In this document: positions 1 to 64,000 of the stretch, piece after piece
How the letters are laid out: every line of letters begins with the position of its first letter
Numbering within the stretch: the stretch's first letter is position 1
Program-made: the position numbers and the translations under genes
Assembly (NCBI RefSeq): GCF_025961205.1
Contig: NZ_JAOQNH010000003.1
Location: 950,501-1,014,500, forward strand
From: Azospirillum fermentarium
Lineage (GTDB): Bacteria; Pseudomonadota; Alphaproteobacteria; Azospirillales; Azospirillaceae
DNA: 64,000 nucleotides
Direction of reading: 5' to 3'
Notes under the pieces: model-generated
What the model was told of the DNA's origin: nothing
Seen by the model: only the letters and a program-made list of their open reading frames with translations
Databases searched by the model: none

Positions 1-487
1 GGTGGCCCCGGGCGATGACCTCGGCGTCACCACGGCCGCCCAGGACAGTGGCGAGGGCACCCGCGACGTCGCGATCCGCATCGCCGTGAGCTTCCCCGTG
101 CCCGAGGCGGACGTCGCCGAAGCGCTCGGCCGTCCCTTCCACGACCGGCTCATCACGGTTGCCGCGCCCGCGCGGGACATCATCCATACCACCGCCCAGA
201 TCGAGGCGGTCTGCAAGGCCTTCGACCGCGTGCTCGACGAGCTGCACAACAACCTCCCCAAGGACGTCCGGGTGCACGTCTTCTACGCCGGGCCGGTCAG
301 CCTCGCCTTCAGCCTGGGGCGGCGCGTCACCCGCACCATCCACCACCGGATCCGGGTGCATAACTTCGAGGGCCGTTCGACGCCGAAGTACGCCTGGTCC
401 CTCGACGTCAGCGGCGGCCTGCTGCCGCAGGCCATGGTCGAGCGCCCAGTGGTGGGCAGTGGCGCGGCCACGGCAGCGGCGGAGTGA
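1..487 (+). CDS. CBASS effector, C-terminal SAVED domain (5' end outside window)
   Basis: The open frame runs in from the left edge, so only the last ~160 residues are visible. Around residues 90-130 it carries the pattern VHVFYAGPVSLAFSLGRR, followed by a histidine-rich turn and the ending KYAWSLDV. This matches the C-terminal part of SAVED domains, which bind cyclic oligonucleotides in CBASS effectors. The effector domain itself (nuclease, protease or membrane part) would lie upstream and cannot be seen. The stop overlaps the GTG at 484 of the CD-NTase gene, so the two genes are one operon. The SAVED call rests on motif pattern and on the neighbour; the effector type is unknown. Confidence 0.75.
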   Translation, partial: VAPGDDLGVTTAAQDSGEGTRDVAIRIAVSFPVPEADVAEALGRPFHDRLITVAAPARDIIHTTAQIEAVCKAFDRVLDELHNNLPKDVRVHVFYAGPVSLAFSLGRRVTRTIHHRIRVHNFEGRSTPKYAWSLDVSGGLLPQAMVERPVVGSGAATAAAE

Positions 488-492
488 GCAGC

Positions 493-1854
493 ATGTACGA
501 CCTGTCGAAGGAGCTGGGGCGCTTCTACTGGGGCGAGGTGATTCTGGGGAAGGACGAGCGGGCGAAGCTCGCCGGGTATCGCGACACCAACCTCGAGCGG
601 CTGTGCGGCGGGCTGAAGGACCTGGGCGCGGAGCAGGGCGTCACGTACGCCGGACCGGTCGAGGTGCTGAACCAAGGCAGCTACGCGATGCACACCCTGA
701 ACCGGCACAAGGACAACGATTACGACATCGACGTCGCGCTGATCTTCGAGAAGGACGCCCTCCCGGCAGACGCGAAGGCAGCCCGCGAGCGCGTGCGCGA
801 TGCCTTCCTGAAGCGGTCGCAGGGCTTCATCAAGGACCCAGAGGCGCGCAAGAACGCGGTGACCGTCTGGTACGCCGAGGGCTACCACATCGACTTCGCT
901 GTGTACCGCCGGTCAACCGACTGGTTCGGTATCACCCACTACGAGCACGCCGGGGCCGAGGGCTGGGTCGAGCGCGCCCCGGACAAGGTGACGTCCTGGT
1001 TCAAGGAGCAGGTGACCAACATGAGCCCGTCGGGCTTCCTAGTCACCGTCAAGGACCAGCAGCTGCGGCGGATCGTGCGCCACATGAAATGGTTCGCGAA
1101 GTCGCGCTCCTCCTGGAGCCTGCCGGGCGGCATGATCATGAGCGCCTTGGTCGCCGAGACCTACAGGGCGAACTGGTTCCGGGACGACGAGGCGCTGTAC
1201 GACACCATCGTGGCGCTGCGCGAGCGGCTGGCGCGCAGCACGACGGTGATGAACCCGATCTACCCGGACCGCGAGCTCACCGCCAAGGACGAGTGCCGCC
1301 TCCAGGTCGAGAACCTGCTGGAGAAGCTCGGAACGGCGGTCGAGAAGCTGGCGGTGCTCCAGCGGGCGGACTGCACCGCCGCCCAGGCCCGTTCGGCGTG
1401 GCGTTGGTTTTTCAACCACGACTTCTGGGCCGCCGGTCAGGAGCAGGCGGCCGCCAAGGCCGATGCCAGCCGGGCGGTGGCGCGGCCGTTCACGGTGGAC
1501 ATCACCTGCGGGCTGGCCAAGCGGGAGGGCGCTCCGGTGTACGGCACGCACCGCAGCGGCGTCGGCGTGCTGCCCAAGGGTGTCGCCCTGCGGTTCACCG
1601 TGGCCAACACCAACGTGCCGCCGCCGTACAGCATCCGCTGGATCGTCCAGAACGAGGGCGACGAGGCGCGGGCAGCCGGTCAGATGGACTGGCAGCAGGA
1701 CAACGGCGGTGTCGAGCGCTGGACCAACACGGCGTACCGCGGCGACCACAGCATGGTGTGCCAGATCCACCGGGGCGGCGTCGTTCTGGCCGAGACGATG
1801 CACCGGGTCCGGATCCGCGACGAAGCCCGGCGCGGTTTCTTCCGGCGCCGGTGA
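493..1854 (+). CDS. cdnX: CBASS CD-NTase (cyclic oligonucleotide synthase) with AGS-C sensor domain
   Basis: About 453 residues. The N-terminal nucleotidyltransferase has the GS motif followed by a metal-binding pair (NQGSYAMHTL, then DYDIDVALIF at ~80-90) and a third acidic position in the segment YHIDFAVYRR. This is the SMODS/CD-NTase fold, which makes cyclic di- or trinucleotides on phage infection. The last ~130 residues (from about 325) match the AGS-C sensor: IRWIVQNEGDEA, then ERWTNTAYRGDHSMVC and a closing RVRIRD. AGS-C often replaces a separate sensor. ATG 493 has GGAG eight bases upstream; the in-frame GTG 484 overlaps the upstream stop and is the alternative start. Clade and product nucleotide cannot be assigned from sequence alone. 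No Cap2/Cap3 genes follow. Confidence 0.88.
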   Translation: MYDLSKELGRFYWGEVILGKDERAKLAGYRDTNLERLCGGLKDLGAEQGVTYAGPVEVLNQGSYAMHTLNRHKDNDYDIDVALIFEKDALPADAKAARERVRDAFLKRSQGFIKDPEARKNAVTVWYAEGYHIDFAVYRRSTDWFGITHYEHAGAEGWVERAPDKVTSWFKEQVTNMSPSGFLVTVKDQQLRRIVRHMKWFAKSRSSWSLPGGMIMSALVAETYRANWFRDDEALYDTIVALRERLARSTTVMNPIYPDRELTAKDECRLQVENLLEKLGTAVEKLAVLQRADCTAAQARSAWRWFFNHDFWAAGQEQAAAKADASRAVARPFTVDITCGLAKREGAPVYGTHRSGVGVLPKGVALRFTVANTNVPPPYSIRWIVQNEGDEARAAGQMDWQQDNGGVERWTNTAYRGDHSMVCQIHRGGVVLAETMHRVRIRDEARRGFFRRR

Positions 1855-1865
1855 CCGTAGCCCGT

Positions 1866-1918
1866 GCTGGCCTGCGCCAGCCCGCGGCCTGGGAATGATC
1901 GCATCCGATCAGGATGCG
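1866..1918. terminator. Two hairpins in the gap between convergent CBASS and ABC-3C genes
   Basis: GCTGGC-CTGC-GCCAGC at 1866-1881 and CGCATCC-GATCA-GGATGCG at 1900-1918 are perfect short inverted repeats 11 to 64 bases after the CD-NTase stop. Neither has a clear T-tract, so termination is an inference from position between the converging genes. Confidence 0.35.
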
Positions 1919-3578
1919 GGTGCAGGCGACTCAAGATGGTCGACGAAAGGAATGTCGATCCTATTCAAAGGCTTAGCCGCCGGAATCCGGGAGAATCATT
2001 GACTCTAAAGAGAACGCCCGCGGACATGGCCACCGTCAGCCGCGCCAACCTCGAACTCCCCGCGGCGTCAGGGACCTTCGTAGTAGCCGATCAATGGTGG
2101 GTTCTCCGGGTCACCCCGGCGCATCATCCTGTCCAGCGATGGCGCGACATCGGCTGGCGGTGGCGCGAAGGTCTGGTCCACGATGATGACCTGCCAGTCG
2201 GCCAGCACGCTGCCGAGCAGGGCGTACAGGTGCGCGTAAAAATTCCTGAAGATGTCCGGATTCACGTCCGGAGTGATGTTTTTCATCGGAGAGTCGATGA
2301 TGAGCACCCGTGGAACCGGCAGACGCTGCTCCGCGGCCGTCTTGTGGAGCGCCAGCGCGAAGGCAATCTTCATCAGGATCTTCTTGCCGCCGCTGCCTAC
2401 GGTGAAGAAGGAGAAGGCCCGGCTTTCGTCGCCCTTTGGCCATACCACGGGGATCAGGTTGCGGCGTCCGAGCACAACCTGGTCGTTGGCCGAGAACGCC
2501 GGGAACTTGATCGCGCCGAGCACGGCTGCGTAGTTCTCCTCCAGCTTCGTCAGGTTCTGTTCGGCGCCGACGAGCTTGGCTTCCTCCTCCTCGAGCTTGC
2601 GCTGCACCGCCTCAATATCGGCCGACAGAAGGTCGGCCTGGACAAAGAGCCGGGCGATCTCGGCGGGCAGCGCCCGAATGCGCTCCAGGAATGAGGAGCG
2701 CTCCCGGATGACGGCAAGTCGCTGCTCGCCAACACGGCTTCGTGCCAGGAAGTCCGATTCATACCCTTGAAGCGACTCCGCCACGCGACCGTCCACCTCG
2801 CGCCGGGCTTGCCGTACCTCCGCGAGTTTGGCTTGCAGCGGGCCGCGTGAATTGCGGTGCCGCGACACCGAGTCCTGAAGGTCGGCGATGCGCGCATCCA
2901 GGTCCTGGCGCACGACATCCGCGGTGAGCGCCTGCCCGCGCGGCTGCTGGCTGGACGGTGTGTGGCACAGGTAGCAGGCGTCGTCCGTGTGTTCGGCTTT
3001 TACCGGGAGCCCGGACCCGCAGCGCGGGCAGCACTCGAACTCCACGCCGTCGAGGACGCGGTGGGAAATGTCCACCCGCGCCGCTTTCATCTTGAGCTGC
3101 ATGAGCTCGGCCGCCAACGCCTCCTGTTCGCCGATGCGGGCGTTGACCTCGTCGATCGCGTCCTCAAGGGTCGCCACCTGGGCGGCCAGCTCCTTCAGCT
3201 TCCTGCGGTTCTCATCGGAGATCCGCGTTTCCGGCCGATACCCCGCGCGCAGCGCGGCAAGCTCCTCTTCGATCCGCCTTGCTTCGGCGTTCAGCTCCTC
3301 CAGCTCCGCGGCAATGCGCTCCTCAGAGTCGAACCCGAAGGGGGCCAGGAACGCGCGAACCTTCGTGATGGAGTCGCGTTGGGCGCGCTGCTCCTGCTTC
3401 AGGCGCTGAAGCTCGATCTGGAGTTCGTTCAGCCGCTCGCTCAGGTGGCCGACGAAGAACCGGAGGGTATCTTGGCTCTTCTCCTTCCGGATCGGCACGT
3501 CGAGCAGGAAGAAGTCCGAGTCGAGGTTGTCTTGGTCGAGATAGACGAACTTGAAGATGTCGCGGATGCTGAGGCGCA

Positions 3579-3582
3579 CTAG
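3579..3582. repeat. Target site duplication CTAG (left copy) of the IS5-family insertion
   Basis: CTAG here and at 4887-4890 flanks the IS exactly. A 4-bp YTAR-type target is usual for IS5-group elements. Confidence 0.9.
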
Positions 3583-4886
3583 CAGGGCGCGGAAAAACGG
3601 ACCGATGCGGTGGCATTGTCTCCGCTGAAGCTTGGAAATGGTGTTTTCGGGGCCTGTTTTGGTCTGGATGGCGCCTTTTTCCGCGCCCTCAGGCTCCTGG
3701 AGCCGCCATTCAGGCGGACTCCGGGATGATTATGCCGTTGTCAGCAGCTTGGGCAGACGGATCAGGTTATAGGCGGCGGCAGTCAGCGTGAACATCCAAC
3801 CGACGCGGGCGGTGCCGCGGTGACGGGTCTTGCGCAGCCCCGCCCCCTTGATCCAGCCGAAGACCTCCTCGATCCGCTTGCGGATGCGCAAGGACACGGC
3901 ATAGCCGGGGTGACGGGTGGTCCGGCCATCAATGGCTGAGCGGCGGTTGCTGGTGTTCTGGGCAACGTGCGGGGTGGCGCCCAGGCGGCGCATGTTCGCC
4001 ACGAAATCCTTGGTGTCGTAAGCCTTGTCGGCGCCCAGCGTGATGCGGTGGCAGCCGGAGATGGCCTCGACCATCGACACCGCCGCCTCGCGTTCGGCCA
4101 AGCCCGTAGCCGCCGTCAGCCGGACATCCACCACCAGAGCATGGCGGTTCTCCATCAGCGCGTGGCCCATGAAGGCCAGCTTCGCCGGCTGCCCGTTGCC
4201 CTTGCGGTAGAGACGCGCCTCGGGATCGGTTGTGGAGGCATGCGTTTCGTTGGACCGTTTCTCACCGTGAAAGTCGCGCTCGCCGTTGCGGCCCGGCCCC
4301 GGCGGCTCACCGCTGCCATCTTTGGGCCGGAAGCTCTTCACGCTGGCCCACGCCTCGATCAGCGTGCCGTCCACCGAGAAGTGCTCGTCCGACAGCAGCG
4401 CCTTGACCCGCGGCTGATCCAGCACGGTGGCCAGGAACGTGGCCGCCACATCCCCCGCCAGCAAACGCTCACGGTTCTTGGTGAAGACCGTCACGTCCCA
4501 CACCGGGGCGTCCATCGACAGCCCGACGAACCAGCGGAACAGCAGGTTGTAATCAAGCTGCTCCATCAACTGGCGTTCCGAGCGCACCGAGTAGAAGGCC
4601 TGGAGCAGCAGCGCCCGCAGCAGCTTCTCCGGTGCGATCGACGGCCGCCCGATCTTCGAGTACAGACCCTCGAAGGCTGGCGACATCACCTCCAGCGCTT
4701 CATCCACGATGGCCCGGATCGCCCGCAACGGGTGGTTGGCCGGAACCCGAGCCTCACAGCTCACGTAGCTGAACAGACCCTCGCTGCGTTCGTCCGAACC
4801 CCGCATCGCCCCCTCGCCGGCCTCATTCTCTACGAAATGAGAGAATCACGACCGGCCAGCCGGGCATAGCCTTTTTCCGCGCCCTG
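3583..4886 (-). mobile_element. IS5-family insertion sequence, complete copy (1,304 bp)
   Basis: The ends are perfect inverted repeats CAGGGCGCGGAAAAA and its complement, flanked by CTAG duplications. A near-identical copy starts at 9110; the one difference noticed in the shared part is at about 3828 and is silent in the transposase. An extra inverted copy of the terminal repeat lies inside the left end at 3676-3689. Confidence 0.95.
3730..4806 (-). CDS. IS5-family DDE transposase
   Basis: 358 residues. It has the N-terminal IS5-type domain (SEGLFSYVSCEARVP, then RPSIAPEKLLRALLLQ) and the DDE catalytic core: D in HFSVDGTLIEAW (~145), D in TLGADKAYD (~258) and E in RIEEVFGWIK (~325). The length is normal for the group and the frame is intact, so this copy is probably active. 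It cuts and reinserts the element at CTAG sites, as both flanks show. It lies in the same orientation as the gene it interrupts. Confidence 0.95.
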   Translation of the reverse strand: MRGSDERSEGLFSYVSCEARVPANHPLRAIRAIVDEALEVMSPAFEGLYSKIGRPSIAPEKLLRALLLQAFYSVRSERQLMEQLDYNLLFRWFVGLSMDAPVWDVTVFTKNRERLLAGDVAATFLATVLDQPRVKALLSDEHFSVDGTLIEAWASVKSFRPKDGSGEPPGPGRNGERDFHGEKRSNETHASTTDPEARLYRKGNGQPAKLAFMGHALMENRHALVVDVRLTAATGLAEREAAVSMVEAISGCHRITLGADKAYDTKDFVANMRRLGATPHVAQNTSNRRSAIDGRTTRHPGYAVSLRIRKRIEEVFGWIKGAGLRKTRHRGTARVGWMFTLTAAAYNLIRLPKLLTTA

Positions 4887-4890
4887 CTAG
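4887..4890. repeat. Target site duplication CTAG (right copy)
   Basis: Pairs with 3579-3582. Together they prove simple transposition into an intact DUF3732 gene. Confidence 0.9.
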
Positions 4891-5321
4891 CGGCGAGTCG
4901 CTGTCGTAGGTGCGCCGCCGGACTTTCACGACCGGGATCCCCAGGAGCCGGAGGATCAGGTCGCTGAAACTGAAGACGTCCTCACCGAAGATCGGCTCTG
5001 CCCGCGGCCTCATGGGCGCCGACACCATGTAGGTCTCGCCCGCGGCGGTCTGCCAGGTGACCTGCGCCGAACCGGCGTCCTGGGCGACCCGCTCGATGAC
5101 CACCGTGTTCGTGCCCATCCGCGCCTGCAACGCGACGGAGACGAGCTCCTGCTTGAGCGCCGGGGTGGCTGGGAACCGGCCGCCGAGGCAGAAGTCGATG
5201 AGGGCCGGGATGCTGGACTTACCGGCCGACATTTCGCCATGGAAGAACGAGACCCGTTCGGCGAAGCGCACCGTCTCGACGCTCGCACGGCAACGCAGCT
5301 GGAGGTACTCAAAGCGCAGCT

Positions 5322-5873
5322 TCATGGCGTAATGGCCTCTTCGTAGGCGAGCGTCGCGATCTCGGGGAAGGTGGCGTAGATGAACTTCATGATGTCCGTC
5401 GCCCCGATATCGATCCTCTGGCGGAGCATGCGGGCACGGGCCGCCAACGGCTTGGTGGCGTCTTCTTCCGCCAACGCGGCCGCAACCTCCATCCCGCGCG
5501 CCGTCAAGGACAGCCGGACGGTACGGCCGTCGGTGTCGACCCGTGCCAAGCCCTTGGCGGACAGGATGTTGATGAAGCGCCGGTAGCGATGGTCCCACGG
5601 CCCAAAGCGGTACCGGACCATCGTCGCTTCGACAGTGCGGCGTTCGTAGGCCTCCACCGGCACGCGCTCGGGCGTAACCCCGCGGGCGACCATCGCGCGC
5701 TCGAAGTACGACGGGTACCTGAGCAGGAAATCCAATTTGGCGAGTTTGGTGATGCCGTGGATCGCCGCGTCATCCGGCCTGCTGAACGCCAGCAGGAGGA
5801 CGAGCATGCGGGCCAGGTGAACCGGCTCGTCGCGGTCGAGGCTGGTCACGATGTCGGCAAGCGTGAGCCTCAT
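5322..5873 (-). CDS. ABC-3C system middle component
   Basis: 183 residues, no catalytic motif seen. The segment MRLTLADIVTSLDRDEPV, a FLLRYPSYFERAM helix and a winged-helix-like region (DHRYRRFINILSAKGLA) match the small middle component of ABC three-component systems, which links the nuclease-like protein to the ATPase. Its start overlaps the upstream stop (ATGA, 5870-5873) and its own stop overlaps the ATPase start at 5325, so the three genes are translationally coupled. The family call rests on gene order and length as much as on sequence. Confidence 0.7.
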   Translation of the reverse strand: MRLTLADIVTSLDRDEPVHLARMLVLLLAFSRPDDAAIHGITKLAKLDFLLRYPSYFERAMVARGVTPERVPVEAYERRTVEATMVRYRFGPWDHRYRRFINILSAKGLARVDTDGRTVRLSLTARGMEVAAALAEEDATKPLAARARMLRQRIDIGATDIMKFIYATFPEIATLAYEEAITP

Positions 5874-7132
5874 CGAACAGCCTTCAGATCGAACCGGTCA
5901 CTCCACCAGACCGTACACTCCTCGGTCAGAATCCCGGCCGTACCAAGCAGGTGCTCCCGTGCGCAATCGAACATCGGCAAGGTACTCGTACGCAGCCGAT
6001 CTTCCAGCATCTGTCGAAGGGCTGTGTACATCGCGCTCGCATACTTCTGGCCCGGCTGCTCAACGGACAGCTGAGCCTCTACGCAATCGTCCCTGACCAA
6101 GGTTTTCAGATGCTGCAAACGCCGGTTGGCCTCGTCGAGGCCGTAGCGGTAAACCCATTTGACATACAGTGTCTCCATGGACTTCTTGAAGTCCTTCAAC
6201 GAGTCGACACGCGCCATCTGGAGGCCACCGTGCTCGAGCTTCTCGACCATGACGTCGAACCCTGGCGGAAGTGCGTCTGCCGAGACGCCTCCTGACGAGA
6301 CCAGAAGGTTGTCCGCCCCTTCGACCAGGGACTGCCGGATGACCTCTTCCACCCGGTCCGCGGTGATCGTCTTGCCCGCCAGCAGCAGGGCGTCCCGCTG
6401 GGCTTCGAAATCCATCACCAAGCTGTACAGGTCCGCGACGCTGCCGCCGAGAACGCAGCTGGAGGCCTGTTGGCAAAGGTAGATGAGGTTGTCGGCAACC
6501 CTGGTGAGGGTGTGGAACGTCTGCGTTCGCCGGTAGTCCCGGACGTCGCCGACGTTCTCGCGCAGATCCTTGTACGGTCGCTCCAGGTCCGTTTGCTGAC
6601 CGAGAAGAAGCAGCTTGAGCACGACGGCAACGACGTGTGCCTCGTCACAGCCATGCTCACCGCACAGGCCGGACACAAACTTCTTGAGCAGGTGCGCCTT
6701 GGTCAAGCCATCGAGGTTGCCACGCTCACAGATTTGGGCGCGAATGTAGGCAAGGTTATTTCCGTTCTCCTTCTCACCCCAAAACCCGTGGTTGGTGATG
6801 AAATGGAAGTTATCAAACCGAGCCGGATAGTCTTTTTCAAGTTTGGCAAACCGGCCTATGCTGTTCTTGACAGCATCATCATTGGCCTTGAAGGGTTCCA
6901 AGTCGAAGCGGCGTGTCTTGACCTGGAGAGCATCATAGGTCCCCCCCGGCTTCCTGAGCAGGATGTCTTCGTGATTCTCGCAATAGACGGCTTCCAGCTG
7001 GCCGGACAGCAGCCGCAGACACTGAAGAGCTGCGAAACAATGCTGGTACGAGAACCGCGCTTGGGTGTCAGCGCCGGGATCCGTCTTGTCGAGCACCGCG
7101 CCTGGGTCCGGCGACGCCGTCGTCACGCACAA
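5870..7132 (-). CDS. Cap4-like (DUF4297-type) dsDNA nuclease component of ABC-3C system
   Basis: 420 residues. Residues 26-75 show the PD-(D/E)XK pattern of Cap4/DUF4297 nucleases: RFSYQHCFAALQCL, then CENHEDILLRKPGG and LQVKTRR, giving a D56 and Q70-x-K72 core. The rest is a helical ABC-3C-type C-terminal region. In this class the nuclease is the first gene and is held in check or triggered by the ATPase and middle component. It is the promoter-proximal gene on the minus strand, with an AT-richer gap upstream (7133-7213). It remains intact although the ATPase is disrupted, which raises the question of whether a free nuclease component is harmless. Confidence 0.75.
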   Translation of the reverse strand: MCVTTASPDPGAVLDKTDPGADTQARFSYQHCFAALQCLRLLSGQLEAVYCENHEDILLRKPGGTYDALQVKTRRFDLEPFKANDDAVKNSIGRFAKLEKDYPARFDNFHFITNHGFWGEKENGNNLAYIRAQICERGNLDGLTKAHLLKKFVSGLCGEHGCDEAHVVAVVLKLLLLGQQTDLERPYKDLRENVGDVRDYRRTQTFHTLTRVADNLIYLCQQASSCVLGGSVADLYSLVMDFEAQRDALLLAGKTITADRVEEVIRQSLVEGADNLLVSSGGVSADALPPGFDVMVEKLEHGGLQMARVDSLKDFKKSMETLYVKWVYRYGLDEANRRLQHLKTLVRDDCVEAQLSVEQPGQKYASAMYTALRQMLEDRLRTSTLPMFDCAREHLLGTAGILTEECTVWWSDRFDLKAVR

Positions 7133-7213
7133 CTCCTCACCATTGCGCTCGATGGTTTGTTCAGCCTTTAAGGCTCAGTCTCGACCAATAGGTATGCAGC
7201 AGGAAATCTGAGT

Positions 7214-7620
7214 TCACAAGAACTTCTTTTTCAGGTGGTAGGTGGTGACGCCGATGTGACCGGCTTCTCGAATCCGCTGCGCCAGTTCTGCATTTTTCGC
7301 ACGGACTTGCAGAGACGCGAACGGCAGCGACTTCTCGCTGCCAACTCGGAAGAACACCCCCTCCTGAACCAAGCCGAGGGGCAAGGCCTGCACCGGTAAC
7401 GGAAGCTCTCCGACCTCGTGGAGGAAGAGCGCGCCGTCAGCCGCACGCCCGGCGTAGCTGCGGCGCAGCGCGTTGGCCCCAATGAATGCCCCCCTTCGCG
7501 TGCACGAACACCTCGCTGCCGATCAGGTTTGCCGGGGTGGCGGCACAGTTCACCGCCATGAAGGGTGCCTCGACGCGCTGCGAAATCCGTTGGAGGAAGC
7601 TGGTCACCACCTCCTTACCT
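7214..7620 (-). pseudogene. Fragment of a sigma-54-dependent AAA+ activator (NtrC type)
   Basis: Read on the minus strand from 7620, the frame gives GKEVVTSFLQRISQRVEAPF and then VNCAATPANLIGSEVFVHAK, which is the region just after Walker A of NtrC-type activators. A shift in a run of six G (about 7487-7492) is needed to continue with GAFIGANALRRSY (the GAFTGA loop with T to I) and LFLHEVGELPLPVQALP (Walker B region). The frame ends at 7214. The receiver or GAF domain, most of the AAA+ lid and the DNA-binding domain are absent. This is a decayed remnant; no function is expected. Confidence 0.7.
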
Positions 7621-7815
7621 CATGGTGGGAGGATAGCTAACCGCCGGATCCTGCGCTCCACCATCAGCCAGTCATGCAAAACGCCCCGGCATAGCCATGT
7701 AAATTATTCCGGAGGAACTATGGAGTTTTCCACCCCGAAATCACGCATTGCATAGCGACAGTCCACGCTTCAGATGGCAGGTTTGTGCTGCCTGACGAAA
7801 GCATGGAGGCGGCGA

Positions 7816-8118
7816 ATGGGGGTGATGACGACCAAGCACTCCGAGAAGCGGGTGCGCCAACGCGGGGTAACGGACGACGTCCTCGATACCCTCGTTGGCT
7901 GGGCGGACATCGCCGTCCCGGTAGGCGGGGGTGACACCAGTCTTTGGCTGAGCCGGGAAGGAGCCGAGGAGCTTGCCGCCGAGGGGATCTCACGGCACCA
8001 CCTCGACCGCTTGAAGGGCTTGGCCGCGGTGGTCACCGGGGACGGCGTGGTCAAGACGGTGCTGGTGGTGCGCAAGTCGGGCCGGGGGAAGCGGCGCTAC
8101 CGCCGCGGGGCCAAATGA
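7816..8118 (+). CDS. Small DUF4258-like protein, possible toxin-antitoxin component
   Basis: 100 residues from ATG 7816, which has GGAGG six bases upstream. The start of the domain (TTKHSEKRVRQRGVTDDVLD) resembles the H-x-R-x-x-x-R-G-I/V opening of DUF4258 (RelE-like fold), and the end AAVVTGDGVVKTVLVV fits its last strands. A basic tail (KSGRGKRRYRRGAK) follows. The next gene starts 10 bases downstream and is broken by insertion sequences. A two-gene toxin-antitoxin arrangement is a guess from size, spacing and fold; no partner function is shown. Confidence 0.5.
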   Translation: MGVMTTKHSEKRVRQRGVTDDVLDTLVGWADIAVPVGGGDTSLWLSREGAEELAAEGISRHHLDRLKGLAAVVTGDGVVKTVLVVRKSGRGKRRYRRGAK

Positions 8119-8165
8119 GGAAGGCGTGATGAGCGACAAGCAGAAGCAAACCGTCAGCGAACTAG

Positions 8166-9024
8166 GCTCTGTGGACAAAGGGGCTTCCCAACGGAGGGAG
8201 AATCTGATTCAAGACTTCATTTGGATGGGAGGTCTTGATGGAGCGCGGGGAGATATCGGATGGCGAATGGGCGGTGATTGGCCCGCTTTTGCCTTCGGAG
8301 CGCGGGCGAGGCTGCCGGCCAGCCCATGACAATCGCCGTTTTTTCAACGGGATAAACTATGTTTTGCGTACTGGTATTCCCTGGCGGGACTTGCCGGAGC
8401 GCTATGGAAACTGGAATTCGATCTTTCGACGGTTCCGGCGCTGGTGTGTCCAAGGGGTCTTCGACGAGATCCTCGAAACGCTGGTCGAGTTGGGCATTAC
8501 CGACGACTGGAAGGATCAGATGGTCGATAGCACGACGGTTCGGGGTCACAGCCAAGCCGCGGGCGCAAAAGGGGGACCTGCGCGGCGGGATTTGGTCGTT
8601 CGCGCGGCGGCTTTACGAGCAAGATCCACGCACGGTGCGATCGGACCGGGCGGCCCCTGGCCTTCATCGTGACCGGGGGCGAGGCATCCGACAGCAAGCA
8701 ATTGATCCCTTTGATGGAAATCCCGCTGGAGATCCCCTCTCCCAAGGCCCTGCTCGCCGATGCCGGTTATGATAGCGATGCCAACCGTGAGCATTTGCTG
8801 ATCCGGGCTATCCGTCCGATCATCAAGCCGAACCCAACCCGCAAGACAATGCCCGCTTTTGACAAGGAGGCCTACAAGGCTCGCAACAAAATCGAAAGAA
8901 TGTTCAACAAACTCAAACAGATGAGGCGGGTCGCAACCCGTTATGACAAGACCCGCTCTTCCTTCATCGCCTTCGTCAAGCTCGCCGCTATTCGTATTTG
9001 GATACCAACCTTTGTCCACAGAGC
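8166..9024 (+). mobile_element. IS5-family insertion sequence (IS427/IS1031-like), complete, 859 bp
   Basis: Perfect inverted ends GCTCTGTGGACAAAGG and its complement, flanked by CTAG at 8162-8165 and 9025-9028. It is a different element from the 1,304-bp IS5 in this window. Confidence 0.92.
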
Positions 9025-9028
9025 CTAG
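8238..9028 (+). CDS. IS5-family transposase made by -1 frameshifting (orfA-orfB)
   Basis: OrfA (ATG 8238, GGGAGG upstream) reads ERGEISDGEWAVIGPLLPSE, then MVDSTTVRGHSQAAGAKGG. At 8567-8573 the heptamer A AAA GGG lies in phase for -1 slippage. After the slip the frame continues GFGRSRGGFTSKIHAR into orfB (TGGEASDSKQL, LADAGYDSD, NKIERMFNKLKQ), which rebuilds the normal DDE transposase (D in DSTTVR, D in ADAGYD, E in KIERMF). Frameshifted transposases are typical of this IS5 subgroup. The TAG stop (9026-9028) lies in the CTAG target duplication, so the site of insertion supplies the stop codon. Confidence 0.85.
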
Positions 9029-9109
9029 GGCGTGGAACGGCTTCAGGGTCAAAGACGGTGGAACCTGTCGCGGGCCAACAGTCAGCGTACCGTCCTCGAG
9101 GAGTTCTAG

Positions 9110-9947
9110 CAGGGCGCGGAAAAACGGACCGATGCGGTGGCATTGTCTCCGCTGAAGCTTGGAAATGGTGTTTTCGGGGCCTGTTTTGGTCTGGATGGCG
9201 CCTTTTTCCGCGCCCTCAGGCTCCTGGAGCCGCCATTCAGGCGGACTCCGGGATGATTATGCCGTTGTCAGCAGCTTGGGCAGACGGATCAGGTTATAGG
9301 CGGCGGCAGTCAGCGTGAACATCCAACCGACGCGGGCGGTGCCGCGGTGGCGGGTCTTGCGCAGCCCCGCCCCCTTGATCCAGCCGAAGACCTCCTCGAT
9401 CCGCTTGCGGATGCGCAAGGACACGGCATAGCCGGGGTGACGGGTGGTCCGGCCATCAATGGCTGAGCGGCGGTTGCTGGTGTTCTGGGCAACGTGCGGG
9501 GTGGCGCCCAGGCGGCGCATGTTCGCCACGAAATCCTTGGTGTCGTAAGCCTTGTCGGCGCCCAGCGTGATGCGGTGGCAGCCGGAGATGGCCTCGACCA
9601 TCGACACCGCCGCCTCGCGTTCGGCCAAGCCCGTAGCCGCCGTCAGCCGGACATCCACCACCAGAGCATGGCGGTTCTCCATCAGCGCGTGGCCCATGAA
9701 GGCCAGCTTCGCCGGCTGCCCGTTGCCCTTGCGGTAGAGACGCGCCTCGGGATCGGTTGTGGAGGCATGCGTTTCGTTGGACCGTTTCTCACCGTGAAAG
9801 TCGCGCTCGCCGTTGCGGCCCGGCCCCGGCGGCTCACCGCTGCCATCTTTGGGCCGGAAGCTCTTCACGCTGGCCCACGCCTCGATCAGCGTGCCGTCCA
9901 CCGAGAAGTGCTCGTCCGACAGCAGCGCCTTGACCCGCGGCTGATCC
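9110..9947 (-). mobile_element. IS5-family element, second copy, truncated by IS66
   Basis: It begins with the same CAGGGCGCGGAAAAA end as the copy at 3583, after CTAG at 9106-9109, and is colinear with it until 9947, where IS66 begins. The remaining ~466 bases of the element, including its other inverted end, are absent from the window. Confidence 0.92.
9257..9947 (-). pseudogene. IS5-family transposase fragment (C-terminal two-thirds)
   Basis: Encodes the C-terminal part beginning DQPRVKALLSDEHFSVDGTL and running to the normal end. All three DDE residues remain, but the N-terminal ~128 residues and the start are lost at the IS66 junction. The substitution relative to the first copy is at about 9355 and is silent. 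Confidence 0.9.
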
Positions 9948-9971
9948 GTAAGCATCCGCTGAGTACCGCGG

Positions 9972-11615
9972 TCAGGCAGCTTTTGCCTGCTCGCGCATCG
10001 CCTTCCACTCCCAGGGCAGGAGTTCGTGCAGGCGGTTTTGTGGCATGTCGTTGATGCGCGCCAGCACGTCGGCGAGCCAGGCCTGCGGGTCAACGTTGTT
10101 CAGCTTGGCGGTGGTGATCAGGCCATACATGATCGCCGCCCGCTGGCCGCCGCGATCGGAGCCGCAGAACAGCCACGCCTTCCTCCCGAGGGCGATCCCG
10201 CGCAGGCCGCGTTCGGCGGCGTTGCTCGTCAGGCACAGCCGGCCATCGCCGAGGAAGCGGGTGAAGCCGTCCCAGCGCGTCAGCATGTAGTCCATCGCCT
10301 TGGCCACGGGGGCATGGCGGGAGAGCCGGGCCCGCTCCGTCCGCATCCAGCCCTCCAGCGCGGCTACCAGGGTGACGCCATGCTCCTGGCGTGCCGCCAG
10401 CCGCTCGGCCGCCGGCTTGCCGTTCAAGGCACGCTCGAGATCGAAGAGGGCGTCGATGCGCGTCACGGCCTCCAGCGCCAGCGGCGAGATCGGCGGGGCA
10501 TCCTTGCCGCGCCTGGTGTTCGTAGCGATGTCGGCCAGCTTGAAGAAGCCGCGCCGGGCATGCGCCCAGCACAGCACGTCGCTGATCGGCCCCGGCTGTC
10601 GCTCGGGTTCGTACAGCCGGTTGTAGCCGGCGAACGCATCGGCCTGCAGCCAGCCTTTGAAGCCGGCCAGGTGCCGTTCGGGATGTTCGCCTTTGCGGTC
10701 GCGGGAATAGTGGAACAGCGCCACCGGTGGGGCTTGGCCGGCGAACGGCCGGTCATCGCGCACATACACCCACAGGCGCCCGGTATCGGTCTTGCCCTTG
10801 GCCAGCACGGGCACCGGGGTGTCGTCCCCATGCAACCGCTCAGCCGCCATCACATGCGCCGCGATCAGGTCGTGCAGCGGCTTCAGCACCGCGGCGGCGG
10901 TGCCCACCTGGTCGGCCAGGGTGGACAGGCTGAGCGGCACGCCCTCCCGCGCGAAGCGTTCGGCCTGCCGGTTCAGCGGCTGATGCTGGCCGAACTTCTC
11001 GAACAGGATGGTGGCCAGCAGGTTGGGGCCGGCCCAGCCCCGCGGGGTGGTGTGGAACGGTGCCGGCGGCTGGCTGATCGTCTCGCAGGCCCGGCAGGAG
11101 AACCGCTCGCGCACCGTCTGGATCACCTTCCACTGGCGCGGGATCACCTCCAGCGTCTCGGTAATCGTTTCGCCCAGCTTGCACAGCTTGTCCGAGCCGC
11201 AGCACGGGCAGGTCGCGGGGGCCGGCACAACGACGCGCTCGCGCGGCAGGTGGCCGGGAAAGGGCTGGCGCGAGGGCCGCTTGCGGGTGAAGGCCGTCAC
11301 CCCGGTGGTTCGGGCAGCGGCCTGCTCGGCTGCCAACTCGTCCTCACTGGCCGTCGCTTCCAGCTCTTCAAGCTGGAACTCCAACTGGTCCAGCAGGCGT
11401 GCCTTGCGCTCGGAGCGCGTGCCGTAGAGCTCGCGCCGGAGCTTCTCGATTTCCAGCTTCAGGCTGGCGATCAGCGCCTCGGTGTTCGAAGCCATCGCCC
11501 TGGCCCGCGCCGCTTCGGCTTCCGCCGCGTCCGCCCGCGCCTCGGCCTGCGCCAAGGCGGCGCGCAAGCTGGCGATGTCGTCGGCCACGGCGGCAGGGGG
11601 CGGGGCGGCGGTCAT
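9972..11615 (-). CDS. tnpC: IS66-family transposase TnpC
   Basis: 547 residues, normal length. An N-terminal coiled coil (LRAALAQAEARADAAEAEAA) is followed by the LRRELYGTRSE segment, a zinc finger (CPCCGSDKL and CRACETI) and the DDE core: DDTPVPVL (~270), QADAFAGY (~330) and NAAERGLRGIALGRK (~470). It is the catalytic transposase of the element. The frame is intact. Confidence 0.95.
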   Translation of the reverse strand: MTAAPPPAAVADDIASLRAALAQAEARADAAEAEAARARAMASNTEALIASLKLEIEKLRRELYGTRSERKARLLDQLEFQLEELEATASEDELAAEQAAARTTGVTAFTRKRPSRQPFPGHLPRERVVVPAPATCPCCGSDKLCKLGETITETLEVIPRQWKVIQTVRERFSCRACETISQPPAPFHTTPRGWAGPNLLATILFEKFGQHQPLNRQAERFAREGVPLSLSTLADQVGTAAAVLKPLHDLIAAHVMAAERLHGDDTPVPVLAKGKTDTGRLWVYVRDDRPFAGQAPPVALFHYSRDRKGEHPERHLAGFKGWLQADAFAGYNRLYEPERQPGPISDVLCWAHARRGFFKLADIATNTRRGKDAPPISPLALEAVTRIDALFDLERALNGKPAAERLAARQEHGVTLVAALEGWMRTERARLSRHAPVAKAMDYMLTRWDGFTRFLGDGRLCLTSNAAERGLRGIALGRKAWLFCGSDRGGQRAAIMYGLITTAKLNNVDPQAWLADVLARINDMPQNRLHELLPWEWKAMREQAKAA

Positions 11616-11694
11616 GGCGCCAGTTTACCTGGGATCACGCCTTCGAGCCGTCGCAATCTCCCCTGAACCGGCCCGTCGATTCACCGTGTCGCAG

Positions 11695-12042
11695 TCACCC
11701 TGCGGTCTCGGGACGCCAAGTCTTCTGCGGGTTGCGCCAGTCGATGCCTTCGAGCAGATAGCCCATCTGCCCAACCGAGATCGACACCGCGCCGTCCGCC
11801 GGCGTGGGCCAGATGAAACGGCCCCGCTCCAGCCTCTTCATGAACAGGCAACTGCCCTGGCCGTCATACCAGATGATCTTCACCAGATCGCCGCGGCGCC
11901 CGCGGAAGATGAAGAGATGGCCGCTGTGCGGGTCTTGGGCGAAGCGTTCCTGCACCAGCAACGCCAGGCTCGCCCAGCCCTTGCGCATGTCGGTGTGCCC
12001 GCTGGCCAGCCACACCCGCACCCCGCTCGGCACCGGGATCAT
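11695..12042 (-). CDS. tnpB: IS66 family accessory protein TnpB
   Basis: 115 residues with the family signatures SGVRVWLASGHTDMRKGW, HLFIFRGRRGDLVKIIWYDG and RLERGRFIWP. It is needed with TnpA and TnpC for IS66 transposition; the exact role is unknown. Its start overlaps the tnpA stop in ATGA at 12039-12042. Confidence 0.95.
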   Translation of the reverse strand: MIPVPSGVRVWLASGHTDMRKGWASLALLVQERFAQDPHSGHLFIFRGRRGDLVKIIWYDGQGSCLFMKRLERGRFIWPTPADGAVSISVGQMGYLLEGIDWRNPQKTWRPETAG

Positions 12043-12449
12043 GCCAGGGCACCGATGACGGCCGCCGCCAGGGCCGGGTTGACCGGCCCTTCCAGACGCA
12101 GGCGTGCCCCGCTGGGCAGGATGACCTCGAGGATCGCCGGGCTCGTGGCCGACGTCGCCGGAGGCGGCAATGGCGCACGGGGCTCCACGACCGGCAGTTC
12201 CGTGACGGTCGGCTCCGGCGTGATGGTCACCGCAGTGAAGCTGGGCGGTTCGCCCACGGCGATCCCCGTGGCCTTCATCAGCCCCCGCCAGCGATACAGC
12301 AGGCTTTCGTGCACGCCCAGCCGGCGGGCCACCTCCGTCACCACCACGCCGGGGCGGAACGCCTCCTCGACCATCCGGACCTTCTCCGCCGGCGTGTAGT
12401 TCCGCCGCCGCTCCGTCCCCGTCAGAACCTCGACCCGCTGGTAAGCCAT
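12039..12449 (-). CDS. tnpA: IS66 accessory protein TnpA (helix-turn-helix)
   Basis: 136 residues from ATG 12449. The N-terminal part (RRNYTPAEKVRMVEEAF, then VTEVARRLGVHESLLYRW) is the HTH region shared by IS66 TnpA and IS3 OrfA proteins. The C-terminal part is proline- and valine-rich and ends in the LPSGARLRLEG strand typical of IS66 TnpA. Confidence 0.92.
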   Translation of the reverse strand: MAYQRVEVLTGTERRRNYTPAEKVRMVEEAFRPGVVVTEVARRLGVHESLLYRWRGLMKATGIAVGEPPSFTAVTITPEPTVTELPVVEPRAPLPPPATSATSPAILEVILPSGARLRLEGPVNPALAAAVIGALA

Positions 12450-12535
12450 GACGTTTGCCACTCGTTTGCGTCCGCGCGATGACGCGCCACGCAAAACTCA
12501 GACGTCGGACCCTACTTTGCCAAGGCGGCGCTTAC

Positions 12536-12721
12536 CGGATGCGTACCTTCATGTCGCTTCTCCTTGCAGAAAGGATCACGCCCCTCCGCAATTGTGCGAC
12601 AGAGTTCTGCAAGGCACGAACCCGCGCGCCGCCGTCGGCCCAGGGGCGTTGCGGAATTGGTCGATTAAGCCAGCACTCAATAAATGCACCGCCCCACCCT
12701 TTAACACTAGCTGCTGCTAAA
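12536..12721. other. Non-coding stretch between IS66 and the four-gene operon
   Basis: These 186 bases hold no gene or repeat I can support. They lie just after the last gene of the operon that ends at 12722. They do not continue the truncated IS5 copy on the other side of IS66. Confidence 0.4.
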
Positions 12722-13657
12722 TCATACTCGACAAGCAGCAAGCCACTTCCCGACGTCAAGCATTTGGATTTCCCAGAAAATCAGGTAAGTCAAATAACTA
12801 ATGCTAGCCAAGCTGATGGCGTACGCAACCCACAAGTGGTCTGTAACGATCCGTATCGGGAGCACAGCCTTCTTTTCTCGGATGTGGCTTGGAACTGGGT
12901 AAATGTATCGCCAAGCGAAGACATAATCCAGGATATCACGAGCAACAGCCACAACGCCGAAAGCATAAAGAAACTTACTCGGATCTCCATTCGTTGGGCA
13001 TGCATTACCGCTATCCAATTGCCAATCGAACAACTTCATAACGACGATGAGCGCAACGCAGTTCATTACGAACCAAAACGATCTCAGGCGACGATCACGG
13101 CTTAGCTCATTTTGGCTGAGCCTTTCATGAAAAACTCGCTCTCGGATGACGGGCAAGTGCCGAATCTCGGCCAAAACCAAGAGGAGAAGCCCCACATAAA
13201 TCAAGGTCGAGTACGACCAGAAATACATGGTGTAGCCGACTTTATGTGTGATATCCGACCGCAGCGAATGTGCCATGAAATAGAACGGCACCATCGTCAG
13301 CACCAAGGTGATAAAGTCAAGCGCAAAGCCAATTGGGTGCGCTTCGGACCACGGCTTGCTTGCATAGCGGTGATCCAGGAATTTTGCGCCATGATGGTAG
13401 AAGATGGCCGCAGTGGCTGTAAACACCACCAGCATCTCAAGGTTCAAAAGGAGAAGAGGCCGCCCAATGTTGAGCGGCCCATTCGATGATAGAACGGCCT
13501 CGATCCTGCCGATAACTGAGGCGCCTGCGATTCCGAAGCTAAGCGCGAAGATTACCGCGAACAGACGCTTTAGATTATCAACAGTTCTCTCGCCCTGCCG
13601 AACGAGATCGGCCTCTTCATCTTTAGTTAATCCATCAGCCATTTCGTCTTTGATCAT
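12722..13657 (-). CDS. Seven-helix membrane protein, last gene of DGQHR-radical SAM-GHKL operon
   Basis: 311 residues from ATG 13657, preceded by AGGAAG. After an acidic cytoplasmic N-terminus (~35 residues), about seven hydrophobic segments follow: LFAVIFALSFGIAGASVIG, LLLLNLEMLVVFTATAAIF, ALDFITLVLTMVPFYFMA, the STLIYVGLLLLVLAEI region, WFVMNCVALIVVMKLF, FLYAFGVVAVARDILDYV and WVAYAISLASISYLTYLIF. No family is recognised. The start is 28 bases after the GHKL gene stop, so it belongs to the same transcript. A membrane protein at the end of such a cassette could be an effector or an anchor; this is inference. Confidence 0.75.
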   Translation of the reverse strand: MIKDEMADGLTKDEEADLVRQGERTVDNLKRLFAVIFALSFGIAGASVIGRIEAVLSSNGPLNIGRPLLLLNLEMLVVFTATAAIFYHHGAKFLDHRYASKPWSEAHPIGFALDFITLVLTMVPFYFMAHSLRSDITHKVGYTMYFWSYSTLIYVGLLLLVLAEIRHLPVIRERVFHERLSQNELSRDRRLRSFWFVMNCVALIVVMKLFDWQLDSGNACPTNGDPSKFLYAFGVVAVARDILDYVFAWRYIYPVPSHIREKKAVLPIRIVTDHLWVAYAISLASISYLTYLIFWEIQMLDVGKWLAACRV

Positions 13658-13685
13658 CCTGCACTTCCTAGTCAGCAAACGTCGA

Positions 13686-15233
13686 TCACGAATCTCCGAG
13701 ACGCGCAAGGATGCGGTCAACCAGTGACTTCGCTGCAACCCTATTTTGAGAACACTCGTAAATGAGCGTAATCATGCGCTGAATCACGGCGCGGTCGCCC
13801 TCAGGAAGCATGCCAAGGACATCAACACCACCCAAAGCCTGTGCGCTCGCTTTGACCAACCGGTCCTCCAGCTGCGTATAGCGTTCGGACAGAGTAGCGC
13901 GATCGTACTCGGCCAGCACACCTGCCTCCGCGACGCGCTTGATCTCGAACATCTCGCTGCGGATGTCCTCGACAATGTTCTCCGCCGTCGAACCGTCAAT
14001 GGCTCCTTGTTCAAGGATCTTCAGCTGCTGTTCGACCTTTAAGGCACCAATGTCGAAAGCCTTGATGCGGTTGCGAACTACCGAACTCGACCGGCACATG
14101 CGGCCGATCTGGTCACCAACCTCGCCCAAGCGGCTGAGGAGATGATCCAAGTGGACGTTCTGCTCGAAATTGTCGCGACGGCCATTGGGTACCAACCGCT
14201 CATCAAGGATATGGATTTCGCCTACCGTCCAGCTCGCGAAGCGAGACTCCGGAAAGACCTCCGCAAATATGCGATGGTCGCCAACTTGGATATTGCCCTT
14301 GCGCGCACGCAAGCCATTGATGCCCTCACCGCTCGGGATGGCACCAAAATATCCATGGTGCAGTAGCCACCCGACGGCACCAACTCCGCCATCCCGCCCC
14401 TCTATGGTTATGGGTTTAAAGCCAGCGAAGACATCACGCCGACCCTCGCCGTAAGCGTAGTCATCTCGGTACGGCCGAAAAATTGGTGTTTTCGCGTCAT
14501 TGATGTGGATATGGATTTCGCCAAGACTACCGAGGTGCTGAAGCAAGTGCTCGCAAATCTGCTCGCGAAACTTAAATTCGGGAGCAAACGGCACCGGAGC
14601 GACCTGCGCCAAGTAATGGGCAATGGCGTCCTGGTTCAGCAGCGTGTCCTTGCCGATGCGAATCGGCTTGACCAATTCAACCTCGTAGAAGTGTTCGGGC
14701 CAACCTTCAGGATCAATCTCGACGACCTTGGCCACCGCCTGAATAAGGTCGTGAAGCCCTCCCTGGTAGGACGGGTCGGATAGCAGCTTTTTGAAAACCC
14801 GACAGTCCCATCGAAGCTCCTGCACTACGGAGTCGTTCACTGCTCGCGAGCGAAATATCAATTCCTGGCAGTAACCGAGACCGGCCAAACGCCCAACACC
14901 ACGGAAGCCACGCGCTGATGTGCCGCGCTTGCGGCTGCCTCCAATCGCCGTCAGGCGCTTCGCAAACTCACCGTTGGGTACACCGGCACCGTTGTCGCGA
15001 ATTTTTACTGAGCGGGTTGGCTGGTTAAGGTCCAGGGTGATGTCAACTCGCCCGACCCTGTCGGCGCCCAGCACCCCAGTAGCACGCGCCACATCGATGG
15101 AATCAGCGGCATTCTGGATGTACTCCCGATAGATCGTCAGTGGATCGACGTACATGGCTGAACTGACGAGTTCCAGCACATCCTTGCCGATAACGATTTC
15201 GGCAGGGAGTGAGATGTTGGTGTGTTTGCTCAT
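13686..15233 (-). CDS. Hsp90-like (GHKL) ATPase
   Basis: 515 residues. The Bergerat ATP-binding fold is clear: N box with E37 and N41 in REYIQNAADSID, D80 in IRDNGAG, and the lid glycines GFRGVGRLAG (109-118). The middle domain resembles HtpG, with GRRDNFEQN near residue 345; a helical C-terminal region follows. It is shorter than HtpG (~620-640) and lacks its dimer end, so it is not the housekeeping chaperone. Hsp90-like ATPases of this type occur in several conflict systems. It starts five bases after the radical SAM stop. Its base composition is less GC-rich than that of the trb genes. Confidence 0.82.
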   Translation of the reverse strand: MSKHTNISLPAEIVIGKDVLELVSSAMYVDPLTIYREYIQNAADSIDVARATGVLGADRVGRVDITLDLNQPTRSVKIRDNGAGVPNGEFAKRLTAIGGSRKRGTSARGFRGVGRLAGLGYCQELIFRSRAVNDSVVQELRWDCRVFKKLLSDPSYQGGLHDLIQAVAKVVEIDPEGWPEHFYEVELVKPIRIGKDTLLNQDAIAHYLAQVAPVPFAPEFKFREQICEHLLQHLGSLGEIHIHINDAKTPIFRPYRDDYAYGEGRRDVFAGFKPITIEGRDGGVGAVGWLLHHGYFGAIPSGEGINGLRARKGNIQVGDHRIFAEVFPESRFASWTVGEIHILDERLVPNGRRDNFEQNVHLDHLLSRLGEVGDQIGRMCRSSSVVRNRIKAFDIGALKVEQQLKILEQGAIDGSTAENIVEDIRSEMFEIKRVAEAGVLAEYDRATLSERYTQLEDRLVKASAQALGGVDVLGMLPEGDRAVIQRMITLIYECSQNRVAAKSLVDRILARLGDS

Positions 15234-15238
15234 GATCC

Positions 15239-16876
15239 CTAAGCGACCTGCTTTTCAGATGTCTCAGCCTCGTCGGCAAGCTCCTGCAGTCCGGCGTCTT
15301 CCACCACCTCATCTTCGGCGAGGCCGAAATCGACATCAACCTTCATTCGGACAACCTTCTGCAGCTCCCAAATTCGACGTTCCTCCTTCTTCGTCGGTGG
15401 GATGTAAAACTCAAGCACCCTGCGCAAGATATCATCTTGCTCCTGGGTAAAACGGTCGCGCAGTTGTTCACGGCTCAGGCGGGGTTTTCCGGGCAGATCA
15501 AACATCACCTCAGAAAGCAGGCTCAAAAGATTCGTCTTCTGAGACTCAGTCATCCTGTTGAATGCTGCTTGGTACTCAGCGAACTCGGCTTCGCCACCGC
15601 CCCCCGGTTTGTACCAGAAGCGGTTAAAAATCATGTGATGCGGCCTCATGAGCAAGCTCATGAACTCATCGACCGAATCGCCGAAAGCCTCGCGAAAGAA
15701 GTCAGGAGTGCCAGAAACGATACCGTGGGTGGCTTGTAGGATGACCTGGACTGACCGCAATTGGTGGCGGGTCCACTTCGGGCCAACATGCGAACGGTCA
15801 GTGAGGTCCACAGGTTGGTAGCGCATGGGGAAACTGAAGATGCGGATACCCAACTCCTCGTTAAGGCGGACGTTCAGGTACATGCGCTCGAACAGGTCAG
15901 CCGGAGCTTCCTTGAAGTTGTATAGCATGTAGTTTGACAAGTCCTTCAGGCCATTGGCCTCGGCTTGTCGGATGGCTGTTTCATAGTCGTCCCGAAAGCC
16001 CAAATGGTCGAAGGCAATTCGGAGGGGGCTGACACAGACCCGCGCCAATTGCTTCATAAGCTCCGGATTCTTCGCCAGCTCCCTTGCGTCCACGCCTTGG
16101 TTAAAGTCGACGCGACGCTGGATGGCGACGCCCCTGCGGGTGATAGTAGCTCCCCGGCCGAAGCCTAGGTCTACCACTTCATCCATAATGTCCTTTAGCT
16201 TGGGCGAGGCAGTGATGTTATTGTCCATGAAGATGAGATCTTTCTTCTCGCCGTAACGGCGCTCAATCTCACGGACAACGGCGGTGATAGACGGCGTTTC
16301 CCGCAGACCGCCCTCCAGTTTTGGAACGCCGCAGAAACTACATGTGCGGATGCAGCCTCGGGAGGCATAGAGGAAGTAGCCATCACGAACGGGGTACTTG
16401 TAGTCCACCTGATCGAGAATGCTGTAGTCTGGCACCAGTGACTCAATGGGGGTCCCGCTCGTGTCCTCGGCGTAAAGTTCCTCCTCAAATTCATCCAGCT
16501 GCAAGGAAACGGCAGGCGGCTTGTCGAGCAGGCCGGAGATGAACCGGATGCCGCGCCAGCGCGGTTCCGATATAAAGCGGCCGTTCATCAGCGACGCAGC
16601 GATGCCGCCAACGAAAACCTTGTTGGCTTGGCCACGCACGACATCGAGGGCAAAATCGATTGCCCGAGAGATGCGATCGTACTCGAACGAGAACAGCGTG
16701 GTGACGTAGACGCGATCCCATGCGGTACCGAGGACTGACTTATCCTCCCCCTTGATGAAGCGCACGTTGTCGCCCTTGCCATGCGGCCCATGGTAGGACG
16801 CAATTTTCATCAGCCCCAGGGGCGGATACTTGTTCCGGTATCCCGGCTCGATGAGCAGGATATTCTTACTAGGCAT
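15239..16876 (-). CDS. Radical SAM enzyme with N-terminal cobalamin-binding-like domain
   Basis: 545 residues from ATG 16876. The opening MPSKNILLIEPGYRNKYPPL and the KVFVGGIAASLMNG segment resemble the B12-binding domain that precedes many radical SAM cores. The cluster motif is C-IRT-C-SF-C (CxxxCxxC, ~172-179) in YASRGCIRTCSFCGVP; it binds a [4Fe-4S] cluster and splits S-adenosylmethionine. The ending is acidic and helical. A TTG start at 16945 is possible but has no better ribosome site. The substrate is unknown. Sitting between a DGQHR protein and a GHKL ATPase, it may modify a nucleic acid or a peptide; that is inference. Confidence 0.82.
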   Translation of the reverse strand: MPSKNILLIEPGYRNKYPPLGLMKIASYHGPHGKGDNVRFIKGEDKSVLGTAWDRVYVTTLFSFEYDRISRAIDFALDVVRGQANKVFVGGIAASLMNGRFISEPRWRGIRFISGLLDKPPAVSLQLDEFEEELYAEDTSGTPIESLVPDYSILDQVDYKYPVRDGYFLYASRGCIRTCSFCGVPKLEGGLRETPSITAVVREIERRYGEKKDLIFMDNNITASPKLKDIMDEVVDLGFGRGATITRRGVAIQRRVDFNQGVDARELAKNPELMKQLARVCVSPLRIAFDHLGFRDDYETAIRQAEANGLKDLSNYMLYNFKEAPADLFERMYLNVRLNEELGIRIFSFPMRYQPVDLTDRSHVGPKWTRHQLRSVQVILQATHGIVSGTPDFFREAFGDSVDEFMSLLMRPHHMIFNRFWYKPGGGGEAEFAEYQAAFNRMTESQKTNLLSLLSEVMFDLPGKPRLSREQLRDRFTQEQDDILRRVLEFYIPPTKKEERRIWELQKVVRMKVDVDFGLAEDEVVEDAGLQELADEAETSEKQVA

Positions 16877-16981
16877 TCGACGCTCGCTGCGACCTCGTTC
16901 GTCCACAATATAGCCGTCCGGCCTCGGCTTGTCGATCCGCTCCAAACCGCCCTGTGCCAGAATCCATTAGCGCTACCGGCG

Positions 16982-19258
16982 TCACGCCGATTCCAGAGCC
17001 TTCTCGCCGACGATGTGCGCTTTGACCTTGATGTAGATGGACCTCACCCAGGCCACCTCGTCCTTCGATAAAACGCCCTTTTCCGGATGTGCTGTGGTTT
17101 GGCGCGCCTTAGACAGCTTCGCAATCCACCGAACGGCATCGCCCTTTTTCACTTTCTCCCCGAGCGCGTAGCTGTCCTGGAATATGTCCCAGTTGTGGAC
17201 CGCGATGCTCTGGTAGGTTGCCAGCGACAGATACTGCCACAGCGGCTTCTCGCCATTGTCATTGTTAGCTCGCTCAAAGCACTCCTTACGGATGGGCTGC
17301 GGCACACCCTGCCACCACCATGCATCGTTTTCGGTGCCAAACTTCTGCTTCAATCGCGCAATGACGTCGTTGTAGAGGATCTTGTTGATATCCTTGATAA
17401 TAAGGTCGGCTTCCTGAGTCCCCTTCTCATCCCTGTCCTTCAGGTACTCCGTGAGGTCCTTGCTCGTGAATTGCGGTATGGCGTCGTGGATGATACCCAT
17501 CATCGACAGATAGTTCTTTTTCACACCGTCGAGGGCCTGTCGGTCACGGAAGGCCTTCACCTGGGTGGCGTCGGCCGTGCGGAAGAAGTTGATGATGGGC
17601 TGTACCAACGGGGCCACGCGCTCGACGAGGTCGTCGGCGTCCAAGTGGATTGCCTTCACCTGTTGGCTATCTTCGACATAGGCAATCAACTCTTTCAGGA
17701 GACGCATCAAGGCGCGTAAGCCGTTGTTGGTGCACAGAAAACCGCCTTTAGCATCGCCGAGATCCCAGTTGGCCGGTACGCCTTTGGCAAACAGTGCAAA
17801 GTACGCAACCAACACGTCGGCCGCTTTCTCGGCCGTCTCCTCGTAGTCACCGGAAAGGGCGCTGAGTTGCCCAAGTTGATAAACGTGCGGATTCGGCGGG
17901 GCGTGCGTGACCGTACCGAGAAATCGATTCTCCTTAATCCCATCAGCCAGGGAGGTCAGCGTCAAGCAACGGAAGTGGTCTTTATCCTTGTCAACGGTCA
18001 ACACCCGATTGCGGATGGGCGACTTGGCCATAGCTCCAAGGCGTAGCGCAACCCGTGGGTACAGCGCCTCGAATTGCTTCACTGGGTCCTCCGACCCGTA
18101 ATTCAAGTTCGAGTACAGCTCGTTCAGGAGCCCCCGCGACACCTTCACCTGCTTAGAGTTAATATCAATAAACAGCTCCATTTCGTCGGCCGCATCCATG
18201 TTCTCATAAGCAAGAACCGGAACGACGTGATTTTTCCCCTTTTCTGCAAAAGAAAAGCCATAAAGTCGATGCTGGCCGTCGATGACCCACGCGGAGCCAT
18301 AGAGCCCCGGGAGCTTTAGCGTTCCGAAAGTACTGTTTTCGAAGCTCTCATGCTTTTCAAACTGAAGCGGGCTCTTGACTTTAAAGTTGATAACGATATT
18401 AGTAGGAAACTGCCCACCCTCGTCGATGTAAGCGGCAATACTCTTAAGCCGTGCAGGTTTCACCATACGTTGGTATGTGTCGAGGTCGGCCGACTTGTGG
18501 CTGATATAAGCAATCTTCATCAGGTCATAAGGCGATATCAGGAAATTGTAGAAGGTTGTGCCTCCCATTTTGCCGCGCGTCGCGGGCACCTCAAGACGCA
18601 GCCCATCGACACCTTCGCCCTCCAGGTAGCGGGCGAGGAATTGGAAACGAGCAGCGCCCTTCACATAGTCGATGAGCCTACCATAGTAGGCCAAATCTTG
18701 CTCGGTGATGACCGCTATGTTGGACTTAGCCGCCCGCTCTTTGTCGGCCTTACGCCAATCCACATTACGGGTTGCAATCGCAAACTTAATTTTCAGCTTT
18801 GGAGTCTTGCCATAGTGAGAGTGGATGGCGTGTATGACATCCTGAGCGTTTGCATTAATCTTGTCGATCAGCCCCTTGACGGGCTTGGAACCTTCCTCTT
18901 CCGCGTGAGTGCATTCGACGACGAAGACAGTATCTTCGTCTTTGGCAAAGACGTCGAACTGGCGCCCCTTGAAGGTCAGGAGCCGATCCTCGTTTAACTC
19001 ATTGAAACCGAGGCGATAAAGCAGGCTCCAAACGTCGTCTTCTAGCTGGCGGTCATCGGGCTTCCGCTTGCGCACACGAACAGAGGTTTTGTTCCACTTC
19101 GCGACCTCCCAACCGTCGGCCTCCTCGCCCTTGACCTTGATAACCAAGGCCTCCTTTTTGGCGGCCGTGACCGTCTTCTCGTCGTGCTCCTTAGAGCGCC
19201 GCACGAAAACCGCCTTCGCAGCTTCACCGTTGACGATGCCGTTAGGAAACTCAGCCAT
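16982..19258 (-). CDS. DGQHR-domain (DndB-like) protein fused to REase-like N-terminus
   Basis: 758 residues. Residues ~72-120 form a PD-(D/E)XK-like unit: LEDDVWSLLYRLGF, then GRQFDVFAKDEDTVFVVECTHA, in which the usual E-x-K is E-C-T. Residues ~320-335 carry the signature VIDGQHRLYGF, followed by VPVLAYENMDAADEMELF and IDINSKQVKVS, as in DndB/DpdB-type DGQHR proteins that act with DNA modification systems. The long C-terminal part is helical and unassigned. It is the first gene of the four-gene operon. The DndA/C/D/E and DpdA partners are absent, so it is not a standard Dnd or Dpd locus. Confidence 0.82.
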   Translation of the reverse strand: MAEFPNGIVNGEAAKAVFVRRSKEHDEKTVTAAKKEALVIKVKGEEADGWEVAKWNKTSVRVRKRKPDDRQLEDDVWSLLYRLGFNELNEDRLLTFKGRQFDVFAKDEDTVFVVECTHAEEEGSKPVKGLIDKINANAQDVIHAIHSHYGKTPKLKIKFAIATRNVDWRKADKERAAKSNIAVITEQDLAYYGRLIDYVKGAARFQFLARYLEGEGVDGLRLEVPATRGKMGGTTFYNFLISPYDLMKIAYISHKSADLDTYQRMVKPARLKSIAAYIDEGGQFPTNIVINFKVKSPLQFEKHESFENSTFGTLKLPGLYGSAWVIDGQHRLYGFSFAEKGKNHVVPVLAYENMDAADEMELFIDINSKQVKVSRGLLNELYSNLNYGSEDPVKQFEALYPRVALRLGAMAKSPIRNRVLTVDKDKDHFRCLTLTSLADGIKENRFLGTVTHAPPNPHVYQLGQLSALSGDYEETAEKAADVLVAYFALFAKGVPANWDLGDAKGGFLCTNNGLRALMRLLKELIAYVEDSQQVKAIHLDADDLVERVAPLVQPIINFFRTADATQVKAFRDRQALDGVKKNYLSMMGIIHDAIPQFTSKDLTEYLKDRDEKGTQEADLIIKDINKILYNDVIARLKQKFGTENDAWWWQGVPQPIRKECFERANNDNGEKPLWQYLSLATYQSIAVHNWDIFQDSYALGEKVKKGDAVRWIAKLSKARQTTAHPEKGVLSKDEVAWVRSIYIKVKAHIVGEKALESA

Positions 19259-19554
19259 TGCCCCCCCAGACTGCGCGCCTCAAGGCTGCGTGCCTACGCC
19301 AACAGCCCTACCCCAAATGATGGGAAAGGCTACCATACGGTTGAGATGGGAGAAAGCTCCGCACGTCGTCTGAGCACCACACTTTGTACCGGATTATAAC
19401 GCGACTTCCAAATCCTGCTCTTTCCCCAGCGCTCGGGCTTAGGCCAGACGCTCCTTCGCGTTCCAACAGGTACAGAACATGCGCGACATCGTCGGCCACT
19501 CGATGTCTGGACACAATGCGGACACAGATGGACCATACCGATTCGCCGGACACG

Positions 19555-19586
19555 AAAAAGCCAGCAACCCCTTGGGATTGCTGGCT
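19555..19586 (-). terminator. Rho-independent terminator after the tRNA-fMet fragment
   Basis: AGCCAGCAA at 19559-19567 pairs with TTGCTGGCT at 19578-19586. On the minus strand the stem is followed by TTTTT (19559-19555). It sits a few bases after the tRNA 3' end and was probably the terminator of the original tRNA gene. Confidence 0.8.
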
Positions 19587-19590
19587 GATT

Positions 19591-19635
19591 TGGATGCGGG
19601 GGCCGGATTTGAACCTGCGACCTTCAGGTTATGAG
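19591..19635 (-). repeat. Partial initiator tRNA-fMet (3' half), integrase attachment site
   Basis: The minus strand reads from the anticodon loop CTCATAACCTGAAGG through GTCGCAGGTTCAAATCC to CCCCCGCATCCA. This matches the 3' half of an initiator tRNA with anticodon CAT, except for one T-stem change and the base before CCA. The 5' half is missing: the match stops at about 19635. A tyrosine integrase gene lies next to it, so this is almost certainly an att site made by integration into a tRNA-fMet gene. Being a partial copy, it is not a working tRNA gene. Confidence 0.82.
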
Positions 19636-19823
19636 TTCGTTTTCCGGCCCCTGCACGCACGTTTCCGGCACTACGACAGAGTATCCGATTGCACTATAAT
19701 ACCTTGTTTCCATTGATATTTTTCGGCGACCAAACTACGCTTCAGTTTCATCGGAAGCGCGCTCTTTTCCTCCCAAGTGATTCCGATTTGATTCCGGAGA
19801 TTCCGGCGCTCGTGGGGTGCTCC

Positions 19824-21068
19824 ATGGCCAAGATCACGAAACGGTCCGTCGATGCCGCCGTCCCCGGCCAGGAAGAGTTCTTCCTCTGGGACGAAGAGCT
19901 GAAGGGCTTCGGACTGCGCGTCTATCCCTCGGGCCGGAAAATGTATCTGGCCCAGTTCCGGGCCGGCGGCCGCCTGCGCCGCGTCAACATCGGCCCCCAT
20001 GGCGTCCTGACACCCGATGTCGCCCGGACCGAAGCCATGAAGCATCTATCCGATGTCCGGCGCGGCAGCGACCCGGCGTCCGAACGCGACCGGCGCAAGG
20101 CCTCCCCCACCATGAAGGAGTTCGGCAAGCGCTTCCTGGAGGACCACGTCGCCTCCCACTGCAAGCCGACCACCCGGGCCGAATACAAACGCTCCATCGA
20201 CCTGTTCATCAACCCCAAGCTCGGCAGCCATCGCATCATCGACGTCAGCCGCGCCGACGTGGTCGAGCTTCACCAATCCTTGAAAGCGACCCCCTATCAG
20301 GCCAACCGCACCTTGGGCGTTCTCTCCGTCATGTTCACCGTCGCCCACACCTGGGGCGTCCGGACCGATGGCATCAACCCGTGCTGGAAGGTGAAGCGCT
20401 ACAAGGAGGTCAAACGCGAACGCTACCTCACGCCGGACGAACTCGCCCGCATCGGCAAGGTGCTGCGCGACTCCACTTCCGAACCGGAAGCGGTCAATTG
20501 CATCCACCTCCTCCTTCTGACGGGCTGCCGCCTCAGCGAAATCCAGAAGCTCAAATGGGAGCACGTCGATCTCAGGGCTGGCGTGCTCCGACTGCCGGAT
20601 TCCAAGACCGGGGCGAAACTGGTGACGGTCGGGAAGGCCGCCGTTGAAGTGCTCAAGGGCATCACCAGGATGGTGGACAACCCCTATGTCATCACCGGCC
20701 AGGTCGAAGGCCAGCATCTGACCGACATGCAGCGTCCCTGGCGCCGGCTGCGCAAGCGCGCCGGGCTGGACGACCTGCGCATCCACGACCTGCGGCATTC
20801 CTTCGCCTCCGACGCGCTCCAGCTCGGCGAAGACCTGCCGATGATCGGCCGCCTGCTCGGGCACACCCAGGTCCAGACGACCGCCCGCTACGCCCACCTC
20901 AAGACCGATCCGATCAGGGTGGCCGCCGACAAGGTGGCGGAGGCCATTGCGGTCGCCCTCACCCGCCCGCCCAAGAAGGACGATGCATCGAAAGCGACGG
21001 CCGGCCCCCAGGACGACCGGCCGGATGAAGACGCCCACCTCTACCAGGAACATATTGATATTTTTTGA
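19824..21068 (+). CDS. int: Tyrosine recombinase / integrase (tRNA-fMet-targeting)
   Basis: 414 residues from ATG 19824 (MAKITKRSVDAAVPG). The N-terminal DUF4102-like arm-binding region is typical of P4-type and tRNA-site integrases (ELKGFGLRVYPSGRKMYLAQ). The catalytic domain has R in LLTGCRLSEIQ, H-x-x-R in IHDLRHSFAS, and H and Y in LGHTQVQTTARYAHL. It joins the island to its att site at 19591-19635. The frame extends upstream to 19689, but the sequence homology begins at 19824. The gene appears intact. Confidence 0.93.
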   Translation: MAKITKRSVDAAVPGQEEFFLWDEELKGFGLRVYPSGRKMYLAQFRAGGRLRRVNIGPHGVLTPDVARTEAMKHLSDVRRGSDPASERDRRKASPTMKEFGKRFLEDHVASHCKPTTRAEYKRSIDLFINPKLGSHRIIDVSRADVVELHQSLKATPYQANRTLGVLSVMFTVAHTWGVRTDGINPCWKVKRYKEVKRERYLTPDELARIGKVLRDSTSEPEAVNCIHLLLLTGCRLSEIQKLKWEHVDLRAGVLRLPDSKTGAKLVTVGKAAVEVLKGITRMVDNPYVITGQVEGQHLTDMQRPWRRLRKRAGLDDLRIHDLRHSFASDALQLGEDLPMIGRLLGHTQVQTTARYAHLKTDPIRVAADKVAEAIAVALTRPPKKDDASKATAGPQDDRPDEDAHLYQEHIDIF

Positions 21069-21093
21069 TATTCTGCCTTTGGTGTCGTATCTT
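21065..21093 (+). promoter_or_regulatory. Sigma-70-type promoter for the first AbiE pair
   Basis: TTGATA (21065-21070), a 17-bp spacer and TATCTT (21088-21093). Its -35 overlaps the integrase stop. It fits ATG 21118 with GGAG at 21108-21111 as the start of the following gene. Confidence 0.5.
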
Positions 21094-21117
21094 GACAGGA
21101 AGCGCATGGAGATTTTG

Positions 21118-21558
21118 ATGTCAGCCCGACCGAAGCGCAACCCGGTCAAGCTGGTGCCGCTGGCCAACCGCATGGAACGTCGGATCGACGACCTGGACGG
21201 CAACGTCGTGTTGCGTCAGGACTTCAAGGGCATGGCCGATGACGATCAGATCGGCCGCGGCATGCGGACGCTCGTCCGGAAGGGAAAGATCGTCCGGATC
21301 GGTCAGGGCATCTATGCCAAGGCGACCGTCGGCCCCTTGAGCGGGAAGATCCTCCCCCGGAAGGACATCACCGACCTGGCCCGCGAGGCCATGAGCCGGC
21401 TCGGCTATGAGGTGGTGCCAACCCGGTGGGAACGGGATTACGCGCAGCGCAAGACCGAGCAGGTTCCTCTCGGCCGGATGGTCGGCGTCACCAAGAGGGT
21501 CAGGCGCACGATCTCCTGGGAGGGACGCAGCGTTGAATTTGAGCGCCGTCGCGGATAA
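21118..21558 (+). CDS. AbiEi-type antitoxin (DUF6088-like), first AbiE locus
   Basis: 146 residues. It is an N-terminal winged-helix domain (GNVVLRQDFKGMADDDQIGR, then LVRKGKIVRIGQGIYAKATV) followed by a short C-terminal region. This is the form of AbiEi antitoxins of the DUF6088 type, which repress their own operon and counter the AbiEii nucleotidyltransferase by a type IV mechanism. GGAG at 21108-21111 supports ATG 21118. The toxin gene behind it is frameshifted and cut, so this antitoxin has no intact local partner, although a second AbiE pair lies at 30.9 kb. Confidence 0.75.
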   Translation: MSARPKRNPVKLVPLANRMERRIDDLDGNVVLRQDFKGMADDDQIGRGMRTLVRKGKIVRIGQGIYAKATVGPLSGKILPRKDITDLAREAMSRLGYEVVPTRWERDYAQRKTEQVPLGRMVGVTKRVRRTISWEGRSVEFERRRG

Positions 21559-22280
21559 CGGCTTCATCGACGCGGTCGCCGTCGACCTCGGGATCCCTAC
21601 GGCGCTGGTCGAGAAGGACTGGTACGTCGTCCAGGTTCCGCGCGTCATCGCCGGGCACACGGAACTTGCCGGCCATGTGCCGGTGTTCGATGGCGGGACG
21701 TCGCTGTCGAAGGGGTTCGGCATCATCAAGCGGCTGTCGGAGGACATCGACTTCTCAAGGTGATCGTTCCGGAAGCGGCGAGCAAAAGCGCCCGCTCCAA
21801 GGGCTTCAGCGATTGCCGCAAGGCCATCCTCGACGCGCTCCGACAGCAGGGCTTCACCTGGGACGACAAGACCCTGCTGGTCGGAAAGAACAGCGCGTTT
21901 TTCCAGGCGCTGCTCACCTATCCGCGCGAGTTTCCCATGCCTTACGGCTTCCGGCCGGAACTCAAGATCGAAGTGACCTTCGAGCCGCCCCGGCTGGCCA
22001 CCATCAGCCATCCGGTTTCCTCGTTCGTCGTCACGGGCAAGCGTTTCGATCCCGAGGTGCCCATGATCGCCTGCGTGGACCCGCTGAAGATCGCCGCCGA
22101 CAAGGTATCGGCGTTCGCGTGGCGGGCGAAGGCGATGCTCGACGCAGCCAAGCGGAAGGAGGCCAGGGACCGCGACGGCACCTTGGTGCGCCACCTGCAC
22201 GACCTCGCCGCACTGGAGCCGCGGATTGTGGAAGCGGCAGACTTCGCAGCCGGTGCGCATGCTCTGATGGAAAAGGACAT
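21533..22280 (+). pseudogene. AbiEii-type nucleotidyltransferase toxin, frameshifted and truncated
   Basis: Start is probably TTG 21533, with GGGAGGG upstream. The first frame reaches the motif region FDGGTSLSKGFGIIKRLSED and IDFS, then stops at 21761. Continuing at 21760 in another frame gives KVIVPEAASKSARSKGF and on to PLKIAADKVSAFAWR and RHLHDLAALEP. Joining the two needs one inserted base at about 21756, so a single-base deletion has broken the toxin. The 3' end is lost at an IS21 fragment near 22280. Confidence 0.8.
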
Positions 22281-22482
22281 TGATGGACCGCTGCGTCGCC
22301 TACGCCAAGGCGCACCGCCATCCCGAGTTGCGCGAGCAGACCGTCTGGGAGGCCTTCGAGGCGGAGCGGCCGAGCCTGGTTCCCTACGCTGGCCGCTTCG
22401 ACGGCTTCCACGCCGTTCCGGCCTCGGTCTCCAAGACCTGCCTGGTGCGCTTCGACACCAACCGCTACTCCGTGGCGGCGAA
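22281..22482 (+). mobile_element. IS21 family IstA transposase fragment
   Basis: About 67 codons (RCVAYAKAHRHPELREQTVW, then FDGFHAVPASVSKTCLVRFD and NRYSVAA) match the middle of IstA. Both flanks change abruptly, into AbiEii sequence on the left and IS66 sequence on the right. No IS21 ends and no istB are present. Confidence 0.75.
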
Positions 22483-23761
22483 CCGCGGCAACCTGCCGGC
22501 CGATCTGCCGCGCGAGGAGATCCTCATCGACGTCGCCGACAAGACCTGCCGGTGCTGCGGCGGCGCGCTGCATCCCATCGGCGAGGATGTCTCACAACGC
22601 CTGGATCTCGTCCCGGCCCGCTTCCGGGTGCTGGTGACCCGCCGGCCCAGGTACGCCTGCCGCCGCTGCGAAGAGGGCGTCGTACAGGCCCCGGCGCCGG
22701 CGCGCATCGTGGAGGCCGGCATCCCCACCGAGGCGCTGATCGCCCACGTGCTGGTGTCCAAGTATGCCGACCATTTGCCGTTGTACCGCCAAGCTCAGAT
22801 CTACGCGCGTCAGGGCGTCGATCTCGACCGCTCGACGCTGGCCGACTGGGTTGGACGGGCTGCCTGGTACCTGCGGCCCCTGCACGAGCGGTTGCTGGCC
22901 AACCTGAAAGCCTCGGGCAAGCTGTTCGCCGACGAGACGACGGCGCCGGTGCTCGATCCCGGACGGGGCAGCACCAAGACCGGCCAGCTCTGGGCGTACG
23001 CGCGCGATGATCGCCCCTGGGGCGGGCCGGAGCCGCCGGCGGTGGCCTACGTCTATGCCCCGGATCGCAAGGCGGAACGCCCGGTGGCGCACCTGCAGGG
23101 ATTCGCCGGCGTGCTCCAGGTCGACGGCTATGCCGGTTATCGCAAGCTGGCCGAGGGCGGGGCTGTGCGCCTCGCGTTCTGCTGGTCGCATGTCCGCCGG
23201 GGCTTCTACGATCTCCAGACCGGCGGCTCCGCGCCGGTCGCCAGCGAAGCCCTGCTGCGCATCGCCAAGCTGTACGCGGTGGAGGCGGAGATCCGCGGCC
23301 GTGACGCCGAAGCGCGCCGCCGGGAGCGGCAGGCCCGCACGGCGCCGCTGATTGCGGAGCTGAAGGCGTGGCTGGAGAAGCAGCTCGCAACGGTGTCGCG
23401 CAAATCGACGCTGGCCGAGGCGATCCGCTACGCGCTCAGCCGCTGGGAGGGGCTGACGCTGTTCCTCGACGACGGGCGGCTGGAGATCGATAGCAACAGC
23501 GTGGAGCGCTGCATCCGCCCGCTGGCCCTGACGCGCAAGAATGCACTGTTCGCTGGCAGCGACGGCGGCGGTGAGCACTGGGCGACGATCGCGTCGCTGG
23601 TGGAAACCTGCAAGCTGAACGGCGCCGATCCGCAGGCTTGGTTCGCCGAGGTGCTGACCAAGCTCGCCAGCGGCCATCCGATCACCAAGCTCGATGAACT
23701 CCTGCCCTGGGGCCATACCCGGCAGGCGGAACCCGCCGTGGCCTGAGAACACCGCTTACGC
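22483..23761 (+). mobile_element. IS66-family element fragment (tnpC 3' part and one end)
   Basis: Starts inside tnpC (RGNLPADLPREEILIDVADK), has the zinc region CRCCGGAL and CRRCEEG, DETTAPVLDPG, QVDGYAGYRK and NSVERCIRPLALTRKN, and ends with the IS66 terminus CGCTTAC just after the stop at 23746. tnpA, tnpB and about the first 90 residues of tnpC are missing. It fuses in frame to the IS21 piece and gives one 488-codon ORF from 22280 to 23746. This IS66 differs from the one at 9948-12535. Confidence 0.85.
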
Positions 23762-24776
23762 TGATCGCCGCCGGCTACCCGGATGCCAATGACTGCGACA
23801 CCCTGCGCAGCGATCCGGCCTTCAAGATGGCGGTCGGCCGCCTGCCGGAGAGCGGAGGCGACCTCTGCTCGCAGCCGACCATCAGCCGGCTGGAGAACCT
23901 GCCCGGTCCGGTGGCGCTCAAACGCATGATGGCGGCCATGGTGGAGCTGTTCTGCGACAGCTTCGCCACGGTGCCGCGCCGCCTCGTGCTGGACATCGAC
24001 GACACCGAGGATCGCGTCCACGGCGCCCAGCAGCTCTCACTGTTCCACGCCCATTACGATGGGCGCTGCTTTTTGCCGATGCACATCTACGAGGCGACCA
24101 CCGGCAAGCCGGTCGCCGTCATCCTGCGCCCCGGCAAGACGCCGGACGGCGCCGAGGTGGCGTTGGTGCTGCGCCACGTCGTGCGGACCATCCGCGCCCG
24201 CTGGCCGCGCGTCGATATCCTGGTGCGCGGCGACAGCCATTACGGCCGCCACGAGGCGATGAACTGGTGCGAGCGCAACCGCGTCGGTTACGTCTTCGGC
24301 CTGGGCGGCAACAAAGTCCTGCTCGGGCGCGTCACCGATCTGGCCGAAGACGCCGCGATGGGCCGGCTTGCCGGGGAGGCGGACAAGGTCCGGCGTTTCC
24401 GCGAGTTCCGTTACGCCGCCCGCACGTGGAAGGTCGAGCGGCGGGTCATCGCCCGGATCGAGGCGTCGGCCCAGGGCACCGATACCCGGTTCATCGTCAC
24501 CAACCTGACCGGCACGCCCCAGGCGCTGTACGAGACCATCTACTGCGCCCGCGGCCAGATGGAGAACCTGATCAAGGCGCACAAGCTGCACCTCGCCTCC
24601 GACCGGACGTCGTGCAGCAAGGCGACCGCCAACCAGTTCCGGCTGCTCATCCACACCGCCGCCTATTGGCTGCTGCACACCGTGCGCGGCTTGGCGCCGA
24701 AGACGTCGTTCTGGCGCGAGGCGCAGTTCGACACGCTGCGCCTCGGCCTCATCAAGGTGGCGGCGCGGGTCGCCCT
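23762..24776 (+). mobile_element. IS1380-family transposase fragment
   Basis: The frame reads LIAAGYPDANDCDTLRSDPA, then LCSQPTISRLENLP, VLDIDDTEDRVHGAQQLSLF, VDILVRGDSHYGRHEAMNWC and ARGQMENLIKAHKLHLASDR. These are core parts of IS1380-type DDE transposases (D in DIDDT, D in RGDSHYG, E in QMENLIK). The N-terminal ~80 residues and the last part are missing; IS66 and IS3 sequence border it. It is probably inactive. Confidence 0.85.
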
Positions 24777-25235
24777 TCACCGGCTCGTAATAGCTGGAGC
24801 GGCTGAGCGACACCAGAGCGCACTGCCGGGTGATCGACAGGCGCGGATGCTCCGGCTCGATCATCTCCCGCCTCCGGCCGACGCTCATCGACCGGAGGCC
24901 TTGCGCAAAAAATCGCGTTCCACGACCAGTTGCCCGATCATGGCGTGCAGCTTTTCCACCTCACCCTGATGGCTGGCCTCGGCCGCCTCCGCCTTGCCGG
25001 AAAACACCCCGGCCATCCCCTCGACGGCCTGCTTCTTCCAGGCGTTGATCAGCGTCTGGTGCACCCCGTGCTTGGCCACGAGCTGCGACACCGTCAGCTC
25101 GCCCCGGATCGCCTCCAGCGCCACCTTCGCCTTGAACTCCGCCGAATACCGCTTCCGTTTTCCCGTCATCGGGTCCGTCCTTCCTGATGGGCGAACCAAG
25201 CTTATCCAACTGTCCGGGGAACGGGGACCACCTCA
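24777..25235 (-). mobile_element. IS3-family element remnant (orfA plus start of orfB)
   Basis: The right end, read on the minus strand, is TGAGGTGGTCCCCGTTCCCC, a typical IS407-group IS3 terminus. OrfA is complete, and orfB is cut after about 40 residues (EPEHPRLSITRQCALVSLSR) at the IS1380 fragment. The left end is absent. Confidence 0.82.
24885..25169 (-). CDS. IS3-family OrfA (helix-turn-helix transposase subunit)
   Basis: About 94 residues from ATG 25169 (MTGKRKRYSAEFKAKVAL), with an HTH (LTVSQLVAKHGVHQTLINAW) and a leucine-zipper-like end (EVEKLHAMIGQLVVERDFL). It is complete, but its orfB partner is truncated, so the element cannot transpose on its own. Confidence 0.88.
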   Translation of the reverse strand: MTGKRKRYSAEFKAKVALEAIRGELTVSQLVAKHGVHQTLINAWKKQAVEGMAGVFSGKAEAAEASHQGEVEKLHAMIGQLVVERDFLRKASGR

Positions 25236-25682
25236 GATCTCCCGGCCGTCGATCAGGCACTCGCCGACCGTTGCTGCGCGCTGGCCAATGATCCCGATTA
25301 CCTCAAGGCCGTCACGTGGTTCCATTGGTGGCCGCAATTCGCATGAAATCTCATCAATGGAACCCTTCAGGCGCCGGCCGTATGAGACGCGGGAGGAAGG
25401 AGACAGAGATGACCGGCTTGACAGCGCCGAAAACCCCATACAAGCAATTACCAAATTTTGCGACAAGGTCTTGGGCCGCCCATCCGGCTGCCATGAAACA
25501 TTCCGATTACATAAGTATTAATCGTCAAATCACCAAATAATAAAGATTCACACAAAAAAATAATGGTTCGCCGACGCTCAGCTTGTCATCGGGGGATCTC
25601 TGTAAAATTCCTGGCATCTGGTGGCAAATACCAAATCGGATAGCGGACGCTTTCGTATCCGAGCCAGCTCTGAGCGCGGACT
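25236..25682. other. Gap with a short transposase-like tail, then AT-rich non-coding DNA
   Basis: The plus strand at 25239-25360 reads VDQALADRCCALANDPDYLK and AVTWFHWWPQ before a stop. This resembles the end of some transposases but is too short to place. From about 25400 to 25680 the DNA is unusually AT-rich for this window (for example, around 25510-25570) and holds no gene I can support. It is downstream of the CHAT operon, whose last stop is at 25683. Confidence 0.4.
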
Positions 25683-26021
25683 TCACTCCTGCGACTTCAA
25701 GGCTTCAGCAACTGCAGCAGTGACAATTTTAGCTATCGTACCTTCAGAAATCCCTTGTGGTGGTACGAGCTCAAGAATTACCCGGCGTTCGACATCCGTC
25801 TGCTTCGGCTTTACACCCGATTGCCGAAGCACGTTGATAACGCTGCAGGTCATGCTGACGGTCGCTACAATCAACGCAGCAATGGCAACGACAAAGCCGG
25901 GCTCAATAGCGAAATGCCGAGATGTACTTCCCCCCTTGATCAGTCGCTCTACCTGCTGTTGAACCGTAAAATCGAATTGACTCGCGACGATTCGGATTAG
26001 GTTTGCCGTTTGTTCGTTCAT
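25683..26021 (-). CDS. Small single-pass membrane protein coupled to CHAT-STAND protein
   Basis: 112 residues. The start ATG (26021) overlaps the CHAT gene stop in ATGA, so the two are translationally coupled. One hydrophobic segment lies in the middle (GFVVAIAALIVATVSMTCSV, ~47-66), between a helical polar N-terminus and a charged C-terminal helix (GTIAKIVTAAVAEALKSQ). No family is recognised. Its position suggests a substrate or effector of the CHAT protease, perhaps a pore-forming or membrane-bound partner set free by cleavage. That is inference. Confidence 0.65.
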   Translation of the reverse strand: MNEQTANLIRIVASQFDFTVQQQVERLIKGGSTSRHFAIEPGFVVAIAALIVATVSMTCSVINVLRQSGVKPKQTDVERRVILELVPPQGISEGTIAKIVTAAVAEALKSQE

Positions 26022-29000
26022 TGAGGTGCCCTTTGGTTGCAATTACGTACATCGTGAGCTTCAATTCGAGCAATCAGACGCCGGGTCATCGTGACCTTAC
26101 CGGCAGCCTGATCACCAAGAGTTTCATAGAAAGCCAACGCTACGCGCGCGTAATCGAGAGCGTCTTCAAAGCGATGAGATTCGCAAAAGACAATGGCAAG
26201 GTTGTAGCGAGACTCCGCTACAAAATAATAATTACCTTCCAATTCGCGATAGTATATAGATTTCTGAAAATGATTGATTGCTGCGTCATGATCGCCCAGG
26301 GTGGAAAAGATTGCCCCCAAAAAACTATGCGTCACTGCTCGACCGATATGGGCATCAGAGGGGAATAGGATGAGCGCTTGGTGATGACTATTAACAGCTG
26401 CGCGCAATTGGCCCACTTGGATGTTCCAGTCGACGCCTGCACGACGCATGATTTCAAAGCGCCTCCAGGCAACAATACCCAACTGACCGTAGCATTTTGC
26501 TCGACCGAGACGGTCGTCTTCAACGTGCCGTTCGAGACTTTCCCGGTATGCAGCTTCTGCAGCGGCGAGATCCTGGGTTGTCGTTCCGCTCAGCAGGTAG
26601 GCTTGTCCGATATTAAAGGCGTTGAGTGCAACTTCACGGCGCCTGCCAAGGCGCTCAAACAACGTTTTCGCCTCCTGCAGGGCGGTGATACAGGACGAGT
26701 CGCCAGTACGGGACTGAAGGCGGCCAAACTCTTGCAAACTAACCGCCAAGTGCCCAATGGAACGTTGATTGCAGTCATCCGAGCTGATTGGATCGGTAAT
26801 GAGGGCGTGGCCGGCGAGACGTCGATCTACCGTCACTTGCTTCGCCAAAAAAGCGATGGCTGTGTCGAAGTCTCGGTTGCGTTCAGCGAGCCGCGCCCGG
26901 AAACCCATTGTTAGCGACCACTTGGCCTCGCGGCCAAGCAAAGGATCACCTGTGGTCCGGTCTTCCACCAAGGGGATGACGGGGGCGACAAGTTCTTCCC
27001 AAGCGGCCCAGCGGCCATCACTGGTGAGAAAGTGCTCCAATCCTCCCGTCACGCTTACTGCCGGTTCCCACCAACCATGCTGCAAGGCTAGGGAGCGGGC
27101 GCGGAACAGATTGCTCCCTTGAGTCCTCAGCACGTCGAGGGCGGCGTAGTCGCCGTGAGAAAAACTATCCGACCAGACCTCAGCCAAGTGCCCGATCGCT
27201 TCGCTCCAGGCGCGGACGGGCAAAGTGGAGTCGGGGAACGACTGGTCGAAACGGGACTTGAGAAACCAGGGCAGGACAGGATGAACACCGTAATATACCT
27301 TGCCCCAAGCCGTAAGCAGACCAAGTTCAGCCGCACGGTTGAGAAGTTCGGTCCAGACAGGGTATCCGAGCCCGGCATAGGGCGCGGCCCGTCCTGGATT
27401 CCAGTCCTCGCCCATCATGACCAGTACACCGGTATCAACCACTCCCTGGAACAGGTGAAGCAGGGAAAGCAAGATCCGTTCGTCGGTGCTGAAACCCTCA
27501 TTAAAGCCGTAGTCGAGGGAAGCGCCCAGAGAGCGCCCGCGACCCTGGCTGACGTCGTCGTCGAAAGATTGTTCTCCGGCCCTAAGACGCTCGATATAGG
27601 CTGCGACGCAGTCCTCGGTAATGAGGTTATCGCGCAGCGCCTGCCCTACAACCACGGTGAGGGTCATAGGATTACCTTCAGTCCACTCCAACAACGGCCG
27701 AAGCGTTGCGGTTGCCCCTTTTCCACGCTGGTGATGGTCCGCCATCTTCGCCGCCATCTCCAGCCGCTCGCGCATAGGCATGCGACCCAACGACACCCGT
27801 ACCGGCAAGGCGCCAAGCCAGCCCTGCTCGTCCTGACGTGAGGTTAGCAGGATGCGAGCCTGGGTGCCGCACAAGTGCGTGAGGAACTCCCGCAGTTCAG
27901 ACTGTTCCGCAGCGCTCCAGTTCGAGGGCGAGCCGGTGGGGAAACCCGTGACCGTTTCAACATTGTCCCAAATCCACAGCACCGGTATCTGTCGAAGGAT
28001 GTCGAGTGCGACAGCGGCACGTTCGGCAACGCTACGCGCAGCCCAGTTGATGCCTCTGGCTACTAACACTTCGCCAAAGGCTTCTTCAACACGATCAAGC
28101 ACTCGAGCGAGCGGCTTATAGGTTTCAAAGCTTTCGAACCACACATCTGTTATGTTGCCGCCGGTGTCACGGTACCAGCGGGCAAACTCGATGGCGGTGG
28201 TAGTCTTGCCACTGCCAGCATATGCGTGGAGCAGCACGATTTTGTGCGCATCAAAGGCACGATCCAGGGCCAGAAGGGTATTATCGCGCCCGATAAAGCC
28301 GATAACGGGCGAGGCCGGCAGCGCATCATGCCTTAAGCCACCGTCCCGGACGGGGATCGTCTTCTCCTTACGCATCGGCAGCAGCGAGAGTGACTGCGAT
28401 TCAAACGCTACCGGCACCGACCAATCGTGAAATTCGACATTTTCTCCGCCGATCTCGCGCACGCGCTGAGCGGACAGCGTCTCACGCGCAGCAGTAGCCG
28501 CATCACCAAAGCTTCTTCCGCTCCCCAGCAGCTCATAAAACCGCCGGACATAGCGGGCTGCTGTGTCGACATAAATGGAATAACGCATAGCAAGAACAGC
28601 GTTAAGGCCCGCATTCACCGCTTCCTGCGCCAACGAGCCTTGTGTGTTGGCCTGATCGGCGTCGGCTGCATCGGCTGACTGGCAAGCGTTTAGCACCAAT
28701 CCTGCCACGCCGTTCCGACGCAATAACGTCCCCAGTTCATGGCCGTTAACGAACTTCTTCCATCCGACGGCCGTCTGATCTTCAAAGATAATATAACCAC
28801 GCGGAGTGGTGGCGCCCTCACCCAAGAGGCCATAAGTACCGTGGCCGTCGAAATGCACAAGGTGGAATGGTTTGCCTGCCGCCTGAGCTTTCGCCAGCAC
28901 CTCGCCGAAATGAGAGTAGGTCGGAGGGCGTAGAAGGGTAAGTTCGGCCTGTTGACTACCAGCCTCTCTTAATTCCTTGACCAATCCGCTTGCCACCGAA

Positions 29001-29548
29001 CGGAAAGGTACATCAATAGGCCCGTCCGGCCGACAAATAACCAACAGGATGCGTAGTTTCTGCTCGTCATGTAGATCAACTCCGTGATGTCCGATAGCGT
29101 CTTCAGAAGAAACCCGCACGAACGCACGGACACTTAATGCCAACGGCTTCTTGGAGTTTGGATCCTGTAGAAACTCCCAGGGAAGCGCCATTGCATCCGG
29201 CACGCCCGTCGCAATCTCGATACGGGTATCCGCAAGAAGGGTATGAATGCGTGACCATAGGCTGGAGGCACCGTCCTTTGTCGAGAAGAGTTCGCAGAAC
29301 AATGCTTCACCGAGGTCCGCCATGCGCTTTTCCAGGCGCAATGCGCGCAGACGAGTGGGGCTGTCGTACAGTTGGTCCAAGAAATTCTCGAAATACCACC
29401 GCAGTTCCTTGCGTATGGCGCGGTCGATTTCAGCGGCGCTCAGACCGATCACATGGGTAATTTGGCTATCTTCCTCGCACCATGTAACATTAATCGGAAA
29501 GCGCCCATCTTCTCGCCTGGATAGCTGCTGAAGACGCAGTATGTGCAT
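26018..29548 (-). CDS. CHAT protease-STAND NTPase-TPR protein (candidate defence sensor)
   Basis: 1,176 residues. The N-terminal part (~100-380) is a CHAT caspase-like protease with catalytic His in LVHFDGHGTYG (~235) and Cys in LVLNACQSADAAD (~287). The middle is a STAND/NB-ARC-like NTPase: GFIGRDNTLLALDRAF, Walker A YAGSGKTTTAIEF (~445), and the later RILLTSRQDEQGW sensor. The C-terminal ~350 residues are TPR-like helices (SIGHLAVSLQEFGRLQSR; HDAAINHFQKSIYYRELEG). This matches NTP-dependent conflict switches: the repeats sense a signal, the NTPase oligomerises and the protease cleaves a target. The single downstream gene is a small membrane protein. Base composition is lower in GC than the trb and catabolic genes, in line with transfer. 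Confidence 0.88.
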   Translation of the reverse strand: MHILRLQQLSRREDGRFPINVTWCEEDSQITHVIGLSAAEIDRAIRKELRWYFENFLDQLYDSPTRLRALRLEKRMADLGEALFCELFSTKDGASSLWSRIHTLLADTRIEIATGVPDAMALPWEFLQDPNSKKPLALSVRAFVRVSSEDAIGHHGVDLHDEQKLRILLVICRPDGPIDVPFRSVASGLVKELREAGSQQAELTLLRPPTYSHFGEVLAKAQAAGKPFHLVHFDGHGTYGLLGEGATTPRGYIIFEDQTAVGWKKFVNGHELGTLLRRNGVAGLVLNACQSADAADADQANTQGSLAQEAVNAGLNAVLAMRYSIYVDTAARYVRRFYELLGSGRSFGDAATAARETLSAQRVREIGGENVEFHDWSVPVAFESQSLSLLPMRKEKTIPVRDGGLRHDALPASPVIGFIGRDNTLLALDRAFDAHKIVLLHAYAGSGKTTTAIEFARWYRDTGGNITDVWFESFETYKPLARVLDRVEEAFGEVLVARGINWAARSVAERAAVALDILRQIPVLWIWDNVETVTGFPTGSPSNWSAAEQSELREFLTHLCGTQARILLTSRQDEQGWLGALPVRVSLGRMPMRERLEMAAKMADHHQRGKGATATLRPLLEWTEGNPMTLTVVVGQALRDNLITEDCVAAYIERLRAGEQSFDDDVSQGRGRSLGASLDYGFNEGFSTDERILLSLLHLFQGVVDTGVLVMMGEDWNPGRAAPYAGLGYPVWTELLNRAAELGLLTAWGKVYYGVHPVLPWFLKSRFDQSFPDSTLPVRAWSEAIGHLAEVWSDSFSHGDYAALDVLRTQGSNLFRARSLALQHGWWEPAVSVTGGLEHFLTSDGRWAAWEELVAPVIPLVEDRTTGDPLLGREAKWSLTMGFRARLAERNRDFDTAIAFLAKQVTVDRRLAGHALITDPISSDDCNQRSIGHLAVSLQEFGRLQSRTGDSSCITALQEAKTLFERLGRRREVALNAFNIGQAYLLSGTTTQDLAAAEAAYRESLERHVEDDRLGRAKCYGQLGIVAWRRFEIMRRAGVDWNIQVGQLRAAVNSHHQALILFPSDAHIGRAVTHSFLGAIFSTLGDHDAAINHFQKSIYYRELEGNYYFVAESRYNLAIVFCESHRFEDALDYARVALAFYETLGDQAAGKVTMTRRLIARIEAHDVRNCNQRAPQ

Positions 29549-29619
29549 AGGACACCTCTGGCGACGTTGTACGAGAGTAGCAGATCACCCCCCATGAAGC
29601 TGGAAAAATTGCGTCCTTT

Positions 29620-30190
29620 CGAACTCTTCACGCCATCATGGTGCCGCGCCCCAACGTCATCATGGTGCGCCTGCAACGGATCGTGGTCGAGTAGCTCAGG
29701 CATATAGCCGCCGTCCCGGCCCTGGAGCAGGAGGACGCCAAGCGGCCGAGTCGCGAGCAAGCCCTGGTCGGGGAGCGCACGCGGATCGTCAATCGCATGA
29801 AGACAACCCTGGTCCGCCTGGGCGTCCGCGGTTTCAACCCGTCGCTCAAGAAGGCGCCGGAGCGGCTGGAGAATGTCCGGACTCCCGGAGGGGGGACCAT
29901 CCCGCCCAACGCCTTGGCTGAACTGCGCCGCGATATGGCCTGCCTGGGCTAGTCCGGGAGGAAATCGAGGCCATCGAGCGGGGGCGCGCCTGGAACGGCT
30001 GGAGCGGGCGCTGGCGACCGGCCCTCAGGCCGTGGTGCGCCTGCTGGCCCAAGCCGTTGGTGTCGGGGGTGAAACCGCCGACATGCTTGTCCACGAGGTG
30101 CTCTTGCATGATCTACGGGATCGGCGTGCGGTGGCACGCTACGCGGGGCTCGCCCGCTCGGGCAACGCCCGGGCCCTCCTATGGATTCCG
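29620..30190 (+). pseudogene. IS110-family transposase remnant
   Basis: From about 29700 the plus strand reads EQEDAKRPSREQALVGERTR, then NRMKTTLVRLGVRGFNP and SLKKAPERLENVRTP. After a shift near 29950 it continues LERALATGPQAVVRLLAQAV and DLRDRRAVARYAGL. These are IS110 transposase segments. There is an in-frame stop at about 29695 and at least one frameshift, and both ends are missing. Confidence 0.78.
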
Positions 30191-30215
30191 GGGACGCCCT
30201 CAACTTCGGCATGAG

Positions 30216-30740
30216 CAGGGGAATCGCATTTGAAAAAATCGTGTAGCGTGTGGGGCTGAAAAGGATTCAGTAGGAGGCTTGTCCGGCTGGTGATGGAGCC
30301 CCCCGATGATGTCGTGGTTTGAGACAGCGTTCGAAGTGTTGCCGGACCCGCGGACAGGCAACGCCAAGCGGCACGATCTGCTGGAGATCCTGACGATCGC
30401 GTTGACGGCGACGGTGTGCGGGGCGGAGAGCTGCGCGGACTTTGCCGACTTTGCGGTGGACCGCGAGGCGCTGTTTCGGTCGTTCCTGCGGCTGGAGAAC
30501 GGGGTGCCCAGCCACGACACCTTCTCGCGCGTTTTCCGGCTCCTGGACCCGGCGGCCTTTGCCGCCTGCTTCGGCCGCTTCCTGGAGGGGCTGGGAGCGG
30601 CTGGGGCGGGGGTGATCGCCATCGACGGCAAGACGCTGCGGCGCTCCTTCGACGACGCGGCACGCTCCAACCCGCTGGCGGTGGTGACGGCGTTCGCCTC
30701 GGAGCGCGGCTCCAGCTTCGGCATGCGCGATGTCTGATAC
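30216..30740 (+). mobile_element. ISAs1-family element remnant (left end and transposase N-terminus)
   Basis: CAGGGGAATCGCATTTGAAA at 30216 looks like an ISAs1-type end. The ORF at 30306-30737 reads DPRTGNAKRHDLLEILTIAL, then DFAVDREALFRSFLRLENGV, PSHDTFSRVFRLLDP and VIAIDGKTLRRSFDD. This is the N-terminal ~135 residues of an ISAs1 transposase of normally ~370. The remainder is deleted, and the AbiE control region follows at once. Confidence 0.8.
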
Positions 30741-30800
30741 ACCGCGCCTTGCGCCTGGAGCGCACGAGACGGGAGTGACTCTCACCTATCATATCGTAAA

Positions 30801-30819
30801 GTCCGCTGTAAGAGCGGAC
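30801..30819. promoter_or_regulatory. Operator-like inverted repeat 1 upstream of AbiE
   Basis: GTCCGCT-GTAAG-AGCGGAC. The core TCCGC-N7-GCGGA recurs at 30865-30881, exactly 63 bp downstream. AbiEi antitoxins are known to bind two inverted repeats in their own promoters. Confidence 0.65.
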
Positions 30820-30835
30820 ATCCTCATATGAGGGC

Positions 30836-30863
30836 TTGCGCTGTGATGGCTTCATATTATAAA
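30836..30863 (+). promoter_or_regulatory. Likely sigma-70 promoter of the intact AbiE operon
   Basis: TTGCGC (30836-30841), a 16-bp spacer and TATAAA (30858-30863). It lies between the two operator-like repeats, 27 bases before ATG 30891. Confidence 0.5.
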
Positions 30864-30864
30864 T

Positions 30865-30881
30865 TCCGCACCAAAGGCGGA
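30865..30881. promoter_or_regulatory. Operator-like inverted repeat 2 over the AbiE start region
   Basis: TCCGC-ACCAAAG-GCGGA has the same arms and spacer length as repeat 1. It begins just after the -10 box, so a bound repressor would block transcription. Confidence 0.65.
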
Positions 30882-30890
30882 CGTTAGGAT

Positions 30891-31712
30891 ATGATTCTGG
30901 AAAGACCGTCGTCCCTGGCCAGCTATGCCCAGGAGTTGCTGTCCAGGGGACGAATCGTTTTCTCCCGCGAGGACGCGATGCAAGCCCTGGGAGTCAGCCA
31001 CGGTGCGTTCCTGGACGCCGCAGAGCGGCTGCAACGCCGACGGCACCTCATCAGTCCGCGGCGGGGCTTCTATGTGGTCGTGCCACCGCAATTCCTGAAC
31101 TGGGGAGCCCCACCGCCCCCCTGGTACATTGACGACCTCATGCGCCACGCCGGACAGCCCTATTACGTCGCCCTGCTTAAGGCGGCAGAGCTGCACGGCG
31201 CGTCGCACCAGGCGGTGATGGAGTTCCAGGTCGTCACCGACAAGCAGATGCCGCCAACCAAGGCGGGCCGCTCGGTGATCGCCTACTACTACCGGAAAGA
31301 CATGGATGCGGTGTCGGCCGGCATCGAAGAGCGCAAGACCGATACCGGCCGCATGCACGTGTCGTCCCCCGAGCTGACCGCGCTCGATCTCATCCGCTAT
31401 CCTCGTGCCGGCGGCGGGCTGGACAACATCGCGACGGTGCTGAACGAACTCGGCGAGCGGCTCGACGCCGGGAGGCTCGCCGACCTCGCCGCCGCGTTCG
31501 AGCGATCGGTCCTGCAACGGCTCGGCTATCTCCTTGAGCGGGTCGGCCGCCCCAACGTGGCCGCGGGCCTGCACGAACAGGTGTCGGACACCGCGTCCTG
31601 GGTCGAGCTTGATCCGGCGGAAGCCGCCGATCCGGACTTCGCCCCGGAACCGGTCGAACGCAACAGGCGCTGGCATGTGATTGCCCGACGCACGCCCGAG
31701 GTGGACGAATGA
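30891..31712 (+). CDS. abiEi: Type IV toxin-antitoxin system antitoxin AbiEi
   Basis: 273 residues. An N-terminal winged helix (ASYAQELLSRGRIVFSREDA, then GVSHGAFLDAAERLQRRRHL and ISPRRGFYVVVP) is followed by the AbiEi C-terminal antitoxin domain (APPPPWYIDDLMRHAGQPYY; VALLKAAELHGASHQ; SSPELTALDLIRYP). AbiEi represses its operon through two inverted repeats, seen here at 30801 and 30865, and neutralises AbiEii without direct contact. The ATGA overlap with the toxin start (31709-31712) gives coupling. It is full length. Confidence 0.92.
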   Translation: MILERPSSLASYAQELLSRGRIVFSREDAMQALGVSHGAFLDAAERLQRRRHLISPRRGFYVVVPPQFLNWGAPPPPWYIDDLMRHAGQPYYVALLKAAELHGASHQAVMEFQVVTDKQMPPTKAGRSVIAYYYRKDMDAVSAGIEERKTDTGRMHVSSPELTALDLIRYPRAGGGLDNIATVLNELGERLDAGRLADLAAAFERSVLQRLGYLLERVGRPNVAAGLHEQVSDTASWVELDPAEAADPDFAPEPVERNRRWHVIARRTPEVDE

Positions 31713-32587
31713 TCCCGCAACTCAACATCACAGCGTGGAGCACCATCGTGCCGTGGGGAGACCCGCGGCAGGTGGAGCAGGATCTCATCATCGCCCGCGC
31801 GCTTGCCGAGCTGTTCTCAGATCCGGTGCTGAAGGAGGAGCTTCGCTTTCGCGGCGGCACCGCGCTCAACAAGCTGCACTTCCCAGCGCCGCTGCGTTAC
31901 TCCGAGGACATCGACCTCGTCCGGACGACCGCGGGGCCGATCGGTCCGATCCTCGACCGCACCCGCACTGTCCTTGAGCCCTGGTTGGGCCATGCCAATT
32001 TCGATCAGAGCCCGGTCGCCCCGAAGCTGCGTTTCCGGGTGCCGGCCGAGAACGATCCGGGCGTGCAGATCCGTCTCAAGGTCGAGATCAACACCTATGA
32101 GATCGAGGCTTACGATCCACCGCTCATATTGCCCTACAGCGTCGAGAACCCCTGGTTCGCGGGGCAGGCGGAAATCGCTACGTTCTCGCGCGAGGAGATG
32201 CTCGCGACGAAGCTGCGCGCCCTCCTGCAACGCGATAAGGGACGCGATCTCTTCGACCTCTCCCATGCACTCGATGTGTTCCATGGCCTGAACGTTGCCC
32301 GGGTGGTCGAGTGTTTTGGCCTCTACCTTGCGCGTGCGGATCAACGTATCCCTCGGGCCGAAGCGGAACGGCGGATGTTCGGCAAGTTGAGCAAGCCGAC
32401 CTTCTTGCGCGACATGCGCCCGCTGCTGCCGCCATCCTTAGCGGATCACCTGGACGAGGAAAGCATCAAACGAGCATTCGCTTATGTGTTCAGCACCTTC
32501 ATCCAGAAGCTGCCCGGCGATGCCTGGAGCAAAACCGACGAGATGACGGAGCGCTTTGGGATCAGGATCGAAACAGGGCACGTCTGA
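31709..32587 (+). CDS. abiEii: Type IV toxin-antitoxin system nucleotidyltransferase toxin AbiEii
   Basis: 292 residues. The motifs of the AbiEii/AbiGii family are complete: ELRFRGGTALNKLHF (motif I, ~48-62), LRYSEDIDLVRT (acidic motif, ~66-77), EEMLATKLRALLQRDKGRDL and FDLSHAL (motifs III-IV). The protein transfers nucleotides to an RNA target (tRNA in studied homologues) and stops growth, giving abortive infection or plasmid maintenance. Unlike the copy at 21.5 kb, the frame is intact. It ends ~285 bases before the LysR stop. Confidence 0.92.
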   Translation: MIPQLNITAWSTIVPWGDPRQVEQDLIIARALAELFSDPVLKEELRFRGGTALNKLHFPAPLRYSEDIDLVRTTAGPIGPILDRTRTVLEPWLGHANFDQSPVAPKLRFRVPAENDPGVQIRLKVEINTYEIEAYDPPLILPYSVENPWFAGQAEIATFSREEMLATKLRALLQRDKGRDLFDLSHALDVFHGLNVARVVECFGLYLARADQRIPRAEAERRMFGKLSKPTFLRDMRPLLPPSLADHLDEESIKRAFAYVFSTFIQKLPGDAWSKTDEMTERFGIRIETGHV

Positions 32588-32734
32588 AGCGACGCGAGGA
32601 ACAGCACGGCAGCCAAGGCGCTGCGGGCAACACCGATCTGTTGGAAGCGCCATGTCCCCTGCCCATAAATGCTGGGAAAGCGCTGACGCTCGAAGAAGGT
32701 GGCCCAGTCGAAAACCTGGATTTCCCGCGCCCAC

Positions 32735-32855
32735 GGAAGTCGTCGGCCTTGAGGCCGCCGCGCAACAACAGTAACCCCAATTCTCCGGCGTGCAGAGTGG
32801 TGACGGACGCCCGGTCGAGCAAGGCCTTGGCCCCTTGTCGAACGGGCGGTCCATG
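32735..32855 (-). pseudogene. Decayed copy of the trbI 3' end
   Basis: The minus strand reads LLDRASVTTLHAGELGLLLL and RGGLKADDF. The intact trbI gene at 53094 ends in LLDRAPVITLDAGEPVLLLL and RGGLKADDF. The two DNA stretches align over about 110 bases with scattered differences. Only this tail is present; no other trb sequence lies near. The rest of 32588-32871 holds nothing I can identify. Confidence 0.78.
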
Positions 32856-32871
32856 GCGTACGGCTTCTGCC

Positions 32872-33804
32872 TCACTTACTGAGAGATGGTTTTGTTAGGT
32901 CGTCTGAAGCCACCCTCATAACGGTTGGAGAATTTGGTAAACGCACAAGCTCAATGAACTGCTGCGCCAGCGGTGTCATACCTGATTCCGGCCACACAGC
33001 GGCAATGGTAAGACTTAACCGTGGTATCAGGGGACGAGCAACAAGCCCTGATATGCCCAGAAATTGCTGAATAGATGCAGGTTGTACAGCCACGCCGATA
33101 CCTGCGACAATCAGTGCCAATCGAGTTTCCTGATGAAAAACAGATGCACAAACACGCGGCTCAACACCAATATCCCGAAGTGCATCAAGAAACATTGCGG
33201 TGACGCCAACGGCAATACTCTGCTGCTCAACAATTATAAGCTCTTCAGAAAGTCTATGGAGATCGATAGCAGTTTCCACCGTTAGCGGGTGGGAAGACGA
33301 TAGCACAAGATGTATATCCTCCTGCCATATCAGCTCACAGCTAACATTACTTTGAAAAACAGGAAGCGGTACAAGCAATAGATCAAGTCTTCTATCGCCA
33401 AGCATAGAAAGTAGGTGTGATGGAGAGCCATCATTAACAGTAATTTTTTGACTATATTTATCAGAAAATATTTGCAATACTCTCATTAGCCGGCCAGTAG
33501 CGGCTTCAGCAGCAATGCCGAGACGTAACGGCCCCACTCCTTCATTCGCTACGGATCGGGCGATCAGGACAGCTGAATTGAGATCGGTAAGAATACGGTC
33601 AACTTCGGCCAGAAACACACTGCCAGCTTGCGTCAAGCGGCTGCCAGAGTGGGTGCGCGATACAAGTTGCACACCGACTTCCGCTTCGAGCGACCGGATC
33701 GATTGGCTGAGGGCCGGTTGACGCAAACCGAGTCGGCGAGCCGCACGATGAAAGCTGCCTGTTTCCGCCAGAACATTCAGATGACGTAAATGCCGCAATT
33801 CCAT
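32872..33804 (-). CDS. LysR-family transcriptional regulator
   Basis: 310 residues from ATG 33804 (MELRHLRHLNV). The N-terminal HTH is clear (AETGSFHRAARRLGLRQPAL, then SQSIRSLEAEVGVQLVSR), followed by the effector-binding domain (GPLRLGIAAEAATGRLM; LLLVPLPVFQSN). LysR proteins act as tetramers and usually respond to a pathway metabolite. It lies at the edge of the catabolic block but is separated from it by an IS630 remnant, so its target is uncertain. Its DNA is much richer in A and T than the genes around it, which suggests separate origin. Confidence 0.9.
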   Translation of the reverse strand: MELRHLRHLNVLAETGSFHRAARRLGLRQPALSQSIRSLEAEVGVQLVSRTHSGSRLTQAGSVFLAEVDRILTDLNSAVLIARSVANEGVGPLRLGIAAEAATGRLMRVLQIFSDKYSQKITVNDGSPSHLLSMLGDRRLDLLLVPLPVFQSNVSCELIWQEDIHLVLSSSHPLTVETAIDLHRLSEELIIVEQQSIAVGVTAMFLDALRDIGVEPRVCASVFHQETRLALIVAGIGVAVQPASIQQFLGISGLVARPLIPRLSLTIAAVWPESGMTPLAQQFIELVRLPNSPTVMRVASDDLTKPSLSK

Positions 33805-33953
33805 CAGGCACCTCAATCGGAATTCTGCATCACACCATCAACCCTGCTATTCCTAAGGCCATTAGCAGCGCCGCCGGTAGAAATATTACTTATCCGCTAA
33901 TTTTAGCTGCTTTCATTTTTCTCCATACACCAACAGATAGACACAGAATGCTG

Positions 33954-34115
33954 TATCAGCGAGAGCACGGCGATCCGGTAGGCGCAACGCTTACGCACGG
34001 AGGAGCACGCCGAGGCACGACGATGGACGGAGGCCAACGTTCACGTCTCAGCAGACATTGGGACGCAACCCTGACGCTAGCCGCCCACCAGCCTGACTTG
34101 ATGCTGAAGGAGATC
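33954..34115 (+). pseudogene. IS630-family transposase N-terminal remnant
   Basis: The plus strand reads GDPVGATLTHGGARR, then MDGGQRSRLSRHWDATLTLA and HQPDLMLKEIRAE. This resembles the HTH linker of IS630 transposases (GGDRRSRL...QPDLTLEEIRA). No start, DDE core or ends are present. The rest of the gap 33805-34146 is the LysR upstream region and shows no other gene. Confidence 0.5.
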
Positions 34116-34146
34116 CGTGCCGAATCCGAATTGGCCAAAGCCGAGT

Positions 34147-35073
34147 TCAGAGCGCGTCTTTCAATTCCGGCACCGCCTTGAAAAGGTCGGCGACGAGGCC
34201 GTAGTCGGCAACCTGGAAGATCGGTGCCTCCTCGTCCTTGTTGATGGCGACGATCACCTTGCTGTCCTTCATGCCGGCGAGGTGCTGGATCGCCCCGGAG
34301 ATGCCGACGGCGATGTACAGCTCCGGCGCCACGATCTTGCCGGTCTGCCCGACCTGGTAGTCGTTCGGCACGTACCCGGCGTCCACTGCCGCGCGGCTCG
34401 CCCCCACCGCGGCCCCCAGCTTGTCGGCCACCGCCTCCAACAGGTGGAAGTTCTCCCCCGACTGCAGGCCGCGACCGCCGGAGATCACCACCCGCGCCGA
34501 CGTCAGCTCCGGACGCTCCGACGTGGACAGTTCCGCCGACACGAACGACGATACCCCCGGATCAGCCGCCGCCGCGAGCGCCTCCACCGGTGCCGAACCG
34601 GTCTCGGTGACCGGCTCGAAGGCGGTGGTGCGCACCGTGATCACCTTCACGCCGTCCGACGACCGGACCGTGGCGATCGCGTTGCCAGCGTAGATCGGCC
34701 GCTCGAAGGTGTCCGCCGCCACCACCGCGGTGATCTCCGAGATCTGTGCAACGTCGAGCAGCGCCGCCACTCGTGGCAGCACGTTCTTGCCCATCGAGGT
34801 CGCTGCCGCCAGCACATGGCTGTACTGCGGGGCGAGGCTGACCAGCAGCGCCGCCAGCGGCTCGGCCAGCTGGTGCGTGTACACCGCGTCGTCGGCCAAC
34901 AGCACCTTGACCACACCCGTAGCCCTGGCGGTCGCCTCGGCGACGGCACCGGCGCCCTGCCCGGCGACCAGGACGTGGATCTCGCCGCCGATCTTTTGCG
35001 CGGCGGCGATGACGGACAAAGTGACGCGCTTGAGCGTCGCGCTGTCGTGTTCGGCAAGGATCAGGATCGCCAT
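34147..35073 (-). CDS. etfA: Electron transfer flavoprotein subunit alpha
   Basis: 308 residues. N-terminal ETF domain ([20 protein letters not shown]) and C-terminal FAD-binding domain with [56 protein letters not shown] and [15 protein letters not shown]. With EtfB it takes electrons from acyl-CoA dehydrogenases and passes them to ETF-quinone oxidoreductase. It starts one base after the etfB stop. It is the last gene of the catabolic run. An acyl-CoA dehydrogenase in the same run makes a dedicated pair plausible, although etfAB genes commonly exist as housekeeping copies too. Confidence 0.97.
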
Positions 35074-35074
35074 G

Positions 35075-35824
35075 TCAGATCACCCGCGCTTCGGTCTTGA
35101 GCTTGTCGACGAGGGAGGCCACGTCGGCCACCTTGATGCCGGCCTTGCGCTTCGGCGGCTCGGCCACCTTCTGCGTCGTCAGGCGCGGCGCCACATCCAC
35201 GCCCAGGCTGTCCGGCGTGACGGTGTCGAGCGGCTTCTTCTTCGCCTTCATGATGTTCGGCAGCGAGGCGTAGCGCGGCTCGTTCAGGCGCAGGTCGGTG
35301 GTGACCACCGCCGGCAGCGTCAGCTCGATGGTCTCCAGGCCGCCGTCGATCTCGCGCGTCACCGTCAGCACGGCGTCACCGGGCGCCACCTTAGAGGCGA
35401 AAGTGCCCTGCGGCCAGCCCAAGAGGGCGGCGAGCATCTGGCCGGTCTGGTTGCAGTCGTCGTCGATCGCCTGCTTGCCGAGGAGCACCAGCTGCGGGGC
35501 TTCCTTCTCGACCAGCGCCTTCAGGGCCTTGGCGACGCCGAGGGGCTGCACCTCAGCATCGGTCTGAACCAGGATGGCGCGATCCGCACCCATGGCGAGT
35601 GCGGTGCGCAGCGTCTCCTGGGCGGCGGCGGGGCCGATGGAGACGGCAATGATCTCAGTGGCCATGCCGGCCTCCTTCAGGCGCACCGCCTCTTCGACGG
35701 CGATCTCGTCGAAAGGGTTCATCGACATCTTGACGTTGGCAGTCTCCACGCCCGAGCCGTCCGCCTTCACGCGGACCTTCACGTTGTAGTCGATCACCCG
35801 CTTAGCCGGAACCAATACTTTCAT
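35075..35824 (-). CDS. etfB: Electron transfer flavoprotein subunit beta
   Basis: 249 residues, normal length. It opens [20 protein letters not shown] and has the AMP-binding region ([20 protein letters not shown]), [20 protein letters not shown] and [19 protein letters not shown], as in bacterial EtfB. It forms the EtfAB dimer. A 212-base gap to the RND gene upstream may hold its own promoter. Confidence 0.97.
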
Positions 35825-36036
35825 CGCAAAAAAACTCCCATCTTCAAGTGATCACCTTGATTCGGTGAATTATGCTCCAATGCCCATGATGCTGATGCAG
35901 GCGGCTCAGTTGGCGTTGCTTCCACAGAGCCTTCACATGACATCATTGCGCCACGTCTTCTTTCCGGTACGGGCAGAAGCGCGCCCAGGACGGCGGCTGC
36001 CATTGCTGAATCTTGTTGACGCCATACGCTGGCTTC

Positions 36037-38454
36037 CTATCTGACCGGCGCTACAGCCGCCTGCGGCTCCGCCCCAGAACGAAGGAGAAAAAAGCCAAGC
36101 GCCGGAATGAGAATCAGCGCACCCAACATGTTCCAGATGAACATGAAAGCCAGCAATATACCCATGTCTGCCTGGAACTTGATCGGAGAGAAGGCCCAAG
36201 TGGCGACCGCGACGCCCAGAGTGATTCCTGTCAGCACAACCACTCGTCCGGTAAACAGCAGCGCCCGGTAGTAGGCATCCGAAAGACTCATCCCCTCGCG
36301 CAACCGCGCCAGCGTGACGGTCAACACATACAGCGCATAGTCGACTCCGATCCCCACGCCGAGCGCGATTACCGGCAACGTCGCCACTTTTACCCCGATG
36401 CCCAGCCAAACCATCAGCGCTTCGCACAGCACCGACGTCAGCATCAGCGGGAAAATGGCGCAGACCACCGCCCGCCAGGACCTGAAGGTGATGTAGGCGA
36501 GGATGGTGACCGCGACGTAGACCAGCGCCAGCATTTCGGTGTTGGCCTTCTTCACGACGATGTTGGTCGCCGCCTCCACCCCGGCGTTGCCAGCCGCTTG
36601 CATGAAGCGCGCGCCAGGGGAATTGTTTTCGGCCGCGAATGCCTCGACCGCCGCCACCACGGACGCGAGCGTGTCCGCCTTGTGGTCCTTGAGGTACGCA
36701 TAGACCGTCAGAAGGTCACAGTTCTGGTTGAACAACTCACGGGGTGCGCGGGTGACGATCGCATTCAGCACATCCTGCGACCGAACGACGTCATACCATT
36801 TGAGGTTTCCCTCGTTCATGCCGACGACCGACCGCTTGGCGACCACGGCCAGGGAATTCGTGGACTCCACGCCGTCCAACTGTTGCAGCCGCCATTCCAG
36901 CGCATCAAGCTTGATCAGCGTCGGATAGAGCGCGCACTGATATTCGGGCGTCCGGACCATGACCACGAAGATGTCGCTGCTGGCCGCGTAATTCGCGGTG
37001 ACGAAGGCATTGTCGCGATTGTAGCGGGACTCCTTGAGCAGTTCCGGTGCGCCGGGGTCCAAGTCCCCGATCTTCAGATTCAGGCTGACGGCAAAGCCCA
37101 TGACGCCGGTGGCCAGCGCCGCACCGACGCCCAGGGCGGCCACAGGTCGACGGGTGAAGCTGTCGAGGAAGGCCCAGAAGGCATGGCGCTTGTGGGCGGG
37201 GTCACCGAGATCCGCGGCTTCGGCCGCGATGGAGCGCATGGCGCCCTTGGCGCTCACCCCGGTGTAGGACAGCAGGATCGGCAGGAGAATGAGGTTGGTG
37301 AAGATCAGCACGGCGACGCCGATGCTCGCGGCGACGGCGAGTTCCTGGATGACGCGGATCTCGATCACCATCAGGACCGCGAAGCCCACCGCGTCGGCCA
37401 GGAGCGCGGTCAGTCCGGCCAGGAACAGGCGCCGGAACGTATAACGTGCCGCGACGAGCTTGTGGGTGCCACGGCCGATATCCTGCATCACGCCATTCAT
37501 CTTCTGGGCGCCGTGGCTCATGCCGATGGCAAACACCAGAAACGGGACCAGGATCGAGTAGGGATCGAGCTGGTAGCCCAAGGTCGGCAGCAACCCCAGG
37601 AGCCACACCACGGCCACGATGGAGCAGGCCATGACGATCAAGGTGCTGCGCAGGCAGCGCGTGTACCAGAACAGGACAGCCGCACAGATCCCCATGGCCA
37701 GGCCGAAGAACGTGACGACCTGCTTCAGGCCGGAGATCAGATCGCCGACGATCTTGCCGAACCCCGTGATGTAGATGTTGACGTTTTCGGCCTGATACGT
37801 GTCGCGCAGCGCCTCCAGCCGCTGGGAAAGCTGGTGGTAGTCGAGCCGTTCCCCGGTTTGCGCGTTGACCTCCAGCAACGGCACGAAGAGCACCGACGAG
37901 CGGTGGTTGGCGGCGACCAGTTGCCCGATCTCACCAGACCGCTCGACGTTGCGGCGCACCTGCTCCAGGGATGCCGCCGAACCGTCGTAATCGTCGGGCA
38001 TCACCGGGCCGCCGTCCAGCCCCTCCTCCGTCACGCCGGTCCAGCGGGTGGCAGGCGTCCAGAGGGATTTCATGTACGGCCGCTCGACGCCCGGCAGCAG
38101 GAAGACCGCGTCGTTGAGCCGGCGCAGGGTGTCGAGATAGGCCGCGTCGAAGATGGAGCCGGAACGGTTCTCGACGACGATGCGCAGCGCATTCCCCTGC
38201 CCGGCCAAGTCCGACTTGTTGGCCAGGTAATTGGCGATGAACGGATGCTTGGTGGGAATCATCTTTTCGAAGCTGGCGCCCAGCTCAAGCCGCGTCGCCT
38301 GAAACCCGAGGAATGCGGTCAGCAGCAGGCACAAAGCGATGATGAAAGTCCGGTTGTTGAACAGCAACCGCTCCCCAAACGAGCCGGACTGATGATCGAA
38401 ATCCTTGATGTCGCGGATCACCGGCGCTTCCGAAAGATCGACGCTCGATTTCAC
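36037..38454 (-). CDS. RND-superfamily (MMPL/HAE3-type) transporter
   Basis: 805 residues in two repeats, each with one membrane helix, a large periplasmic loop and five further helices. The first helix is RTFIIALCLLLTAFLGF (~35-52). The sterol-sensing-like regions are VVTFFGLAMGICAAVLFWY, then SILVPFLVFAIGMSHGAQKM, and in the second half PVIALGVGIGVDYALYVLTV. It is about the size of MmpL/HAE3 proteins and lacks the MFP and TolC partners of drug pumps. It follows the YCF48-like gene with an ATGA overlap at 38451-38454. Together with DUF1302 and DUF1329 proteins it probably moves a hydrophobic compound; the direction is unknown. Confidence 0.88.
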   Translation of the reverse strand: MKSSVDLSEAPVIRDIKDFDHQSGSFGERLLFNNRTFIIALCLLLTAFLGFQATRLELGASFEKMIPTKHPFIANYLANKSDLAGQGNALRIVVENRSGSIFDAAYLDTLRRLNDAVFLLPGVERPYMKSLWTPATRWTGVTEEGLDGGPVMPDDYDGSAASLEQVRRNVERSGEIGQLVAANHRSSVLFVPLLEVNAQTGERLDYHQLSQRLEALRDTYQAENVNIYITGFGKIVGDLISGLKQVVTFFGLAMGICAAVLFWYTRCLRSTLIVMACSIVAVVWLLGLLPTLGYQLDPYSILVPFLVFAIGMSHGAQKMNGVMQDIGRGTHKLVAARYTFRRLFLAGLTALLADAVGFAVLMVIEIRVIQELAVAASIGVAVLIFTNLILLPILLSYTGVSAKGAMRSIAAEAADLGDPAHKRHAFWAFLDSFTRRPVAALGVGAALATGVMGFAVSLNLKIGDLDPGAPELLKESRYNRDNAFVTANYAASSDIFVVMVRTPEYQCALYPTLIKLDALEWRLQQLDGVESTNSLAVVAKRSVVGMNEGNLKWYDVVRSQDVLNAIVTRAPRELFNQNCDLLTVYAYLKDHKADTLASVVAAVEAFAAENNSPGARFMQAAGNAGVEAATNIVVKKANTEMLALVYVAVTILAYITFRSWRAVVCAIFPLMLTSVLCEALMVWLGIGVKVATLPVIALGVGIGVDYALYVLTVTLARLREGMSLSDAYYRALLFTGRVVVLTGITLGVAVATWAFSPIKFQADMGILLAFMFIWNMLGALILIPALGFFLLRSGAEPQAAVAPVR

Positions 38455-39593
38455 TTACCGTCCTCCGCTGATGCTGCACCAACCGACAGACGCGCACTGC
38501 CCCTCAATCCAACCACGATCAGGTGCCCGTCCGCCGCGAGGGCGACATCCGCAGGGGGAAATGGGCTGATCTCAGGCAGCTTTTGGAAATTCTTCCCGTT
38601 GTCGACGCTGCGGTACGAACTGCCGAGCTCGTCCATGAGCACGAACGAACCGTCGCCGAGTTGCGTTTCGGCGGTGAACGACACCGGCGGCATGGGGACC
38701 GGCTCCCAGGACCGCCCTCCGTCGCCGGAGCGGCAGACCGTTCCCCGCAGACCGAAGGCAATCAGCACATCGCCGCCGGACATGGCCGCGACGCCGAAAA
38801 ACGTTCCCTTAGCGGGCATCGAAATCACGTCGAAACGGTGGCCGCCATCGGTGGACCGGAACATTCCTCCCTGTTCCGCCGCGACGTGCAAGACGCCGCG
38901 GGCCGACAGGATGGCGTAGAGGTGCCGGCCCTGCGGATTATCGAACGCCCCGATCATTGACGACCACGTGCGCCCGCCGTCCGTGGTCCGGAACGCCAGC
39001 CCATAGGCCCCGACGACCAAAACCGTCTGCTCATCCATGGCGTGGACCGCCAGGAACGGCTTGTCCGCACCGTCCCTCACCAGCCGATCCGCCTCGGCGA
39101 GGCGGCGGGGGGAGCCCTCGTCGGCCGCCGCGGTACGCTCAATCGCCGCCGCCATGACCCCGTCCAACTGCTTGGTCCAGGTTTCCCCTCCGTCCCCCGT
39201 CGCCAGCACGACGCCGCTGTGCCCCACCGCCCATCCGCGGCGGGGAGTCGCGAAGGACACGGCGGTCAGGGTCACACTGACCGGAACCCGTGCTTGGCGC
39301 CACCGGACACCATGATCGTCGGACAGGAGGATCGTTCCCCGCTCGCCCACCGACACCAACCGATCGCCCGCCCGCGTGGCCGACGCCATCATCAGCTGGA
39401 CGCTACGCTTCGAGACCGTTGCTTCGGCCTCCAGAGGGTCGCCGGCCGGCGCGGCGCACACCGCACCGACCGATCCCAGCACCGTCGAAAGGACCAGCAA
39501 GGCTGACATTGCGAGCGGCCATCGCCGGCGGGGGCATGGGGGCACCGCCGGCGATGGCCGGACATGCCCCTTGCCTTTACGACAGGGCGTCAT
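38451..39593 (-). CDS. YCF48/BNR-like beta-propeller protein, exported
   Basis: 380 residues. A basic N-terminus and a hydrophobic stretch (AMSALLVLSTVLGSVGAVCA) form a signal peptide. Asp-box repeats follow: LLSDDHGVRWRQ, LATGDGGETWTKQ, FRTTDGGRTWSS, FRSTDGGHRFD, CRSGDGGRSWEP and YRSVDNGKNFQK, giving a six- to seven-bladed propeller as in Ycf48-like proteins. It probably works in the periplasm as a partner of the transporter encoded next, with which it overlaps by four bases; the upstream DUF1329 gene also overlaps it. No catalytic residues are evident. Confidence 0.85.
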   Translation of the reverse strand: MTPCRKGKGHVRPSPAVPPCPRRRWPLAMSALLVLSTVLGSVGAVCAAPAGDPLEAEATVSKRSVQLMMASATRAGDRLVSVGERGTILLSDDHGVRWRQARVPVSVTLTAVSFATPRRGWAVGHSGVVLATGDGGETWTKQLDGVMAAAIERTAAADEGSPRRLAEADRLVRDGADKPFLAVHAMDEQTVLVVGAYGLAFRTTDGGRTWSSMIGAFDNPQGRHLYAILSARGVLHVAAEQGGMFRSTDGGHRFDVISMPAKGTFFGVAAMSGGDVLIAFGLRGTVCRSGDGGRSWEPVPMPPVSFTAETQLGDGSFVLMDELGSSYRSVDNGKNFQKLPEISPFPPADVALAADGHLIVVGLRGSARLSVGAASAEDGK

Positions 39594-40930
39594 CGAACCC
39601 CCTGCGAGGCGAGCGAATCGCCCGTGAAGAAAGCATTCGGCTTGGGCGGCACCGCCCGCCAGTACTCACCGTTCAGGAACTGAATGACGCTGTAAGTTCC
39701 GGCCTGGAGATTATAGACGATCGTCGGATCCGAGTTGATCGCCGGCACCTCGGGCGCCGCGATCGAGAACGACTGCGACGTGCGCCACAGCTTGCCGTCG
39801 GCGTCGTAGCCGTCGATCATGGTGATGGCCCACGTGTCCTCATCGAAATAGAAGGTCCGCCGGGGAACGACGTGGCGCTTGCCCGGCGTGAGCGTCGCCT
39901 CCACCACCCACACGCGATGCAATTCCCATCGCGTCTTGTCGGGATTGGTGTGATAGGGGACGAAAGCCTCGTCGGCCGGAGTGTTGAAGTAGCGGTTGTT
40001 GTTGTAAGGGATGAACATCTCCTTCTTGCCGACCAACTTCCATTCGTAGCGGTCGGGGCCTCCCCAGAAGCCGTTCACCTCGTCGAAGTAATTGGCGCCG
40101 GACGCCACGAAATCCGGCGTGTCGTAGCCGACCGTGGGAGCGCGGCGGACGCGCCGCTGGCCCACGAGGTACTGCCAGGCCTGGCGGGCATCGTCCGGGT
40201 CGGCACGGTCACGGACCACCAGGGACTCGCCGGCCTTGAAGGACGGTTCGGTGGAGACGAAGCGGGCCAGCAGATAGTCGCCGTTCCAGCTCTGCGCCGA
40301 GCCGTCCGGAAGATAATACGGCATCTGGTTGTTGTTGTCGGCCCGGTTGGCCATGGTCCGCCGTCCGTCGGCGGAACCGACCCAGTTGACGAAGCCGAAC
40401 TCGACCGACGACGGCTTCACGCGCAGGGTGTGGTTCCAGTACAGCTCGATTCCAGTCTTCGGGATCGGGAACGGGATGCCGCCGTACGCGCCTTTGATCG
40501 CCAGCCCGCCCTTCTCCAGCGTGGCCGACGTCGCGTTCCTGAACGTGTTGTCGTACACGTATTGCGGCGCGGCCGCGGTCCGGTGGGCAGGGTAGACGTC
40601 GATCCGGTAGCTCGGATATCTGGTCAGGAGGGCCTTGACGCCTTCGCCGAGCTTGTCGGCGTACTGGCCCATGTTCTTGGCGGTGATCTGAAACAGCGGC
40701 TTCTCGCCGGGAAACGGATCGGCGGGCAGGTTGGAGGTGCGGCTGCCGGGCGTCGTCAGTCCGCCGTTCCAGGCCGGAATGCTCCCGTCCTTGTTGCCGG
40801 CCTTCTCCGCCCCCAGGGGCGTCAGCGTCGATTTGAGCTTTGCCGCTTCATCGGCGGTGACCGCAGCGTGCGACAGTCCGCCGGACAACAGCAGGACAAC
40901 GACGCTTGCGAGTGACAAATTCTTGATCAT
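39590..40930 (-). CDS. DUF1329-family outer-membrane-associated protein
   Basis: 446 residues from ATG 40930, with GGGGAAGAAG before it (GTG 40942 is the alternative). A signal peptide (MIKNLSLASVVVLLLSGGLS, HAA) is followed by the DUF1329 pattern: NKDGSIPAWNGGLTTP, GGIPFPIPKTGIELYWNHTL, RYEWKLVGKKEMFIPYNNNR and RTFYFDEDTWAITMIDGYD. DUF1329 proteins are LolB/LptE-like in shape and nearly always sit beside a DUF1302 gene, as here. A role in handling lipids or hydrophobic substrates at the outer membrane is likely but unproven. Confidence 0.9.
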   Translation of the reverse strand: MIKNLSLASVVVLLLSGGLSHAAVTADEAAKLKSTLTPLGAEKAGNKDGSIPAWNGGLTTPGSRTSNLPADPFPGEKPLFQITAKNMGQYADKLGEGVKALLTRYPSYRIDVYPAHRTAAAPQYVYDNTFRNATSATLEKGGLAIKGAYGGIPFPIPKTGIELYWNHTLRVKPSSVEFGFVNWVGSADGRRTMANRADNNNQMPYYLPDGSAQSWNGDYLLARFVSTEPSFKAGESLVVRDRADPDDARQAWQYLVGQRRVRRAPTVGYDTPDFVASGANYFDEVNGFWGGPDRYEWKLVGKKEMFIPYNNNRYFNTPADEAFVPYHTNPDKTRWELHRVWVVEATLTPGKRHVVPRRTFYFDEDTWAITMIDGYDADGKLWRTSQSFSIAAPEVPAINSDPTIVYNLQAGTYSVIQFLNGEYWRAVPPKPNAFFTGDSLASQGVR

Positions 40931-40945
40931 CTTCTTCCCCACGGA

Positions 40946-42631
40946 TCAGAAGGTGGTCTGAAGAGACAGGGAGACGTAGTCGCGATCGGCCAGCGTCTGC
41001 TTGTATGAATACTCGCGCTGGACCGGATCCAGGGTCAGCGGTCCCTTGGCGCCGAAGTACTTCACATACTGGAGGCTCATCCGCCACCGCTTCTCGTATT
41101 CCGCGGTCAGGCCGATGGTGATGTCGCCGCCCTTCTCCGGCCCGAAGACGGCGGGCCCCAGGGAGGAGCGTCCGCCGAAGGCGTAGCCCACGCTGATCGG
41201 CACGGTGAGATCGACCTGCGGCAGGACCTGGAAATAGTTGGCTTCGAAGCTGATCCGCGTGCCCCAAGCGCCACGGGTCACGCGCGGATCGAGCGGCCTG
41301 TCGTTGTCCACCGTCAGGCGGTGGTTGTACCCCAACTCCCCGATCAGTGATGCGCCATCCCAAAGGGAGTTTCCGTTCAGGACGGAAATGGCGGAAATGT
41401 TGACGTGCGCGCTCTTGCCCACCGGATACAGGCGACGGCCGCTTCCATTCGCGAGCCCGGTCGGATCGACGAACACATCGCCGTTCGCGCCGGCAAACGG
41501 CTGGTTGTTGCGCACGGAGAACTCGCCGGAGATGTTCGTGTCGCCAACCACCGTGGCGAAGCTGGCGCCGTAAACCTGGATGTTCTCCGGATAGACGAGG
41601 ACGTAATCGCCGATGCTGGTGCCGAACGACGTCTGACCTTGCGCGTTCACACCAGGGCGGACATAGATTTTCGGCGTCTTGTCGTGGAAATTGGCACCGT
41701 ACAGTCCGAATTCCCAGTTCGGCGACACCTTGTAGCGGATCTGCAGGCCGCCCTGGCCGGAGTTCTTCGCCTTGATGTCGCTGCCGCGGCCGAAATACAG
41801 GCCGCCCGGGCCAAACATCGGACCAGAGGCGTAGAGCACCTCGCCGCCCTCGTCGAGAATGTCGGCGACGCTGAAATAGCTGCCGGAGGCCGGCAACCGA
41901 TACTTGCGCCACTCGAGCTGATAGTAGGCGCCGAGGGTGAGGTCGTCGGTCGCCTGAAACTGGCCGGAAACCTGGCCGATGGGGCGGCCGATCTCCTTGA
42001 ACTGGGAATTGGGGACCGACAGCGCCTTGACCACGTCGATGGACGACTGCGCCGCGGCGATGCCGTTGGCCCCGAGGAAGAGGCTCTCGCCATACAGCAG
42101 CGTGTAGCGGCCGGCACGGAGCGACAGGTTCTTGTCGCCGATGTCGAAATTGCCGTAGGCGAACGCATCGAGAAGTTCGGCGTTGCGCCCGTGCAGACGC
42201 CGGGTGTCGCGGGTGAACTCGTTGTAGGCAGTGCTGGAATGATTGATCGTTCCCGGAGAATCGTTGTCGTTCTTCCGATTATAGACGCTGTCGTACCAAG
42301 CCGCTCCGGAAAGACGAACGCCGTATTTCCTCGCGTAGGCGACGTCCAGCTCGGACAGAAGGTCGAATCGGTTTGAAATCAGGCCGCGGCCGAAATTCAG
42401 GTCGCCGTCGTCAAGGTTGGAGTTCGGAATGCTTCCGGCCACGGCCGGGTCGCGGGAGGCGACACGTGCCGCTGCACTGTATTTGACCGTGTTGTCCCAA
42501 CGGAGGGTGACATCCGGATTTCCGGTGTCGAAGCTGCCGGCGACCGCGGTTCCCGCCGTCCCCGCAATCGTGCCCGAGACCACCCCAGCAAGGGTGAGCG
42601 CCGCACGTCTTTTCGAAGGCTTGCAAACCAA
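40946..42631 (-). CDS. DUF1302-family outer-membrane beta-barrel protein
   Basis: 561 residues. The start is TTG 42631, decided by GGGAGG five bases upstream. A Tat/Sec-like signal (PSKRRAALTLAGVVSGTIAG) precedes the mature part, which has alternating strands ending in an aromatic residue (DYVSLSLQTTF), the mark of an outer-membrane barrel. DUF1302 signatures are visible: PDVTLRWDNTVKYSAAARV, LDAFAYGNFDIGDKNLSLR and RAGRYTLLYGESLFLG. It is probably the outer-membrane channel for the hydrophobic substrate, with DUF1329 as partner. The DUF1329 start lies 15 bases downstream. Confidence 0.88.
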   Translation of the reverse strand: MVCKPSKRRAALTLAGVVSGTIAGTAGTAVAGSFDTGNPDVTLRWDNTVKYSAAARVASRDPAVAGSIPNSNLDDGDLNFGRGLISNRFDLLSELDVAYARKYGVRLSGAAWYDSVYNRKNDNDSPGTINHSSTAYNEFTRDTRRLHGRNAELLDAFAYGNFDIGDKNLSLRAGRYTLLYGESLFLGANGIAAAQSSIDVVKALSVPNSQFKEIGRPIGQVSGQFQATDDLTLGAYYQLEWRKYRLPASGSYFSVADILDEGGEVLYASGPMFGPGGLYFGRGSDIKAKNSGQGGLQIRYKVSPNWEFGLYGANFHDKTPKIYVRPGVNAQGQTSFGTSIGDYVLVYPENIQVYGASFATVVGDTNISGEFSVRNNQPFAGANGDVFVDPTGLANGSGRRLYPVGKSAHVNISAISVLNGNSLWDGASLIGELGYNHRLTVDNDRPLDPRVTRGAWGTRISFEANYFQVLPQVDLTVPISVGYAFGGRSSLGPAVFGPEKGGDITIGLTAEYEKRWRMSLQYVKYFGAKGPLTLDPVQREYSYKQTLADRDYVSLSLQTTF

Positions 42632-42676
42632 TTTTTCCTCCCATCGCTGACGTTATTTCTTGTCATGCGTCCGCAA

Positions 42677-43798
42677 TCAGGCGATCAGGTCGATGGGTTT
42701 TCCGACGACGCCGTCCTCCTGCATGCCCGCCAGCAGATGGCGATGACCGACCACGGTGATGGCGGCCGAGAACCCGGCCGCCCGCTGACGGCGGCGCAAA
42801 AGGTTGTCGATGGTGATGCCGGCGATGGACCCCGTCATCATGTACCCGGTGACGCCGTGCAGCACGACGGAGCGGGCGTTCAGCCGGCCGCGGCCATGGG
42901 CGGTGAACATCACCCGGTGCAGGTTGAGATCCTCGCGCGGCGGCTCCCCTTGAGGCGCGATCTCCATCGCCCACGCATTGGTGATCCGTTCCTGCTCCTC
43001 CGGCGACTTGGACTGATGGTGATCGCGGAATTCCTGCATCCGGCCGCTCACCATGTTCATGAACGCCGGGTTGCCGAAGGTCACGACGGTTATGCAGTGG
43101 CGCACGCGCGGATCACCGGCGTACCAGACGGACTCGCCGCCGCCGCTCCACGGCAGCGCGATCTGCTCCTGGTGGATGCCGGGCACGGCGATGCGTACGC
43201 CGTCGGCTGCGGAATCCCAGGGCGTGAGCCTGTTGTCGTAAAGATAATACTGCGGCTGACAGACCATCCGCATGAACGACAGCGTCGAGGCGACGGACGG
43301 AATGCCGCGAAGGGTGTAGCTGATGTCGAGGGAATCGATTCCCGGTGTCTCCAGAACCAGTTCGGACACCAGCGCTCCGGCGTTCCACATCGAGGAGGTT
43401 GCTGGAGCAAGCACCAGGTCGCGCGCTTCGAACGCGGCCCCATACTCGCGCTGGAGATGCAACATCCAGTCCTGTTCACCGGTGGCGTCGAGATAATGGC
43501 AGCCGGCAGCAAGGGCGGCGCGCACCACCGGACCACCCAGTTGCATGAACGGACCCACCAGATTGAAGACGACCTGCCGCCCCTCCAGCAGGGCCGTCAG
43601 TGCCTGTTCGGTATGCTCCACCTGCACGACGCGGTAATCGGCCCCCTGCAGCTCGGGGAACTTTCCCAGCTGTTCTTCCAGGCGAGCCTTGCTGCGGCCG
43701 GCGGCGATGAAAGGGATCTTGCGCATTCCAAGCATGGCGGACACCCACTTGCCGGTGTATCCGCTTGCCCCGTAGACGACGACTCGGGGTTCGCTCAT
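42677..43798 (-). CDS. Saccharopine dehydrogenase-like NAD(P)-binding protein (DUF5938-like)
   Basis: 373 residues. The N-terminus is a Rossmann fold with RVVVYGASGYTGKWVSAML (GxxGxxG-like) and the VVFNLVGPFMQLGGPVVRAA and CHYLDATGEQDWML segments of saccharopine dehydrogenase or trans-acting enoyl-reductase proteins. The rest resembles the DUF5938 C-terminal region. It probably reduces or isomerises an acyl intermediate with NAD(P)H; the substrate is unknown. GGGAGAG lies upstream of ATG 43798. The next gene starts 45 bases on. Confidence 0.75.
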   Translation of the reverse strand: MSEPRVVVYGASGYTGKWVSAMLGMRKIPFIAAGRSKARLEEQLGKFPELQGADYRVVQVEHTEQALTALLEGRQVVFNLVGPFMQLGGPVVRAALAAGCHYLDATGEQDWMLHLQREYGAAFEARDLVLAPATSSMWNAGALVSELVLETPGIDSLDISYTLRGIPSVASTLSFMRMVCQPQYYLYDNRLTPWDSAADGVRIAVPGIHQEQIALPWSGGGESVWYAGDPRVRHCITVVTFGNPAFMNMVSGRMQEFRDHHQSKSPEEQERITNAWAMEIAPQGEPPREDLNLHRVMFTAHGRGRLNARSVVLHGVTGYMMTGSIAGITIDNLLRRRQRAAGFSAAITVVGHRHLLAGMQEDGVVGKPIDLIA

Positions 43799-43845
43799 CT
43801 TACTCTCCCAGATGGATCAGAATTTTCGGGACGGGCTTGCGCCGT

Positions 43846-45462
43846 TCAGGCGACCTTGACAGCGTTCGACACCGGCCGGCGGAACACGCAGTTCGGATCG
43901 TCGCGGAAGCGCTCGAACAGAAAGCGCGGCTGCACCTTTTCGGAGGCCGTCTTCGGCAACTCCGCCAGGAGCTGTAGGAAGCCCGGAATCATGTTCGGTT
44001 CCAGGCGCGTGCGGCACCACTCGAAGAGTTCACCAGGGTCGAGGACGCAGCCGTCCATCGGCGTGACGGCCGCCACCACGTCGTGTTCGCCGGGAGCCCC
44101 GGATTCCGCCGGCACACCATAGACGAAGACGTCGTCCACCGCCGGATGCTCGGCCAGGACCTTTTCCACGAAGGCCGGGCTGATGAACTCGCCGTTGCGC
44201 CGGATGCCGCCGCCCTTTCGGCACTGGAAGAACACCCACCCATCGGCGTCCATGATCACCACATCGCCGGAATGCAGCCAGCCGCCTTCGGTCTTCAGGC
44301 GCGCCGCCTCCGGATTGTTGAAATACTCGACTTTCGCCGGAGAGCCGTCGGCGGAACGGAACCAGATTTCGCCGGGTGTTCCCGGGGGGACTTCGTTTCC
44401 GTCCTCGTCCACCACCTTGGCGACCAGCCCCGGCGCCACGCGCCCGCAACTGCCGACCGGCCCTTGACCGGCGGGGTTGATGGTCATGCCGCCTTCCATG
44501 GCGCCGTAGAACTCGGTGATTTCGACGTTGAAGCGCCTTGCGAAATCCTCCCAGATCGCCGCCGGCATGCCGGCGCTGACGACCAGCCGGAGCGGATTGT
44601 CGGCGTCGTCCGGGCGCCGCGGTTCGCTGTAGATCGCCGTGATCATCCCGCCCAGCAGCGAGAAGCTGGTGCAGCCGTAGCGGCGGACGACCTCCCACAG
44701 GCGGGATTTCGTGAATTTGCGGCTGAACACAGCGCGCAGCCCCATGTTCAAGGACGGCGCCAGCGTCACGAATTGAGCGTTCCCATGGGTCAGGGACAAC
44801 CCGGTGTAGGGACGGTCGCCCGGCCGATAGCCGAACACGGCTTCACCATGGCCGGCGACCAGGGCGAAACGGGCATGCCGCACGACGACCCCTTTGGGAT
44901 CTCCGGTGGTGCCCGACGTGTACATGATCTGCATCGGGAGAGTTTCGCTGTCGGTCGCGATGGCCAGCGACCGGGCCGGCGCGGCCAGGACGTTGCGCAT
45001 CGCCTCGATGTGCAGCCCACCGGAATTGGCAAACACCGGACCGTCGCCGACGACGATGCCCCAGCCGAGGTTGGGGACCGAGGCGGTGGCACCGGCCAGC
45101 GCCTCTGACGCGTCGTCGCCGCAAACCGCGCCCACACAGCCGGAGTCCCGCAGCATGAACGCCAGCTTGGCATCCCGCGTGCGTGGGTCGATCGGCACGA
45201 AGACGGCACCGACGATGGCGGCGGCGATCATCGTTTCAACGAACTCCGGATGATTCTGTAGAAGCAGCGCGAAGCGGTCCCCCTTCCGCACCCCGCGCGC
45301 TGACAGCGCCGCGGCGATACGGCAGCCGTTGTTCCACAGTTGGCTGTAGGTGCGGACCTCCTCCGCTCCGTTGTTCTCGAACGTAAGGACGTCGAGGTCC
45401 GGCTGGATTCGGGCTTTCTCTGCTACAAGATGAGCAATACTCAAGGGGTTCATATCAGACAT
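43846..45462 (-). CDS. Acyl-CoA synthetase (class I adenylate-forming)
   Basis: 538 residues. The ATP-binding loop is IMYTSGTTGDPKGVVV (~180), with EFYGAMEGGMTINP (A5), GGWLHSGDVVIMDADGWVFF (A7), KGGGIRRNGEFISPAFVEKV (A8) and the C-terminal catalytic lysine in LPKTASEKVQPR (A10). It makes an acyl- or aryl-CoA from a free acid, ATP and CoA. It differs from medium- and long-chain fatty acid ligases in its pocket region (NAQFVTLAPSLNMGLRAVF), so the acid is not assigned. It starts 10 bases after the thiolase stop and is the probable entry step of the pathway. Confidence 0.9.
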   Translation of the reverse strand: MSDMNPLSIAHLVAEKARIQPDLDVLTFENNGAEEVRTYSQLWNNGCRIAAALSARGVRKGDRFALLLQNHPEFVETMIAAAIVGAVFVPIDPRTRDAKLAFMLRDSGCVGAVCGDDASEALAGATASVPNLGWGIVVGDGPVFANSGGLHIEAMRNVLAAPARSLAIATDSETLPMQIMYTSGTTGDPKGVVVRHARFALVAGHGEAVFGYRPGDRPYTGLSLTHGNAQFVTLAPSLNMGLRAVFSRKFTKSRLWEVVRRYGCTSFSLLGGMITAIYSEPRRPDDADNPLRLVVSAGMPAAIWEDFARRFNVEITEFYGAMEGGMTINPAGQGPVGSCGRVAPGLVAKVVDEDGNEVPPGTPGEIWFRSADGSPAKVEYFNNPEAARLKTEGGWLHSGDVVIMDADGWVFFQCRKGGGIRRNGEFISPAFVEKVLAEHPAVDDVFVYGVPAESGAPGEHDVVAAVTPMDGCVLDPGELFEWCRTRLEPNMIPGFLQLLAELPKTASEKVQPRFLFERFRDDPNCVFRRPVSNAVKVA

Positions 45463-45472
45463 TTCAAGTTCC

Positions 45473-46711
45473 TTAGCTGCTCAGAATTGTGACGACCAAA
45501 GCAGCCACGCTGTCCTTGACAAAACCGCCGCCGTTCTCCGCCAAGCCGACTTTGGCGCCCTGCACCTGGCGCGCTCCGGCCCGGCCTTGGAGTTGCTCGG
45601 TCAGTTCCACGATCTGGGCGATTCCGGTCGCGCCGATGGGATGGCCCTTGCGCAGCAGGCCGCCGGAGGTGTTGACGGGAATGCGGCCGCCCAGGCGCGT
45701 CTCGCCGGACTCCACGAGGCGTCCCCCCTCTCCCTTCGCGCAAAGCCCGAGGTACTCGGTGTGGATGATCTCGGACGGTGCGGACGCGTCATGCAGTTCC
45801 ACACACCCGAGATCCCCCGGGCCGACACCGGCCTCCTCGTACGCCATGGCGATGGTGGTTTCGAAGACGGTCGCCTCGTCCTCGCCCGGCGCGAAGTTCC
45901 AGCCGGTCTGAAAGGCCGAAGACCGGATGCGCACCGGCCGCTGCAGGCCCAGTTCCCGCGCCTTGCGTTCGCTGACCAACACAACCGCCGCCGCGCCGTC
46001 ACCGATCGGGGAGCACATGGGCAAGGTCAGCGGCCAAGCGATCTCCCGTGCCGCCAGGACCTGCTCCACCGTCAGGACATCGCTGAACTGGGCGCGCTCG
46101 TTCAGGCTGCCATGATAGGAGTTCTTGGCCGAGACGGCGGCGAACTGCTCGCGCGTCGTGCCATATTTCTGCATGTGCTCGACCGCCATGGTCGCGTAGA
46201 TGTCCATGAACAGAGACCGGTTGGCGCCGGCCCCATCGATGTCCGGCGACAGCCCCACCGCCCGCATCTTCGTGTCGATGGAGGCGACCAGTTCGCCCAT
46301 CCGCTCGATGTCGGTCGCGCCGCTGAAGACGGCGAAGCTTTTGCTCTTGTCCGCGTGCACCAGCTTCTCGTAGCCGCAGGCGAGCACCACGTCGTAGGCG
46401 CCGAGCGTGACCATGGTCGCCGCTTGGTTGAGCGCCGTCGAAGCGGTGGCGCAGGCGTTCTCGACGTTGACGACCGGAATTCGGCCGATTCCCACTTCGC
46501 GCAGAACGATCTCGCCGGGAACACACACCTGGCCGGTGATGACGCCCGCCGCGGCGTTGCCCATGTAGGCCGCCTGGATGTCCGAGGCATCGACGCCGGC
46601 GTCCCTGATCGCCGCGAGCATGGCCTTCGACGCCAGTGATCGCAATGAAAGGTTGAGGTGACGGCCGAATGGCGTCATGCCGACGCCCGCGATGAAGGCG
46701 TTTTGTTTCAT
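45473..46711 (-). CDS. Thiolase family protein (SCP2-thiolase-like)
   Basis: 412 residues. The nucleophile Cys is C87 in VENACATASTALNQAA. The HxxxGGxx region is ELHDASAPSEIIHTE, and the second His is in RKGHPIGATGIAQIVEL. In place of the CxGG motif of classic thiolases it has AENGGGFVKD, a change common in SCP2-type and steroid-related thiolases, so it may be a retro-aldolase or a cleavage enzyme rather than a normal acetyl-CoA acetyltransferase. It lies between the dehydrogenase and the ligase genes. Confidence 0.88.
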   Translation of the reverse strand: MKQNAFIAGVGMTPFGRHLNLSLRSLASKAMLAAIRDAGVDASDIQAAYMGNAAAGVITGQVCVPGEIVLREVGIGRIPVVNVENACATASTALNQAATMVTLGAYDVVLACGYEKLVHADKSKSFAVFSGATDIERMGELVASIDTKMRAVGLSPDIDGAGANRSLFMDIYATMAVEHMQKYGTTREQFAAVSAKNSYHGSLNERAQFSDVLTVEQVLAAREIAWPLTLPMCSPIGDGAAAVVLVSERKARELGLQRPVRIRSSAFQTGWNFAPGEDEATVFETTIAMAYEEAGVGPGDLGCVELHDASAPSEIIHTEYLGLCAKGEGGRLVESGETRLGGRIPVNTSGGLLRKGHPIGATGIAQIVELTEQLQGRAGARQVQGAKVGLAENGGGFVKDSVAALVVTILSS

Positions 46712-46770
46712 GGAAGCCTCTAAAGGCCCGCGTCCGCGGAATCTGCGGTGTAGGCAGGGAATGGAAAATT

Positions 46771-46804
46771 CTCCTCCCCCGGTCGGAAGACTACGGGGGA
46801 GGAG
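46771..46804 (-). terminator. Strong hairpin between acyl-CoA dehydrogenase and thiolase genes
   Basis: CTCCTCCCCCG (46771-46781) and CGGGGGAGGAG (46794-46804) form a perfect 11-bp stem. On the minus strand AATTTTCC follows at once. It lies 29 bases after the dehydrogenase stop, inside the operon, so it could be a full or partial terminator that lowers expression of the later genes. Confidence 0.65.
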
Positions 46805-46832
46805 GCGAGTGAGACGCGGGGGGAAGGAAACG

Positions 46833-48137
46833 TTACCACGCGTCCGGATGGATGAGATTGAAGCCGCCCTTCAGGGCAAGGAGCTCATTGCACCCGTCTT
46901 CGATCAGCGACGCCCGTGCGTCACGGAAGATCTTCTCGATGGGGTATTCACGGGCGAGGCCGTTGCCCCCGAAGATCTGGATGGCATCGCTGGCGACCTC
47001 GAACGCCGTCTGGGTACCGGTGATCTTGCAGGTCATCGCCGCGTGCAGAGCGGGCACCGGCGCGCAGGCGTTGAACAGTGACACCCGCTGCACCAGAGCC
47101 CGCGATGCCTCGATCTTGCGGTACATATGGAACAGACGATACGCGACGTTCTGATGGCGGACGATGGGAACGCCGCCCTGCTTGCGCTCATGGGCGTACG
47201 CATGCGCCAATTCGAAGGCGGCCCGCGCCACGCCGGTGAACACCGCCCCCATCTGGCAATTCGCCTCGCAATGGATGGCATGCACCGCGCGCTGGAAATC
47301 GTCGGGGCCGGCAACGACGTAGCTGAGCGGCAGGGTGACGTTGTCGAAGAAGATCTCGCCTTGCGGAAGCGGACGCTGGCCGATCTTGTCCAGCACCTTG
47401 CCGCGGGAGACGCCCGGCGCCTCCATCGGAACCAGGATCGTGCAGCCGCGCTTCGGGTCGGGGCCGTTGCCGCTGTCGGCCGCACAGTAAAGAACGCACA
47501 CCTCGGCGATCGGGCCGTTCGAAACCCAGGCCGCCTTCTGCCCGTTGATGACCACCTCGTCTCCCTTGATGGTCGCGATGCAGTTCGGACGGCCATAGAC
47601 GCCCTGGGCGTGGAAAGCCTGACCGCTGACGTCGAGGCTGTCGCTGCCGTGATCGGGTTCCGTGATCGCCCAGCAGCCGATCGACTCCGGAGGGAACCGC
47701 TCGATGAGGAAGCTGTTGCCGGACAGGAGCGCCATCATCGATGGCAGCTGGCACGCACCGATGGTGATCGACAGCCCGGCGTCTCCCCAGCCGAACTCCT
47801 CCATGATGATCGGCAGAAGGCGGCCGCGCTCTTCGTTGCTGAGTGCGCCCAACGAGTGAGGATTGAGGCCCAGCTTGAGATATTCCTTGCGGAAATCCCA
47901 ATAGGGGGAGTCCTTTGCGATCCCCTGCTCCGGCGTCATCCGGTCCAGCGCGATTCCCACCGGCCGCATCACCTTCTCGGCAAAGGTGCGCACGCTGCGC
48001 TGCATCTCGCGCTCGGTTTCGCTCAGCACTGGTTCAGCGCCGGTCACACCCAACTTAACATGGGGCTTGGCCGGCCACGTGGCCATCGGTGAGCCGGGGT
48101 CCAGGGACAAGGATGCGCCAACGACCGTGCCGGGCAT
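46833..48137 (-). CDS. Acyl-CoA dehydrogenase
   Basis: 434 residues from ATG 48137, chosen because AAGGAGGAAAG lies just upstream; the longer frame from 48236 has no such site. The protein has SIGCWAITEPDHGSDSLD (FAD and substrate region), the middle beta domain (GDEVVINGQKAAWVSNGPIA), and the C-terminal helical domain with QIFGGNGLAREYPIEKIFRD. It oxidises an acyl-CoA to the enoyl form and passes electrons to EtfAB, encoded at the end of the same run. It is the first gene of the minus-strand run and is divergent from an SDR gene. Confidence 0.93.
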   Translation of the reverse strand: MPGTVVGASLSLDPGSPMATWPAKPHVKLGVTGAEPVLSETEREMQRSVRTFAEKVMRPVGIALDRMTPEQGIAKDSPYWDFRKEYLKLGLNPHSLGALSNEERGRLLPIIMEEFGWGDAGLSITIGACQLPSMMALLSGNSFLIERFPPESIGCWAITEPDHGSDSLDVSGQAFHAQGVYGRPNCIATIKGDEVVINGQKAAWVSNGPIAEVCVLYCAADSGNGPDPKRGCTILVPMEAPGVSRGKVLDKIGQRPLPQGEIFFDNVTLPLSYVVAGPDDFQRAVHAIHCEANCQMGAVFTGVARAAFELAHAYAHERKQGGVPIVRHQNVAYRLFHMYRKIEASRALVQRVSLFNACAPVPALHAAMTCKITGTQTAFEVASDAIQIFGGNGLAREYPIEKIFRDARASLIEDGCNELLALKGGFNLIHPDAW

Positions 48138-48481
48138 GTCTTTCCTCCTTGAATTGCTGCTCGCAGGATCGCTCCAAGGCGACAGCATTTTTGTTTTCGC
48201 GTGTTTATTGTGTGTCAGACTGACTGTTACCGTCACAATCCCGGAAAACCGTGAGACCGCCCAGGACCACCGGCGCCGGGATTCCCAGAGCGAATTGGCT
48301 CTATTGACGGTTACGCAGCAACACGTTGAAAATTCAGGAATCTACAAAGGCGCGCATGACGCGCAGGGACGGCAATCTGGTTTAGGCCGACCGGACCCCG
48401 GATATCCGTGATGGTCAAGCACCTACCCTTCGGATCAGCCTTGGAGCTCAAGTGCTGTCGGATTTACTCGGGAAGCGATTC
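48138..48481. promoter_or_regulatory. Divergent control region between catabolic operon and SDR gene
   Basis: 344 bases without a gene, between two start codons that point outwards, so both promoters should lie here. TGTTACCGTCA (about 48226) and TGACGGTTAC (about 48304) are imperfect inverted matches some 78 bases apart and could be a regulator site; this is weak. The middle (48185-48235) is richer in T and A than the surroundings. Confidence 0.4.
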
Positions 48482-49258
48482 ATGGAACTGGAAGGTAAGG
48501 TTGCCATCGTCACGGGCGCTACCGGCACGTTGGGACGTGGCATCTGTTCGGCGCTGGCTCGGCGCGGCATGCGTCTCATCATTGCCGATCTTGATCAGGA
48601 GCGCTGTGATGATTTCGCCGCCGAAATTGCGGCATCCGGTCCTGGCTCGCTGGGGGTCCGCATCGACGTGACGTCCGCCGCCTCCTGTACGGCAATGGTC
48701 CGGCGCTGCATCGAAGTCTTCGGACAAATCGATGCGCTGATCAACAACGCCGGGGTCATCGAAGTGGCGCCGATGACGGAGTTGAGCGAGACAAGCTGGG
48801 ATCGCGTGATCGACGTCAACCTCAAAGGCACCTTCCTCTGCACGCAGGCGGTCGTCCCGCATATGATCGCGCGCAAGACCGGCCGGATCGTGAACGTCGC
48901 CTCGGTGGCCGCCAAGAGGCCGGCCCCCCTGCAAACCGCCTATGCCGCATCGAAGCACGGCATCGTCGGCCTCAGCCAAGTATGGTGCCAGGAACTGGCT
49001 CCTCATGACATTACCGTGAACACCCTTTGTCCCGGCTTCATCGACTCCCCGATGTGGCACGATCATCTCGGCCCGGCCCTGGCGAAGACGACCGGCGCCG
49101 ATCCCGCCGACATGGCGACAACACTTGCGCGCACACTCATGCCATTGGGCCGCCCGCAGACACCGCGCGACATGGGCGAGGCCGTCGCTTATCTGTGCAC
49201 CGCCGACAACGTGACCGGCCAGACACTGACGGTCGATGGCGGCCTCACCATGTACTGA
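48482..49258 (+). CDS. Short-chain dehydrogenase/reductase (SDR)
   Basis: 258 residues from ATG 48482. Classical SDR motifs: VAIVTGATGTLGRGICSAL (TGxxxGxG), INNAGV (NNAG), S in VNVASVAAKRP, and YAASKHG (YxxxK). The end GQTLTVDGGLTMY is usual. It probably oxidises a hydroxyacyl intermediate or reduces a keto group using NAD(P)(H). It is transcribed away from the acyl-CoA dehydrogenase and may supply the step between enoyl hydration and thiolysis. No separate enoyl-CoA hydratase gene is seen here. Confidence 0.92.
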   Translation: MELEGKVAIVTGATGTLGRGICSALARRGMRLIIADLDQERCDDFAAEIAASGPGSLGVRIDVTSAASCTAMVRRCIEVFGQIDALINNAGVIEVAPMTELSETSWDRVIDVNLKGTFLCTQAVVPHMIARKTGRIVNVASVAAKRPAPLQTAYAASKHGIVGLSQVWCQELAPHDITVNTLCPGFIDSPMWHDHLGPALAKTTGADPADMATTLARTLMPLGRPQTPRDMGEAVAYLCTADNVTGQTLTVDGGLTMY

Positions 49259-49272
49259 CGTCCTTTCGGGCG

Positions 49273-49303
49273 CCGCCCCGAGGAGAGCGGCGCATCGGGG
49301 CGG
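49273..49303. terminator. Hairpin between convergent SDR and LuxR-type genes
   Basis: CCGCCCCGA (49273-49281) pairs with TCGGGGCGG (49295-49303). It lies between the SDR stop (49258) and the regulator stop (49341). There is no T-tract; bidirectional termination is inferred. Confidence 0.45.
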
Positions 49304-49340
49304 ACGTCGGTCATTGGCCGGTCCCCTGCTTGACGGGTCT

Positions 49341-52037
49341 TCAATCGAGCAGCCCAAACTCCCTCAGCCTTGCGACGGCCTGGGTCCGGCTGTGAACGTC
49401 AAGCTTCTGGTTTATCTTTCTCAGATGTGTTTCCACCGTATTTTCCGATATGTACAGCAGGCGAGCGATTTCCTTGTTCGATTTGCCCGCGGCGATCAAC
49501 CGCATGATCTCCGTTTCCTTGGCCGTCAGCATGGCCGCGGTCCGCTTGCGCACGTCCGTATCGGCACGATAGCCGAGGGAGGCGCAGGCGGCGGCCACCT
49601 GCTCCAGGTGGGTAGGGCAGGTGTTTTTCGGCTGGCGGGCGAGGTCTTCCAGCACATTGGTGAGATACCACGGTTCATCGGCGACAACGCGCACCAGACC
49701 GGCCTTGGAGCATTCAGCCAACACCTTTTCCATCACCGTCACGGCCTGGGGTTGGTACCCGGCGGCGGCGAATGCCTGCGCCAGCAGGTTCCGCAATCTG
49801 AGCTGCCGCCATTTGCGTCCGCTGTCTCCCGCACATCTGGCCGCCAGCTCCAGTTCTGGAATGATGGATTCCGCTTTGCCGGTCACCAGCTTAAGCCGCA
49901 GCGCGGCGATCTGCGGATCATCAATTTCGTGCGGGAAAAGGCGAAACTCGCGAAGCGGTTCCCATATTTCCTTGCGCCCTCCGAGCTTCAGAAACCGTTC
50001 CGCGACGTCATGGCGCCCGGCCAGCAAAGCCAAGCGCGACTTTTCGATCCATGCCGCGGCCTTGAGGCGGGGAATTTCCCGGATATCGCCGATGTCGCCG
50101 AGTTCCGTCAGCAGCGCTTCCGCCTGTTCGCCGCGTCCGTCGAGAAAGGCCGTACGGGCGGCCGAGCGGTACCCCAGAATGATGGCATCCGGGTTGCCGA
50201 CATCGCGGACGAGAGGCAGATGCACGCGTGCCAAAGTGCCTGTCCTGACCGTCTCGTTCATTTCATAGAGAGCTTCCGCCAAATAGGCGCTGGCAACGGC
50301 CAGACCGGCGCCGGAAGCGTGGCGAAAAGCGGTTTCATAGCGTTCGAACGCATCCCTGAGATTACCCTGCACCAGTTCGATCACCCCTTCGAAGCATAGG
50401 GTGAAGGTGAAGGTCCATAGACCGAGCCGCATCTTCTGATAGGCCGCCTTGGCCGAACCCAGCAGTTGTTGCGCCTCGTCGAATTCGCCGGCGAGAATAT
50501 GCAGCCACGCCAGGATATTCTGGCTGGTGCCGAAAACAACCCCGTCGCCGGGTCCGATACGCCCGGCCACCCGTGAAATGACCGAGCGGGTCAATTCATG
50601 CTGTCCCGACCACTCGCACAGCAGCGCAAACTGCACGTCCACTTCGGGCGCTACCTCCTGGCCCACGGCCAGGGCGGCCTGTCGCAGGGTCGTGAGCGCC
50701 TCGCGTGCGTCATGGAAGCGGTGCAGCGCAATCATCGCGTAGGCGCGAGCGCGCAGGAGGGTCGGCCGGCGTCGGACCTCCTCGGCTGGAATCCGGTCGG
50801 TCCAGTTGGCAACGGTTTCCAACTGCGACGCCTGAACGAACTCCATCGCGCAGTCCGTCATCAGGTCCGCGGCGAGCGTCGGATCATCGGCCAGAAGCGC
50901 ATGACGGATCGCCTGCGCGTGGAGACCGGCAGCGGCGTGCCAGACCGCGGCACGCTGATGAAGGCGCAATATGGCCGCCGGATCCTGCTTCTTCAGTTCA
51001 GCACAGAGGAATTCACGGAAAAGCGCGTGAAAGCGGAACCATTCCGAACCGGTTCCAACCGGGCTCAGGAAGAGGTTGGCACGTGAAATCTCGTCCAGAA
51101 GACGGGCGCTGTCCGTTCGCTCCAACACGTCATCGCAGCATTGTGCGCTCAGTTCCTCCAGGATGCTGGAGTGCAGCAGGAACCGGCGAAGGTCACCGGG
51201 CTGGCGCGTCAGAACCGTTTCCGCAAGATAGGTGGCGATATCGTCGGATACCCCCGACAGGGATTCCAGCCAATCGGCGCGGCTTTCCTGCCCAGGCAGC
51301 GCCAGCGTCGCCAACCGCAAGCCGGCCGGCCAGCCTTCGGTGCGATCGCGCAACAGCGACGTCTGATCTCCGGACAGCACCAGCGTCCCATGGTTGGCCA
51401 TGAAGGCGGAGGTTTCCTCCAGATCGAAGCGCAACCGCTCGGCATCGATGCGGATGGCGCGCCCTTGCAGGATCAGTTCGGTGAATGGCAGCATCCGCAT
51501 CGTACGGGAACCGAAAACGATGCGCTGCCCAGCCGTCAGTGACGCGGCGAGGTCACTGATGAACTGCAGTGCTTCTTGCGAATGCAAGCTTTCGAACTCG
51601 TCGATGAAGACGGTGAAGGGGAGTGGCGACCGGGCGATCGCATCGGCGAGCGACAACGCGACTCCCTGCAGGGCTGAAAATGCCAGGGGAGCCCCCGGTG
51701 GCGGCCACTCGGCGATACCGTCCAGCGGAATGACCTTGGCGAATGCCGCGTGGACGTAGCTCAGAAGGCGCCCAAAGTCGTTGTCCCTTTCATCCAAGGT
51801 CAACCAAGCCACCGGCGTTTCGGTCCTGCCCACGGCGTCGAAGGTCTGCCTCATGACGGTAGATTTTCCGAAGCCCGGTGGAGCCACCAGCGCAACTACA
51901 TTTGCGGAAGACAACAAAATATCCTTGGTAACCCTTTCTCTAGGAACGCTATCGGCAGATGGTGTTATCGGCGTAGTCTTGATAATGTCCATAGGCATCA
52001 TCGAGGTGATGCCATACTCCTTGCTGGCGTTTCCCAT
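49341..52037 (-). CDS. LAL/MalT-type LuxR-family transcriptional regulator
   Basis: 898 residues, the size of MalT. The N-terminal STAND ATPase has VALVAPPGFGKSTVMRQTFD (Walker A, ~50), PFTVFIDEFESLHSQEAL and IVFGSRTMRMLPF. A long TPR-like middle follows. The C-terminal LuxR HTH is LTAKETEIMRLIAAGKSNKE, IARLLYISENTVETHLRKIN. LAL regulators are activated by a small molecule and ATP. Divergent to the second SDR gene and inside the catabolic block, it is the best candidate for its activator. GAGGGAAGAC precedes ATG 52037. Confidence 0.92.
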   Translation of the reverse strand: MGNASKEYGITSMMPMDIIKTTPITPSADSVPRERVTKDILLSSANVVALVAPPGFGKSTVMRQTFDAVGRTETPVAWLTLDERDNDFGRLLSYVHAAFAKVIPLDGIAEWPPPGAPLAFSALQGVALSLADAIARSPLPFTVFIDEFESLHSQEALQFISDLAASLTAGQRIVFGSRTMRMLPFTELILQGRAIRIDAERLRFDLEETSAFMANHGTLVLSGDQTSLLRDRTEGWPAGLRLATLALPGQESRADWLESLSGVSDDIATYLAETVLTRQPGDLRRFLLHSSILEELSAQCCDDVLERTDSARLLDEISRANLFLSPVGTGSEWFRFHALFREFLCAELKKQDPAAILRLHQRAAVWHAAAGLHAQAIRHALLADDPTLAADLMTDCAMEFVQASQLETVANWTDRIPAEEVRRRPTLLRARAYAMIALHRFHDAREALTTLRQAALAVGQEVAPEVDVQFALLCEWSGQHELTRSVISRVAGRIGPGDGVVFGTSQNILAWLHILAGEFDEAQQLLGSAKAAYQKMRLGLWTFTFTLCFEGVIELVQGNLRDAFERYETAFRHASGAGLAVASAYLAEALYEMNETVRTGTLARVHLPLVRDVGNPDAIILGYRSAARTAFLDGRGEQAEALLTELGDIGDIREIPRLKAAAWIEKSRLALLAGRHDVAERFLKLGGRKEIWEPLREFRLFPHEIDDPQIAALRLKLVTGKAESIIPELELAARCAGDSGRKWRQLRLRNLLAQAFAAAGYQPQAVTVMEKVLAECSKAGLVRVVADEPWYLTNVLEDLARQPKNTCPTHLEQVAAACASLGYRADTDVRKRTAAMLTAKETEIMRLIAAGKSNKEIARLLYISENTVETHLRKINQKLDVHSRTQAVARLREFGLLD

Positions 52038-52242
52038 GTCTTCCCTCTAGCATCATTCTTGCCCGACGGGCCGTGCTTTATCGATACTGTATCAAAGAAT
52101 TTGACCGATGCCATCGGCAGCACTGTCATCACGGGAATCCAGTATTGCCAATTCACCGCCGGTTGCCGAGCTTTCCGCCGGCCGTGACGCCGCGAATGGT
52201 GCCGCGCCGAACATACGGAAATTGCAGGGACGGAGTGGGACG

Positions 52243-52995
52243 ATGGGAGGTCGACTTGACGGTAAAGTGGCGCTGGTGACCGGTGGTGGTACAGGAATCG
52301 GTGCGGCGATCTGTATCCGACTGGCGGGGGAAGGTTCTACCGTGGCCATTCTGGACATTGATTTCGGACAAGCGAGCCAGTTGGCAGATGCCATCCGAAT
52401 CAAGGGCGGCAAGGCGCAGGCGTTTCAGGCGGACGTCACGGACGCCGCCCAGACGGACGCTGCGGTTGCCGCCTGCGTGGAGGCTTTCGGCGGGCTCGAC
52501 ATTGCGGTCAACAACGCAGCGGTGAACGTGGAGCACGCTCCCATCGCCGAATTTCCTCCGGAGGGCTGGCGCCGGGTCATCGACGTCAACCTGACCGGCG
52601 TCTTCCACTGCATGCGCAGTGAGATTCCGCACTTGGTCGCTCGAGGTGGCGGCTCAATCGTCAATGTCTCATCCATCATGGGAACATTGGCGATGCCAAC
52701 CATCTCGGCCTATGTGGCGGCCAAACACGGAGTGGTTGGTCTGACCAAAGCCGGAGCCCTTGAATACGGCCATAGCGGCGTACGAGTGAATGCCGTCGGC
52801 CCGAGTTTCATCAAGACGGCTCTGACCAGGGGCCTGTCCGACGACCAATGGGCAGCGATTGCCGCCGGTCACGCTTTGGGTCGCTGTGCCGAACCGGACG
52901 ACATCGCGGCCGTAGTCGTGTTCCTGGCCTCGCTCGACGCCCAATTCATGACCGGCCAGCTTTATCTGATAGACGGCGGTTATTCCATTGCCTGA
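52243..52995 (+). CDS. Short-chain dehydrogenase/reductase (SDR)
   Basis: 250 residues from ATG 52243, with GGAGTGGGA just upstream; the frame continues upstream to 52108 without homology. Motifs: VALVTGGGTGIGAAICIRLA, VNNAAVN, S in SSIMGTLAMPTISAY and YVAAKHG. The end GQLYLIDGGYSIA is normal. It is divergent from the LAL regulator gene, which may control it. The substrate is unknown. It is the last catabolic gene before the trb operon; its stop lies ~100 bases from the trbI stop. Confidence 0.92.
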   Translation: MGGRLDGKVALVTGGGTGIGAAICIRLAGEGSTVAILDIDFGQASQLADAIRIKGGKAQAFQADVTDAAQTDAAVAACVEAFGGLDIAVNNAAVNVEHAPIAEFPPEGWRRVIDVNLTGVFHCMRSEIPHLVARGGGSIVNVSSIMGTLAMPTISAYVAAKHGVVGLTKAGALEYGHSGVRVNAVGPSFIKTALTRGLSDDQWAAIAAGHALGRCAEPDDIAAVVVFLASLDAQFMTGQLYLIDGGYSIA

Positions 52996-53093
52996 TCTGG
53001 AGGGCCACGGCAATGCAGCAACGAACCAGACGGCCTTGTCGCCGGCCCGTGGAATGTCTATGGGATCCGTGGAATGTTTACGGAAACAGTTGC

Positions 53094-54104
53094 TCAGCGA
53101 GCCCGACCGAAGTCGTCGGCCTTCAGGCCGCCCCGCAACAGCAGCAGCACTGGCTCTCCGGCGTCGAGCGTGATGACGGGCGCCCGGTCGAGCAGGTCCT
53201 TGGCCGCCTTGTCGAGCGGACGGTCGATGCCGTGCCCGAGGATGCCGCCGATCAGGCTGCCGCCCCCGGTCAGCGCCGCCGCCGCGACATCCACCGCGGT
53301 GCTGGCGGCGATCAGCAGCCCGGTCTGGAGCCACGGCACCTGCACCGACCCGGCCAGCCCGGCCGCACCGGTGGCGTCCGCTCCGACCGCCGCCACGCGC
53401 ACCGTGTCGTTGCGCGGCCAGGGCCGGGTGATCACCGGGTTGGCCACCTCGATGCGCTTCTGCCCTTTGGTGACGCCGCTGCCGACGTCCAGCGTCACCA
53501 CCGAGCCGGCCGGCACCGCCAGGCAGGAGAAGCCGGCGTCCCAGACGTCCTGCGTCACCCGCGCGGTGACGATCCCGCCGCGCTCGGTCACCACCCGGTT
53601 CACCGTCAGCAGGGGGATCGGCGTGCCAGGCGGTACGAGGCAATCGGACCCGGCGGCGGCGAAGTCCGACGCCCCGGCCTGGGCAGCGGAGGCGACGGCC
53701 GTGCCCTCCTCCTTACGGCTCCAGCCGCCGACACCGGCCTCCATTGCCTTCTTGCGCAGGTCGTCCTCCTTCGGGGCCGCCTTGGCCTGCGGCCGGGGTG
53801 GCGGCGGGGCCAGCTCCCTCTTCTCGATGCGGGGAGCCGGCGGCGGGGCCGGCGCCGGCCGGGGTGCCATGTCCTCGTAGCTGGGCAGCCGCGGCTCCGG
53901 CTGCGTCGGACCGAGGGCGGCGGACAGTTTCGGCAGGCCCCCGGCCCCCTGGCTGCGCCCCAGCATGTAGGCGGCCAACCCGAGCCCGATCACGACGGCC
54001 GCCACCAGCAGGATGCGGACGACGTGCGGACCGGAAGTGATCACCCGGTGGCGGGCCAGCGGATCGGGCGGCAGCGGCGGCGGCGTGTCGTTGGTCGCGG
54101 TCAC
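53094..54104 (-). CDS. trbI: TrbI (VirB10-like) conjugal transfer protein
   Basis: 336 residues from GTG 54104, which overlaps the trbG stop (GTGA). A short cytoplasmic part with PPPLPPDP, one membrane helix (VRILLVAAVVIGLGLAAYML), a proline-rich linker (RPAPAPPPAPRIEKRELAPP) and the VirB10 beta-barrel domain (SDCLVPPGTPIPLLTVNRVV; GSVVTLDVGSGVTKGQKRIE; SLIGGILGHGIDRPLDKAAK) are in order. It spans the inner and outer membranes and gates the channel. It is the last gene of the operon; its 3' end is partly duplicated at 32.7 kb. Confidence 0.93.
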   Translation of the reverse strand: MTATNDTPPPLPPDPLARHRVITSGPHVVRILLVAAVVIGLGLAAYMLGRSQGAGGLPKLSAALGPTQPEPRLPSYEDMAPRPAPAPPPAPRIEKRELAPPPPRPQAKAAPKEDDLRKKAMEAGVGGWSRKEEGTAVASAAQAGASDFAAAGSDCLVPPGTPIPLLTVNRVVTERGGIVTARVTQDVWDAGFSCLAVPAGSVVTLDVGSGVTKGQKRIEVANPVITRPWPRNDTVRVAAVGADATGAAGLAGSVQVPWLQTGLLIAASTAVDVAAAALTGGGSLIGGILGHGIDRPLDKAAKDLLDRAPVITLDAGEPVLLLLRGGLKADDFGRAR

Positions 54105-55057
54105 GGGCGGGTCCTCCGGATGTGGACTTCCTGGGCGCCGATCGCCAGCAGCAGGTGGTCGTGGATGCCGGCGACGCGGTAGGTGGCGTTCATCCGGCCG
54201 TACTGGACGGGGATGCGGGTGCCGTCGGCGCCGATGCGCCAGAGGATCGGCGCCCCGTAGGCGCCGAGCGCGCCGGGGGTGAAGTTGATGATCGTCACCT
54301 CGCCGTCGTCGCACACCGGCGGCTGGCCGTCGGGGGTCGGCACCGGCCGCCACTCCGGCGTGTCGCCCTCCAGCGTGTAGGTGCAGCGGCGGTCGCGGGT
54401 GGCCAGCTCGGTGGTGCGGTCGCGCCGGTCGCCGGCGGCGGTGGGGAGGACGGCCGCCTGCCCGTTCAAGGTGGCGAGGTAGTCCTCGGGGTAGCGCCAG
54501 CGCACCTCGACGTGGTGGGTGCGCGTGTGGGTCTCGACGTTGAGGTCGTACTTGCGTTCGCTGGTGAAGAGGGAGATCTGCTGGTTGAGGCCGGCGCGGC
54601 GCGGCATGAAGGCGATGCACTCGGTGCGCTGTGCCCCCTTGCCGAAGCTGTAGGGCTGGTGGGGAATCCACACCTGGGCGCCGGGCGCCACGATGTCGCG
54701 CACCACCTCGCCCGGTTTCAGGCAGACCAGCGTCTGGTTCCCCTCGGCCATGTAGACGAGGTATTGCAGGTCGGGCTGGTACCAGTACTCGCAGCTCTTG
54801 CCCTTGAAGCAGGTCAGCGTCGGCAGGTCGAGCGCCGCCTCGTTGGCCTGCCCGACCCAGCTGCGGGTCTGCGCCCGCGACGGCCGCGGTGCCGCCTTCT
54901 CCTTCGGCTCCCGCTCCATCGCCGTCGGCGGAATGTGCAGGTCGGCCAGGGTGTAGGGGCGCTGCGGGGGGACGGGGCCGGCGGCCGGTGCTAAGGGCGG
55001 CTCGGTGGCGCAGGCGGCGAGCAGCGGCAGCGCCAGCAGGGAAACCGGGAGTCTCAT
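54101..55057 (-). CDS. trbG: TrbG (VirB9-like) conjugal transfer protein
   Basis: 318 residues. Signal sequence with a lipobox-like LLALPLLAACAT at the start. The VirB9 domains follow: LTCFKGKSCEYWYQPDLQYL, GEVVRDIVAPGAQVWIPHQP, NLNVETHTRTHHVEVRW-type strands and VTIINFTPGALGAYGAPILW. It forms the outer-membrane core complex with TrbI. The start overlaps the trbF stop (ATGA). Confidence 0.9.
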   Translation of the reverse strand: MRLPVSLLALPLLAACATEPPLAPAAGPVPPQRPYTLADLHIPPTAMEREPKEKAAPRPSRAQTRSWVGQANEAALDLPTLTCFKGKSCEYWYQPDLQYLVYMAEGNQTLVCLKPGEVVRDIVAPGAQVWIPHQPYSFGKGAQRTECIAFMPRRAGLNQQISLFTSERKYDLNVETHTRTHHVEVRWRYPEDYLATLNGQAAVLPTAAGDRRDRTTELATRDRRCTYTLEGDTPEWRPVPTPDGQPPVCDDGEVTIINFTPGALGAYGAPILWRIGADGTRIPVQYGRMNATYRVAGIHDHLLLAIGAQEVHIRRTRP

Positions 55058-55827
55058 GGCTGGGGCTCCATCGTCTCGGACGGGGGAATGGGGTGGGCTT
55101 TGGACGGCTCTTTCGCTTCGGCCTTCAGCGGCGTGCCGCTGGGCTCGGAGAAGCCGGAGATCGACACGCCGTCGAGCGCGCCGTCGCGCGAGGGGCCGTC
55201 CACGGTGACCACGGCGGCGCTCATCAGCGTCTTCGCGCGCGGCTTGAAGTCCCGGTACACCGTCTCGGTCCAGACGACGTAGAAGGCGGCGGTGCCGGTC
55301 TTCGGGTCGGCCTCGCGCTCCTGGACGCGGACGTCGGCGACGTCGCGGGTCCAGCCCTCGGCCGGGGCGAGGTCGGCCGCCAGCAGGGCGTCCCACTTGC
55401 GCTCGGTGCCGCCGGTCAGCCGGGCGCGGGCGGCGGCGCGGTCCCTGGCCAGCATCACCGGGTCGGTGCCGATCTGCCGCTGCCAGCGGACGAACCACGT
55501 CACCGCGTTGATCCGGGCGCCCTTGGTCACGGTGATGGTGTTGTCCAGCAGCACAAGGCGCTGGTGGCCGTCCATCGCCTGCTCGACGCGGTACACGGGC
55601 TTGTACTTGGCGATCTCCACCAGCTTGCCGGCGATGCGCAGGTTGTCCCAGGTCATCAGCGAGCCCCAGGACAGGCCGAGCACGGCCAGGGCGAAGGTCC
55701 AGCGCTTCAACCGCAGCGCCTTGGCCTCGCGGCTGGCGCGGTAGGTCATGGCGGCGAGGTACTTCGCGCTGTCGGGCACGGCCGCCGGCGGCGGGTCGTA
55801 GACGTTGACGACGCGCTCCTTCATCAC
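55054..55827 (-). CDS. trbF: TrbF (VirB8-like) conjugal transfer protein
   Basis: 257 residues. An N-terminal cytoplasmic part (VNVYDPPPAAVPDSAKYLAA) is followed by one membrane helix (KRWTFALAVLGLSWGSLMTW, ~41-60) and the periplasmic NTF2-like VirB8 domain (AVTWFVRWQRQIGTDPVML; AAFYVVWTETVYRDFKPRA). It is an assembly factor that contacts TrbI and TrbG. It lies three bases after trbL. Confidence 0.92.
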   Translation of the reverse strand: MMKERVVNVYDPPPAAVPDSAKYLAAMTYRASREAKALRLKRWTFALAVLGLSWGSLMTWDNLRIAGKLVEIAKYKPVYRVEQAMDGHQRLVLLDNTITVTKGARINAVTWFVRWQRQIGTDPVMLARDRAAARARLTGGTERKWDALLAADLAPAEGWTRDVADVRVQEREADPKTGTAAFYVVWTETVYRDFKPRAKTLMSAAVVTVDGPSRDGALDGVSISGFSEPSGTPLKAEAKEPSKAHPIPPSETMEPQP

Positions 55828-55830
55828 GGA

Positions 55831-57147
55831 TCAGTCTCCCTTGTCGCCGGCCGGACGGTCCGGGCCGGGCGGTTTGCCGGGCGGGTCCTGCGGCCGTTCG
55901 GTCGCGTTGGAGGCGGTGCGGCGCAGCCACGACTCTTCGCCGCCCCAGCGTTCGATGAGCCGGCTGGCCTGCCCGCGGGTGAGGGTGGGATCGACGGTGC
56001 GGCCGGCGGCGAGGCGGTCGAGTTCGCCACGCTGGGCATCGGTCATCGGCTTGTCCCAGCCGCTGCCACGCGGGGCCGAAGCCCGGGAGCCACCGAAGCG
56101 GCCGGCCGGATAGCGGCGCCCGGCCGAGGTGCCGGCAGGATCACTGCCGCTGCCGCCGGTGCTCGAACCGCCGGTGCTGCCGACGGATGAGGTCGCCCCG
56201 GCCATGGCGTGGCGCAGGCCACCCCACACCGCCGAGGCACCGACGGCGAGGCTGCCGGGCGCCCCGGTGGTGGCGGCCGCCGCACCGGCCATGGTGCGCA
56301 TGCCCAGCCAGCCGGCCGTCCACAGGGCGGCCAGCGCCGTCATGCCGTCCATCACCGGGCCGCCGTTGACCAGGCCGGCGGCGGCGCGCGGCGCCTTGAT
56401 GGCGAGCACGAAGATCGCCGCCGCCAGCACCGCCACCCCGAACGCCTGGGCCAGCGTCGGCGTGCCCTGGAAGGTCAGCGCCAACAGGGTGGCGCTGCAC
56501 ATCGCAATGACGCAGCCGAGCACCAGCAGCTTGAGCGCGGTAGCCGCGATGTAGCCGATGGCGCGCTCGGCCACGAAGCTGGTCGGTCCCAGCACAGCGA
56601 AGGGGATGGCGAGGTAGGCGGCCAGCGACAGCAGCCGGTATTCCAGGAAGGCGAGGAAGACCTGGATGGCCAGGATGCAGAAGCTGACGATCACCACCAG
56701 GGCGGCCAGCAGGAAGATAACGATCTCGACGAAGTTCAGGAAGAAATCGACCGGCCCCAGCATCTCCTTGACGCGCTGCATCAGCGGGATCACCGCCTGG
56801 ATGCCGAGGTGCGCGATGTAGCCGGGGTCGTCGAGGGAGAAGCCGCCGCCGGGCACGAGGTTGAGCCCCTGCTGGGCGGCGGCCTGCATCAGCGCCGCCG
56901 AGCCGGTGGGGAACCATTCGACCAGGGCGCCGATGGCGGCGAACTTCAGCAGCATGCGCAGGAAGGGGCCGTGCACCGCCGCCTTGCCCTCGAACAGCCA
57001 GAGCAGCAGCGCCAGCGTGTAGGAGAGCGTCATCAGCAGGCGCAGCGCCGTTTGCACGTCCGGCCCGAGCAGGCCGAGGCCGGTGACCACGGCGGCGGTG
57101 AGCTGGTGCAGGACGACCGAGAGGGCGCTGACGTCCATGGCGGTCAC
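55831..57147 (-). CDS. trbL: TrbL (VirB6-like) polytopic conjugal transfer protein
   Basis: 438 residues from GTG 57147, which overlaps the small gene's stop; ATG 57138 is the alternative. Five or more membrane helices, including LRLLMTLSYTLALLLWLFEG, IVIFLLAALVVIVSFCILAI, LLSLAAYLAIPFAVLGPTSF and VAVLAAAIFVLAIKAPRA, are followed by a glycine/serine-rich, disordered C-terminal tail (~310-438). This is the inner-membrane channel component. Confidence 0.92.
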   Translation of the reverse strand: MTAMDVSALSVVLHQLTAAVVTGLGLLGPDVQTALRLLMTLSYTLALLLWLFEGKAAVHGPFLRMLLKFAAIGALVEWFPTGSAALMQAAAQQGLNLVPGGGFSLDDPGYIAHLGIQAVIPLMQRVKEMLGPVDFFLNFVEIVIFLLAALVVIVSFCILAIQVFLAFLEYRLLSLAAYLAIPFAVLGPTSFVAERAIGYIAATALKLLVLGCVIAMCSATLLALTFQGTPTLAQAFGVAVLAAAIFVLAIKAPRAAAGLVNGGPVMDGMTALAALWTAGWLGMRTMAGAAAATTGAPGSLAVGASAVWGGLRHAMAGATSSVGSTGGSSTGGSGSDPAGTSAGRRYPAGRFGGSRASAPRGSGWDKPMTDAQRGELDRLAAGRTVDPTLTRGQASRLIERWGGEESWLRRTASNATERPQDPPGKPPGPDRPAGDKGD

Positions 57148-57320
57148 CTTTCCGGTGCGGTGTAGGTGCCGATGCCCTGCCAGGCCGGGTTGCTGCGCTC
57201 CAGCCGCTCCAGGGCCGAGGCTCCCGTGTCGGAGCGGACGTAGAGGACCAGGGCCACGGCGCCGATGATGCTGACGACCAGCATGGCGCCGAGGGCGAGG
57301 AGAATGTGCCGGAGTCCCAT
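57144..57320 (-). CDS. trbK: Small TrbK-like membrane protein (58 aa)
   Basis: ATG 57320 lies four bases after the trbJ stop, and its TGA (57146-57144) overlaps the trbL start. The protein begins MGLRHILLALGAMLVVSIIG and continues AVALVLYVRS, a single membrane helix, then a short polar C-terminus ending GIGTYTAPER. In trb operons the small gene between trbJ and trbL is trbK, which gives entry exclusion. The sequence itself is too short and variable to prove this; the call rests on position, size and the membrane helix. Confidence 0.6.
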   Translation of the reverse strand: MGLRHILLALGAMLVVSIIGAVALVLYVRSDTGASALERLERSNPAWQGIGTYTAPER

Positions 57321-57323
57321 GGC

Positions 57324-58229
57324 TCAGCTCCCCGGTGCGCCGTAAGTGTCGAGGCCCTGCCAGTTGATGCGCGTGTGCTGGCGGGCCCGCTCGACGGCGG
57401 CCTGCTCGTAGTCGAGCTGGGCTTCCGCCGCCCGGTGATGCGCCGCCTGCATCATCAGGAGCTGGCCGGCGACCTCGGCGTTGAGCAGCGTCGCCTGGGT
57501 GCCGGCATCGATGGCGCAGGTCTGGCCGTCGCAGGCCTTCAGCGCCGCCATCAGCGCCTGGGCGCGGGCCGGGTAGTCCTCGATGCCGGTCATGACGTCG
57601 GCCGAGACCAGCTTGCTGGCGCGGCTGGCGTCACGGGCGAGCCGAGCCTGCTCGGCTTGGTGCTCGGCAAGCGCCGCGGCGCTCATCCCCTCCGGCAAGG
57701 CGTCGGGGTAGAGGTCGGCGAACTGCTGCCCCACACCGTCCAGGCTCCACAGCACCCGGTCCACCAGGCCGGCGGCACGGCGGGCATCGCCAAGCCGGAC
57801 CGCCACCGTGACGCGGGTGTCGAGGTCCGACAGCCGGCGCATGCGGATCATGTTGTCGATCTGGGTGAGCATGTGCGCGGTCTGGGCGATGATCTCGACC
57901 TCCTGGCGCTGCACCATCTCCTCGACGATGCGGGGCCGGCTCTCCACGATCGGGCAGCCGGGCGCCTGGGTGCCGCCGCTCCCCGTCACGCCCGATGCGG
58001 CCCCCATGACGGCTCCGGCGGCTCCGCCGGTGACATAACCGGCGACGACGGACAGCGCGGTGCCGAACAGCCCGTCGCCCTCCTCGGAGAAGCAGCCGCC
58101 TCCGCCACCACCGCCGAAGACGCTGTTCAGGAGCCCGCCCAGGAAGGCATGGGCCGGGGGCGGGCCGGCGGTCAGGCCGACCGTAAGGGCGAGCGCCGCC
58201 GTGGCGGCGCGCAGGGTGCGGGTCCTCAT
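57324..58229 (-). CDS. trbJ: TrbJ (VirB5-like) conjugal transfer protein
   Basis: 301 residues. Signal peptide (RAATAALALTVGLTAGPPPA, HA). A glycine-rich stretch follows, then the helical TrbJ region (QTAHMLTQIDNMIRMRRLSD; LLMMQAAHHRAAEAQLDYEQ). It is exported and in related systems serves as a minor pilus or adhesion component. Its start overlaps the trbE stop (ATGA, 58226-58229). Confidence 0.9.
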   Translation of the reverse strand: MRTRTLRAATAALALTVGLTAGPPPAHAFLGGLLNSVFGGGGGGGCFSEEGDGLFGTALSVVAGYVTGGAAGAVMGAASGVTGSGGTQAPGCPIVESRPRIVEEMVQRQEVEIIAQTAHMLTQIDNMIRMRRLSDLDTRVTVAVRLGDARRAAGLVDRVLWSLDGVGQQFADLYPDALPEGMSAAALAEHQAEQARLARDASRASKLVSADVMTGIEDYPARAQALMAALKACDGQTCAIDAGTQATLLNAEVAGQLLMMQAAHHRAAEAQLDYEQAAVERARQHTRINWQGLDTYGAPGS

Positions 58230-60697
58230 GGGGTTTCTCCTTCATGAAGCGTCTCCAGGGTGTCGGCGGCCTCGGCCAAGCCGTGACGGCGCAGCCATTC
58301 CGCGGCGAAGCGCTGCGGCCCGACCTCAGTCCTCAGCTCGAAGGCCCGGCGCTTGTGGGCCGCCCCGCCGCAGCCGCAGACGGCGAGCGCCGCCGGATCG
58401 AGGGTGAGCTGGCCGAGCCGGCTGCCCTCGGGCGTCTTGAAGAAGACGTCGCGGCGCGGCATGGCGCGGGCGACCTGAGCGGCCTGGGTGGCGTTCAGCC
58501 CCCAGGCGCGCAGGATGGAGCGCTTGGCGGCGTTGGGGTCGGCGAGCAGCACCAGGACCTGGATGGTCTTCAGCATCGCCGCGATGGCCGAGCCCTCGAT
58601 GTCGTCGAGCTGGTGGGTGGCCAGCACCAGGGCGACGTTCTTCTTCGGCCCGCGCCGGCGCAGTTCGTCCAGCTCGGCCGGCTGGTGCTTGAGCGCCTTG
58701 AACGCCTCGTCGACCAGGAACAGGGTCGGCCGACCGTCCTCGAACAGGCGGTAGAAGCGGCGGAACAGCGCCTTGATCACCGGCGCCGCACCGGGGCCGC
58801 GGTCGATCAGCGCGCCGATGTCCACCGTGGTCCAGGCCGAGCCGAGGAAACGGTCCTCCGCCGCATCGACGAGATCGCCGTAGGGGCCGCCGCGGCAATA
58901 GGGTTCCAGCGCGATGCGGACGATGTTGTCCTGCACCAGATGGGCAAGGTGCGACAGCGTGCGTTCGGCTGGCGGCGAGACAGCCAGCAGGTGCAGGGCG
59001 GCGTCCACCGCGTCGCCGGCCTCGGCCGCCGAGAGGTTCCCCGGTCCCAGCACGCCCTGAAGGCGCAGCAGGTCCATGACGAAGCCATGGCCCCAGGCGA
59101 AGCCGTTGGGGGTGTCGACGTCGGCCAGCGGCTGCAAGGCGAGGTCGCCCAATACCGCGTCGCCGGAGCCCATGGACAGGAACTCGCCGCCGGCCGCCCA
59201 GGTCGCCACCAGCGACGTGCTCTCCGTGGCATCGACGTCGATCCACACCACGCGCCCGTTCGGCACCCGAGCGAGGAACTGATGCCCCATGAAGGCGAGC
59301 ACGGTGGACTTGCCGGTGCGCGGCGGGCCGATCACCAGCGCCGCCCCGTCCTGGCCCTGATGAATATCGATCATCAACGGGGTTCCGCCCTCGGCCTCCA
59401 ACTGCATCAGCGGATCGCATTTCAGATGCGGGTTGCGCTCCGGCCCGCCCCAGGCCGAGGAGAGGATGAGGAAGTCGGCGAGTTGGACCTGGGTCAGCGG
59501 CACCTTGCGTGGGTTGGGGCGCACGTGGCCAGGCAACGTGCCGTACCACGCCCGCTCGGCCCCCCAGGTCTCCTCGATGACGGTGAAGCCCAGCGTGCGC
59601 AGCGCCTTGACCAGTTCGTCGCGGCGCTCCTCCACCTCCTCGACCGAGCGGCCCCACAGCACGGCGGTGGGGGTCATCCAGCCCGAGCTGGTGCCGGCCT
59701 GCTCGGCCTCCAGCCGGGCGGCTTCCGCTTCCAGCGCCTCCATGACGCCGACCGGGTCGTGGCGCAGGGCGGCGTAGCCGCCCACCGCGCGCAGCAGAAC
59801 GGAGCGCCAGTCGTAGGAGGTGTCGTCGTGCTTGCGCCACAGCGCGGCGAAGACGCCGCGCGCCTGGACGTGGTCCATCGCCTCGAAGCGTACCGACCAG
59901 CGGAACTCGAAGGGCAGCTTATCCAGCACGTTGAGCAGGCCGGGGTGGCTGACCTTGGGGTAGCCGCCGATGCCGATCATCCGGACGGGCCATTCCGTCC
60001 CGCCGTTGCTCCAGGCCGGGAACGAGCCGGGCTTGAAGCCGACGTCCACGAGGTTGGCCTTGATCGGGAAGCCCGGAAGGTCGGGGGCGGTGACGTGGCG
60101 CTGGTACAGGGGCGAGACGCAGTTGTGCAGCAGGGTCTGCACGCCATCGTCGTCCAGCATGCGCGCCCAGCCGACGGCACGGCCGAGCAGGCTGGCGAAC
60201 TGAAGCACGAGCTGACGGAAGGGCTCGACGTGGTCGCGCATGACGTCCGGCCGGGCGCGCTCCGGCGGGTTGCGGGTGAACCAGGAGGCCACGGTGCGCA
60301 TGGTGGGCCGGGCCGGCGTGTACGTGATCGCCACGAAGGTGCGGGTGCGCAACTGCCGGCCAGCGGCGTCGAGGCGGTCACGCCGCTCCCGGTCGATCAG
60401 CTCGGAGACGGGGTGTGTACCCGTGCTGCGGGGATAGCCGGCAACGGACCGGCGCTGCATCTCGAAATGGAAGGTCCAGCCGCCGGTGAAGGGGAACAGC
60501 ACGTTGCCGGCGGCCAGCGCCGTCTGCATCCGCTCGGCCGGGTCCTGGCCGTCCTGGTCGCGGCCGCCGTACTCGACGACGGCCATCAGCGCGCCGTCCT
60601 CCTCCAGCAGCACCACGCCGGGCCAGACGAAGCAGTCCCACGGCAGGTGCCGGGACAGGGAATCGAAGCCGTCATCGAAGGCGGTCAGGTCGAGCAT
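58226..60697 (-). CDS. trbE: TrbE (VirB4-like) conjugal transfer ATPase
   Basis: 823 residues, normal for the family. N-terminal CagE/TrbE domain (DSLSRHLPWDCFVWPGVVLL), then the ATPase: Walker A GPPRTGKSTVLAFMG (~457), Walker B PTLFLVDEAFKALKH (~660) and KNVALVLATHQLDDIEGSAI. It powers pilus biogenesis and substrate transfer. It is 3 bases from trbD. Confidence 0.96.
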   Translation of the reverse strand: MLDLTAFDDGFDSLSRHLPWDCFVWPGVVLLEEDGALMAVVEYGGRDQDGQDPAERMQTALAAGNVLFPFTGGWTFHFEMQRRSVAGYPRSTGTHPVSELIDRERRDRLDAAGRQLRTRTFVAITYTPARPTMRTVASWFTRNPPERARPDVMRDHVEPFRQLVLQFASLLGRAVGWARMLDDDGVQTLLHNCVSPLYQRHVTAPDLPGFPIKANLVDVGFKPGSFPAWSNGGTEWPVRMIGIGGYPKVSHPGLLNVLDKLPFEFRWSVRFEAMDHVQARGVFAALWRKHDDTSYDWRSVLLRAVGGYAALRHDPVGVMEALEAEAARLEAEQAGTSSGWMTPTAVLWGRSVEEVEERRDELVKALRTLGFTVIEETWGAERAWYGTLPGHVRPNPRKVPLTQVQLADFLILSSAWGGPERNPHLKCDPLMQLEAEGGTPLMIDIHQGQDGAALVIGPPRTGKSTVLAFMGHQFLARVPNGRVVWIDVDATESTSLVATWAAGGEFLSMGSGDAVLGDLALQPLADVDTPNGFAWGHGFVMDLLRLQGVLGPGNLSAAEAGDAVDAALHLLAVSPPAERTLSHLAHLVQDNIVRIALEPYCRGGPYGDLVDAAEDRFLGSAWTTVDIGALIDRGPGAAPVIKALFRRFYRLFEDGRPTLFLVDEAFKALKHQPAELDELRRRGPKKNVALVLATHQLDDIEGSAIAAMLKTIQVLVLLADPNAAKRSILRAWGLNATQAAQVARAMPRRDVFFKTPEGSRLGQLTLDPAALAVCGCGGAAHKRRAFELRTEVGPQRFAAEWLRRHGLAEAADTLETLHEGETP

Positions 60698-60700
60698 GCC

Positions 60701-61021
60701 TCACCTCGGGGCGCGGTAGGATGAGAGGGACAGCGAGCGGCCGCCGGTGCGCAGCGCCCGCAGCAACCAGGCCGAGGCGTTCTGGCGGACGATCTCCAAC
60801 CACCAGGGATCGCGGCGCGTCAGGGTGCGCGCCGTCAGGAAGACCAGCAGGAACCCCACCACCGCCTGCGGGATGGCGCCCAGCGCCAGCCACAGCTCCG
60901 CGGCCAGCCAGATCGCGATGGCCAGCAGCTCCATGGGCACGCCGAGCGGCATCTTGGTCGGCCGCACCGAGGTGCGGCGCACCGGCTTCTCCCATCCCTC
61001 GGGCAGCGGCGGGGCCTGCAT
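60701..61021 (-). CDS. trbD: TrbD (VirB3-like) conjugal transfer protein
   Basis: 106 residues from ATG 61021 (GTG 61027, overlapping the trbC stop, is the alternative). A basic N-terminus (RRTSVRPTKMPLGVPME) and one long hydrophobic region (LLAIAIWLAAELWLALGAIP, QAVVGFLLVFLTA) followed by RRDPWWLEIVRQ match VirB3/TrbD. It is an inner-membrane component next to TrbE. Confidence 0.88.
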   Translation of the reverse strand: MQAPPLPEGWEKPVRRTSVRPTKMPLGVPMELLAIAIWLAAELWLALGAIPQAVVGFLLVFLTARTLTRRDPWWLEIVRQNASAWLLRALRTGGRSLSLSSYRAPR

Positions 61022-61023
61022 GG

Positions 61024-61314
61024 TCACACCCCCGCCAGCGCGACGATGGCGTCGCGCGCGCCGTAGGCGGCCGCTCCGGCCACGGTGAAGACGAACACCA
61101 CCACCCCGGCGATGCGGGAGAACATCGCGGCGACCAGCGCCAGCAGCAGCCCGGCGGTCACCGCGATCGGCACGAAGTTGGCGTCGAACACCGCCTGCCA
61201 GGACAGCAGCTCCGCGCCGAGATTGGCGATCACCTGCGCCCGTGCCGGCCCGCTCAGGGCGGCCAGCGTCAACGCCAGGGCCAGCCCCCGGCGCGCGTTT
61301 CCGTTACGTTGCAT
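61024..61314 (-). CDS. trbC: TrbC (VirB2-like) prepilin
   Basis: 96 residues from ATG 61314, with GGAGGTGAGG directly before it. A signal peptide (RRGLALALTLAALSGPARA) precedes two hydrophobic helices (FVPIAVTAGLLLALVAAMFS and IAGVVVFVFTVAGAAAYGA). This is the conjugative pilin. It overlaps the end of trbB by 11 bases. Confidence 0.9.
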   Translation of the reverse strand: MQRNGNARRGLALALTLAALSGPARAQVIANLGAELLSWQAVFDANFVPIAVTAGLLLALVAAMFSRIAGVVVFVFTVAGAAAYGARDAIVALAGV

Positions 61315-62332
61315 CCTCACCTCCACCGTCAAGCTCCCCCGCCCCCAGCGGGCGGAGGACGAAGCCGTGCTCCGGATCGAAGCGCTCGACCCGGACGATC
61401 TCGTTCACGAAGCGCTTGCCCGTGCCGTCCCGGGCGAGGTGCACCACCGCGTGCACCGCCTTGGCGATCCAGCGCATCTGCAGGGCGTCCATGGCGATGC
61501 CGCCCAGCCCGACCATCTGGGCGATGCGGTCGAGGGCGTCCCAGGCCGAGCCGGCGTGCACGGTGCACAACCCCGGATGCCCGGTGGTCCAGCCGACCAC
61601 CATCTGCCGCGCCTCGGCGCGGCGGACCTCGCCGAGCACCAGATGCGTCATCGGCACGCGCAGCGCGTTGGCGACCAGCGTCTCCAGGGTGACCGGCGGG
61701 TCGGCCCACGGGTCGGCGACCATGGCGTAGGCGTGCGGGCACGGCGGCTCGAACTCGTAGGGATCCTGCAACACCGCCGGCAGGCCGTCCCGAAAGGCGG
61801 GTTCCTCCAGGCAGGCGCGCAGCAGCGTGGTCTTGCCGGTGTCGACGTCGCCGGCGATCACCACCGTGCGGCGCCCGTCAATCAGCCGGCGGAGGATCCG
61901 CGCCTGGAGCGGTGTCGCGGCGCCGGAGAGCACCCAGTCGTCGAGGGTGATGCGGCCGCGATAGGGCTTGCGGATCGAGCAGGCCGGGCCGGTGGTGACC
62001 GGCTCGACGTCGGCGTGGATGCGCTCGCCGGTCTCCGGCAGGGTGACGTCGAGGGTCGGGCGGTCGCGGCGCAGCTCCTTGCGCTGGAAGCCGGCGACGT
62101 AGGCGAGGAAGCGGCGGACCTGATCGGGATCGGCCTCCCGGACGAACTCCGGCGACGGGCCGTTCTTGACCAGCACCCGGCAGGCCCCCTGCCCGCGCAA
62201 CGGCGGCAGCACCAGGACGTTGGCGACGTCCTCGCGGGACAGCAGGTCGCCGAACAGGTCTTCCCGCAGCCGGCCCAGCGACGCCAGCAGCAGGGCCTGA
62301 CGGTCGGGATCGGACGCCGCCGGCCCGGTCAT
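61304..62332 (-). CDS. trbB: TrbB (VirB11-like) secretion ATPase
   Basis: 342 residues. Walker A is VIAGDVDTGKTTLLRA (~155-170). The Asp box and Walker B region follow, with THLVLGEVRRAEARQMVVGW and the His box TTGHPGLCTVHAGSAWDALD. It forms a hexameric ring that powers pilus assembly with TrbE. The ATGA overlap at 62329-62332 couples it to the upstream gene. Confidence 0.95.
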   Translation of the reverse strand: MTGPAASDPDRQALLLASLGRLREDLFGDLLSREDVANVLVLPPLRGQGACRVLVKNGPSPEFVREADPDQVRRFLAYVAGFQRKELRRDRPTLDVTLPETGERIHADVEPVTTGPACSIRKPYRGRITLDDWVLSGAATPLQARILRRLIDGRRTVVIAGDVDTGKTTLLRACLEEPAFRDGLPAVLQDPYEFEPPCPHAYAMVADPWADPPVTLETLVANALRVPMTHLVLGEVRRAEARQMVVGWTTGHPGLCTVHAGSAWDALDRIAQMVGLGGIAMDALQMRWIAKAVHAVVHLARDGTGKRFVNEIVRVERFDPEHGFVLRPLGAGELDGGGEDAT

Positions 62333-62712
62333 GATGCCCCCTCGGCGCCGGCCTCCTTCGGGTGGAAGCCGTCGCGCACGCTGGGCGCCCTGCGGCGGGG
62401 ATGGCCGAGCCGTTCGTGGATCGCCGCCTTGGTCTCGGCGACCACCGCCGGGTCGAGATCGTGCACGAGGTTGAGCACCGCCACCACGGTGATCAGCAGG
62501 TCGTCGATGCGGGCGACGGTGGCCTCCAGCCGCTCGGTCTTCGCCCGCTCGTTGGCGATGGCGTCCAGCCCCTTGTCGAGCACATGGATCAGGGCATCGC
62601 TCAGCGTGCGCAGCCCCTGTCGGGTCTGCACCAGGGCGAGCTGGTCGGCGAGCAGCGCCGGGATGCGGGCGGAGATCGGCCGGGTGGCCGGATCGCCGGA
62701 AGTGTCGGTCAT
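62329..62712 (-). CDS. Ribbon-helix-helix-like protein between traG and trbB
   Basis: 127 residues. The segment RPISARIPALLADQLALVQT, RQGLRTLSDALIHVLDKGL looks like a ribbon-helix-helix (CopG) DNA-binding fold, followed by a helical stretch and a basic tail. A gene of this type often lies between traG and trbB in alphaproteobacterial trb operons and may regulate transfer. Its start overlaps the traG stop (62709-62712). Confidence 0.65.
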   Translation of the reverse strand: MTDTSGDPATRPISARIPALLADQLALVQTRQGLRTLSDALIHVLDKGLDAIANERAKTERLEATVARIDDLLITVVAVLNLVHDLDPAVVAETKAAIHERLGHPRRRAPSVRDGFHPKEAGAEGAS

Positions 62713-64000
62713 GTCCAGAGCCTCGGGAGTGTGCCGGGACGGTGCGGCGGCGCGGGCGGATCGGGGGCGCGGGCGGCCGTGTCGGCGGGGTGGCCGGTGC
62801 CGAACCAGCGGTTGGCGTCCGGGTTGGGAGTCCAGGCCGCCGCAGCGCGGCCGTAGAGCGGGCGCCACAGCGGATCGGCGTAGGGGTGCAGGCGTGTGGC
62901 GCGGATCGGCTTGCCGTAGCCGAAGACGATCAGGTCGTTGCCGTCCATCTCCAGCGCCGCGTGCATCGGCATCACCGGCCGGCGGTCCACCCGCACGCCG
63001 CGGCTGACGGTGGGGAAGAGGTCGAGCAGCCCCTTGGAGGTCGAGCGCGTCGGCACCTCCTCGATCGCCTCGCCGACCATGCGGCTGATCCGCTCGGCCT
63101 CGTCCGAGGAGTTGGGGCGGAAGACCACCAGCCGGCAATTGGCGGTGAGGCCGCGGCCGTACTCCTCCTCCACCTCCGACAGGCTCTGGGCCAGCAGCAG
63201 GAGGCGGATGCCGTACTCGCGGACGTACTTGATCCACTCCGCCGCCTCGCGCAGGTGGAACTGCAGGAACTCGTCGAGCGCCACCAGCAGCCGCCAGCGC
63301 CGCGCCCGGCCGTCGTCGGCCAGGATGCGGTCGATGGTGAGGAAATCCACCATCTGCGTCAGGATCAGCTTGAACACCCGGCGCAAGCGCCGGGCGTCGA
63401 GCGGGCGGGCGACGATGTAGAGGGTGACCGGCCGCTCCCCCGCCACGAGGTCGGAAATCGAAAAGTCGCTGACGGCGGTCTGCGCCTCCAGCACCGGGTC
63501 CTCGAACTCGGCGAGCAGCACCGAGGCGGTGACGTAGACCGACTTGCGGTAGTGCAGGCTCTTGTCGGCGCCGCCGCCCCGCCCGCCCTTGGGCTTGCCA
63601 GCGGCCTCGTCGCGCTCGGCGGTGTCGGCGGCGGCGAGGCTCTTGTCCCACAGCTCCTGGGCGGCGCGCTGGGCGGTCGGGTGGACGCCCTCGGCCAGCA
63701 TCAGCGCCAGCCCGTCGTCGCCGAGCAGGATGTGCCGGCGCGCACCCGCCAGGGACTTCTCGGAATCCGCCGCCGCTGTGAGCAGGAAGACGAAGACGCC
63801 GGTGAGGTAGGAGAAGGCGGCGTTGCGCCAGTGCCCCTCCTGCTCGCCCTCGGTGAGGATGCGCGCGGCGTGCTGGCAGTCGGGGACGAGGTAGGGCTCG
63901 GGCCGCACCGCCATCAGCGGGTTGTAGCGCGGCCCGCCGGACCGGGCGAGATCGAGCACGATGACGTCGCCGAAGCGGGTGCGGGCGCGGCTGGTGTCCT
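62709..64000 (-). CDS. traG: TraG/VirD4-type coupling protein, C-terminal part (5' end outside window)
   Basis: The frame runs to the right edge; about 430 residues are visible. RTRFGDVIVLDLARSGGPRY, NPL is the region after Walker A of TraG. Walker B is RWRLLVALDEFLQFHLREAA. The segment GIRLLLLAQSLSEVEEEYGR and the end RLVVFRPNSSDEAERISRMV are also typical. It brings the relaxosome to the secretion channel. Walker A and the membrane helices lie outside the window. Confidence 0.93.
   Translation of the reverse strand, partial: DTSRARTRFGDVIVLDLARSGGPRYNPLMAVRPEPYLVPDCQHAARILTEGEQEGHWRNAAFSYLTGVFVFLLTAAADSEKSLAGARRHILLGDDGLALMLAEGVHPTAQRAAQELWDKSLAAADTAERDEAAGKPKGGRGGGADKSLHYRKSVYVTASVLLAEFEDPVLEAQTAVSDFSISDLVAGERPVTLYIVARPLDARRLRRVFKLILTQMVDFLTIDRILADDGRARRWRLLVALDEFLQFHLREAAEWIKYVREYGIRLLLLAQSLSEVEEEYGRGLTANCRLVVFRPNSSDEAERISRMVGEAIEEVPTRSTSKGLLDLFPTVSRGVRVDRRPVMPMHAALEMDGNDLIVFGYGKPIRATRLHPYADPLWRPLYGRAAAAWTPNPDANRWFGTGHPADTAARAPDPPAPPHRPGTLPRLWT

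Follow-up and report, generated by a model that had tools for sequence, protein, structure and literature searches.

Integrative and conjugative elements (ICEs) at tRNA-Met genes have been described in Mesorhizobium, together with IntM, an integrase of the tripartite ICEs of this genus (PMC8627217, PMC9973854), and ICEMlSymR7A integrates at tRNA-Phe (PMC8627217). The Mesorhizobium tRNA-Met ICEs resemble the ICE of our window (the whole 64,000-nucleotide stretch analysed, C3:950501-1014500) in being alphaproteobacterial, in relying on a site-specific integrase and in targeting a methionine tRNA; the cited passages speak of tRNA-Met without naming it as initiator or elongator (PMC8627217, PMC9973854). 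Tripartite ICEs are defined by three integrases (IntS, IntG and IntM) and three att pairs; the search for att sites of the window ICE covered one pair. In the case of A. lipoferum 4B AZO_p2 and the A. oryzae plasmid unnamed6, the type IV secretion system (T4SS) regions follow the same order of Trb, TraG, ParA, RepA, DUF2285 and DUF736 genes as the window ICE, with DNA that is ~82% identical; a point of difference is that A. lipoferum has a site-specific integrase of its own annotated nearby. ICEMlSymR7A reportedly carries an RlxS-like protein, DUF736 and DUF2285-type genes, a T4SS and an integrase at the att site, a gene content that recurs in the window ICE. ICEMlSymR7A differs in its target gene, and the RlxS-like match of the window ICE is short and lies far below the cut-off. 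The islands at metV in E. coli are likewise said to sit in an initiator tRNA gene, as here, in a different host.

With considerable confidence, we read the site studied here as the attR junction of an ICE in a tRNA-fMet gene, with the end of an older, X-type element at its left (Table 1). The initial annotation had recognised a 45-base 3' fragment of an initiator tRNA that starts in the anticodon loop, flanked by a terminator and an integrase, and these identifications hold. Base-by-base comparison places C32, the first base of the loop, at 19635 and the end of the encoded CCA at 19591; the fragment is 96% identical over 47 bases (E 6e-15) to a complete tRNA-Met(CAT) of the same genome, and no tRNA is called in the window by ARAGORN, or by Rfam at the gathering threshold. 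As a bare motif the adjoining hairpin is not above chance (one found against a mean of 0.6 in shuffles), and a similar terminator follows the intact tRNA-fMet in G016, G011 and G017. The integrase matches PF00589 at E 1.1e-25, together with arm-binding and SAM-like domains, and a separate gene call prefers the ATG at 19824 over 19689; its frame is open and contains the stretches TGCRLSE, HDLRHSF and LGHTQVQTTARY, which we take to be catalytic.

Table 1. Features at and to the right of the junction (window positions).
Feature	Position	Strand	Basis
Arm-type site of second element type (X), end of older left-hand element	19509-19526	-	Motif at both ends of 24-kb element in G017:C389
Terminator-like hairpin 3' of tRNA fragment	19559-19586	-	Motif search; similar terminator in relatives
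tRNA-fMet 3' fragment, nucleotides 32-76 (attR core)	19591-19635	-	tRNA identity from C32 on
CTCATAA, 7-base anticodon loop, inferred overlap (strand exchange) region	19629-19635	-	First bases of shared block in 22 loci with fragment
Arm-type site of ICE (P arm), tandem CGGAATCA repeats	19778-19797	-	Same motif at far (P') end of relatives
Tyrosine integrase, 414 aa	19824-21068	+	Pfam domains, relatives, open frame
AbiEi-like antitoxin	21106-21558	+	PADLOC
AbiEii-like toxin, apparently split over two frames	21533-23010	+	Pfam, PADLOC, gene calls
Cargo: acyl-CoA-type catabolic operon (ETF, MMPL, DUF1329, DUF1302, AMP ligase, thiolase, acyl-CoA dehydrogenase)	34147-48137	-	
trb-type type IV secretion genes and TraG-like coupling protein	53094-63959	-	Pfam

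According to the mechanism proposed here, strand exchange by the integrase between attP and the tRNA would have taken place inside the anticodon loop; at the far end, the tRNA gene would have been restored by the 3' half that the element carried, and the original 3' half would have been displaced to 19591-19635. Rightward from 19635, the ICE would then run in the order integrase, AbiE pair, cargo, trb genes, coupling protein, ParA, RepA, DUF736, helicases, ParB-like and ArdC. The tRNA that it entered would already have been joined on its other side to an X-type element, whose arm and terminator would be what remains at 19509-19586; we infer that X arrived before the ICE.

The link between integrase and target was examined in relatives. 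A scan with one genome per species returned 29 integrase relatives (45-92% identical), 26 of them usable in having the integrase start and some upstream DNA; L230, L231 and L232 were excluded because the amino end is missing. In 22 of these 26 loci the integrase is preceded, at a distance of 160-294 bases, by a tRNA-fMet fragment starting at C32; the hosts of the 22 include Azospirillum, Magnetospirillum, Sphingomonas, Acidiphilium, Stappia, Roseomonas, Hirschia, Brucella, Rhodospirillaceae and several other Acetobacteraceae. The four exceptions comprise two contig ends within or at the core (L215, L219), one locus with unrelated DNA upstream (L220) and one, with an integrase of 46% identity, preceded by the 3' end of a different tRNA (L226). 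In a plasmid collection, the best 3 of 2685 records matching the integrase (78.9-93.1% identity) all show the fMet fragment. Moreover, 20 of the 26 loci have a tandem motif like CGGAATCA-AAT-CGGAATCA, with at most four substitutions, 15-28 bases ahead of the integrase match; the motif is also present beyond the intact tRNA in relatives and is taken as the predicted arm-type binding site. Among 12 genomes searched, 10 contain this arm motif, which is absent from G020 and G023 at two mismatches. Integrases related to that of the window thus appear to aim mostly at the initiator tRNA, and the element is a further member of a common class of islands. Among the matches listed from the open-licence literature, none was recognised as describing a group of alphaproteobacterial integrases with the initiator tRNA as target; the comparison defines the att core precisely and adds arm sites and a range of hosts for an integrase group that mostly faces tRNA-fMet.

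To the right of the junction, the PADLOC match to the longer AbiEii frame starts inside the profile, and the AbiE-type pair is followed by a transposase and a CHAT/TPR protein (Pfam). Both a T4SS and a coupling protein are recognised, through T2SSE (TrbB), TrbE, CagX (TrbG), TrbI, TrbL and T4SS-DNA_transf domains, with the smaller T4SS subunits assigned only by position and similarity to A. lipoferum; positions 44001-64000 are ~82% identical, over about half their length, to replicons of A. lipoferum and A. oryzae. Beyond the window lie genes for ParA, RepA, a DUF2285-type regulator, DUF736, a 1721-aa helicase, a strawberry-notch-type helicase and ArdC. Two components count against reading the whole as an ICE: the ParB-like protein beyond the window is named by sequence and has no Pfam match, and the relaxase candidate, a 247-aa RlxS-like protein, scores 55 bits against a cut-off of 850. 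Regarding the att sites, the attB is located inside a tRNA gene whose 3' end it matches, as seen in the fragment from C32 to A76 and in an empty/occupied pair of relatives; the attR end is present here, the far end falls in masked bases, and both ends are present in four relatives selected for that. The ICE may be mobile at present; it may also be decaying, given the apparently split AbiEii gene and the IS elements close by.

The left side of the junction is what separates our reading from that of a plain genomic island, with chromosome to the left and island to the right. The initial annotation took the site for an island boundary at tRNA-fMet; a boundary made by an integrase of this family stands, while the chromosomal left flank gives way to an X-type arm. 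Starting at the fragment and continuing through the terminator for ~40 bases more, the window and G017 are 87% identical over 127 bases. In G017:C389, an intact tRNA-fMet is followed by the same terminator and the motif TGTGTCCGCA-NN-GTGTCC, and a near-identical X motif recurs ~24 kb on, at the other end of a 24-kb element, where it adjoins a further tRNA-fMet fragment and a tyrosine integrase distinct from that of the window. This continuity past the terminator and through the X arm makes a plain island improbable, against the fact that in G016 and G011 the terminator follows tRNA-fMet without an X arm. A plain island also draws on what the rest of this genome holds: at one mismatch or fewer, the X arm motif occurs once in the readable sequence, at the window copy, and the X integrase was not found in C3 910-1233 kb or C2 392-692 kb, where the best match is the window ICE's own integrase (39%). 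With neither its own integrase nor a second arm site found here, the left-hand element is at best a relic. Because the X arm is single and the X integrase was not found, X in this genome is predicted to be a relic end only, so that the junction would set the ICE against the relic end of an X-type element.

Several further features lie on this left side. A DpdB/DndB-like protein, a radical SAM protein (below the Pfam cut-off) and a HATPase protein are encoded at window 13686-19258 and are possibly cargo of the left-hand relic element; none of the left-flank proteins called in C3 925-970 kb matches the X element of G017. GC is lower, at 0.557, for window 15001-20000. A CD-NTase-type cyclase of a CBASS-like system (PADLOC, 588 bits) lies at window 493-1851 and an LmuA-like protein (70 bits) at 5870-7123. 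The IS copies at window 3572-12546, assigned to the IS5 and IS66 types from the names of matching plasmid entries, are 99.8-100% identical to copies on C2, and are a possible route for deletions at arm scars.

That the island extends to the right, as initially proposed, is borne out by the fragment facing the integrase in 22 of the 26 loci and by complete elements in relatives. G041, G043, G042 and G045 were picked because both element ends lie on one contig, and all four share a single layout: intact tRNA-fMet, arm site, element, integrase, arm site, fragment. The elements measure 88 kb in G041, 58 kb in G043, 17 kb in G042 and 15 kb in G045. When queried with the proteins of the window ICE, G041 and G043 contain Trb, TraG, relaxase and DUF736 genes; the other two look like smaller islands, since only a TrbB piece (G042) or a relaxase match (G045) was found between their ends. 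In G021, the gene order read inward from the P' arm is the same as in the window ICE backbone. Two results count against the ICE reading: no integrase of the window type was found in the 100 kb inward from the fragment and P' arm of G021, and neither a backbone gene nor a second end in the 54 kb inward from the integrase of G051.

The far end of the window ICE falls in unreadable sequence. The last called gene of the ICE ends at C3:1052.25 kb, beyond which the bases are masked (N). By comparison with relatives, the hidden partner end is probably situated ~38 kb past the window, immediately after C3:1052.3 kb, beside a second tRNA-fMet gene that would probably be preceded by an rRNA operon; this position is expected because of the G021 order from the P' arm and a remnant of a ParB-like gene near the arm on C2. 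The ICE would then measure ~82-90 kb. A 16S rRNA search gave no match in this genome and one match in 9 of 14 control genomes, and the order 23S-5S-fMet was found in all eight same-genus loci checked; from the missing 16S match and the relatives' gene order, the unreadable stretches are probable rRNA operons.

The initial annotation had placed an intact tRNA-fMet outside the window and had proposed searching for it or for a second copy of the fragment. The search located one complete readable gene in this genome, at C3:1169922-1169998, on the minus strand like the fragment and ~200 kb to its right, and two further 3' fragments on C2 (492525-492569 and 590111-590157). An element spanning 200 kb and ending at this visible gene would have the layout of the complete elements: the strand of the gene is the right one, and a terminator and a P' arm (1169829) come after it. 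We nonetheless judge it quite unlikely. In G021 the P' arm lies 7 kb from a homolog of this genome's own gene 1051211, followed in order by ArdC, ParB-like and helicase genes, which places the ICE end near C3:1052 kb. The intervening sequence also argues against so long an element: the translations of C3 1062-1169 kb read as ordinary replicon genes, C3 1094-1114 kb has matches on other Azospirillaceae replicons, in genes for transketolase and TRAP transporters, and the genes of C3 1125-1142 kb have close homologs beside the rRNA-linked tRNA-fMet region of G007. Finally, the P' arm at C2 590229 is followed by IS66 and ParB-like remnants, indicating that arms persist as scars. An intact gene does lie outside the window, to the right and on the same strand, but the visible copy is probably not the partner of the fragment.

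Within the tRNA, the crossover had initially been placed in the anticodon loop or 5' of it. The loop is supported, but a position 5' of C32 is not: tRNA identity begins at C32 in all 22 loci with a fragment, and the exchange therefore lies at C32 or 3' of it. An empty/occupied pair sets the breakpoint at C32: A. argentinense plasmid DNA matches the DNA after the intact tRNA-fMet in G012:C99 at 93.3% over 1500 bases from C32 rightwards, against 18 of 60 matching bases leftwards. On the other side, the attL gene and attR fragment of Acetobacter musti differ from position 47 on, with each T stem self-paired, and the exchange therefore lies 5' of position 47; the 7-base loop CTCATAA is the likely overlap region. 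A crossover in the T loop, with the hybrid T stem of the fragment marking the exchange point, was suggested by A51 standing opposite G63, as though two alleles had met between positions 52 and 62; it was set aside as very improbable on the Acetobacter musti pair, in which a T-loop exchange would require mismatched parents to give two different, self-paired stems. A decayed tRNA pseudogene unrelated to the integrase would suit the two base changes and the missing ARAGORN call, but the joint occurrence of fragment and integrase across many genera, with a single breakpoint, leaves it next to no probability. An imperfect inverted repeat around the fragment (19595-19607/19643-19655, 12 of 13 paired), through which the element end might pair with the tRNA 3' strand, exceeds every one of 400 shuffles, both in the window and in one relative, L228; it was dropped as a part of the site, not being general in 24 loci (permutation p 0.053).

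The tRNA alleles add a further layer. Relative to the genus consensus tRNA-fMet, the fragment has two changes, T63 to G and A73 to T; relative to the one readable complete copy of the genome, it differs at positions 50 and 51, carrying consensus bases there and the unusual bases at 63 and 73. The readable complete gene has a T stem of GTCGG/CCGGC and U73 and adjoins an ICE arm, whereas in 24 other same-genus genomes the intact copies that were read carry A73 and GCAGG/CCTGC. Of 385 alphaproteobacterial genomes searched for the exact sequence between position 31 and CCA (position 73 free), this one alone gave a match and the 384 others none, in a search that misses copies in masked stretches; elsewhere, 38 of 41 genomes had a readable initiator gene or fragment. 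Both copies in Roseomonas rosea carry U73, which is therefore tolerated by itself. The two changes in the fragment were initially ascribed to drift; the changes themselves are confirmed, and drift is one reading only, gene conversion or capture of an older allele being as likely because both changes equal bases of the genome's own complete copy. As conversion donors, the genome's other tRNAs were rejected: the 43 others of 44 distinct sequences differ from the gene's last 28 bases at seven or more positions. The attL and attR T-stem alleles differ, with paired changes, in two of the four relatives with both ends (Magnetospirillum G041 and Acetobacter musti G045), which would fit the element's allele replacing that of the host at integration. 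More tentatively, and with doubt outweighing belief, elements might rewrite the host initiator tRNA: insertion would swap nucleotides 39-76 for the element's allele, the U73 allele would have been imported by the element, and the fragment, half consensus and half new, would record the change. Regular replacement of initiator-tRNA alleles at integration would mean that an essential gene is edited by a mobile element.

The initial annotation had considered the initiator tRNA an unusual target, on the ground that it is essential. This view fails on several counts: same-genus genomes have up to five full-length tRNA-fMet matches (G013), the gene is intact at the far end of the complete relatives, most integrase relatives face tRNA-fMet, and serine recombinases also occur beside it. 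We compared 76 tRNA-fMet 3' halves, 72 from same-genus genomes and four from this genome, 67 of which were classed as intact by the bases before C32. The ICE arm is found on five of the 76 copies and the X arm on two, and a serine-recombinase motif lies within 2.6 kb downstream of nine of the 67 intact copies (L142, L144, L158, L164, L175, L177, L179, L182 and L194), reading toward the tRNA. A fragment followed by a serine recombinase gene occurs on C2 of this genome and in G045 and G051. At least three element types (the ICE group, X and serine-recombinase elements) lie at and stack on tRNA-fMet in Azospirillum, where the gene follows rRNA operons, and this stacking bears on genome plasticity in multi-replicon bacteria.

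In G002, the genes after a serine recombinase of this kind code for ArdC, ParB-like and helicase proteins resembling those of the window ICE. Parts of at least two ICE backbones are present at C2 457-590 kb. This stack of ICE remnants (C2:457000-590957) includes an integrase sibling that matches only to residue 111, with an IS at 490704-492015, a second ICE backbone at ~509.9-552 kb, a TraA-like relaxase at 581922-585635 (below the NCBIfam cut-off) and an arm scar at 590229. Another type of 5' partner is seen at L150 and L163 (G021:C9 and G014:C36), where a tRNA-fMet fragment with an ICE arm has TTTCAGG on its 5' side and lies ~130 bases after DNA matching this genome's tRNA-Gln(CTG).
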